A DNA stretch of 37,007 nt, taken from a bacterium (GTDB taxonomy: Bacteria > ARS69). The position numbers were made by a program, and so were the translations under genes. The stretch is taken from the NCBI GenBank assembly GCA_025774865.1, contig JALGZO010000510.1:1-37007 (forward strand), in the 5' to 3' direction. Below the pieces are notes generated by a model. It saw only the letters and a list, made by a program, of their open reading frames with translations, was not told the origin of the DNA and did not search any database. Positions 1-37,007 of this stretch are shown piece after piece (position 1 is the first letter of the stretch; every line of letters starts with the position of its first letter).

Positions 1-1366
1 CCTGAGCTACCGCCCCCAGAAGTGGGTGCGATGGTTGGGGCCGGTCCTGACCTACGAGACGAGCTACAACGAAGATCAGAGTCCCGTCGCCCAGGCGCCG
101 GACACGCCCCGGAAGCTCCGCCGCGTCCAGAACACCGCGGCCCGAGAGATCTCCGGGGCGATCCGCCTGCGGCAAATCTTCAAGAAGAAGGAAGAGGACA
201 AGCCGACGCGGGCGTCGCCGCGCCGTCCGAACTTGCCCGGGGGCGCTAACCGGGGTCGAACACCTCCCGGTGAAGGAGACGGGCAAGAGGGCGCGGGCGC
301 CGAGGGTGCGGAGGGCTCAGGGGCGGGAGAAGAGGCCGGTGCCGAAGGAGGATCTTCGGGACCGAGCCTGAGCGGGATCTACAATGGGTTCGTGTCGTTC
401 GCGAACACGTTCGGCGATCTCCGATTCTCGTATCGTGACGATCGGTCGTCGCGGTTCAGTCGGGTGAGCGACCGCCCGCACATCTTGTACCAGTTCGGGG
501 TGCGCGACCTCGATCGGAGTCTCCTCGTTCCGGTGGAGGGCACGGGTGGCGCCGGTCTCATCGAGGACAACACCAGCGAAGCGTTCACGTCGACTTTCGA
601 CACGTCGTGGCAGCCCTCGGGGAGTTTCTACGTGGACTTCGCCTGGTCGCAGTCGATCGCAAAGACCTCCGTGACCGGCAGCCGGAACAAGACGTTCACC
701 ACGACGTTCCCCGACCTCTCGCTGAACTTCGAAGGATTGGAAAACAGGGCGTTCCTGAAACGTTTCACGAGATCTTCGTCGCTCAACTCCTCCTATCGAC
801 GCTCCGTCCGGCAGAGCGGGGCACTCCCTCGGCTCGGCGAGGCGCCCCCTCCCGGGGAGAGAAACTGGTTCGACTCGGAGACCGTATCTCACGATTTCGC
901 GCCACTCGCAGCCTGGCGGGCCACTTGGCACAACGGCATCAACACGACGCTGACGATCGACCGGTCGAAGAACAGCGACGCGAGCGAGTTCCGGGACGCC
1001 GTCTCGACGACGGAAACGACGGTCAGCAATGTCCGATTGAACGGGCGCTACAGCTTCTCGGCTCCGCGCGGAGTCTCGTTCTTGGGCCGGCGCATTCGCT
1101 TCTCATCGGATCTGACCTTGAACCTCGACTTGAACCGGGGCGAGAACAAGACGGTCGAGTCCACGACCCAGCTGACCACCGGCCAGATCACGACGGCCAC
1201 GCGGTCCCATACGAAGAACCTCGGGATCACTCCGCGCGCCACCTACAACTTCTCTCGCAAGCTGCAGGGAAGTCTCGACATCTCGTACCAGCGAAGGCAG
1301 GACTTGCAGCGCGACCGGACCGACACGACAATCAGCGTCGCTCTCGAAGCTCTGATCCAGTTCTGA
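1..1366 (+). CDS. C-terminal part of a large outer-membrane beta-barrel protein, SprA-like (5' partial)
   Basis: The reading frame is open from base 2 and has no natural start in the window, so this is the end of a longer gene. The visible ~455 residues contain a low-complexity Gly/Glu/Ala-rich linker (about residues 70-120) and then many alternating polar/aromatic strands. The last residue is Phe (ending ALIQF), the classical signal of an outer-membrane barrel terminus. Strands such as NVRLNGRYSFSAP and GITPRATYNFSRKLQG resemble the C-terminal end of SprA, the large translocon protein of the type IX secretion system, which is often annotated in FCB-group genomes. The barrel is seen in the sequence; SprA identity is inferred from general resemblance and from the sorting-domain proteins elsewhere in the window. 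A LptD/TonB-type or generic barrel is the alternative. Confidence 0.5.
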   Translation, partial: LSYRPQKWVRWLGPVLTYETSYNEDQSPVAQAPDTPRKLRRVQNTAAREISGAIRLRQIFKKKEEDKPTRASPRRPNLPGGANRGRTPPGEGDGQEGAGAEGAEGSGAGEEAGAEGGSSGPSLSGIYNGFVSFANTFGDLRFSYRDDRSSRFSRVSDRPHILYQFGVRDLDRSLLVPVEGTGGAGLIEDNTSEAFTSTFDTSWQPSGSFYVDFAWSQSIAKTSVTGSRNKTFTTTFPDLSLNFEGLENRAFLKRFTRSSSLNSSYRRSVRQSGALPRLGEAPPPGERNWFDSETVSHDFAPLAAWRATWHNGINTTLTIDRSKNSDASEFRDAVSTTETTVSNVRLNGRYSFSAPRGVSFLGRRIRFSSDLTLNLDLNRGENKTVESTTQLTTGQITTATRSHTKNLGITPRATYNFSRKLQGSLDISYQRRQDLQRDRTDTTISVALEALIQF

Positions 1367-1383
1367 TCCTCCGAGGCCTCTTC

Positions 1384-2307
1384 TTGGCGCACCGTTCCTT
1401 CCGTCCGCGGGCGTGGCTCATCATGTTGTCGTCCGCGTCGGTCGTCACGGGATGCGGCGAACGGGAATTCGACGAGGCCCGCGCGTTCCGTCACCTCGTG
1501 GACCAGGTCGAGATGGGACCGCGGGCGCCCGGGTACCCGGGGCACGGGCAGGCGCTCGACTACTTCCGGAGCCACCTCGAGTCCCGGGCCGACCGCGTGT
1601 TTCTCCACCGTTTCGAGGTCACCTCCCCGCTCGACTCGTCCGTGGTCGAGCTGCAGACGGTCGTCGCCGTCTTCAACCCGGACAGCCCCACGCGAATCCT
1701 GTTCGGAGCCCACTGGGACACCCGTCCGGTGGCCGACCAGGAAACGGACGAAGCCCTTCGCCAGCTCCCCGTGCCCGGGGCGAACGACGGGGCGTCGGGG
1801 GTGGCGGTTCTGCTCGAAGTCGCGACCGCCCTCGCGGCGCGGTCGCCGAAGATCGGAGTCGACCTCGCTCTCTTCGACGGTGAGGACCTGGGACGTCCGG
1901 CCGAAGCCGAGACGTACGCCCTGGGGTCGGCCCGATTCGTCGAGGATCACCCCGACTACCGGCCGGTGTTCATGGTCAATCTCGACATGGTGGGGAGGAA
2001 GGGAACGCGCATCCCGAAGGAGTCTCATTCGGTGCTGGGGGCCGCTTGGCTCGTGGAGCGATTGTGGGCCATCGGACGGGAAATCGGCACGACGGTCTTG
2101 GTCGACTCCATTGGGCCGCCCGTCTTCGACGACCATATTGCGTTCTTGCGGGCCGGGATCCCCGCCGTCGACCTCATCGATTTTCAGGATCCGAACTGGC
2201 ACACGACCCACGACCTGCCAGAGGCGTGCGCCCCTGAGTCGCTCGGGGAAATCGGACGCCTCGTGCTGGCGATCGTGCGGGACGCGGAGCGGACGCTGAG
2301 ACCTTGA
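1384..2307 (+). CDS. Lipoprotein of the M28 peptidase / glutaminyl cyclase-like family
   Basis: A predicted 307-residue zinc hydrolase anchored in the envelope. I chose TTG at 1384 because it gives a full lipoprotein signal peptide (basic N-terminus, hydrophobic core, lipobox VTGC with Cys24); ATG 1423 would leave only ten residues before the Cys. Family residues are all visible: HWDTRP (His110, Asp112), GANDGASG (Asp135), FDGEDLG (Glu167, Asp168), NLDMVG (Asp201) and NWHTTHD (His273 preceded by Trp272). The DDHIAFL segment and the WHT motif are closer to glutaminyl-peptide cyclotransferases than to aminopeptidases, so cyclisation of N-terminal Gln is as likely as peptidase activity. It begins 17 bp after the barrel gene and may be cotranscribed with it. 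Family is sure; substrate is not. Confidence 0.88.
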   Translation: MAHRSFRPRAWLIMLSSASVVTGCGEREFDEARAFRHLVDQVEMGPRAPGYPGHGQALDYFRSHLESRADRVFLHRFEVTSPLDSSVVELQTVVAVFNPDSPTRILFGAHWDTRPVADQETDEALRQLPVPGANDGASGVAVLLEVATALAARSPKIGVDLALFDGEDLGRPAEAETYALGSARFVEDHPDYRPVFMVNLDMVGRKGTRIPKESHSVLGAAWLVERLWAIGREIGTTVLVDSIGPPVFDDHIAFLRAGIPAVDLIDFQDPNWHTTHDLPEACAPESLGEIGRLVLAIVRDAERTLRP

Positions 2308-2342
2308 CAGCGCGGGGCGAAACCGCCACATTGTCCAGTGTG

Positions 2343-2372
2343 GGCCTGCGGGAAACCGCAGGCCTCGTTTTT
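2343..2372 (+). terminator. GC-rich hairpin plus T-run before rimP (terminator or leader attenuator)
   Basis: A perfect 9-bp stem (2343-2351 with 2356-2364) closed by a GAAA tetraloop is followed by TCGTTTTT (2365-2372). This is a textbook intrinsic terminator for the upstream lipoprotein gene. A second small hairpin (ccaca/tgtgg, about 2327-2344) overlaps its 5' side, so the two could be mutually exclusive. Hairpins with U-runs just before rimP are known leader elements in several phyla, so attenuation of the nusA operon is possible. It lies 37 bp before the rimP start. Confidence 0.75.
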
Positions 2373-2409
2373 GCCCAGGATCGGGGCTCGGTGTACCCCG
2401 GGAGATGCC

Positions 2410-2901
2410 ATGGGGAGCCGCGATCGGGAGCTGTTCGAGCTTCTCGAGCCAATCGTCGTTGCCCAGGGCGTGGGCCTCGTGGAGGTCCGGCTCATGGGGG
2501 GGGCGGGTCGGCCAGTGCTCCGCGTGGTGATTCATTCCGCCGCCGGGGTCTCTCACGGAGATTGCGCCCGAGTGACCCGCGCGGTCGGAGACGCCCTCGA
2601 GGACGACCGCGTCCTCGCCGGAAGCTACCGGCTCGAGGTTTCTTCCCCCGGGCTCCGCCGCCGGCTGAACGACGAGAGCGAGTTCGAGCTCTTTCGGGGG
2701 TACCCGGTCCGGGTGTGGATCGAGGAGGGGGAGGCGACCCGCGAGATCGCGGGGATCTCTCAGGGGACGCGGAAGGGCGAAGGCGTGGTCCTTCGCGAAC
2801 AGGATGGTACGGAGTCGGTCATTCCCTGGTCCCAGGTGACGAAGGCGCGTCTGGATATGGACGTCGCCCCGGCCAAAGGGCCTGGAGGAACGGGAAGATG
2901 A
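2410..2901 (+). CDS. rimP: Ribosome maturation factor RimP
   Basis: RimP binds the 30S precursor and promotes maturation of the small ribosomal subunit. The 163-residue protein has the usual two domains: the N-terminal alpha/beta domain with VGLVEVRLMGG and VLRVVIHSAAGVSHGDCARV, the family landmark YRLEVSSPGLRR at the domain boundary, and a C-terminal SH3-like barrel (YPVRVWIEEG to IPWSQVTKARL). ATG 2410 is chosen over an in-frame start at 2338 because it fits the family start and has GGGAG five bases upstream; the earlier start would translate the terminator hairpin. It is the first gene of the nusA-infB operon, and its stop overlaps the nusA start (ATGA). Confidence 0.95.
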   Translation: MGSRDRELFELLEPIVVAQGVGLVEVRLMGGAGRPVLRVVIHSAAGVSHGDCARVTRAVGDALEDDRVLAGSYRLEVSSPGLRRRLNDESEFELFRGYPVRVWIEEGEATREIAGISQGTRKGEGVVLREQDGTESVIPWSQVTKARLDMDVAPAKGPGGTGR

Positions 2902-4610
2902 ACTACGAGATTCTCGAGGCCCTCGGGCAGATCGCCCGGGAGAAGAACGTCGACAAAGAGCTCGTGATCGAGACCCTGGAGGCCGGCATCGTGTCGGCGG
3001 CGCGTCGTCGCTACGGTCAAAACGCGGACATCCAGGTGCGCTTCGACGAGGGGTCGGGGGGCATGTCGATCGAATACGTTCGCAAGGTCGTCGAGGACCT
3101 GACGGACGAAGAGCTCGAAATCGAAATCGATGACGCCCGCGTGGAAACCCCCGACGCGAAGGTCGGTCAAGATCTGCGCGTCGAGCTCACCCTCGAGGAG
3201 TTCGGGCGCAACGCGATCCAGGCCGCCAAGCAGGTCGTGGTTCAGCGAGTGCGCGAGGCCGAGCGCGAGAACGTCTACCAGAACTACCACAATCGGGTGA
3301 ACGAGGTCCTGACGGGCACGGTTCAGCAGGTGAACCGCGGCAACATCATCGTGAACCTGGGTCGGGCGGAGGCGCTTCTCCCTTGGCGTGAGCAGATTCG
3401 TCGGGAGCAGTACCGTCAGGGCGACACGATCCGCGCCATGATCATCGACGTGCAACGCAACGCGAAGGGTCCGCAGATCATTCTGTCCCGGGCGTCGGGA
3501 GCGTTCCTGGTCAAGCTGTTCGAGCAGGAGGTCCCCGAGATCCTCGAAGGAATCGTGACGATCAATGCCGTGGCGCGCGAGGCCGGCGGGCGGGCGAAGA
3601 TCGCCGTCTCGTCGAATGAGTATCGCGTCGACCCCGTAGGGGCGTGCGTCGGGATGAAGGGTTCGCGCGTTCAGAGCATCGTGCGGGAGCTGTCCGGTGA
3701 GCGAATCGACATCGTTCCGTTCTCGGAGGATCCCATCGCGTTCGTCACGAAGGCGTTGTCGCCGGCGAAGATCCTGCAGACGATTCCGAACGACGAGACG
3801 AAGCACATGAAGGTCATCGTCACCGAGGATCAGCTGTCGCTCGCGATCGGGAAGAGCGGGCAGAACGCGCGTCTGGCCGCGAAGCTGACCGGTTGGGAAA
3901 TCGATCTCGTCTCCGAGGAGGACTTCGCGCTCTCACGTGGCCAGGCGCCGAAGTCCGACGCGATCCCGGTGGACGAGCTCGAGGGTCTCGGTCCGAAGAC
4001 GATCGAGAATCTGATCACGTCCGGCTTCGAGTCCGTTCAAGACATCGTGCGGGCCACGATCGAGGACCTGATCAACGTTCCGGGCGTGGGGGACGTCACC
4101 GCCCAGAGGATCTACCTTTCCGCCGTGCAACACATCGAGGCGGTCGAGGAGCAGAAGGCACTCGCGGCGGAGGAGGCGGCGAGCGCCGAGAAGGAGGCCC
4201 AGGAAACCGCGGATGCCGCGATCAAGGCTGCGCTCGAGATCGCGCCCCCGGTGGAGCCGGAGGTGACCGACGAGGCGGCGATCGAGCCGGCGGGGGTCGT
4301 CGTCGCGGCCGCGGCCGCCGAAGTCGTGGAGGAGGCACCGGCCGAGGAAGCCGAGGTCGCGGAGGAGGCTCCGGCCGAGGAAGCCGAGGTCGCGGAGGAG
4401 GCACCGGCCGAGCCGGTGCCGGTGGCGCCATCGGCTCCGCCCGAGAAGCGAGATCCTTCGAGTTACCTCGACGACATCGAGGCGATGGAGTCGGAGCTCT
4501 CGGCGGGCTGGGAAGGCGATGACAAGGTCGCCGAAGGGGAGCCGGGCAAAGGCGAGAAGATCCCGGCCGATGACGAGGGCGCGGGAAAGAAGAAGCCGGA
4601 GGCGTCCTGA
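2898..4610 (+). CDS. nusA: Transcription termination/antitermination protein NusA
   Basis: NusA binds RNA polymerase and nascent RNA and modulates pausing, termination and antitermination. Domains in order: N-terminal RNAP-binding domain (1-~130), S1 domain (from ~136, LTGTVQQVNRGNIIV), KH1 (~224-272, with VGMKGSRVQ), KH2 (~302-343, with AIGKSGQNARLA), and helix-hairpin-helix pairs (~355-406, ELEGLGPKTIENL and INVPGVGDVTAQR). After ~410 comes a 160-residue acidic Ala/Glu/Pro-rich tail that includes a near-perfect 11-residue repeat. ATG 2898 overlaps the rimP stop and is preceded by GGAGG at 2884-2888. At 570 residues it is longer than E. coli NusA (495) because of the tail. Identity is certain; the tail's role is unknown. 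Confidence 0.98.
   Translation: MNYEILEALGQIAREKNVDKELVIETLEAGIVSAARRRYGQNADIQVRFDEGSGGMSIEYVRKVVEDLTDEELEIEIDDARVETPDAKVGQDLRVELTLEEFGRNAIQAAKQVVVQRVREAERENVYQNYHNRVNEVLTGTVQQVNRGNIIVNLGRAEALLPWREQIRREQYRQGDTIRAMIIDVQRNAKGPQIILSRASGAFLVKLFEQEVPEILEGIVTINAVAREAGGRAKIAVSSNEYRVDPVGACVGMKGSRVQSIVRELSGERIDIVPFSEDPIAFVTKALSPAKILQTIPNDETKHMKVIVTEDQLSLAIGKSGQNARLAAKLTGWEIDLVSEEDFALSRGQAPKSDAIPVDELEGLGPKTIENLITSGFESVQDIVRATIEDLINVPGVGDVTAQRIYLSAVQHIEAVEEQKALAAEEAASAEKEAQETADAAIKAALEIAPPVEPEVTDEAAIEPAGVVVAAAAAEVVEEAPAEEAEVAEEAPAEEAEVAEEAPAEPVPVAPSAPPEKRDPSSYLDDIEAMESELSAGWEGDDKVAEGEPGKGEKIPADDEGAGKKKPEAS
4329..4409 (+). repeat. 33-bp in-frame tandem repeat in the nusA tail
   Basis: Two and a half copies of a 33-bp unit (4329-4361, 4362-4394, 4395-4409) encode EEAPAEEAEVA in tandem. 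The copies differ by only one or two bases, so the array is recent and probably variable in length between strains. Confidence 0.85.
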
Positions 4611-4627
4611 GCCCCGAGGGGGGGACG

Positions 4628-4897
4628 GTGCCGGTGCGAAGCTGCGTGGCGTGCCGCGGGCGGTTCGACAAGAAGGAGCTCCTGCGCTGGGTGGTCGACA
4701 GCGAAGGGTGCGCGGTCCCCGATCCGCGAGGCCGCGCTCCGGGGCGCGGCGCCTACGTCTGCCGCCGCGAGGAGTGCTGCGAGGTGCTCCGCAAGCGAAA
4801 GGGAGGCCCGGACTTCCGTCGGGAGGAACGGGCGTTCCAGCTTGCGATTCGCGGGGACGTCATCCAGAATGTCCCGGGCGAATCGCATGAAAACTGA
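4628..4897 (+). CDS. ylxR: YlxR/RnpM family RNA-binding protein (DUF448)
   Basis: This 89-residue basic protein has the family signature: SCVACRGRF near the N-terminus, the PDPRGRAPGRGAYVC block, and a Cys-containing C-terminal helix. Family members are small RNA- or DNA-binding proteins; in Bacillus the protein (RnpM) modulates RNase P. The position between nusA and infB is the family's standard place. The start is GTG 4628, with a G-rich Shine-Dalgarno stretch at 4617-4625. Its 3' end overlaps the next gene by 11 bp, suggesting translational coupling. Confidence 0.93.
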   Translation: MPVRSCVACRGRFDKKELLRWVVDSEGCAVPDPRGRAPGRGAYVCRREECCEVLRKRKGGPDFRREERAFQLAIRGDVIQNVPGESHEN

Positions 4898-5225
4898 GAG
4901 GATCCGAGGGCTTCTCGGACTCGCTCGGAGGGCGCGAACCGTCACGATCGGGTCGCGAGAGACCCGGATGGCCCTCCGTCGGGGCGAGATCCGGCTGGTG
5001 CTGCTCGCCTCGGACGGATCGACGCGGGATGGTGAGCGGGTGACCCGCCTGACGGAAGAGCGGGGTGTCCCCATCCGGACGGTCGCGACCCGCGAGGCGC
5101 TCGGCTCCTGGGTCGGGCAGGCCGCGGTTGCGGTCCTCGGGGTTCGGGACCCGCATCTCGCGACCGCGGTTCGCGAGGCATTCGACGGAGCGTCGGCTCG
5201 CCCGAGGGATAACGGGGAAAAATGA
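4887..5225 (+). CDS. L7Ae-like ribosomal protein homologue (YlxQ type)
   Basis: A 112-residue protein of the L7Ae/L30e/Gadd45 fold, which binds kink-turn RNA. Visible landmarks are IRGLLGLARRARTVTIG, where most L7Ae-type paralogues in this operon begin, then MALRRGEIRLVLLASDGS and the central GVPIRTVATREALGSWVG segment. ATG 4887 lies inside the end of ylxR; an upstream in-frame start at 4842 would add 15 residues that do not match the family. It precedes infB by 1 bp. The fold assignment is good; the RNA target is unknown. Confidence 0.85.
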   Translation: MKTERIRGLLGLARRARTVTIGSRETRMALRRGEIRLVLLASDGSTRDGERVTRLTEERGVPIRTVATREALGSWVGQAAVAVLGVRDPHLATAVREAFDGASARPRDNGEK

Positions 5226-5226
5226 A

Positions 5227-7533
5227 ATGATGAGAAACCGAGACAAGCACCCCGATCCGGCGTTCGCCCCCGATACCGGCTCCGGCAAGGGTACGGTGCG
5301 CAGCACGAAGTCCGGCGACAAGTCGAAGACCGAGAAGACGCGCATCTACCAGATTGCGAAGGAGTTCTCCGTTTCCAGCGAGGCGATGCTGACGATCGTT
5401 CGCGGATTCGGCGTCGAGGTGAAGAGTCACATGAGCTCGATCGACGAGGCCACCGTCGATCGAGTCCGCAAGGAGTTCGACAAGCAAACCGAGGCGGTCA
5501 AGGAAGACTACGCGCGCAAGCGCGAGGTCGAGCGAGCGAGCCGGCGACGCCAGGCGCAGGCGGCCGCGTCCCAGGCGACGGACGCGAAGCCCGGCGCCGA
5601 CGCGAAAGCCAAGGCTCCCGCGGCGCGCCGCAAGGGGGCGGCCACGGGTGGGCCTCGTCGGGCCGTCGATCAGAAGGTCGTGCGCGCGAACATCAAGAAG
5701 ACGTTCGCGGAAATGGACCGTGGGCGGCGCCGATACCGGAAGCGCAAGTCCGACGTCGAGGAGGCCACCGAAGAAGGCAACGTTCTGCGCGTCACCGAGT
5801 TCATCTCTACCTCCGAGCTCGCGAGCTTCATGAACGTCAGCCCGTCGCAGGTCATCGCGAAGGCGATGGAGCTCGGCTCGATGGTGACGATCAACCAGCG
5901 CCTCGACCGCGACATGATCGAGATGCTCGCCGACGAGTTCGAGTTCTCCGTGACGTTCGAATCCGCCATGGAGATCGGGACCCCGGAGGTGGAGGCCGAG
6001 GAAGAGGTCAGCGAGGAGAACCTCGCGCCGCGTCCACCCGTGGTCACGATCATGGGACACGTGGACCACGGCAAGACGAGCCTTCTGGATCACATCCGCG
6101 AGACGAACGTGATCGCGGGCGAGTCCGGAGGGATCACGCAGCACATCGGCGCCTACCACGTGGACGCGTCGGGTGGGGTGATCACGTTCCTCGACACGCC
6201 GGGCCACGAGGCGTTCACCGCGATGCGGGCGCGCGGCGCCCAGGTCACCGACATCGTGATTCTGGTCGTGGCGGCGGACGACTCCGTGATGCCGCAGACG
6301 ATCGAGGCGATCGACCACGCGAAGGCCGCCGGGGTACCCATCGTCGTCGCGATCAACAAGATCGATCTCCCCGGGGCGAAGCCCGAACAAGTTCGCCAGG
6401 AGCTCACCGCGTACGGGATCACGCCGGAGGCGTGGGGCGGTGAGAACATCGTGGTCGACGTTTCCGCGAAGACCGGGGACGGCATGAGCCGGCTGCTCGA
6501 GATGATCCTCCTGCAGGCCGAGGTGCTGGAGCTGAAGGCCGACGCGATCCGGTCTGCGAAGGGCACGGTCGTCGAGGCGCGCAAGGAGAAGGGGCGCGGG
6601 ACGGTCGTGACCGTGCTCGTGCAGGAAGGCACGCTGAAAGTGGGCGACGCGATGGTCGCGGGCTCGCAGGCGGGCCGGGTGCGCGCGCTCCAGGACGAGC
6701 GAGGCAGTCGTCTCGAGTCCGCGGGGCCGGCGATGCCCGTGGCCGTGCTCGGGTTCTCTGACGTTCCGCGGGCGGGCGAGTCGTTCACCGTGGTCCCGAA
6801 TGAGCGCGAGGCGCGGGAGATCGCCCAGCGCCGCTCGCAACTCCTCCGCGAGCAGGAGCACCGGTATCGTCGTCATACGACGCTCGAGACCCTCTTCGAC
6901 CAGATTCAGGAAGGCGAGACCCAAGAGCTCCGCGTCATCATCAAGGGCGACGTGGAGGGCTCGGTCGAAGCGGTGGCCGACTCGTTGGAGCGGATCGGGA
7001 CGGACGAAGTGCAGATGCGCGTGATCCATCGCGCCGTTGGCGTGATCAACGAGTCCGACATTCTGCTCGCGGCCGCCTCCGACGCGATCGTGCTCGGATT
7101 CCACGTCGAGATCGACGCGAGGGCCAAGGAACTGGTCGCCCGCGAACGCGTGGACGTCCGCATGTACGACGTCATCTACGAAGCCGTGGAAGACGTGCGC
7201 GCGGCCATGGAAGGCCTGCTCAAGCCGGACATCGAACGCCGAATCGTCGGCACGGCGGAAGTGCGCCAGGTCTTCCGGATTCCGAAGCACGGTGCGATCG
7301 GCGGAAGCATGGTCCTGACCGGGACCATCAAGCGCAACGCGGGCGTCGTCGTGAAGCGGAAGGACGAAGCGGTCACCGAATCGCGCATTTCTTCCTTGAA
7401 GCGTTTCAAGGAAGACGTCAGCGAGGTGAAGAACGGCTTCGAGTGCGGTATCGGGGTCGAGGCCTTTCAGGGTCTCCAGGAAGGAGACGTCCTGGAAGTG
7501 TTCGAAGAGGTCGAGGTGGCGCGGAGGCTCTAG
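5227..7533 (+). CDS. infB: Translation initiation factor IF-2
   Basis: IF-2 is the GTPase that delivers initiator fMet-tRNA to the 30S subunit and drives subunit joining. The 768-residue protein has two IF2_N modules (about 39-72, [14 protein letters not shown], and 187-227), separated by a Lys/Ala/Arg-rich linker. The G domain shows G1 GHVDHGKT (277-284), G2 [13 protein letters not shown]3 DTPGHE (323-328), G4 NKID (377-380) and G5 SAK (~412). Domain II and the C-terminal fMet-tRNA-binding domains follow and are complete. Tandem ATGs occur at 5227 and 5230; both are compatible with GGGGA at 5213-5217, so the start is uncertain by one codon. The linker is short compared with E. coli IF2 (890 residues). 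Confidence 0.98.
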
Positions 7534-7590
7534 GTACGGGCTCGGGGCCGATCGCCGGTGAGCAGCGGACTTCTCGATGCAGGGAGCCAG

Positions 7591-7872
7591 GTGAGGGTCG
7601 GTGCGCTCCAGGTTGATTTCCGGATCCCCGGAAGCCAATCCCTGAAGGCGAAGCGGAAGGTCGTTTCCAGTCTCAAGGACCGGATTCGCAGTCGCTTTCC
7701 GGTCGCGGTGGCAGAGGTGGGGCACCAGGAGCTCTGGGGGCGCGGGATGATCGGGGTCGCCGCGGTGGGAGAAGAGGGCGGTCTCGTCGAACGGGCCCTT
7801 GACGAGACGGTTCGTCTCATCGAGTCCGACGTCCGCGTGATGATCGTGGACGTGGTCCGCGACTCGTACTAG
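7591..7872 (+). CDS. DUF503 family protein (YlxP type)
   Basis: A 93-residue protein matching the DUF503 pattern: VRVGALQVDFRIPGSQSLK followed by KRKVVSSLKDRIRSRFPVAV, and the block AEVGHQELWGRGMIGVAAV. These small ferredoxin-like-fold proteins are almost always found between infB and rbfA and are thought to be tied to ribosome biogenesis, but no activity is established. GTG 7591 is preferred over GTG 7558 because AGGGAG (7582-7587) precedes it and the family normally starts here. It begins 57 bp after infB. Confidence 0.88.
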   Translation: MRVGALQVDFRIPGSQSLKAKRKVVSSLKDRIRSRFPVAVAEVGHQELWGRGMIGVAAVGEEGGLVERALDETVRLIESDVRVMIVDVVRDSY

Positions 7873-7906
7873 CTCCCTCAACCTCTGGGCCCGGAGGCGC
7901 CGAACC

Positions 7907-8299
7907 GTGCGATCGACCCGAATGAGACGGACTGACGACCTCGTCCGGAAGGTCGTTTCGGAAGCCCTACTCACGACCGTCCAGGATCCCCGCATCGGAA
8001 TGGTCACGGTCACCGGAGTCCGGGTCTCGCCGGAATTCGACACCGCCCGAGTGTTCGTCTCGATTCTCGGAGACGAGGACGTTCGTCGCGAGTCTCTGGA
8101 CGGGCTGCGAAGTGCGGCTCCCTTCCTGCAATCCCAGCTGGCCAAGGCGGTGCGGTTCCGGAGGATTCCGCGGCTCAAGTTCATCTACGACGAGTCCGTC
8201 GCCCGCGGGTTCCGGATCGACGAAGTGCTGCGCGGTCTCGACTCGCCCGGCGGCAGCGTGCCAGAGGACAGCGACGATCGCGATGAATCGGTTTCTTGA
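7907..8299 (+). CDS. rbfA: 30S ribosome-binding factor RbfA
   Basis: RbfA is a KH-fold assembly factor for the 30S subunit that acts on the 5' end of 16S rRNA. The 130-residue protein shows the family features: RTDDLVRKVVSEALLTTVQD, DPRIGMVTVTGVRVSPEFDT and the end of the fold RIPRLKFIYDESVARGFRID. GTG 7907 is chosen because CGGAGG lies nine bases upstream; ATG 7922 is the alternative. The C-terminal acidic tail overlaps the next gene by 17 bp. Confidence 0.95.
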   Translation: MRSTRMRRTDDLVRKVVSEALLTTVQDPRIGMVTVTGVRVSPEFDTARVFVSILGDEDVRRESLDGLRSAAPFLQSQLAKAVRFRRIPRLKFIYDESVARGFRIDEVLRGLDSPGGSVPEDSDDRDESVS

Positions 8300-9248
8300 T
8301 TTCATAAGGCGCCACGACCGTTTTGCGATCGTGTCCCACTTGGATCCGGACGGCGATGCCGTGGGGTCGGGGCTCGGGCTCGCGTGGATCCTCCGGGCGG
8401 CCGGTAAGAAGGCGGATTTTCTGAGCTACGGCATTCCGCGGACGTACCAGTGGGTGCCGGGCGTGGAGGAAGTGAAGTCGGATCCCGACCTTCTCGAAGC
8501 GCCGCCGGACGGGGTGTTCGTCGTCGACGCGACCTCGCCCAGTCGGCTCGGCAAGATGGAGAAGCTCCTGACGCCGGACCTCCCGGTCGCGAACATCGAT
8601 CACCATCCCGACAACACGCGGTTCGGCGAGGTCGCCTGGGTCGACCCGTCCGCCGCGGCGGCCGCCTTGATGATCTGGGAGATGGCGCGGGAACTCGAGC
8701 TCCCCGTCGGGCACGACGCGGCGACGTGCCTCTATGTCGGACTCGTCACCGACACCGGGCGTTTCACCTATTCGAACACGGACGCGCGCTCGATCGCCGC
8801 CGCGGCCGATCTCATCGAGGGCGGCGCGGATCCGCACCAGATCGCGGGGAGGGTCTACGAGAACAACTCGGTCGAAGGCCTGCGTCTGCTCGGCCTCGTC
8901 CTGAGTACTCTGGACCTTCGTGACGACGGGCAGGTCGCGAGTCTGCACGTGACGCGCGCCATGCTCGAAGAGACCGGCGCGATGCCGGAGGACGCGGACG
9001 GCTTCTCGACGTACGCGCGATCCATCGAGGGAGTGAAGGTGGGTCTCTTCTTCCGGGAATCCGAGGACGGGACCATCAAGGTCAGTTTTCGCTCGAACCA
9101 AGGAGTGCACATCGATGGCGTCGCCGGCCGATTGGGAGGGGGCGGGCACCCCAGCGCCTCCGGGGCGCGAGTTCCGGGGCCGATGGAAGCGGCGAAGGAA
9201 AGCGTCCTCCGGGCCGTCTCGGAGCATCTCCGAAGCCTCGCCGCCTGA
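8283..9248 (+). CDS. DHH/DHHA1 phosphoesterase, NrnA-like (oligoribonuclease / pAp phosphatase)
   Basis: NrnA-type enzymes degrade 2-5 nt RNA oligonucleotides and often 3'-phosphoadenosine 5'-phosphate. In this 321-residue protein the DHH domain shows SHLDPDGDAVGS (metal-binding Asp residues), VVDATS, the DHH motif in NIDHHPDN and TDTGRFTYSNT. The DHHA1 domain carries the substrate-binding glycine run GGGGHPSASGARV at the end. The family's usual length is 310-330. It overlaps rbfA by 17 bp, and its last 134 bp appear to contain the start of truB. Its place in an RNA-metabolism operon with pnp fits a role in finishing RNA turnover. Confidence 0.93.
   Translation: MNRFLDFIRRHDRFAIVSHLDPDGDAVGSGLGLAWILRAAGKKADFLSYGIPRTYQWVPGVEEVKSDPDLLEAPPDGVFVVDATSPSRLGKMEKLLTPDLPVANIDHHPDNTRFGEVAWVDPSAAAAALMIWEMARELELPVGHDAATCLYVGLVTDTGRFTYSNTDARSIAAAADLIEGGADPHQIAGRVYENNSVEGLRLLGLVLSTLDLRDDGQVASLHVTRAMLEETGAMPEDADGFSTYARSIEGVKVGLFFRESEDGTIKVSFRSNQGVHIDGVAGRLGGGGHPSASGARVPGPMEAAKESVLRAVSEHLRSLAA
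9100..9117 (+). promoter_or_regulatory. Internal Shine-Dalgarno and start codon for truB within nrnA
   Basis: AAGGAG (9100-9105) lies nine bases before ATG 9115, inside the nrnA reading frame but in the truB frame. It is the only canonical start with a good ribosome-binding site available to truB. Confidence 0.6.
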
Positions 9249-10158
9249 GAGCTCTTTCGTATTCGCAGTCGACAAGCCCGCGGGTCCGACGTCGCACGAC
9301 GTCGTCGCGAAGGTGCGTCGCGTGCTCTCGGGCGCCCGTGTGGGGCATGCGGGAACGCTCGACCCCGCCGCCACCGGCGTTCTCGTGATCTGCGTCGGGA
9401 AGGCGACGAAGATCTCTTCCTTTCTGATGGAAGGGGAGAAGGAGTACGTCGGGACGGGCCGGCTCGGACTCACCACCGACACGCAGGACGCGGACGGCGA
9501 GGTGCTTCGGGAACATCCCGTCGACGTCGAGGCCGAGGACGTACGCCGAGCCGCCGCCGCGTTCGTGGGTGAGATCGAACAGATTCCGCCGATGTACTCC
9601 GCCGTCAAGGTCGGTGGACAGAAGCTCTACCGTCTCGCGCGGAAGGGACGCGAAATCGAGCGGCCCGCGCGCCGCGCCACGGTGCACGCGTTCGAGATCG
9701 GACGCGTCGCGCTGCCCGAATTCGATTTCGTCCTGCGCTGCTCGAAGGGAACCTACGTGCGGACGATTCTGCACGACCTCGGAGAGGCGCTGGGATGCGG
9801 CGGGCACCTCGCGCGGCTCGCTCGAGAGCGACAGGGGAGCTTCTCCCGCCGGGACGCCGTGTCCTGGGAGAGTCTTCTGGACGACCGCGCCGCGGAGATC
9901 GTGCGCGCGGCGGGAGTGGCCCCGCACCAGGCACTCGAATTCCTGACGGCGCTCGAGGTCCCGCGGAACATGGACGAGCCCCTGCGGGTCGGCGTCCAGT
10001 GGCCAGACGAATCCGCCGGGCCGCACCGGATCCCGGTTCGGCTGGTGAAGGGCGGCGATCGCACGGTCGGCGTCGGGCGCGTCACCGACGACGGCGTTCG
10101 GGTCGTCTACGCGTTCCCCGTCTCGCGGGGGGGCTTCGGCCGAGGGCGACGGCGGTGA
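9115..10158 (+). CDS. truB: tRNA pseudouridine(55) synthase TruB
   Basis: TruB makes pseudouridine 55 in the T-loop of tRNA. Visible are the family start VDKPAGPTSHDVV, the catalytic motif GHAGTLDPAATGVL with Asp83, EQIPPMYSAVKVGGQKLY, and the CSKGTYVRTILHDLGEALG block. Between ATG 9115 and the conserved domain (about residue 48) there is no ATG, GTG or TTG in this frame, so the gene seems to start at 9115, inside nrnA, giving a 134-bp overlap. AAGGAG at 9100-9105 stands nine bases before that ATG. The resulting N-terminal extension is Arg-rich (REFRGRWKRRRK). A rarer start codon nearer 9259 is the alternative. Its stop overlaps ribF (GTGA). Confidence 0.95.
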   Translation: MASPADWEGAGTPAPPGREFRGRWKRRRKASSGPSRSISEASPPESSFVFAVDKPAGPTSHDVVAKVRRVLSGARVGHAGTLDPAATGVLVICVGKATKISSFLMEGEKEYVGTGRLGLTTDTQDADGEVLREHPVDVEAEDVRRAAAAFVGEIEQIPPMYSAVKVGGQKLYRLARKGREIERPARRATVHAFEIGRVALPEFDFVLRCSKGTYVRTILHDLGEALGCGGHLARLARERQGSFSRRDAVSWESLLDDRAAEIVRAAGVAPHQALEFLTALEVPRNMDEPLRVGVQWPDESAGPHRIPVRLVKGGDRTVGVGRVTDDGVRVVYAFPVSRGGFGRGRRR

Positions 10159-11099
10159 TCGTCGCGCGCAGTGTCGCGGATCTGAGCCTCCCGGGTCCTC
10201 TCGCGGTCAGCGTCGGGGTGTTCGACGGCGTGCATCAGGGACACCGGGCGGTCTTCGATGCGCTGCGGCGGGAGGCCCAGGCGGCGGGTGCTGCGTCGCT
10301 CGTGGTGACGCTGGATCCGCATCCGCTGGAGGTGCTTCGACCGGACGTCGCGCCGACCCTCTTGACGACGCCCGCGGAGCGGATCCGACTCGTCGAGGAA
10401 GCGTCCCCGGACGCATTCCTCCTGTACCCGTTCGATCGCGAGACCGCAGCGCTCTCGCCCCCGGAGTTCTTGGACCGCCTCGTGCCTCGGGGTTCGAGTC
10501 TGAGGGCGCTCGTGGCGGGCTACGACTTTCGGATGGGAAAGGACCGGTCCGGGGGATTCGAGGAGCTTCGGACCGTCGGCGAGGACCGGGGCTTCCGGGT
10601 GATCCGGGTCGGACCGACGGTGTGGGATGGGGAGCCGATCTCGTCGTCGAGGATCCGGGCCCGGGTCGAGGAGGGCCGGGTCAGGGAGGCGGCGGAGCTT
10701 CTGGGGCATCCGTACCGGGTGGAAGGGACGGTCGTCCCCGGGAGGGGGATCGGAAGAACGCTTGAGTTTCCGACCGCAAATGTCGATGTCGGAGATCAGA
10801 GGAAACAGCTGCCGGGATTCGGTGTCTATGCCGTTCTCGTGCAGATTCTGGACGAATCGTCCGGTCTTCGCCCCGGAGTCATGAATCGAGGGGTGCGCCC
10901 CACGTTCGGGGCCGGAGATCCGGTCCTGGAGGTCCACCTGCCGGGGTACGACGGCGACCTCGTCGGAAGGCGCCTGATCCTGTCGATGGTGGAGAGGATT
11001 CGTGAGGAGCGCGTCTTCGCGGGTCCTGAAGACCTGGCGGCACGCATCGCCGAGGATGTCCAGGAGGCCCGCAGAATCCTGGAGAGTCGGGAGGCCTGA
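10155..11099 (+). CDS. ribF: Bifunctional riboflavin kinase / FAD synthetase
   Basis: RibF phosphorylates riboflavin to FMN and adenylates FMN to FAD. The 314-residue protein has the N-terminal nucleotidyltransferase domain (SVGVFDGVHQGHRAVF from ~20, VVTLDPHPLEVLRP, and the SSSRIR motif near 165) and the C-terminal riboflavin kinase domain (GRGIGRTLEFPTANV near 195, with FGVYAV and GVMNRGVRPTFG). The GTG start shares bases with the truB stop, so translation is coupled. The neighbourhood truB-ribF-rpsO is widespread in bacteria. Confidence 0.96.
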   Translation: MIVARSVADLSLPGPLAVSVGVFDGVHQGHRAVFDALRREAQAAGAASLVVTLDPHPLEVLRPDVAPTLLTTPAERIRLVEEASPDAFLLYPFDRETAALSPPEFLDRLVPRGSSLRALVAGYDFRMGKDRSGGFEELRTVGEDRGFRVIRVGPTVWDGEPISSSRIRARVEEGRVREAAELLGHPYRVEGTVVPGRGIGRTLEFPTANVDVGDQRKQLPGFGVYAVLVQILDESSGLRPGVMNRGVRPTFGAGDPVLEVHLPGYDGDLVGRRLILSMVERIREERVFAGPEDLAARIAEDVQEARRILESREA

Positions 11100-11109
11100 G
11101 TTTCTTTCC

Positions 11110-11138
11110 TTGTCTCCGACGGAGTCCTCTGATAGATT
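11110..11138 (+). promoter_or_regulatory. Candidate sigma70-type promoter for rpsO-pnp
   Basis: TTGTCT (11110-11115) and TAGATT (11133-11138) are separated by 17 bp in the 111-bp gap between ribF and rpsO. The region is locally AT-richer than its surroundings. Spacing and four of six matches per box support a promoter, but this is sequence resemblance only. Confidence 0.45.
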
Positions 11139-11170
11139 TCGCCGCTGTTTGAGGGCATAGAGAAGAGAGA

Positions 11171-11188
11171 GCCCGTAGGCTGACGGGC
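11171..11188 (+). promoter_or_regulatory. Leader hairpin upstream of rpsO
   Basis: A 6-bp stem (gcccgt 11171-11176 with acgggc 11183-11188) closed by a 6-base loop lies six bases before the AAGGAG ribosome-binding site (11194-11199). S15 is known to repress its own mRNA through leader structures in several phyla, and these structures differ between lineages. This one is a candidate only. Confidence 0.4.
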
Positions 11189-11210
11189 CGCCCAAGGAGA
11201 ACCCCCACTG

Positions 11211-11480
11211 ATGACGCTCTCGAAGTTCCCGAAGTCGGACATCATCACGAAGCATCGGCTTCATGACGCCGACTCTGGATCGCCAGAGGTTCAGATCGCG
11301 CTCCTGACGGAGCGGATCAATTACCTCACCGACCACTTCAAGGTCCACAAGAAGGACCATCATTCCCGTCGCGGCCTCCTCAAGCTGGTCGGCCGCCGTC
11401 GTCGCCTGCTCGACTACCTCAAGGCGAACAAAGTGGACCGGTACCGCGCGATCCTCAAGGAGCTGGGTCTCCGCAAGTAG
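11211..11480 (+). CDS. rpsO: 30S ribosomal protein S15
   Basis: S15 is a primary binder of the 16S rRNA central domain. The 89-residue length is the family norm, and the conserved blocks are all present: [38 protein letters not shown] and [16 protein letters not shown] 11211 is preceded by AAGGAGA at 11194-11200. It is followed by pnp after a 44-bp gap that contains a hairpin, the classical rpsO-pnp arrangement. Confidence 0.98.
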
Positions 11481-11492
11481 GGTGAAGCCGGA

Positions 11493-11508
11493 CCGCCCGA
11501 GGGGGCGG
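11493..11508 (+). promoter_or_regulatory. Hairpin in the rpsO-pnp gap
   Basis: ccgccc (11493-11498) pairs with gggcgg (11503-11508) around a 4-base loop. No T-run follows, so it is not a typical terminator. In enterobacteria a stem-loop here is the site where PNPase controls its own mRNA; a similar role is possible but unproven. Confidence 0.4.
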
Positions 11509-11524
11509 CCACGAAAGGATTTCC

Positions 11525-13708
<2,184 letters not shown>

Positions 13709-13721
13709 GCGTCGCGGCTGA

Positions 13722-14819
13722 TCAGGGCGCGGGCGGCGCCTGGGTGATCAGTACGAAAGACTCGTTCGACGGCGAGAGCGTGTAGGTCCAGCGCTCTCGT
13801 TCGTCGTCGTAGAGCGCGCTCTCGGGAACGAGAGACTCGCCGAGCAGCACCGCGAGGTCCGGCGGATAGGCTCCGGTCTTGACCCGGTACACCTCCAGGG
13901 CCACGCGAACTGACTCGCGGCGATGGGCGGCCTCCAGCTGCGCGGAGCGGTTCCGCCACTCCCCGAGCACGGGATCGTCGCCGCGGAACGCCGACAGCGC
14001 GCCGCCGAAGAGCGCGCTCATGAGCAGAAGCCCGAGGACAGGAGCCACCCACCGCAGCGTCTTCCGCAGGCTGAACTCTCCAGCGACGGACTCCTCGACG
14101 GTGAGCTTGGCGCCCCGCTTGCGCAGGAGCCCGACCCAACCATGTCGGGCGCAGTCGAACAGAATGCGCGTGGCCGTGTAGCGATCCAGCCCGCTCTCGT
14201 CGAGGATCTGCTCGATCGTCCGAACGCCGTTCACGAGGGCGAGGACCTGGCGCTCCTCGTCGAAGTTGATCTCCGGCGAGCGACCGGCGCGCGTGAGGAC
14301 GAGGACGCCGTCCTCCGGGCCGAGAGCGCTGCGCATCTCGGCGATCTCGTCGGCCTTCCGGGCTCCCTCCATCAGGATGGGTCCGATGTCCGCACTGAGG
14401 GCATCCTCGGCCGGCGGGCCGACCCCGGTCTCGGTCTCGAACTCGTAGGTGCCCGACTTGATCGACATCAACTCGAAGATGGCCTCTTCCACCATCGCCT
14501 CGAAGAGCTCCTGGATCTCATCCCGCTCCAGGACCCCCTCTCGCTCGAGGATCGAGTTCGCGCTGGCGCCGGCGCGGCGCTCTGCAGCGAGGCGGTCGGA
14601 CTGGTCGGCGGTGATGACCCCCTTTCGGCGGACGTATTCCAGCAGCGGGTCGCCTTCGTCCTTCGGATTCTTGGTCGACGTGATTCGACCATTGTGGAAG
14701 AAAACGAATTGCGTCTTTCCCCTCGTCATCACCTTCAGCCAGCCGGCCTTCCGCTGGGAGGCGATCAGCTGCATGATGTCGGGAAGCTCGAACTCGCGAA
14801 GCTCGCCCCGGAATGACAT
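13722..14819 (-). CDS. DUF4388 (PATAN) protein with one membrane helix and a pseudopilin-like C-terminus
   Basis: A 365-residue protein. Residues 1-~120 match the DUF4388/PATAN pattern (MSFRGELREFELPDIMQLI, GWLKVMTRGKTQFVFFHNG, and FEAMVEEAIFELMSIKSGT). Residues ~150-225 form a winged-helix-like segment common after DUF4388 (QVLALVNGVRTIEQILDESG). A membrane helix follows at ~253-273. The final ~80 residues (RESVRVALEVYRVKTGAYPP ... RERWTYTLSPSNESFVLI) look like the periplasmic part of a type II pseudopilin (GspG). DUF4388 proteins usually belong to signalling or motility networks. The ATG shares one base with the stop of the upstream gene (TGATG). The pilin-like call is inference from pattern. 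Confidence 0.75.
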   Translation of the reverse strand: MSFRGELREFELPDIMQLIASQRKAGWLKVMTRGKTQFVFFHNGRITSTKNPKDEGDPLLEYVRRKGVITADQSDRLAAERRAGASANSILEREGVLERDEIQELFEAMVEEAIFELMSIKSGTYEFETETGVGPPAEDALSADIGPILMEGARKADEIAEMRSALGPEDGVLVLTRAGRSPEINFDEERQVLALVNGVRTIEQILDESGLDRYTATRILFDCARHGWVGLLRKRGAKLTVEESVAGEFSLRKTLRWVAPVLGLLLMSALFGGALSAFRGDDPVLGEWRNRSAQLEAAHRRESVRVALEVYRVKTGAYPPDLAVLLGESLVPESALYDDERERWTYTLSPSNESFVLITQAPPAP

Positions 14820-16693
14820 CAGACGGTCCTCGTGGAAGTGGGGAGCTGCATGGACGAGTGACGGGCCGTCTGCTCCGGCGGGGGAGCCTGCTGGGGCACC
14901 GGCGCCCGCAGATAGGCCCTCACGGACAGGATCGCGAGGAGTGCGAAGAAGAGAAGCGGCGCCACGACCGCGGACGGCCAGCGTGGATCGGAGTGGGCGG
15001 GACCGGGAGCGGGCCAGGCCGCGTTGGCCGCTGCGATCAGCAAGAGCACCGCACCGGCACCGAGGAACGCGAGCGCCCGTCGGCGCGAGCCGAGGAGAAG
15101 GAGCCCCGTTCCCGGCAAGAGCGCCGAGAGTACGACCGCGGTGGTCCTCCCGGAGCGCGAAACCCGGCGGCGGCGCTCGATGATCATCGCGTCTCGCTTG
15201 AGCGGTGCCTGGACGTCTTGCTGGATGGCGTAGCACTCGGCACAGAGACTGCGCCGGAGGGTCCGATAGTGACACTTGCGGCATACGGAGCGCCCGCAAG
15301 CTGCACAAGGGAAGACGCGGGGTAGAGTGCGCGCGTACGCCGCGTAGTACAGCGTCAGGAATAGCGGGAGGGACAGCCAGAACGGACGCATGGGAAAGAC
15401 CAACCTGAGCGTCATCTCGAGCGCGCGCCTCCAACCGAGCGCGGTACGCAGGCCCTCTCCCCGAAGGAACCGCAACCACAGCTGCGTGGCCCCGAGAGAG
15501 TGATCACGAACGATGATGCCCTCGGACTCGTCGTTGAGAACGGGGGGAAGGCGGTAACCGAGGTCAGTGGCCCGGGTGAGCGCCTGGTCGGCTTCGTTGA
15601 ACTCCAGACGCTGCACGAACGCCTGGGCGGTATTGACGTAGACGAGGGCTTCCTTGGGAGCGAGTCGCGCGGCCTCCTCGTAGGCCGCGAGCGCCCGGTC
15701 GGATTCCCCCTGCAACAGGCGCACGTTGCCGAGGTTGTTGTGGTAGGCCCAGTGCTCCGGGCGGAGCTCCACCGCTCTTTCGAGGTGCTCCGCGGCTTGC
15801 CCGTATCGCTCGGCCCGGCGTTCGAGAAGCGCGAGGCTGGCGAGAAAGTCGGGATCCTCGAGGGCGCCGTCGGGCGCGTCGGTATGCCAGGTGGTCGGCA
15901 GAAAGCCGGGGTCCGCGCGCTGGGTGACCCAGAGATTGCGAAGGTACGAGTCCGGGAACGCGGGCTCCATGATGCGGGTCCAGAGCGCGAGGCCGGTGGG
16001 TGCAACCATGACCGCGGCGAGCGCCCAGACACAGACGCGACGAGGCCAGGCCTCGAGCGACGTCCAGGTACCGATGGTTCCGATGAGGAGCGCCCAGAAG
16101 AGAGCGGCCGTGGGGGCCAGCGACACGACCAGCGCGAAGGGCACCAAGATCGTGAGCCACGCCGCGCCCTCCCGCATCTCCAACGGGAGGAAGTGGAGCC
16201 TCTCGCGCACTCCGTGTCGGATGCGCCCGACCTCCTTCCCGATCATGAGCGCTGCGATCGCGACCAGACTGAGGCCGAACGCACCGCCCAGAATCGTGAA
16301 GATCCAGGCCGCCGCGCGCTGCTGTGCGACGAACGATCGCAGGCCGCGCGAGATCGCGGTGACCGCCTCCGTCGCGAACCCGGTGTCACGTTCGCGGAAG
16401 AGGAGTCCGCACAACTCTCGTCGAGCGGGCGTCAGATCAGGATCGAACCGCAACGCCCAGCGAAGGTCGGCGATCCGGGCGTCAGCGTTCGGGGCGGACG
16501 CGGAGCGAGCCCAGTAAGCGTGAGCCCAGACGGGCTCGCGGAGGACGCCTTGCTTCTCCATCTGTTCGAGATGGGCCCGGGCCTCCGTGTCGTTCAGTGG
16601 GACGGCCCGAGCGGCCACCTCCGCACCGGAGACGGCGCCGGCGAAGAGGCAGAGTGCGACCACGACGGCTCGCCGTACCGAAAGTCGGATCAT
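14819..16693 (-). CDS. Multi-pass membrane protein with TPR repeats and a treble-clef/zinc-ribbon segment
   Basis: A 624-residue protein of unrecognised family. It opens with a signal peptide (MIRLSVRRAVVVALCLFAGA), then membrane helices near residues 125-150, 175-210 and 215-235. Several TPR units lie at ~275-370 (RAVELRPEHWAYHNNLGNVR, YEEAARLAPKEALVYVNTAQ). A further helix is at ~440-458, then a Cys-rich zinc segment at ~460-490 (CAACGRSVCRKCHY and RSLCAECY), and three more hydrophobic segments near the C-terminus. ATG 16693 is preferred over an extension to 16903 that lacks a signal sequence. It is translationally coupled to the DUF4388 gene, so the two probably act together, perhaps as an envelope-assembly or signalling pair. 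Confidence 0.75.
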   Translation of the reverse strand: MIRLSVRRAVVVALCLFAGAVSGAEVAARAVPLNDTEARAHLEQMEKQGVLREPVWAHAYWARSASAPNADARIADLRWALRFDPDLTPARRELCGLLFRERDTGFATEAVTAISRGLRSFVAQQRAAAWIFTILGGAFGLSLVAIAALMIGKEVGRIRHGVRERLHFLPLEMREGAAWLTILVPFALVVSLAPTAALFWALLIGTIGTWTSLEAWPRRVCVWALAAVMVAPTGLALWTRIMEPAFPDSYLRNLWVTQRADPGFLPTTWHTDAPDGALEDPDFLASLALLERRAERYGQAAEHLERAVELRPEHWAYHNNLGNVRLLQGESDRALAAYEEAARLAPKEALVYVNTAQAFVQRLEFNEADQALTRATDLGYRLPPVLNDESEGIIVRDHSLGATQLWLRFLRGEGLRTALGWRRALEMTLRLVFPMRPFWLSLPLFLTLYYAAYARTLPRVFPCAACGRSVCRKCHYRTLRRSLCAECYAIQQDVQAPLKRDAMIIERRRRVSRSGRTTAVVLSALLPGTGLLLLGSRRRALAFLGAGAVLLLIAAANAAWPAPGPAHSDPRWPSAVVAPLLFFALLAILSVRAYLRAPVPQQAPPPEQTARHSSMQLPTSTRTV

Positions 16694-16819
16694 ATGGCGC
16701 CTTCTCCCCGTCGCAGGCCCTTCGAGACTTCTCGCTTTATCGGCGGTGAAGGCACGGAGCTTGAGGGGCCTTGTGCTTCCCCGAATCGCCGCAAGTCTTT
16801 GAAAACGTGAAGATTCCGT

Positions 16820-16850
16820 TTGACACTCGGACCCTCGGAGAGGGAACATT
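16820..16850 (+). promoter_or_regulatory. Candidate promoter for the Na/Pi transporter-asnS unit
   Basis: The 215-bp divergent gap (16694-16908) contains a perfect TTGACA at 16820-16825, with weak -10-like sequences (GAACAT at 16844 or AACATT at 16845) 18-19 bp downstream. The -35 match is strong; the -10 is poor. I see no convincing promoter for the opposite-strand gene in the same gap. Confidence 0.4.
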
Positions 16851-16908
16851 TCGGGTTTTCGGAAGGGCGGGATCGGCCGTGGGCGTCGCTGGCAGGCAGA
16901 CACCGCGG

Positions 16909-19002
16909 ATGCGGCGCACGGTTCGGTGGCTCGCCACCGCGCTCGCCGTTGTGCTGACGGCGTCGCCGGCGTCGGCGGAGGACGGGCTCACGCTCGGCGT
17001 GATTCAGCCGTCGCCGCACTCGGACCTCTTCGTCGGAGTGGTCGGGGACACCCTGGACTCCGAGATCGTCCTCACCGTGCGCGATTCCGGCGGCCTCACC
17101 GTCCCGGGCGTCACGATCCGCCTCCGCGCCCTGGGCTCCGGCGGCGGAGCGGTCCTTCCTCTCGAGGAGCAGCTCGTCACCGACGGCCGGGGAGAGGCGA
17201 CCGTCCGGGTGGCGCTCGTGGGGCCGCCGAGCGACGGTGTCGTTCTGGCCCACATCACGGGACAGGAGAGCGAGCCGAGCGAGATCCGGGTCCGGATCCT
17301 GCGGGATTCGTGGCTGGCTTACCTGCTCATGGGGATCGGGGGCGGGCTCGCGCTCTTCCTCTACGGAATGCGTCTCATCGGACGCAGCCTCGAGAAGGCG
17401 GCGAGCGGGGACCTGCGCTCGTTCCTGACGTCGGTGGCCGGAAGCCGTGGGCGGTCTCTTCTCTTCGGCACCGTCAGCACGTTGATGGTCCAGAGTTCCA
17501 GCGCGAGCACGGTCCTCCTCGTCAGTTTTGCGAGCTCGGGGCTCATGACGGTCCAGCAGTGCCTGGGGGCGGTGCTCGGCGCGGCGGCCGGCGCGACGGT
17601 GACCGTCCAGCTGATCGCGTTCCGAGTCTCCGACCTCGATCTGCTCCTGATCGCGGTCGGCTTTCTGCTCACGATGTTCCGCGGCCGCCGGCGGCGCCTG
17701 GGCGGCGCCATTCTCGGGTTCGGGCTCCTGTTCTTCGGGCTCCGGGTGATGTCGAACGCGATGGCGCCGCTGAAGGACTTCCCCTTGGTGACCGAGTTCT
17801 TCGTCGCGTCGGCGCAAGACCCCTGGCCGGCCCTGATCGCGGCGACCCTGTTCACCGCGATCGCACAGGCGAGCGCGGCGACGATCGGAATCGTGCTGGG
17901 ACTCGCCTTCCAGGGAATCCTCACGCTCGAGGCCGCGGTGCCGTTCGTGTTCGGGGCCAACATCGGAACCGCGACGACGGCGATCCTCGCGAGCCTGGCG
18001 GCCAACGTCGACGGCAAGCGAGTTGCCTGGGCGCACGCCGGCTTTCGCATCGGTGGAGTGATCCTCGGGATGCTTTTGCTCAGCCCTTTCCTGCGCCTCG
18101 TGGGCAGCCTCTCGGACGACCTGCCGCGACAGATTGCGAACGCGCACACGTTGTTGAACATCGGCACCGCGATTCTCTTCCTGCCCTTCATACCTCTGGC
18201 CGACCGCCTCGTTCGGCGCTTGATCCCGGAGCGCGAGTCGGCGCCGGAGTACGGGCCGAGGGCGCTCGACCCACGTTTCCTCGAGCAACCCTCCGTGGCG
18301 ATCGCGTCGGCGGTCCGGGAGCTTCTCCGGATGGGTGGACTGGTGGGCGAGATGCTCGACGATGTGAAGGAGTCGTTGCGGCGCGACGACTCCGAGCTCG
18401 CGAACGCGATCCGGACGCGGGACGACCAGGTGGATCTTCTCGACGAGGAGATCACGAAGTACCTGGCGGACCTCTCCACGGAGTATCTTTCCGAGCGACA
18501 GTCGGAGCGGGTGCTGGATCTGCTGTTCGTGACGAAGGACCTGGAGCTGATCGGGGACATCATCTCGAAGGGTCTAGTGCCGGGCCTTCTTCGCAAGAAG
18601 CGGGAACATGATCTCTGGTTCTCGGACGAGGGGTTCCGCCAGATCCTGGAATTCCACGAGGGCGTTCGGGAGATCGTGGAGATCGCCGTATCCGCAATCG
18701 CGACCTGGGACCGGGCGCTCGCCAGCCGCGTGCTGGAGAAGAAGCGGGACCTCTCGGAGCTCGAGAGACGCTTTCAACTGGCCCACTTGACTCGTCTGCA
18801 GACGGGAAACGTCGAGTCACGGGCTACGACCACGGTGCACGTGGACGCCATGAACGACCTGAAGAGGATCGTCACGCACACGGCGAGGATCGCCTACGCG
18901 ATCCTCGGGAGGGTGCATCAGTTTCCGCGGGACGACGAGATCGAGGAGAGCTCCCGGTCGGACCGAGATCTGGGGCGCGCCATCGAGGGGAGCGCTGAAT
19001 GA
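16909..19002 (+). CDS. Na+/phosphate cotransporter (NptA/PNaS) with N-terminal Ig-like domain and C-terminal PhoU domain
   Basis: A 697-residue protein. A signal peptide ([20 protein letters not shown]) is followed by an Ig-like beta domain at ~25-125 resembling bacterial Big_1 modules ([31 protein letters not shown]). Two inverted Na/Pi transporter repeats come next, with QSSSAS near residue 195 and [22 protein letters not shown] in the second. The last ~230 residues are a helical PhoU-like domain ([25 protein letters not shown]). The family imports phosphate with sodium. A leading secreted Ig domain is unusual. GTG 16879 is an alternative start that only lengthens the signal peptide. The stop overlaps asnS (ATGA). 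Confidence 0.9.
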
Positions 19003-20333
19003 GTCGAGGGTCGGAGCCCGACGCCGGGACGACCGGCGGAACGAAGCAGACGTACGTGGAGGACCTGAAGGATCATGCCGGGGAGACGGTCACTCTGCGC
19101 GGCTGGGTATACAACCTGCGATCGAGCGGCAAGATCGCGTTCCTGATCCTACGCGACGGCACCGGACGAACGCAGTGCGTCCTGTCGAAGAAGGAGATCG
19201 GTGACGAGGCTTTCGAGAGCGCCAGAGCGCTGACGCAGGAGTCCTCGGTGAGCGTGACCGGTGCCGTGAACCTGGACGACCGCGCTCCCGGAGGAGCGGA
19301 GATCCACGTCGAGTCCTTCGAGGTTCATCAGCTCGCGTACGACTACCCGATCACGCCCAAGGAGCATGGGTCGTCTTTCCTGCTCGACCACCGGCACCTC
19401 TGGATCCGGTCCTCCCGGCAGCACGCGACGCTCCGCGTGCGGGCCGAGGTGATTCGTGCGTTGCAGGAGTTCTTCGACGAACGAGGCTACCTTCGGGTCG
19501 ACAGCCCCATCCTCACGTCGAATGCCTGCGAGGGGACGTCGACGCTGTTCGAGACGGACTACTTCGGGGAACCGGCGTACTTGACGCAATCGGGACAGCT
19601 CTACGCCGAGGCGTCGGCGATGGCGTTCGGCAAGGTCTACTGTTACGGACCGACGTTTCGCGCGGAAAAGTCCAAGACCCGGCGCCACCTCACCGAGTTC
19701 TGGATGGTCGAGCCGGAGGTTGCGTACATGCGGCTCGAAGAGCTTCTCGGCCTCGCCGAAGAGTTCGTGACGCACATCGTGAGGTCAGTGCTGGAGAGGC
19801 GCCGGGCGGAGCTCGAGACCCTCGAGCGCGACATCTCGAAGCTGGAGGTCATCGAGCCGCCGTTCCCGCGGATCCGCTACGACGAGGCGGTCAAGATCGC
19901 GCAAGCCGGCGGATCCGAAATGCCGTACGGAGAGGACTTCGGGGCGCCGGAGGAGACGCTCATCTCGGAGGGCTTCGAGAAGCCGGTGTTGGTGACGCAC
20001 TTCCCTCGGAGCGTGAAGGCCTTCTACATGGCGGCCGACCCCGAGAATCCGGAGCTCGCGCTCTGCGTCGACATGCTAGCGCCGGAGGGGTACGGGGAGA
20101 TCGTCGGCGGTAGCGAACGCGAGGCCGACCACGACGTGCTGCGGGAGCGGATGCGGCAACACGACATCGATCCCGCGACGATGCCGTGGTATCTGGATCT
20201 CCGCAAGTACGGAACGGTACCGCACTCCGGCTTCGGCCTCGGCGTCGAGCGAGTGGTCACTTGGCTCTGCGGGATTCATCATCTACGCGAGACGATCCCC
20301 TTTCCGAGACTCTTGAACCGCATTCGGCCGTAG
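18999..20333 (+). CDS. asnS: Asparaginyl-tRNA synthetase
   Basis: AsnRS charges tRNA-Asn with asparagine. The 444-residue class IIb enzyme has an N-terminal OB-fold anticodon-binding domain ([20 protein letters not shown]), the class II motif 2 region [20 protein letters not shown] that distinguishes AsnRS from AspRS, and motif 3 [16 protein letters not shown]. The protein is complete and ends LNRIRP. Its ATG overlaps the transporter stop, an unusual partner, so expression depends at least partly on that gene. The 102-bp convergent gap after it (20334-20435) holds a 6-bp GC stem (20390-20395 with 20405-20410) without a T-run and nothing else I can name. Confidence 0.97.
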
Positions 20334-20435
20334 TGTGAGTCCGAGCTTCGCGAGGTCGGGAGGCACCCTCGCCCGCCGTTGCTGCTCGGCTCGCGAGACA
20401 TCGACGCGAGCCTGCCGGCCACCTGCCGCTCGAGG

Positions 20436-21131
20436 CTACAGCCCGCCCCGGATCGCTCCCGGATCGTCGGAGATGATCCCGTCCACGCCGAGGGCCGCGA
20501 TCTCTCTCGCGCGGTCGGGATCATTCACGGTGTACGTCGTGAGGCCCAGCCCACGCTTCCGGACCCTGGCGACGGTCTCCGCCGTCACGTCCTCCTGTCG
20601 CAGGAAGAGCCCCGCCAGGTCGAGCTCAGCCTGCGTCCGTTCCGAGGGCAACGGCTGACCGCGCCGGAGAATGAGGGAGCGGGGCGCGCTCGGTACGAGA
20701 TCGCGCGCGTCGGCCAGCGGCTCTTCCTGAAAGGAAGCGATCCGAAACCGCGCCCCGGGATGCGAGCGCAGGCGGTCGGCGACGTCCTCGAGGACCGATT
20801 CCGGAACGCGCTCCTTGAGCTCCATCGCCAGGGCGCACCGGCCGAGGTACGCGTCGAGAGCGTCGGTCAAACGGGGGATCTCTTCCGAGGAGCCGGCGCG
20901 CAGCGCCTGGAGGTCCTCCGTCCGGAGCTCGCGAAGTAGTCCCCGCCCGTTGGTCGTTCGATCCACCCGTTCGTCGTGCATGAGCACCGCGACGCCGTCC
21001 GAGGTGACGCGGACGTCGAACTCGAACCCCGCCGCTCCGTCGGCGAGCGCACGGGCGAACGAGGCCATCGTGTTCTCCGGCGCCCGGGCGAGCGCGCCAC
21101 GATGCCCCAAGAGGATCGGGGCGTCGCTCAT
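20436..21131 (-). CDS. Glycerophosphodiester phosphodiesterase
   Basis: This enzyme hydrolyses glycerophosphodiesters to glycerol-3-phosphate and an alcohol. The 231-residue TIM-barrel protein keeps the catalytic set: GHRGA (His10, Arg11), PENT (Glu19), FEFDV (Glu37, Asp39) and MHDERVDRTTNG (His52), then AMELKE and the C-terminal GVDGIISDDP. No signal peptide is visible, so it is likely cytosolic (UgpQ type). Its ATG overlaps the stop of the large secreted protein gene upstream (ATGA), implying coupling. Confidence 0.93.
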   Translation of the reverse strand: MSDAPILLGHRGALARAPENTMASFARALADGAAGFEFDVRVTSDGVAVLMHDERVDRTTNGRGLLRELRTEDLQALRAGSSEEIPRLTDALDAYLGRCALAMELKERVPESVLEDVADRLRSHPGARFRIASFQEEPLADARDLVPSAPRSLILRRGQPLPSERTQAELDLAGLFLRQEDVTAETVARVRKRGLGLTTYTVNDPDRAREIAALGVDGIISDDPGAIRGGL

Positions 21132-24100
21132 TGCGTCTGGGGAGCGGCCGGATCGAGTGGCGGGGTGGTGGCATCGGCGGCCAGATCCTGCCCGAGCCGG
21201 ATGCCGGCGCGGTTGTTCCAGGTTTGCCGGTACTCGTCGTGCGGCGGGCCGGTCGGGTACGCCTCGTCGGGTTCGTAAGGGTAGCCCGACATCGCGTGAA
21301 AGGGCAGGGGCTCGACGGTCGCGGAGAACGCCGTGTTCGGATCACCGTCCTTGGCCCATCCGACGAACACGAGGAAGTAGGTGCGCGTCCAGTCGACGTC
21401 GACCGGGTCGAGCGCTTCTTCCGACCAGCGCACGGTGCACTCGTCGCCGGAAGCCATGACGACGTACATGTCGTCGGGATCCTGGAGAAGCGGCGTCACG
21501 TCTCCGTATCTCGTGTACTGACCGTCGTGCTGATCCCAGGGGACCTCGCCGCTCCGGAACACGTCGTAGTCGAATGTCTCGGGTTCCTCCCCGGTGATGG
21601 AGAGAATCGGCTCGGAGTGCCCGCGGTAGTGCAGGTCCGCCGTGTCGGGGAGAAGCGTGGTGACGACCGGCTCGACGTCCGGCTCGCCCACTTGCAAGAG
21701 CGCCCGGTCCCAGTAGAGCCGCAACGTCGTGGAGATGCGCAGGACTGCCTGCCCGTCCGGAAAGGCACCGGTGAGATCGACGGGGATCGACTTCGTCTTT
21801 CCTCCGGGAAATCCCACCTGTTCGGGCCATTTACGCCACCCGCGCCCGTCGCGGATTTCGATCTCGGGCGGCACGAACGAGTGGCGCGGATCCTGGGAGA
21901 TCGCCGTGTTGATGGACGCGTTCGTCCAGTAGAACCACCCGGAGAGGTGGAGCGTGAGGGGCGCGTCCGGCGGTACTTCGCCGAAGTCGATCTCGAGCGA
22001 GTGCCGCTCGACGATTCCCTGGTAGCGAGTGAGCTCGAGGTCACCGACCACGAGCCCGTCGGTGTGGAGCAGACGTTCCGCGACGTCGCGGCCGCGGTGG
22101 TCGACGGCGCGTCGCGGCGGCAACGGCTTCTCGAGCACGTGTACTCCGAACTTCGGAAACGGGGGGAACTGGAACTTCTCGTTCGGCTGGACTTCCGTCC
22201 CCGCCGGGTGGTCGATCGCGACCAGGCGGACTTGATCCAGGTACGTGACCTCGCGAAGCTCTTCGGTGACCTGCGCCACGAGCATGCCTTCCTCATCTGC
22301 GATCATCTGGTCGTCGGTGACGCGGATCACCTCGTCCCAGTCCGGGGGCACGTAGGAACCCGGCGCGATGGGGAGGCCGAGCGGCGTCACCGTCAGGATG
22401 TCGGTGATGTACTCGTGGCGCTCGCCGTTCCACGTGTAGAGGAACGGACAGCTTCCGACGAGGCCGGCCTTCTCCTCGACGACGATCTCGTCTCCGGGCG
22501 ATGCATCGACGACGGCCTGGCGGATCCCGTTCGGCCAGCGAAGACGCAGAGCGTCGACTCGCCCGTCGCCGATTCCGATGTGCAAAGGGCCTCCGGTGGC
22601 GTCGGCTCGGAAGTAGCGATTGCCCGACAAGAGCTCGACGAGGGTACCGACTCCATCGCGGTTGTTCTTCACACCGCGCGGCCACACGATGACCGAGCGG
22701 CCGGTCTGCCCCACGTTTTGCGCCAGCCCCGCGCTCGCCTGTGACGTCACCAGATCGAGCCGTCCGGTCGCTTGCGACACGACGACCGCGACCGGATGGG
22801 CGGCCGCCTCGGCCAGAAGGCTCACCGGCTCAACTGTCTCCAGAAAGACGAAACCGCCCTCGTTCACGCCGAGGGCCGCACCGCTCTGTCGAGCGGCGAC
22901 CAGGTCACGCAGCCCGTCGTTGTCGAGGTCGGCGGCCCAAAGGGAGCTGCCCCCGGCGGGCGGCCACAGGACGGGAGGCTGGATCGCGGCCTCCGCCCCG
23001 GTCGCTTCGAACTGGAGCGCCCCCGCGTTCTTCGCGACGAAGACTCCGCGAGGCGTCGCCGCGGCGAGATCGAGCGCTCCGTCGCCGTCGAGGTCGGCGA
23101 CGGCGAGATCGAACGCGCCCGGGGGCAACGCCGTGAGGCTCGAGTTCACGTTGAACCGGCCTCCGCGGAGATTCTCGACGATCACGACGTCACCCTTGCG
23201 AGTGACGAAGCCGAGGTCCACGTCCCGGTCGTCATCGAGATCGCCGGAGACGACGACCGTCGCCGCCCCGATCACGTCGAGAGAAGCGGCAGTCGTGACG
23301 TCGGTGAACGTCCGGTCGCCGTTGTTCCGGAGCAGAAGGGGCCCGTTGGCCCCGACCGCCACGAGGTCGACATCTCCGTCTTGATCGAAGTCGATCGGCG
23401 CGAACGTCCCGACGGACGTGCGCGTAGCGACGAATGGGGGGTCCCAGCCGGCCTCGACGCCGGCGTGCACGTGGATTCCGCGGCCGCCCGCGCGGACCAG
23501 GTCTATGTTTCCGTCGTTGTCGAGATCGAGGGCGCGAGCCCTGGTCACGCCGAGGATGCCGGCGAGCCCGCGGCTCGCCGTGACGTCGACCCGCCCGTCC
23601 GGGGTTTGCCTGAGGTCGAGCAAGGTCTGTCCGTCGCCCAGGAGCAGATCGAGGTCGCCGTCGCCGTCCAGGTCGGCGGAGTCCGCCCAGCGAATCTCGC
23701 CCGGAATGGGCAGCGACTCGAGCACGAAGGCCGGCATCGGACCGGACGCTCGCACGTGGGGAGGGCGTTCGAAGCGCGTGAGATTCAGGAGCTCGCCGAT
23801 TTCCAGGTCTTCCTCGGAGAGCTCGGCGCCACGGCCGGCGCGAACGAGCTCCTGGTACTCGCGGAGGACGGCCGCTCCTTCGTCGCGACGTTTGAGTTGA
23901 ATGAGGGTCCGGCCGTAGCGGTACAGCGCCGATGCGTAGTGCCGCGGCGCCCCTTCGGACTCGAGATCGACGATGGCCCGGAACTCCTCGAGAGCGGTCT
24001 CGGGCTCCCGGGACCGGACCGCGAGGATCCCGATGTTGTAGTGGAGCTCGGGCGCTTCGCCGCCGAGCTCGCGGCACTCGAGCAGCGCTTCGTGGGCAGC

Positions 24101-24448
24101 GGTCGGATTCCCGCGACGCTTCTCCAGAATGCCTACGGCGTACACGATCGAGGCATCGGTCAAATCGAGGTCGGCCGCCCGGGCGAGATGCAGCGCTGCC
24201 GACTCGAGATCTCCGGCGAGCAACGCGGCGATCCCGGCGTTGCGTGTGTCGCCGGCGCTCTCCGGAGCGAGGTCGGCAGCCCGCCCCAGCTGGACGGCTC
24301 CCTCCGCGAACTCATCGTTGTCGAGGTAGGCTGCGCCCAGGTTGCGATGGAGCCAAAGCCGATCCTCGTCGCTCGTCGCGAGATCGGCGGCCAGGCCGAG
24401 CGCCGGCGCGAAGACGCAGACGGCAGCCCACGGCGCGAGGTAACGCAT
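21128..24448 (-). CDS. Very large secreted TPR - VCBS/FG-GAP - ASPIC/UnbV protein (CRTAC1-like)
   Basis: A 1106-residue protein with an N-terminal signal peptide (MRYLAPWAAVCVFAPALGLA). Residues ~30-220 are TPR repeats (LGAAYLDNDEFAEGAVQLGR, LHYNIGILAVRSREPETALE). About 250-560 is a row of VCBS/FG-GAP units with the calcium-loop motif DLDGDGDLDLLLGD, LDNDGNIDLVRAG, FDQDGDVDLVAVG and others, as in beta-propellers. About 580-655 is an ASPIC/UnbV domain (NRDGVGTLVELLSGNRYFRA). The last ~450 residues (from SCPFLYTWNGERHEYITDIL) are a region often seen after ASPIC in large exported proteins, of unknown function. Such proteins are extracytoplasmic and probably bind calcium and partner proteins or glycans. 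Function is unknown. Confidence 0.85.
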   Translation of the reverse strand: MRYLAPWAAVCVFAPALGLAADLATSDEDRLWLHRNLGAAYLDNDEFAEGAVQLGRAADLAPESAGDTRNAGIAALLAGDLESAALHLARAADLDLTDASIVYAVGILEKRRGNPTAAHEALLECRELGGEAPELHYNIGILAVRSREPETALEEFRAIVDLESEGAPRHYASALYRYGRTLIQLKRRDEGAAVLREYQELVRAGRGAELSEEDLEIGELLNLTRFERPPHVRASGPMPAFVLESLPIPGEIRWADSADLDGDGDLDLLLGDGQTLLDLRQTPDGRVDVTASRGLAGILGVTRARALDLDNDGNIDLVRAGGRGIHVHAGVEAGWDPPFVATRTSVGTFAPIDFDQDGDVDLVAVGANGPLLLRNNGDRTFTDVTTAASLDVIGAATVVVSGDLDDDRDVDLGFVTRKGDVVIVENLRGGRFNVNSSLTALPPGAFDLAVADLDGDGALDLAAATPRGVFVAKNAGALQFEATGAEAAIQPPVLWPPAGGSSLWAADLDNDGLRDLVAARQSGAALGVNEGGFVFLETVEPVSLLAEAAAHPVAVVVSQATGRLDLVTSQASAGLAQNVGQTGRSVIVWPRGVKNNRDGVGTLVELLSGNRYFRADATGGPLHIGIGDGRVDALRLRWPNGIRQAVVDASPGDEIVVEEKAGLVGSCPFLYTWNGERHEYITDILTVTPLGLPIAPGSYVPPDWDEVIRVTDDQMIADEEGMLVAQVTEELREVTYLDQVRLVAIDHPAGTEVQPNEKFQFPPFPKFGVHVLEKPLPPRRAVDHRGRDVAERLLHTDGLVVGDLELTRYQGIVERHSLEIDFGEVPPDAPLTLHLSGWFYWTNASINTAISQDPRHSFVPPEIEIRDGRGWRKWPEQVGFPGGKTKSIPVDLTGAFPDGQAVLRISTTLRLYWDRALLQVGEPDVEPVVTTLLPDTADLHYRGHSEPILSITGEEPETFDYDVFRSGEVPWDQHDGQYTRYGDVTPLLQDPDDMYVVMASGDECTVRWSEEALDPVDVDWTRTYFLVFVGWAKDGDPNTAFSATVEPLPFHAMSGYPYEPDEAYPTGPPHDEYRQTWNNRAGIRLGQDLAADATTPPLDPAAPQTQ

Positions 24449-24583
24449 CGGGAAGTCCTCCCAGGGAGGGATCGACGAGGGATAAGCGCAAGCAGCGCTG
24501 TATGATAGCGGACAAATGCGGAGGAGTCTGCGGGGAAAACCCTCGACGCGGCCTTTCGTTCCCGGTGCGGGGCGGGCTGGGGA
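24449..24583. other. 135-bp gap between sulfatase-like gene and TPR-VCBS gene
   Basis: No gene fits here. A TATCAT-like -10 hexamer on the - strand (24507-24502) could serve the TPR-VCBS gene, but I find no matching -35. A purine-rich GGAGG-like stretch near 24460 (- strand) may be the ribosome-binding site of that gene. No convincing terminator for the operon on the right is visible. Confidence 0.3.
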
Positions 24584-25939
24584 TCAGAGGTAACCGAGCG
24601 CCTCGAGGCGACGGATCATGTCCTCCTCCATGTGGTGGGGCGCCGCCCGGTGGGAGACCAGGTGGACCCACCACCCGTCGAGGGCCGACTCCAGTCGCCG
24701 GGCAACCTCCGGTTCCGCCTCGAACCGGTCGCGGGCTTCGGCCGGGTCGGCCTGCAGGTCGTAGAGGCGGCTCTCGGATCGGTAGGGGCGCTCGGCAAAC
24801 AGGGCGACGAGGTTGTTGTAATCGCTGGCCCCGGATCCGTTCGATTCTCGATCGCGACGGAAGCGGTACTCGCGAACCAACTTCCAACGCCTCCCGCGGA
24901 CCGACTGTTGGTAGCGCCGCTTGTGTTTGACCTCGCTGAAGACATGCTCGCGAGCGGGACCGGCCCCGTTCAGGATGCTGCGCCCGGAGATCGGGTGGGT
25001 GATCTCGATTCCCGCCGCCTCGGCGAGGGTCGGGAGAATGTCGACGTGACTCGCCAGGTCGTCCGACCGACCCGGATGCAATGAATTCCGGGTGGCGTCA
25101 CCCGCCCGGAGGATGAGCGGTACCCGGACGAGCTCTTCGTAGAGGGACTGTCCATGGCCGATCATTCCGTGATCCAGGAGCTCCTCTCCGTGATCTGACG
25201 TGAGAAGCACGATGCTCTTCTCGAGTGCGCCCTGATCGTCGAGCCAGGCGAGACAGCGCCCGACGACCCGATCCGCCTCCTCCACGGCGAAGGCATAGAG
25301 GCGTCGTAGGAATCGCGTCTCTTCGGCGGTGAGGCTCACCTCGCCGCGCTTGAGTTCCCGCTTGAGCGTCTTCCATTGCGAAGCGCGGAAGCGATGGAAG
25401 GGGAACCGGCCGACCGCCTCCGATTCGGCTCGGCGGGCGATTCCGCCTCCGTAGGGCCAGTGAGGCTCGATGAAGTGGAGGTAGGCGAAGACGGGCCCGG
25501 GATCCCGGAACGGGTCCTGCTCCCGAAGCCTTCGGAGGATGTCATCGCCAGGGCCGGCGTCCGACGAGAAGACGTCGAAGCCGCGGGAGAAGCCGAGGCT
25601 CCGGTCCAGCTGCGCGTTGTGCGCGAGACCGATTGTCCGGTATCCCGCGTCTCGAAGCAGCTCGGCCAATGTCGGAACACTGTCCGGCAGGCCGACGGTT
25701 TGCGCCGTATGGTGCGGCCCCTTCGCGACCTCCAAGACCCCGTGCTCCGAAGGATGCAGCGATGTCAGGATCGACGGCACGGCCGGCTTGGTCCACGACG
25801 ACGAGGCGACGGCGCTAGAGTACAGTCGGGCGGAGCTCCCGAGGGCGTCCAGTGACGGCGCCTCCGGCCGGCCGATCTCCGACCAGAGCCCGGCGCCGGT
25901 CAGACAGTCTGCGCGGAGCGCGTCGACGCAGATGAGCAT
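24584..25939 (-). CDS. Sulfatase/alkaline-phosphatase superfamily enzyme, likely threonine-nucleophile type
   Basis: A 451-residue metallo-hydrolase or transferase. Metal-site elements are ICVDALRADCL (Asp6), SSSWTKPAVPSILTSLHPSE, and LLTSDHGEELLDHGMIGHG. The usual C-x-P-x-R sulfatase signature is absent; the equivalent position is Thr50 in SWTKPAV, as in phosphoglycerol- and phosphoethanolamine-transferase-like members, so formylglycine chemistry is unlikely. No signal peptide is visible. The ATG at 25939 begins almost directly in the first beta strand (MLICVD), lacking the usual RPN lead-in, and an in-frame TGA lies three codons upstream, so no longer form exists. It ends the right-hand operon and may modify the glycan or its precursors. 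The family is sure; the substrate is not. Confidence 0.88.
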   Translation of the reverse strand: MLICVDALRADCLTGAGLWSEIGRPEAPSLDALGSSARLYSSAVASSSWTKPAVPSILTSLHPSEHGVLEVAKGPHHTAQTVGLPDSVPTLAELLRDAGYRTIGLAHNAQLDRSLGFSRGFDVFSSDAGPGDDILRRLREQDPFRDPGPVFAYLHFIEPHWPYGGGIARRAESEAVGRFPFHRFRASQWKTLKRELKRGEVSLTAEETRFLRRLYAFAVEEADRVVGRCLAWLDDQGALEKSIVLLTSDHGEELLDHGMIGHGQSLYEELVRVPLILRAGDATRNSLHPGRSDDLASHVDILPTLAEAAGIEITHPISGRSILNGAGPAREHVFSEVKHKRRYQQSVRGRRWKLVREYRFRRDRESNGSGASDYNNLVALFAERPYRSESRLYDLQADPAEARDRFEAEPEVARRLESALDGWWVHLVSHRAAPHHMEEDMIRRLEALGYL

Positions 25940-27662
25940 GAGGTGTCAGGGTGGTCCGGCTCGAAACGAGCCGTAACACGTAGAAACCCGAGTGAACGGG
26001 GCGGCCGTGATCGTTGGTTCCGTCCCAACGGAAGTCGGTGCTCCCACCGGGCAAGGAACCCCGAAACAGCGTCCGGACCCTCCGGCCGGTGACGTCGAAG
26101 ATCTCGAGCGTCGCGGCTTCCTCGGGCGAGGTCATGTCGAGGGTGATGGAGGCGAAGGTCGACCAGGGGTTCGGCCACGCTCGCAGCCCACGGGCGGTCG
26201 GGATCGGTTCGACGATCGTCGCGAGAGCCAAGGTGGTCGGCAGCCCGCAGGGAAGGTCGACCGTCGAGAGCTGGAGTGGGAGCAATTCGCTGTCGGTGGG
26301 CGGCTCCGCCTCGATACGGTATCGGCCGGGGATGACCGTCTCGGCGAACGAGCCGTCTTCGGCTGTCGTCGCCATCCAGTTCGTTCCCGCGTCCAAGGCT
26401 TCACCCCGGACCACGACGGCGGCAAGGCCACGGCCGTCCTCGTCGGTGACGCGCGATGCTACCGTCGTCACCTGCGGCCCCCAGGTCGGTATGATCAGGT
26501 CGACAACGCCGTCCGACGTCAGCGCGACCCCCTCGAAGCGATAAGGGCTGAGCGGCGAGCCCGAGGCCGGGTTCACGACGACGTCGTACGTGCCCGGCTC
26601 GACCCGCAACGAAAATGTGCCGTTCGCGTCGGTGTCGTCGTTGGACGTTGGATAGTGGTCGCACGTTCCGGGTTGCCGGAGATCGAGATCCGCGGCGGCC
26701 AGCGGAACGCCGGCCGGGTCGAGCGCGGTCCCGGTCACGACCACTCCCGGCCGCAGCACCATCGTGCCGAGATCGAGGTCTCGCTGCACGTTCACGTGGT
26801 ACAGAGCCGCGGACGCGAGCGGAATTCCCCGGGGGGCGACGGCGAACACGTGGAAGATCCCCTCCGGCACGTTCAGAGTGAAGCCTCCCGTCGCGTCCGT
26901 GTCGTCGTTCGCCGTGGGGATGCGCCGGCCGGTCGGCTCCTCCACATCCAGGTCGATGAGCGCGAGCGGCCGGCCGTCCTCACGTTCGATCCGACCCGTG
27001 AGGAGAAAACCCCGGGGAAGGGTCACGTCCAGGACGGCGTCGCCCGTCAGATCGTAGCTGTCTACCTGCAGCGCACCGACTCCGATGCCCGGCGGGGGCT
27101 CGAATACGATGTCCCACTCCCCGGGAACCACCGTGATGCCATACCGACCATCGGGACCGGTGTCGTCGTTCGACGTCGCGAGTTGCTGGCCGGTCGCCGG
27201 GTCCTTCACGTCGAGGTCCACGTCCGCGATCGGGAAGCCGGCGTGATCCACGACCCGACCCTGCAGCCGGGAGCCGGCGGGAAGCCCGATGTCCCGGACC
27301 GTGTCCCAGCCGAGTGGCAGATTCCGGAGCTGGATGGGCGCCAGGTCGATCCGATTCTCGGGAGGTTCGTACCGGACGTGGTATACCTCCGGCTTCACGA
27401 CCATCTCGTAGTAGCCGAAGACATCGGTCTTGTCCTCTTGTCCCTCGTAGCCCCGAGCCGAGGGGTCGATCCGGATGCCCGATTGCGCGTCCCAGAAGTC
27501 GAGGTCGACGTCCGCGAGCGGCGCACCGGAAGGATCCGTCACTCGTCCTTCGAACACGACCTGGCCGGACGCCGGGCACGCCGCCGCGCCCATGACGACG
27601 GCGACTGCGCACGCCAGCGCCCTTCGGCCACTCGATCTCCGGGTCAGTGTGATGGCGGCCAA
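25815..27662 (-). CDS. Secreted repeat protein: five carboxypeptidase-regulatory-like repeats plus FlgD/T9SS-like sorting domain (paralogue 2)
   Basis: A 615-residue predicted secreted protein. TTG 27662 is the start: it has AGGAG six bases upstream and yields a signal peptide ending near PASGQ (~34). Five repeats of ~85-95 residues follow (about 36-480), each with the pattern VxGRVxDxxGxPLAxVDLD, then NDDTDxxGxF, then a VPxGxYxVxxxPP strand. Residues ~480-570 form a FlgD-like Ig/sorting domain (WPNPWSTFASITLDM, EIFDVTGRRVRTL, DHGRPVHSGFYVLRL). It abuts its paralogue with a 9-bp gap. The last 42 residues, after RTTLT, are an Arg/Pro-rich tail read out of frame through the start of the sulfatase-like gene; this looks like a lost stop codon or a frameshift. 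Confidence 0.85.
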   Translation of the reverse strand: MAAITLTRRSSGRRALACAVAVVMGAAACPASGQVVFEGRVTDPSGAPLADVDLDFWDAQSGIRIDPSARGYEGQEDKTDVFGYYEMVVKPEVYHVRYEPPENRIDLAPIQLRNLPLGWDTVRDIGLPAGSRLQGRVVDHAGFPIADVDLDVKDPATGQQLATSNDDTGPDGRYGITVVPGEWDIVFEPPPGIGVGALQVDSYDLTGDAVLDVTLPRGFLLTGRIEREDGRPLALIDLDVEEPTGRRIPTANDDTDATGGFTLNVPEGIFHVFAVAPRGIPLASAALYHVNVQRDLDLGTMVLRPGVVVTGTALDPAGVPLAAADLDLRQPGTCDHYPTSNDDTDANGTFSLRVEPGTYDVVVNPASGSPLSPYRFEGVALTSDGVVDLIIPTWGPQVTTVASRVTDEDGRGLAAVVVRGEALDAGTNWMATTAEDGSFAETVIPGRYRIEAEPPTDSELLPLQLSTVDLPCGLPTTLALATIVEPIPTARGLRAWPNPWSTFASITLDMTSPEEAATLEIFDVTGRRVRTLFRGSLPGGSTDFRWDGTNDHGRPVHSGFYVLRLVSSRTTLTPHAHLRRRAPRRLSDRRRALVGDRPAGGAVTGRPRELRPTVL

Positions 27663-27671
27663 CGAGAACTC

Positions 27672-29384
27672 CTACCGCAGCAAGGTGATCTTCCGGGTGA
27701 GCGACTGTGCCCCCGCCTCGAGACGCACGAGATAGACGCCGGCGGCGACGCGCCGACCGAACTCGTCGCGGCTGTCCCAGGAGACCATGTGGCGCCCGAC
27801 CCCGACGGGTCCGGACCGCAGGTCCCGAACGCGACGGCCGGCGAGATCGAAGATCGAAACACGAACGTCACTCTCGGCTCGCGCCAGCTCGAATCGGACT
27901 CGAGTCGAGACCTGGAACGGGTTCGGAACATTGGCCAGCAGCTCGGTGGCTGGGGACGTCGAGCCGACGTTCGCGCCGACCGTGGCGGAAGGCAGCACGA
28001 AGTCGATCACGGTGGTCGCCTCGAGGGGATCGACCACGATGCTCCTCGGAAGCAGTCCGCTTTCCGGAGGCGGGATCGCGGTGATCGTCCAGCTCCCGGC
28101 CGGCAAGCGGATGGAGTACAGGCCGCTGGTGTCGGTGTTGTCCTCTCCCACGGTCGGGTGGTCGAGCCCGGTCGGGAGCTCGGCGGCGTCCAGATCGACT
28201 CCGGCGACGGGACTGCCCCAGATGTCACGCACGACCCCGGACACGATGTGCCCGGGCTCGAGGGTGATCGTCCCCAGGGCGAGGTTGCCCATGACCGTGA
28301 CGTCGCGCACGACGGTGGCGGCGAGGTTTGCACTGGGGGACGGCTTGACCCAGAGGTCGAACGTCGCAACCGGGGAGAGCAACGAGAACTGTCCGGCCCC
28401 ATCCGTGTTGTCGTCGGGAGTGGGGAGGTCGTTTCCGCTGGGTCGGTCCACCATGTCGAGGTCAGCCCCCCCCACCGGTTGGGCGAGCTCGTCACGTACG
28501 ACGCCCGTGACGGCAAAGCCGGTCTCGAGCTGGACCGTTCCGACGTTCACGTTGGCGGCAACGGCGAGATCGTAGAGCGTCTTCCACGCCAGTCCGCTGG
28601 CGGATGGCGGCTTGAAGGTCATGTCGTACGTGCCCGCCGGCACGACGACATTCAGGTTGCCGGCACCATCGGTGTTGTCACGGGGCGTGAAGATCACCTC
28701 GCCGGTCGCGAGGTCCTCGAAATCCGTGTCGGCGTCCGCGATCGCCATTCCGCCGGGGCCGCGGACCTGGCCGCTGACGAAGAAGCCGTCGGCGAGCGTG
28801 ATGGTGCCGAGAGAGGTCGTTCCCGAGACGGCGACATTGAAGAGAACGGTGGCCGCCTTGGGAAGTCCGCCCGGGGGCGTGAAGTATACGTCGTAAGTGA
28901 GTGCCGGCACGAAGACCGCGAACTGGCCGGTTGGGTCCGTGTTGTCGTCGTTCGCCTCGTATTCGTCCCCGGTCGCGACGTCGAAGAAGTCGAGGTCGAC
29001 AGCTTGAATGGGGGCCCCCGCCTCGTCTTGCACGGTGCCGATGGCGAGGTGCGCATCCCACAGGAACGTGTCGAGGGTCATGTTCGTGTTCACGACGACC
29101 GGCTTGATCACCCGGTCCAGGTACGGGCTTCCGGGGGGAGGCGAGAACGTGACCTCGTACTCTCCGACCGGAACATCGACGTTGTAGAAACCGCCCGCAT
29201 CGGTGTTGTCGAAGGGCGTGAATATGATGTCTCCCGTTCCCAGGTCGCGAAAGTCGAGGTCCACGTTGAAGATCCCGAAGCCCTGTTCGTCCACGACTTG
29301 CCCGGACACCGTGACGGCCGACACCGGGTCGGCGAAGATCGTCGCCCCCAGGAACGAGGCCGTGATCGCGAGAACTCGAAGCAT
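27672..29384 (-). CDS. Secreted repeat protein: five carboxypeptidase-regulatory-like repeats plus FlgD/T9SS-like sorting domain (paralogue 1)
   Basis: A 570-residue protein with a signal peptide (MLRVLAITASFLGATIFADP). Five tandem repeats of ~86-90 residues each carry VSGxVxDxxGxxIxxVDLDF, a DNTDxxGxF/Y turn (for example TPFDNTDAGGFYNVDVP and ANDDNTDPTGQFAVFVP) and a YDVxFxPPxG strand. The C-terminal ~85 residues form a FlgD-like Ig/sorting domain (VPNPFQVSTRVRFEL, SIFDLAGRRVRDL, GVYLVRLEAGAQSLTRKI). Such ends direct proteins to type IX-like secretion or cell-surface attachment. GAGGGGG lies just before the ATG at 29384. It begins 11 bp after the AlgE-like porin gene. The family is structural or adhesive; no enzyme motif is visible. 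Confidence 0.88.
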   Translation of the reverse strand: MLRVLAITASFLGATIFADPVSAVTVSGQVVDEQGFGIFNVDLDFRDLGTGDIIFTPFDNTDAGGFYNVDVPVGEYEVTFSPPPGSPYLDRVIKPVVVNTNMTLDTFLWDAHLAIGTVQDEAGAPIQAVDLDFFDVATGDEYEANDDNTDPTGQFAVFVPALTYDVYFTPPGGLPKAATVLFNVAVSGTTSLGTITLADGFFVSGQVRGPGGMAIADADTDFEDLATGEVIFTPRDNTDGAGNLNVVVPAGTYDMTFKPPSASGLAWKTLYDLAVAANVNVGTVQLETGFAVTGVVRDELAQPVGGADLDMVDRPSGNDLPTPDDNTDGAGQFSLLSPVATFDLWVKPSPSANLAATVVRDVTVMGNLALGTITLEPGHIVSGVVRDIWGSPVAGVDLDAAELPTGLDHPTVGEDNTDTSGLYSIRLPAGSWTITAIPPPESGLLPRSIVVDPLEATTVIDFVLPSATVGANVGSTSPATELLANVPNPFQVSTRVRFELARAESDVRVSIFDLAGRRVRDLRSGPVGVGRHMVSWDSRDEFGRRVAAGVYLVRLEAGAQSLTRKITLLR

Positions 29385-29395
29385 GGGAATCCCCC

Positions 29396-31132
29396 TCAAA
29401 AGTTGAACACCACCGACAGTTTGTGGAAGAGAGCGCGGGTTGCTCGCTCGTCGAATCCGCTTCCCGGTTCGAAGCGGGCGAGCACGTACTCGATGTCGAG
29501 GTTCGGAATCTCCTCGAACGCGACGATCAGATCCCACTCGTGGCCGACTTCGCGGCTTCCGCCCCGCGGCTGTGTCTCGAGATTCGTATGGAACAGTCGC
29601 TGCTGTGGGTGCGGTTGCCGGTACCGGTGGATGACGAAATCGACGGAGCTTCGCTTCGTCGGTCGCATTCCCATCCCGATCGTTTCGATGGAGAGGTTCG
29701 ACAGTTCCGGATCCAGGAGCTCCCCGTAGTATTTGAAGCTCGCGACACCGCCGAACTTGTCGTTGTTGTCCTGGAAGCCGGTCTGCTCGTAGTGATCGCC
29801 GGGGTTCGGTCCGCCGGATCCGTAGGCCCAGCCCACGGTGACCGTGAGGCGGGTCCGACGCAGGAGACGAAGTTGCAGGCCGGCGTCCCACGCGTAGGCG
29901 TCGAGCTGCTCGCCGAGCCGCGTCCCGCGCAGGGCGGACAGTTCCAGCCAGTGTCGCACGCCGCTCCGGAACCGCCCGTGCGAGCGGAGGCCCAGCCACA
30001 CGGGGGCGTCATCGGTCTGACGGAGGTGAGCTTGCCGGATCACATACGCTTCGCTCAGCCACAAGCGCTTCATCTCGCGGCCGACGACGAGGATCCAGTT
30101 CGTACGATCGCGCTGCCGGCTCGAGATCGTCGCAAAGCGGGTCGACACCGAGGCTTCGCCGCGCCACCGCCCGGTCGCGAAGCGTAGGCGGACGCCGTCG
30201 AGGTTCTCGTCGTACAGCCACTCGCGTGGCTCGTCGAAGTCCTGTCGTCCCACCTGCAGGGCGAGCAGGGGTCGTGGGCGCCAAACGACGTATGCCTGCT
30301 TCAGATTCCATTGCGAGAGATTCGCTTCGTCCCCCTCGTCGTCGAAGATGATGCGGCGTCCGCGCTGGCCGAATCTCGTGAACGCCTCGAGCTGCGGAGT
30401 CAGAAGTGCGTCCACGTGCATGTCGATGGCCCAGTTGCTTCGCGTGTGATTGCCGGGACGAGCGGGGTTCAGATCGAATTCCGTTTCGGGCTCGTATTCG
30501 TACTGGAACCTCCCACCGCCGCGGATCCGCCCGCCGAGGGCGCTCCACGCCGTGCGATGGGCGTGGTCGTCGTCGATGGCGCGGGGGAGGGCCAGGATCA
30601 CGCCGCCTCGAATCGTCGCGCTCTTGCTCACGCGGAACTCGATTCCGGCGATCTCCAGGGTCCGGCGGCCCGCGTCGACGGCGGTGATCGTGCCCTCGAT
30701 CTGCTCCTTGCCGGGATCGGAGTTGCGCCGCTTGATGCGGCGCGCGCGCAGCGCCCCCTTCGCTCCGCTGGCGTCGACCTCCAACCATTCGTCCGGTGAC
30801 AGGTCGGACAGCGCCAGGGGAGTGCGGTCCTCGGTCCTGATCTTGCAGCTGTCCGGGAGCGTCACGATGAGGTCGAGGATCTGGATCGTGCGGGCGCCGG
30901 CGTCGATGCTCTGCAGCGGCCCGATGAGCTCCACCTGGTCTCCGGACAGACGGTCGGTCCGAATGTCGATCTCCTTCGCGCGGAACGGTGCTCCCGGCTT
31001 CCAGGAACCGTCGGCCTCGACGACCAGGCCGGGAAGGAGTCGCTCCCAGTCGGTGGCGGACATCGTGGCGAGCGAGGGAGCGGCGAACAGCAAGAGCCAT
31101 GCGAGCCAGGAGGTTCGAAGCAGCGGCCTCAT
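29396..31132 (-). CDS. AlgE-like outer-membrane porin with DUF5666-like N-terminal domains
   Basis: A 578-residue protein with a signal peptide (MRPLLRTSWLAWLLLFAAPS). Residues ~40-185 contain two small beta-barrel repeats of the DUF5666 type (VELIGPLQSIDAGARTIQIL and QIEGTITAVDAGRRTLEIAG). The rest is a barrel matching the alginate export (AlgE) family, with the landmark VGRQDFDEPREWLYDENLDG, strands such as LRLLRRTRLTVTVGWAYGSG, and a terminal Phe (VVFNF). AlgE is the channel through which alginate leaves the outer membrane; family members in other phyla export or import varied polymers. ATG 31132 overlaps the kinase stop (ATGA). Its place after glycosyltransferases, an ABC exporter and two kinases suggests glycan export. 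Confidence 0.85.
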   Translation of the reverse strand: MRPLLRTSWLAWLLLFAAPSLATMSATDWERLLPGLVVEADGSWKPGAPFRAKEIDIRTDRLSGDQVELIGPLQSIDAGARTIQILDLIVTLPDSCKIRTEDRTPLALSDLSPDEWLEVDASGAKGALRARRIKRRNSDPGKEQIEGTITAVDAGRRTLEIAGIEFRVSKSATIRGGVILALPRAIDDDHAHRTAWSALGGRIRGGGRFQYEYEPETEFDLNPARPGNHTRSNWAIDMHVDALLTPQLEAFTRFGQRGRRIIFDDEGDEANLSQWNLKQAYVVWRPRPLLALQVGRQDFDEPREWLYDENLDGVRLRFATGRWRGEASVSTRFATISSRQRDRTNWILVVGREMKRLWLSEAYVIRQAHLRQTDDAPVWLGLRSHGRFRSGVRHWLELSALRGTRLGEQLDAYAWDAGLQLRLLRRTRLTVTVGWAYGSGGPNPGDHYEQTGFQDNNDKFGGVASFKYYGELLDPELSNLSIETIGMGMRPTKRSSVDFVIHRYRQPHPQQRLFHTNLETQPRGGSREVGHEWDLIVAFEEIPNLDIEYVLARFEPGSGFDERATRALFHKLSVVFNF

Positions 31133-32364
31133 CGCGACCTCCGGGCGGCGACGAGGAGCTTCTCTGCGAGGCCGGGCCAGGAAGGGCGTAGGGCGTAGAC
31201 CGCCGCGAGTCGGAGGAGGGCCAGTGTCTCCCACGACTCCAGGTTCGGTGGTCCACCGCCCCGCCCGTCCCGGTACGCGGCGAGAAACGCGTGTCTCGCC
31301 GCGAGAGCCTGCTTCGCCGTGATGCGTCGCTGCAGCGCTCTCAACTGGAGATGAGCCAGGAAATTCCCGGGGTCGAGCGCGCGGGGCGCGGCCGCGGCCC
31401 AGTCCCAGTCGATGATTCCGATGCGGGAACCGGCACGGATGATCTGCTTGTCGTGAAGATCGCGGTGCGCGAAGACCGGCGACTCGCGGTCGGGTACCAC
31501 CGCGATGCCTTCGAACGCGACGAAGGCCGCCGCCAACCGGGGCGCGAGGTCCGGGCGAACGATCGCGACCCGGCCCACGAACTTGCAGATCGTGGCCAGC
31601 TCGTCTTGAAGGCCGTAGACGGAGAGGCCGGCCGTCGGAGCCCGCTGGTACGAGCGCACCGCGCGCCCGATCGAACTCGCGATTCCGGGGAGCGCCTCGG
31701 CCAGGTGCTCGTGCACCGACTCACCCGGAAGCCAGGTCGTGACGACGAGCCGACGCCTGCGATCGAAGAGGCGAATCTCGGGCACGTCCGCGGGGATTCG
31801 CGAACGATGTCGGGCGAGATTGGTGAAGGCCGTCGCCAGAAGATCGTGACCGCGGCCGGAGAAGACCTTTCCGAGAAGGTCGACGGGCGTCGGGGCCGCT
31901 CCGGAGGGGAGGGTCAGACGGAAACAGGCGCGCCGCGCGAACCGGTGGGCGAGGATCTCGAACCCTGCGTCTTGCCGCGGGCTGCGACCTCCCACGATCC
32001 GGCCGATCCCCGCGAGGAAGGCGGGGCGAAGGACCTCGCGAAGCTCCGGCAAGTCGGGGTCGACCGGGGAGATGCGGACGAAGGTCCGCTCCTCGTCCTG
32101 GCCGATGAACGCGGGAACACTTCGCTCGAGGCCGGTCGCGGTTTCGACGGTACTCATCGCACCGTGGATCGCCACCTGGTCGCCTCGCACTTCGACGCGC
32201 TCCGGCGAGAAGCCGGTGCAGAGAACGCCCCCGTCGGGGAGCTCTCGAGAGGATTCGGAGAACCCCTCCGGAGAGGTGATGGGGGCGAGGTAAGCGCGCA
32301 GTCCGTCCGGAACGTACCAGCGCGATGCGGTAGCCGACACCTGTGTCTCGCGCGTGGCAATCAT
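31129..32364 (-). CDS. APH-fold phosphotransferase, second of a tandem pair (divergent)
   Basis: A 411-residue protein of the aminoglycoside phosphotransferase/choline kinase fold. The catalytic loop reads FAHRDLHDKQII and the metal loop IGIIDWDWA. The Brenner motif has Gln where most family members have Asn (HxDxxxxN), as in maltokinases. Downstream GNFLAHLQLRALQRRIT matches the neighbouring kinase, so the two are diverged tandem paralogues. The N-terminal ~200 residues are poorly like known kinases (GFSPERVEVRGDQVAIHG) and may be a substrate-specific lobe. Both ends overlap neighbours by ATGA. A sugar or sugar-precursor kinase is more likely than antibiotic resistance, given the context. 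Confidence 0.82.
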   Translation of the reverse strand: MIATRETQVSATASRWYVPDGLRAYLAPITSPEGFSESSRELPDGGVLCTGFSPERVEVRGDQVAIHGAMSTVETATGLERSVPAFIGQDEERTFVRISPVDPDLPELREVLRPAFLAGIGRIVGGRSPRQDAGFEILAHRFARRACFRLTLPSGAAPTPVDLLGKVFSGRGHDLLATAFTNLARHRSRIPADVPEIRLFDRRRRLVVTTWLPGESVHEHLAEALPGIASSIGRAVRSYQRAPTAGLSVYGLQDELATICKFVGRVAIVRPDLAPRLAAAFVAFEGIAVVPDRESPVFAHRDLHDKQIIRAGSRIGIIDWDWAAAAPRALDPGNFLAHLQLRALQRRITAKQALAARHAFLAAYRDGRGGGPPNLESWETLALLRLAAVYALRPSWPGLAEKLLVAARRSR

Positions 32365-33677
32365 GCCGCGACCTCCCGCTCGGCCGTCAGGACACCGTGG
32401 GCGCGGTCGAGGATCGCAAGAGAGGCGTCGGACCAATCGTCGGCGAGGTTTCGAAACGGAACCATCGCGAGTTTCGCGAGCTGGAGCGCGGTGAAGAAGG
32501 GCAGGTCCGCGACCGGTGGACGATCCGCCAGGTAGTCCGCGAGGAATCGGCTCCGGAATCGACTTGCCTCGTCGGCGCTCACTCGCCGCTCCAGTTCGGC
32601 GAGGTGCAGGTGCGCGAGGAAGTTGCCGACGTCGAGTCGCGGATCATCGACGCCGGCTTCGTCCCAATCGATGAGGGTCGGACCGTCCGGGCCCATCAGA
32701 AGCTGGTGGTAATGGAAGTCGCCGTGCACGATCGTTCGCAGGCCGTGTCTGACCGCTCCGTGGGCCTGCGCCAGTTCGCGCGCGAGTGAGACGGCGGCAC
32801 CCGCGACCGGGCCGTCGCCGATTCGGGCGAGATCTTCGAGCACGCGGCGCCCCTCGCGGATGGCGCCCTCCGGCGAGGCGGCGTCCGGGAGGTCGCCAGG
32901 GTCGAGGGCGTGCAAGGCGCGGAGGTTCCGTGCCGCGGCGATGCAACCGTCGACGGCGTCAGCGGCCGCGAGGATCGTGCCCCACGGCTCCCCGTCTCTC
33001 CACTCCTGCAACAGAATGCGCCGGGCGGCGTGATAGCCCAGCGGTCGAGGCGTACACAGGCCGTCCGTCCCCCGAGCGGGACGGGCCCAGAGGTGTCGCA
33101 TCACCCGGTACACGCGAGCTCCGGAATCGTCGCCGTACGCCTGGGCTACCAAGCGACGCTCACGCGACTCGCCCGCGCGGTCTCGGGTTCCGAGCTCGAC
33201 CCCCGCGACGCAGCGTCGCTCCGGCTTGTACTTCAGTATGCCGACGCGGCTCTTGCGCGCGCGCACGCGCTCTTCGTGGGGGGAGAGGCCCGGGACCGAA
33301 TCGTGTATGACGTGCTTCAGGTGCGCGGCGTCGGACACGGTGCGAAGCCCGATGACGTTGCGATCGAGAGGAAACCGGAAGAAGACAGCCCGTAGCTCGG
33401 GCAGAAGCTCCGCCCAGCCGTCCCCTTTCTCCCGGGCGCGGTACTTGCGGAAGCATTCGCTGGGGTCTCCGCTCAGGAAGACCTTCACATAGCCGATCGC
33501 CTCGAGGGCCCGCGTTGCGTCGTGCAGGCCGAGCAGACAGCTCGTGCCGGGCTTGAAGCGTACGTACCCGATCGCGAGGTCGCGCGGTGGTTCCGCTCGG
33601 CGCCGCACGAACGCTTGGGCGACGCCCTCCCGCAACTCCTGCGAGTCCGCCAAGCGACGAAGGTCACGCGGACGCAT
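32361..33677 (-). CDS. APH-fold phosphotransferase, first of a tandem pair
   Basis: A 438-residue kinase-fold protein. The catalytic loop is IVHGDFHYHQLLMG and the metal loop PTLIDWDEAGVDDPRLDVGN, followed by FLAHLHLAELERRVSADEA. As in its downstream paralogue, the loop Asn is replaced by Gln. The N-terminal half carries VGILKYKPERRCVAG, a strand with Lys that resembles the ATP-binding Lys strand of the fold. ATG 33677 overlaps the ABC gene by 14 bp. It sits between an ABC exporter and its kinase paralogue, so it probably phosphorylates a sugar or lipid precursor of the cluster's product. The substrate is unknown. Confidence 0.85.
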   Translation of the reverse strand: MRPRDLRRLADSQELREGVAQAFVRRRAEPPRDLAIGYVRFKPGTSCLLGLHDATRALEAIGYVKVFLSGDPSECFRKYRAREKGDGWAELLPELRAVFFRFPLDRNVIGLRTVSDAAHLKHVIHDSVPGLSPHEERVRARKSRVGILKYKPERRCVAGVELGTRDRAGESRERRLVAQAYGDDSGARVYRVMRHLWARPARGTDGLCTPRPLGYHAARRILLQEWRDGEPWGTILAAADAVDGCIAAARNLRALHALDPGDLPDAASPEGAIREGRRVLEDLARIGDGPVAGAAVSLARELAQAHGAVRHGLRTIVHGDFHYHQLLMGPDGPTLIDWDEAGVDDPRLDVGNFLAHLHLAELERRVSADEASRFRSRFLADYLADRPPVADLPFFTALQLAKLAMVPFRNLADDWSDASLAILDRAHGVLTAEREVAA

Positions 33678-35496
33678 GGTGAACCACTCCGGCGGTCGGG
33701 GAAGCGCAGAGTTCGCGATAGGCGGCGCAGGAGGCCAGCAACTGCTCGTGCGAGCCGGTACCGGCGACCCGCCCCCCGTCAAGCACCACGATCCGGTCCG
33801 CGAGGCTCGCATTACGGACGTCGTGAACGATACAGATGGACGTCTTGTCCGCGGTCACCGTGCCGATCACGTCCCACAGGTCGGCGCGGGCGCGCGCGTC
33901 GAGGAAGGTGTCGGGTTCGTCGAGAATGACGATCGGCGTCTCGCGAAGGAAGGCGCGGGCGAGCGCCAGTCGTTGTCGTTCCCCGCCGGACAGTCCGGCC
34001 CCCGCTTCGCCGAGTATCGTGTCGTAGCCGTCCGGAAGGGATGCCACCCGATCGTGGATGCCGACCAGGCGGGCGGCGCGCTCCACGTCTTCCGGCGAGA
34101 GGCTCTCCTGCCCGTATGCGATGTTGTCCCAGACACTGATGCCCAGCAGGACGGTCTCTTGGAGAACGAACGAGATTCGATCTCGAAGGGCCGCGAGCTC
34201 GAGGCGCTCCAGCGGAACGTCGTCGAGGAAGATGGCGCCTTCCGATGGCGTGTAAAGACGCGGTACGAGTCGCGCCAGCGTCGTCTTGCCGGCGCCGGAC
34301 CGACCGACGAGCGCGATCCTCTCGCCGGGGTCGATCGTCAGGCTGAGTTCGCGGAGCGCGGGCCGCCCCGGTTCGTACGCGAAGCCCACCCCCTCGAACC
34401 GGAGTCGACCCCGGACTTCTGCCGGTACGAGGCTGCCCGCTCGATGGAGGTCCTCGGTCGGCCTCTCCAGCACATCCGCGATTCGCTCCGCCGCGACGAC
34501 CCCTCTCGCTAACCGCCCCGTGAGGCGTGAGAACGTGCGAATCGGTCGGTACAACATCCCCAAGTACGAGATCGCGAGCACCAGGTCTCCCGCCGTCATC
34601 GTGCCGCTCGTGACGCGCAACCCGCCGATCCACAGGACGAGACAGGTTCCGAGCGCGATCAGGAGCTCGACGCGTCGTTCGAGCGCCGCCTGGAGGCGCG
34701 TGGCACGAAGCCCGGAACGGAAGCTCCGGCGATGGCTCGACTGGAATCGAGTCCGTTCCGTCTCCTCCGTGCCCTGCAACTTCACGAGGGCGATGGACCG
34801 CACCGATTCCGCCGTGGTGGCGGCTACCTGACTCTCGCGGCGGCGCTGCTGCCGGATCGCAGCCTTGATACGCCGGGAGGACCGCGACGCCGAGACGAAG
34901 AGCAACGGAGCGATCGCGAGAGCGGCGATCGCGAGTCGCCAGTCCAGACGAGCGAGGAACACGGCGACCGCGACGAGCACCAACGTCTGCGAAAGCAGCT
35001 TGAGGGTCGCCCGCACGAGAAGATTCCGGACGAGGTTCATGTCGCCGGTGATGCGCAGAACGAGATCGCCCGTGCGGGCTCGGCCGTGCTCGACGAGCGA
35101 GAGTTCGAGGATGTGTCGAAACAGGTCACGGCGGAGTCGGTAGGCCAAGGTCTGTCCGGCCTTCGCTCCGAGATATCGCTGTCCATAGGCGGAGATCGCA
35201 CCGAGACCCGCGATCACGAGAATCGCCGCGGACGCCGCCGCAATGATCTGAGTCGCGGAGAGCGAGGCCAGAACGCCGGGGGGCGGGACGCCGCGGTCGG
35301 GCACCAGGGCGTAGTCGAGGACGATCTTCAGCGGCCACGGGCGCAAGATCGTGAACGCCGTGAAGGCCAGCGAAGAAGCGACGGCGCCCGCCAGCACCAC
35401 GCGAGACTTGCGGAGCTGGGGCCAGAAGCGGACGTACACCGCCGCCAAGGAGTCGATCCGGAGTCCCTCTCGAGGCGGTAGGCCGATGCGAATCAC
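33664..35496 (-). CDS. MsbA-like ABC exporter (fused membrane and ATPase domains)
   Basis: A 610-residue half-transporter that would work as a homodimer in the inner membrane. About five to six membrane helices occupy residues ~30-330 (VVLAGAVASSLAFTAFTILR, LLIALGTCLVLWIGGL). The ATPase has Walker A GRSGAGKTT (~400), Q-loop FVLQETVLLGISVWDN, signature LSGGERQRLALARAF, Walker B IVILDEP and switch His in CIVHD. The D-loop region reads DEPDTFLDA rather than the usual DEPTSALDA. GTG 35496 overlaps the glycosyltransferase stop (GTGA). Relatives move lipids, glycolipids and peptides. In this operon, between glycosyltransferases and an AlgE-like porin, it most likely flips a lipid-linked glycan or glycolipid. 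Confidence 0.93.
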   Translation of the reverse strand: MIRIGLPPREGLRIDSLAAVYVRFWPQLRKSRVVLAGAVASSLAFTAFTILRPWPLKIVLDYALVPDRGVPPPGVLASLSATQIIAAASAAILVIAGLGAISAYGQRYLGAKAGQTLAYRLRRDLFRHILELSLVEHGRARTGDLVLRITGDMNLVRNLLVRATLKLLSQTLVLVAVAVFLARLDWRLAIAALAIAPLLFVSASRSSRRIKAAIRQQRRRESQVAATTAESVRSIALVKLQGTEETERTRFQSSHRRSFRSGLRATRLQAALERRVELLIALGTCLVLWIGGLRVTSGTMTAGDLVLAISYLGMLYRPIRTFSRLTGRLARGVVAAERIADVLERPTEDLHRAGSLVPAEVRGRLRFEGVGFAYEPGRPALRELSLTIDPGERIALVGRSGAGKTTLARLVPRLYTPSEGAIFLDDVPLERLELAALRDRISFVLQETVLLGISVWDNIAYGQESLSPEDVERAARLVGIHDRVASLPDGYDTILGEAGAGLSGGERQRLALARAFLRETPIVILDEPDTFLDARARADLWDVIGTVTADKTSICIVHDVRNASLADRIVVLDGGRVAGTGSHEQLLASCAAYRELCASPTAGVVHHASA

Positions 35497-36695
35497 GCCC
35501 CGACCTCCTGCGATGCGCGCGGTGCCGTGAAGGCGCGCTCCGTCTCGATCAGCGAGACCACCCGATTCGCGAGGTCACCCCAGGATCGACCGGCGGCAAC
35601 GCGACGAGCCGCCCGCCCGAGCCTCTGTCGTAGCGCGGGATCGCTCCGCAATCGCGCGAGCGCCTCCGCCAGAGCTTTCGGACTTCCGGGTTCGACGAGA
35701 AGTGCGCTCTCGTCGTCGGTCAGCATCTCGGCGATCTGCCCGACGCGACTCGCCACCACGGGAAGTCCCATGGCGCAGTACTCGATGATCTTGAGCGGCG
35801 AGAAGTAGAAGCAGTCGAGCGCCGGATACGGCGCGACGGCGACGTCGGCGTTGCGAAGTAGGGTCGGGATCTGCTCGTGGGGGACCGCACCCGCGAGATT
35901 GAACGACGACTCGGACAATTCCCCCCGGAGCCGAGCCGCCAGTTCATCCCGATACGGGCCGTCCCCCACGATGATCAAACGGCACTCTCCGGTCGCGTGG
36001 ATCCTTCGGAACGCGTCCGCGAGAATGTCCAGGCCGTGCCACGGCTTCAGGCTTCCGACGAACGCGACCGTGAAGGGGCGCTCCGACGAGTCCTTTGCCA
36101 CGTCGCGGAACATCCCCGCGTTGTAACCGTTCGGGAGAACCGTGACGCGCTCCGGTGCCGCACCTCGGGCCACGACATGACGCCTCAGCTCGTCGGATAC
36201 GGTCACCACGGACGAGGCCTCCGAAAGCAGCCGGCGCTCGAGAAACGTCGCGACGCTTCGAAGGGAGAGATCGCGGTGTCGGGCCGCTTCGTCGACCAGG
36301 GGTGCGTTGACCTCGAGAATCCACGGGATTCCCCAGCGATAGGCGGCCTGCGCGCCCGCCACACTCCACAACGAGTACCTCTCGTAGAGCGCGTCCAGGC
36401 GACCCTGATCGTGGAGAACGCGCAAGGCGAGATCGGCGGCGTCGTTGCTCGCGAGGAGCGAAGGAAAGGACGAGGCGCCCTCTTCGAGAAGCTCGACCGT
36501 GGGGCAGGGCGGGGCAACATCGTGCGGCACGGCGACCCGGTCACGGGCGCGGCGCGGTCGCAGCCGGGCGGTCACGGCCGTCAGCCCCTCCACTCGCGGA
36601 TCGAGGGCCGTCAGCATCTCGCGGACGTGGACGCTGGCGCCCTTCGGTCCTAGCAGCGGTACGCCGGAATCGGCGTTGAGGTACACGAGTTGCAT
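35493..36695 (-). CDS. GT4-family (group 1) glycosyltransferase
   Basis: A 400-residue GT-B-fold enzyme that would transfer a sugar from a nucleotide donor. The N-terminal acceptor domain begins MQLVYLNADSGVPLLG and has GASVHVREMLTAL. The C-terminal donor domain has VAFVGSLKPWHGLDIL, LIIVGDGPYRDEL, and the donor-binding block SPLKIIEYCAMGLPVVASRV with its conserved Glu. No signal or membrane helix is visible, so it is cytosolic or peripheral. The start ATG 36695 lies 4 bp after the stop of the next glycosyltransferase. Donor and acceptor sugars are unknown. Confidence 0.93.
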   Translation of the reverse strand: MQLVYLNADSGVPLLGPKGASVHVREMLTALDPRVEGLTAVTARLRPRRARDRVAVPHDVAPPCPTVELLEEGASSFPSLLASNDAADLALRVLHDQGRLDALYERYSLWSVAGAQAAYRWGIPWILEVNAPLVDEAARHRDLSLRSVATFLERRLLSEASSVVTVSDELRRHVVARGAAPERVTVLPNGYNAGMFRDVAKDSSERPFTVAFVGSLKPWHGLDILADAFRRIHATGECRLIIVGDGPYRDELAARLRGELSESSFNLAGAVPHEQIPTLLRNADVAVAPYPALDCFYFSPLKIIEYCAMGLPVVASRVGQIAEMLTDDESALLVEPGSPKALAEALARLRSDPALRQRLGRAARRVAAGRSWGDLANRVVSLIETERAFTAPRASQEVGA

Positions 36696-36699
36696 GGTG

Positions 36700-37007
36700 T
36701 CACCCGGTTCCCGTCGCGGCCGCGGCAAACTCCGGAGTGGATCCGACGCGCCCGCCGCTTGTCTCGAACAGCCGCAGGAGCTCACTGACGCTGCGGCGAA
36801 CGTCGAAGAGGTTCCGCACCCGACTCCGGCCGGCGCGCCCGAGCGATTGGCGGAGGCCGGGGGACTCGGCCAGAGACGCGAGGACGTCGGCCAGGAGATC
36901 GGGCCGGTCTGGGGGTACCAGCAGCCCGGTTTCGTTGGCGCCGGCGATCTCCGGAATGCCGGTCACGGGGGTCGAGACGAAAGGGGTCTCGAGCGCCATG
37001 GCCTCGA
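36700..37007 (-). CDS. C-terminal part of a second GT4-type glycosyltransferase (5' end outside the window)
   Basis: The frame is open to the right edge. The ~102 visible residues begin in the donor-binding block (EAMALETPFVSTPVTGIPEI, where the lead Glu is the conserved donor-binding residue), then GANETGLLVPPDRPDLLADV and the terminal helices LGRAGRSRVRNLFDV. This is the standard end of GT4 glycosyltransferases. The internal ATG at 36999 is not the true start because the conserved motif begins before it. It belongs to the same operon, which therefore extends to the right of this window. Confidence 0.85.
   Translation of the reverse strand, partial: EAMALETPFVSTPVTGIPEIAGANETGLLVPPDRPDLLADVLASLAESPGLRQSLGRAGRSRVRNLFDVRRSVSELLRLFETSGGRVGSTPEFAAAATGTG

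Follow-up and report, generated by a model that had tools for sequence, protein, structure and literature searches.

On balance, the locus at positions 24584-37007 of the window (the whole 37,007-nucleotide stretch analysed) appears to form the 3' portion of a conserved operon that makes, phosphorylates and exports a surface glycan. The conserved unit comprises six genes in the order GTc (GT28-like), GTa, GTb, ABC exporter, kinase 1 and kinase 2, and is followed in many lineages by an outer-membrane porin whose type varies with the lineage.

Gene layout and conserved core

The window is an entire contig (C514) of a 785-contig genome, which rules out extending it rightwards. Nine genes lie on its minus strand, given here in the order of transcription:

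36700-37005, minus strand: GTa, a GT4 glycosyltransferase, C-terminal 101 amino acids only (Pfam Glycos_transf_1, E 2e-11)
35493-36695, minus strand: GTb, a GT4 glycosyltransferase (Pfam Glyco_trans_1_4, E 1.9e-31)
33664-35496, minus strand: MsbA-like ABC exporter with fused membrane and ATPase domains (Pfam ABC_membrane, ABC_tran)
32361-33677, minus strand: kinase 1, predicted APH fold with an extra N-terminal domain (Pfam APH, E 9.8e-17)
31129-32364, minus strand: kinase 2, diverged APH/choline-kinase-like (Choline_kinase, E 4.3e-4, under the cut-off)
29396-31132, minus strand: AlgE-type outer-membrane barrel (Pfam Alginate_exp, 91.1 bits, cut-off 25.2)
27672-29384, minus strand: repeat protein 1, secreted, CarboxypepD_reg repeats and a FlgD_ig tail (Pfam)
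25815-27662, minus strand: repeat protein 2, a paralogue of repeat protein 1 (Pfam CarboxypepD_reg, FlgD_ig)
24584-25939, minus strand: sulfatase-superfamily protein (Pfam Sulfatase, E 2.3e-33)

The genes, their strand and their Pfam domains agree with the sequence-only reading, which had described overlaps or gaps no longer than 11 bp between them. The spacings are +4, -4, -14, -4, -4, +11, +9 and -125 bp, and the spacing claim gives way at the last of these, where the genes for repeat protein 2 and the sulfatase-superfamily protein overlap; this overlap is unlike the others and may conceal a frameshift. GTa is truncated by the contig end, its fragment aligning with residues 323-412 of GTa from a Zixibacteria locus (L070), and GTc is absent from the window and placed past the contig end. 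GTb carries the signature DxGxPxxGxKGxSxHxxE and is 37-45% identical to GTb of 13 compared loci.

We sampled 80 neighbourhoods, retrieved with GTb as the sole query, and took as denominators the loci that could be assessed. GTa lay upstream of GTb in 65 of 72 loci and GTc in 59 of 67; the ABC exporter came next after GTb in 56 of 69, and a kinase stood immediately 3' of the exporter in 51 of 52. The two kinases are a single fusion of about 770-840 amino acids in six loci (L067, L106, L112, L113, L116 and L117), and many cyanobacteria have one kinase only. A nucleotide-sugar dehydrogenase lies inside the operon in Zixibacteria-type loci (L060, L066, L070) and on Escherichia coli plasmids, and, apart from this gene, only a two-component system recurs nearby (28 loci). 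The module extends over about a dozen phyla, one Methanoperedens archaeon and conjugative plasmids of E. coli, where 18 of 5,426 genomes carry it. A quick GTb tree with long branches was read for two points only: GTb crosses phylum boundaries, and the copy carried by E. coli plasmids clusters with Enterobacteriaceae and Pantoea.

Among 386 genomes, strong GTb matches occurred in 10, kinase 1 in 12 and both in 7 (hypergeometric p about 4e-10). Within the window's family, two genomes (G001 and G004) carry GTc, kinase 1 and the barrel, and two (G002 and G003) carry none of the three. In the window's own genome GTc was not found. A weak match on contig C63 sits in a run of peptidoglycan genes and fits MurG, and a candidate for the missing part of the operon, on contigs C372 and C146, proved to be another GTa split between the two; both were rejected.

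Since this set of genes recurs with its order kept in distant taxa, it is not a product of chance. Adjacency of unrelated genes on one strand, which would fit only the 3'-terminal sulfatase gene, a non-conserved one, has virtually no likelihood overall and is refuted for the core by the cross-phylum order, the gene fusions and the all-or-none presence in the window's family. The locus had been proposed to be a nine-gene system whose exporter, kinases and AlgE-like barrel belong together. The neighbourhood comparison, which that reading had named as able to refute it, bears out the shared travel of these genes but reduces the core to six, one of which (GTc) is off the contig, and leaves the sulfatase outside.

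Exporter and tandem kinases

The ABC exporter has an intact Walker A motif (GRSGAGKT) and SGG signature. Among the families compared MsbA scored best, albeit with 379.8 bits against a cut-off of 602 (TIGR02203), and the protein likewise fell short of PglK (NF050066, 150.9 against 1000), ChvA/NdvA (TIGR01192, 182 bits against 585.4) and the heterocyst exporter HepA (NF045513, 300.4 against 725). It is like PglK/MsbA-type flippases in being a fused membrane-ATPase ABC exporter beside GT4 transferases; those systems, however, offer no counterpart of the tandem kinases and porin, and both equivalog cut-offs are far off. The MsbA score would also suit modification of a surface glycolipid or LPS, the glycosyltransferases and kinases decorating a lipid and the MsbA-like protein flipping the finished glycolipid, and LPS cores are commonly phosphorylated by kinases. 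We consider this quite improbable, given that the exporter lies under the MsbA equivalog cut-off, that passage of lipid through an AlgE-type channel is not known and that the complete module occurs in Chloroflexota and an archaeon, both without LPS.

Judged from their residues, both predicted kinases are catalytically intact. Kinase 1 has the motifs HGDFHYHQ and IDWD, with H318, G319, D320, Q325, D337 and D339 invariant in 18 homologues, and kinase 2 has HRDLHDKQ and IDWD, with H300, R301, D302, Q307, D319 and D321 invariant in 15. Each thus retains the catalytic HxD loop and metal-binding Asp of the APH fold, with Gln in place of the Asn that most APH enzymes have in the loop. The nearest solved fold to the kinase 1 model (pLDDT 89.3) is mycobacterial maltokinase, matched over the whole length with a TM-score of about 0.48, and its profile also matched glucosamine kinase; with these enzymes, which combine an APH fold and an N-terminal domain, kinase 1 shares the superfamily only. 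The sequence-only reading had the kinases prime the glycan, but capping of the glycan or action on its carrier would be equally compatible. In E. coli O9a, the kinase WbdD caps the O-antigen before ABC export, and this is the nearest mechanistic model for a kinase marking a glycan for an ABC exporter. WbdD is not homologous to the window's kinases as far as tested, the latter being APH-fold proteins that are often paired, and its exporter is Wzm/Wzt, unlike the MsbA-like protein here.

Antibiotics and other small molecules are also substrates of APH-fold enzymes, which counts against a glycan as the target. The locus might handle an antibiotic or natural product, the glycosyltransferases and APH kinases inactivating a compound that the ABC protein expels; APH and macrolide-glycosyltransferase relatives are well known in resistance, and the solved relatives include corramycin and macrolide kinases. 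The fixed order of three glycosyltransferases, exporter and kinase(s), with a nucleotide-sugar dehydrogenase and AlgE or OprB barrels, across dozens of unrelated taxa makes this very improbable, as does the lack of recurrent biosynthetic genes in the neighbourhood. A role in defence was rejected: PADLOC gave no match for the kinases, barrel, repeat protein 1 or sulfatase and matched the ABC protein only as a generic ATPase, and no phage relatives of kinase 1 were found.

Outer-membrane barrel and surface proteins

The barrel gene encodes a signal peptide, an N-terminal DUF5666 region and an Alginate_exp domain above the PF13372 cut-off. Its proposed relatedness to AlgE was upheld by a profile search (AlgE 4afk, E 9e-37) and, for the predicted fold, by Foldseek, where the top 17 matches were all AlgE (best E 2.5e-19); a conserved QTGLxxN...GE...ELSNL core aligned with 4afk. 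The AlgE of alginate secretion in Pseudomonas is therefore a homologous outer-membrane exit protein. Here, however, an ABC exporter and kinases stand in place of the alginate machinery, and the DUF5666 region is an extra of the window's barrel; none of the GT2 synthase Alg8, Alg44, AlgK, AlgX, AlgG and AlgL was found in the operon or among its recurrent neighbours.

Barrels of the AlgE type follow the kinases in 11 of 21 non-cyanobacterial loci and in 0 of 25 cyanobacterial ones, and OprB/SLH porins do so in 14 of the 25 and 0 of the 21. The barrel is thus an exchangeable component. None lies beside the module in the Chloroflexota, Actinomycetota and archaeal loci, or, within the stretch fetched, in many diderm loci.

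The two repeat proteins, which had been counted as part of the system, accompany the module in the window's family and in Zixibacteria but not elsewhere among the loci compared, and are a lineage-specific addition. The tail of repeat protein 1 matches the T9SS type A sorting domain (TIGR04183, 32.0 bits, cut-off 23) and SprA_N is above its cut-off in the window's genome (G000), which identifies the protein as predicted T9SS cargo; repeat protein 2, with 21.7 against the same cut-off of 23, does not reach this assignment, and has a 55% identical homologue in the equivalent position in G004.

The sulfatase-superfamily enzyme, also assigned to the system at first, merely adjoins the conserved unit. 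It was rejected as a member because it is missing after the repeat proteins in one locus (L025) and because three Zixibacteria genomes with the system gave no homologue in a search run without a positive control. A Thr occupies its nucleophile position (SSWTKPAVPS) in place of Cys or Ser, and the [CS]xPxR motif of formylglycine sulfatases is absent.

Proposed route and relation to known pathways

As regards the substrate, the order of steps, kinase function, chain length and the role of the repeat proteins, we infer the following. On the inner face of the inner membrane, GTc, GTa and GTb (the last two GT4) would assemble a short sugar chain, probably one that contains a uronic acid and is probably held by a lipid carrier. 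One or two APH-fold kinases would phosphorylate this glycan, most likely to cap it or to mark it for export, with priming as the alternative, and the MsbA-like protein would translocate it through that membrane. For diderms, the barrel encoded beside the kinases (AlgE-type here) is the putative outer-membrane exit, although the presence of a porin gene beside the operon is no proof that this glycan passes through it. The two T9SS-type surface proteins of the window's family and of Zixibacteria may bind or display the glycan. A lipid-linked polymer is not established, because the operon contains no priming transferase, polymerase or ligase.

The product could instead be a soluble, phosphorylated anionic oligosaccharide, neither anchored nor lipid-linked, with a role such as metal binding or osmoprotection, which the ABC protein would export to the periplasm in the manner of ChvA/NdvA and which would diffuse through the porin. 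The kinases are followed by porins of exchangeable type rather than Wza-type machines, genes for a polymerase, ligase or chain-length control do not recur in the neighbourhood, and two-component systems, a class that often senses stress or ions, do recur there. ChvA/NdvA cyclic glucan exporters share with this scheme the ABC export of a soluble glycan, but they serve one large glucan synthase in place of three glycosyltransferases, and the window's exporter is far below their cut-off and closest in score to MsbA. Together with the lack of a porin in monoderm-type and archaeal loci, this makes a soluble product rather unlikely, though a realistic alternative.

The operon may represent an undescribed export route distinct from Wzx/Wzy, Wzm/Wzt and synthase systems, a suggestion we make tentatively. 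In this route, present in many phyla as well as in an archaeon and on conjugative plasmids, kinase-marked glycans would be moved by a dedicated MsbA-like exporter and leave by the lineage's own porin. The sequence-only reading knew of no described pathway with this gene set, and we found no description in the literature open to search. Its observation that Wzx/Wzy hallmarks are absent also extends beyond the window, as no cluster of flippase, polymerase, Wza and Wzc recurs near the module. Separately, Polysacc_synt genes are present elsewhere in the window's genome.

Envelope glycans are usually assigned to a few pathways by hallmark genes. As the module has none of these, annotation pipelines scatter its genes under 'glycosyltransferase', 'ABC transporter' and 'aminoglycoside phosphotransferase', although their order is kept all the way from cyanobacteria to plasmids of E. 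coli. Were it a true glycan-export route, it would account for a polymer or oligosaccharide on the surface of many organisms, and phosphotransferases with misleading names would gain a role. Some carriers are in cultivation (relatives of Nostoc and Anabaena, Pantoea sp. BAV 3049 and Pelagibius litoralis), and the module is therefore testable now.

Gene content of the window locus and of its source genome

Open reading frames and Pfam matches confirmed that nine genes lie co-directionally on the minus strand of the window, as the sequence-only reading had claimed: two GT4 glycosyltransferases (GTa, GTb), an ABC exporter, two APH-fold kinases, an AlgE-type outer-membrane barrel, two secreted paralogues (repeat 1, repeat 2) and a sulfatase-superfamily gene. 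Gene starts were refined by homology and signal peptides before spacing was measured; overlaps of 4 bp commonly mark genes that are translationally coupled.

Spacing in the locus and the next gene downstream (negative values, overlap)
GTa/GTb, minus strand, +4 bp
GTb/ABC exporter, minus strand, -4 bp
ABC exporter/kinase 1, minus strand, -14 bp
kinase 1/kinase 2, minus strand, -4 bp
kinase 2/barrel, minus strand, -4 bp
barrel/repeat 1, minus strand, +11 bp
repeat 1/repeat 2, minus strand, +9 bp
repeat 2/sulfatase, minus strand, -125 bp
21128-24448, minus strand, 1106-aa protein bearing TPR and FG-GAP repeats, weakly matched to UnbV/ASPIC; starts 135 bp after the sulfatase gene

The 1106-aa protein is probably a separate unit. 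Repeat 2 extends 125 bp into the sulfatase frame (25815-25960) and has an atypical C-terminus; a stop in another frame just ahead of the sulfatase ATG suggests a frameshift or assembly error.

The window takes up a whole contig, the genome being fragmented, so the remainder of the operon is unreadable there. Within the same family, G001 and G004 both encode kinase 1, the barrel and a GT28-like glycosyltransferase, GTc, and genome searches found none of the three in G002 or G003. In G004, GTc lies ahead of GTa, the ABC exporter ahead of kinase 1, and both repeat proteins after the barrel. A search for GTc in the source genome did not find it; because G001 and G004 have GTc, which in G004 precedes GTa, we infer that the missing first gene of the operon is very likely GTc too. 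The source genome also carries another ABC exporter, which has a kinase 1 relative after it and no glycosyltransferases, as well as one more pair of kinases and a second pairing of GTa with GTb (L051 on C438, L028 on C318 and L145 on C298). Two other contig ends (L144 on C372, L146 on C146) overlap within a GTa-like gene, with one sugar-phosphate transferase-like and one polysaccharide deacetylase-like gene upstream, apparently a separate glycan locus.

Conservation of the module across taxa

Searching 60 genomes with kinase 1 revealed tandem kinases in other taxa, whose neighbourhoods held the same exporter, glycosyltransferases and barrel, the co-occurrence by which the sequence-only reading had proposed to check its locus. 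A GTb alignment scan of 84,980 species genomes gave at least 568 confirmed relatives, the best 80 of which formed our locus set, biased to the taxa nearest in GTb and most of all to cyanobacteria. Cyanobacteriota account for 35 of these best 80 of at least 568, which also include Pseudomonadota, Zixibacteria, Gemmatimonadota, Chloroflexota, Planctomycetota, Nitrospirota, Myxococcota, Acidobacteriota, Verrucomicrobiota, Deinococcota, Actinomycetota, KSB1 and one Methanoperedens archaeon. The conserved unit, on one strand, is GTc-GTa-GTb-ABC-kinase(s), GTc having a GT28 C-terminal domain. Among those of the best 80 loci with enough flank, GTa lies upstream of GTb in 65/72, GTc upstream in 59/67, the ABC gene next in 56/69 and a kinase immediately 3' of it in 51/52; the kinases are paired or fused in 25 of these 51. 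Unlike this GTb-selected set, a converse test over 386 genomes was unbiased, and found strong GTb in 10, kinase 1 in 12 and both in 7 (p ~4e-10).

Kinases 1 and 2 form a single protein in L067, L106, L112, L113, L116 and L117. Genome G176 has a GTa-GTb fusion and one open frame common to kinase 2 and the barrel. At L180 (5108-8611, minus strand) a single reading frame covers kinase 2 and an AlgE-type barrel, and a stretch inside it resembles a signal peptide; were this a genuine fusion, its topology would be odd. L122 (KSB1), L125 and L127 are divergent variants, L122 having two adjoining ABC genes and three kinases ahead of GTb. In Candidatus Methanoperedens nitroreducens (L079), GTc-GTa-GTb-ABC is accompanied by two kinases, without a porin.

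The repeat proteins, read earlier as system members, occur with the barrel in Zixibacteria-type loci and in the family of the window, and are not a general feature. Membership of the sulfatase was not borne out: three system-carrying Zixibacteria genomes have no homologue, and no sulfatase-like gene follows the repeat proteins in L025. Upstream genes in Zixibacteria encode a histidine kinase, a sigma-54 response regulator, an epimerase and a nucleotide-sugar dehydrogenase. Two-component genes occur near 28 loci, and were the only recurrent neighbours across the loci examined.

Probable outer-membrane passage and a proposed function

The AlgE-like identity assigned to the barrel was upheld. Of the solved structures, a 14-barrel profile matched AlgE alone (E 9e-37). 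The predicted model, with a mean pLDDT of 72.7, fitted AlgE far better (E 2.5e-19) than it did the best of the other porins (E 4.6e-10). An AlgE-type barrel directly follows the kinases in 11/21 non-cyanobacterial and 0/25 cyanobacterial loci, whereas an OprB/SLH porin does so in 14/25 cyanobacterial loci and 0/21 others. Loci named as Chloroflexota, Actinomycetota or Methanoperedens have neither porin after the kinases. Two unrelated barrels in one position provide good evidence for outer-membrane passage as part of the function.

Both kinases are probably active, judging from residues kept without exception: the HGD...Q catalytic loop in 18 kinase 1 sequences, HRD...Q in 15 kinase 2 sequences, and the DxD metal-binding residues in both. 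Kinase 1 was modelled with confidence (pLDDT 89.3); its closest solved fold is maltokinase, and among solved structures its relatives are kinases of small molecules and of sugars. Residues 34-101 and 144-225 have the same succession of three strands, one helix and two more strands, and a YKPxxS/R motif occurs in both; these features point to a candidate duplicated N-lobe.

Given a gene set conserved in content and order, the gene fusions, the homology of the barrel to AlgE, catalytic residues that are kept and porins matched to lineage, we favour, by a modest degree, a general scheme in which a glycan is assembled, phosphorylated and exported. The sugar chain would be phosphorylated, and this phosphorylation would mark it for export; the chain may contain uronic acid, given the nucleotide-sugar dehydrogenase, and could be displayed by the repeat proteins. 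Surface display of repeat 1 by type IX secretion is plausible from sequence: the protein scores above the T9SS sorting-domain cut-off, and a SprA homologue is encoded in the source genome. The module encodes no polymerase.

The module shares an AlgE-type barrel with the alginate system, but no alginate synthase recurs beside it. Nor does a Wzx/Wzy/Wza cluster recur next to it across the loci examined, in agreement with the earlier statement that Wzx/Wzy hallmarks are absent. Curated cut-offs ruled out MsbA, PglK, ChvA and HepA as the identity of the exporter. The gene set had been called undescribed, and the literature covered, published open-access papers, contained no description of it; since every part belongs to a known family, it is not categorically new.

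Copies on plasmids

E. coli plasmids bear a copy of the gene set that is independent of the window and annotated, in the order GT28-GT4-GT4-ABC-phosphotransferase-phosphotransferase-alginate export protein-nucleotide sugar dehydrogenase. The module is present in ten plasmid records from E. coli and on one Paracoccus plasmid; a survey of 5,426 complete E. coli genomes found it in 18, every copy on a plasmid and at least 99% identical. The module is complete in L134 (NZ_CP012501.1, 9589-19767) and on 17 further E. coli plasmids. These E. coli carriers are conjugative IncFIA/FIB plasmids, on which the module adjoins genes annotated as fimbriae, autotransporter or enterotoxin.
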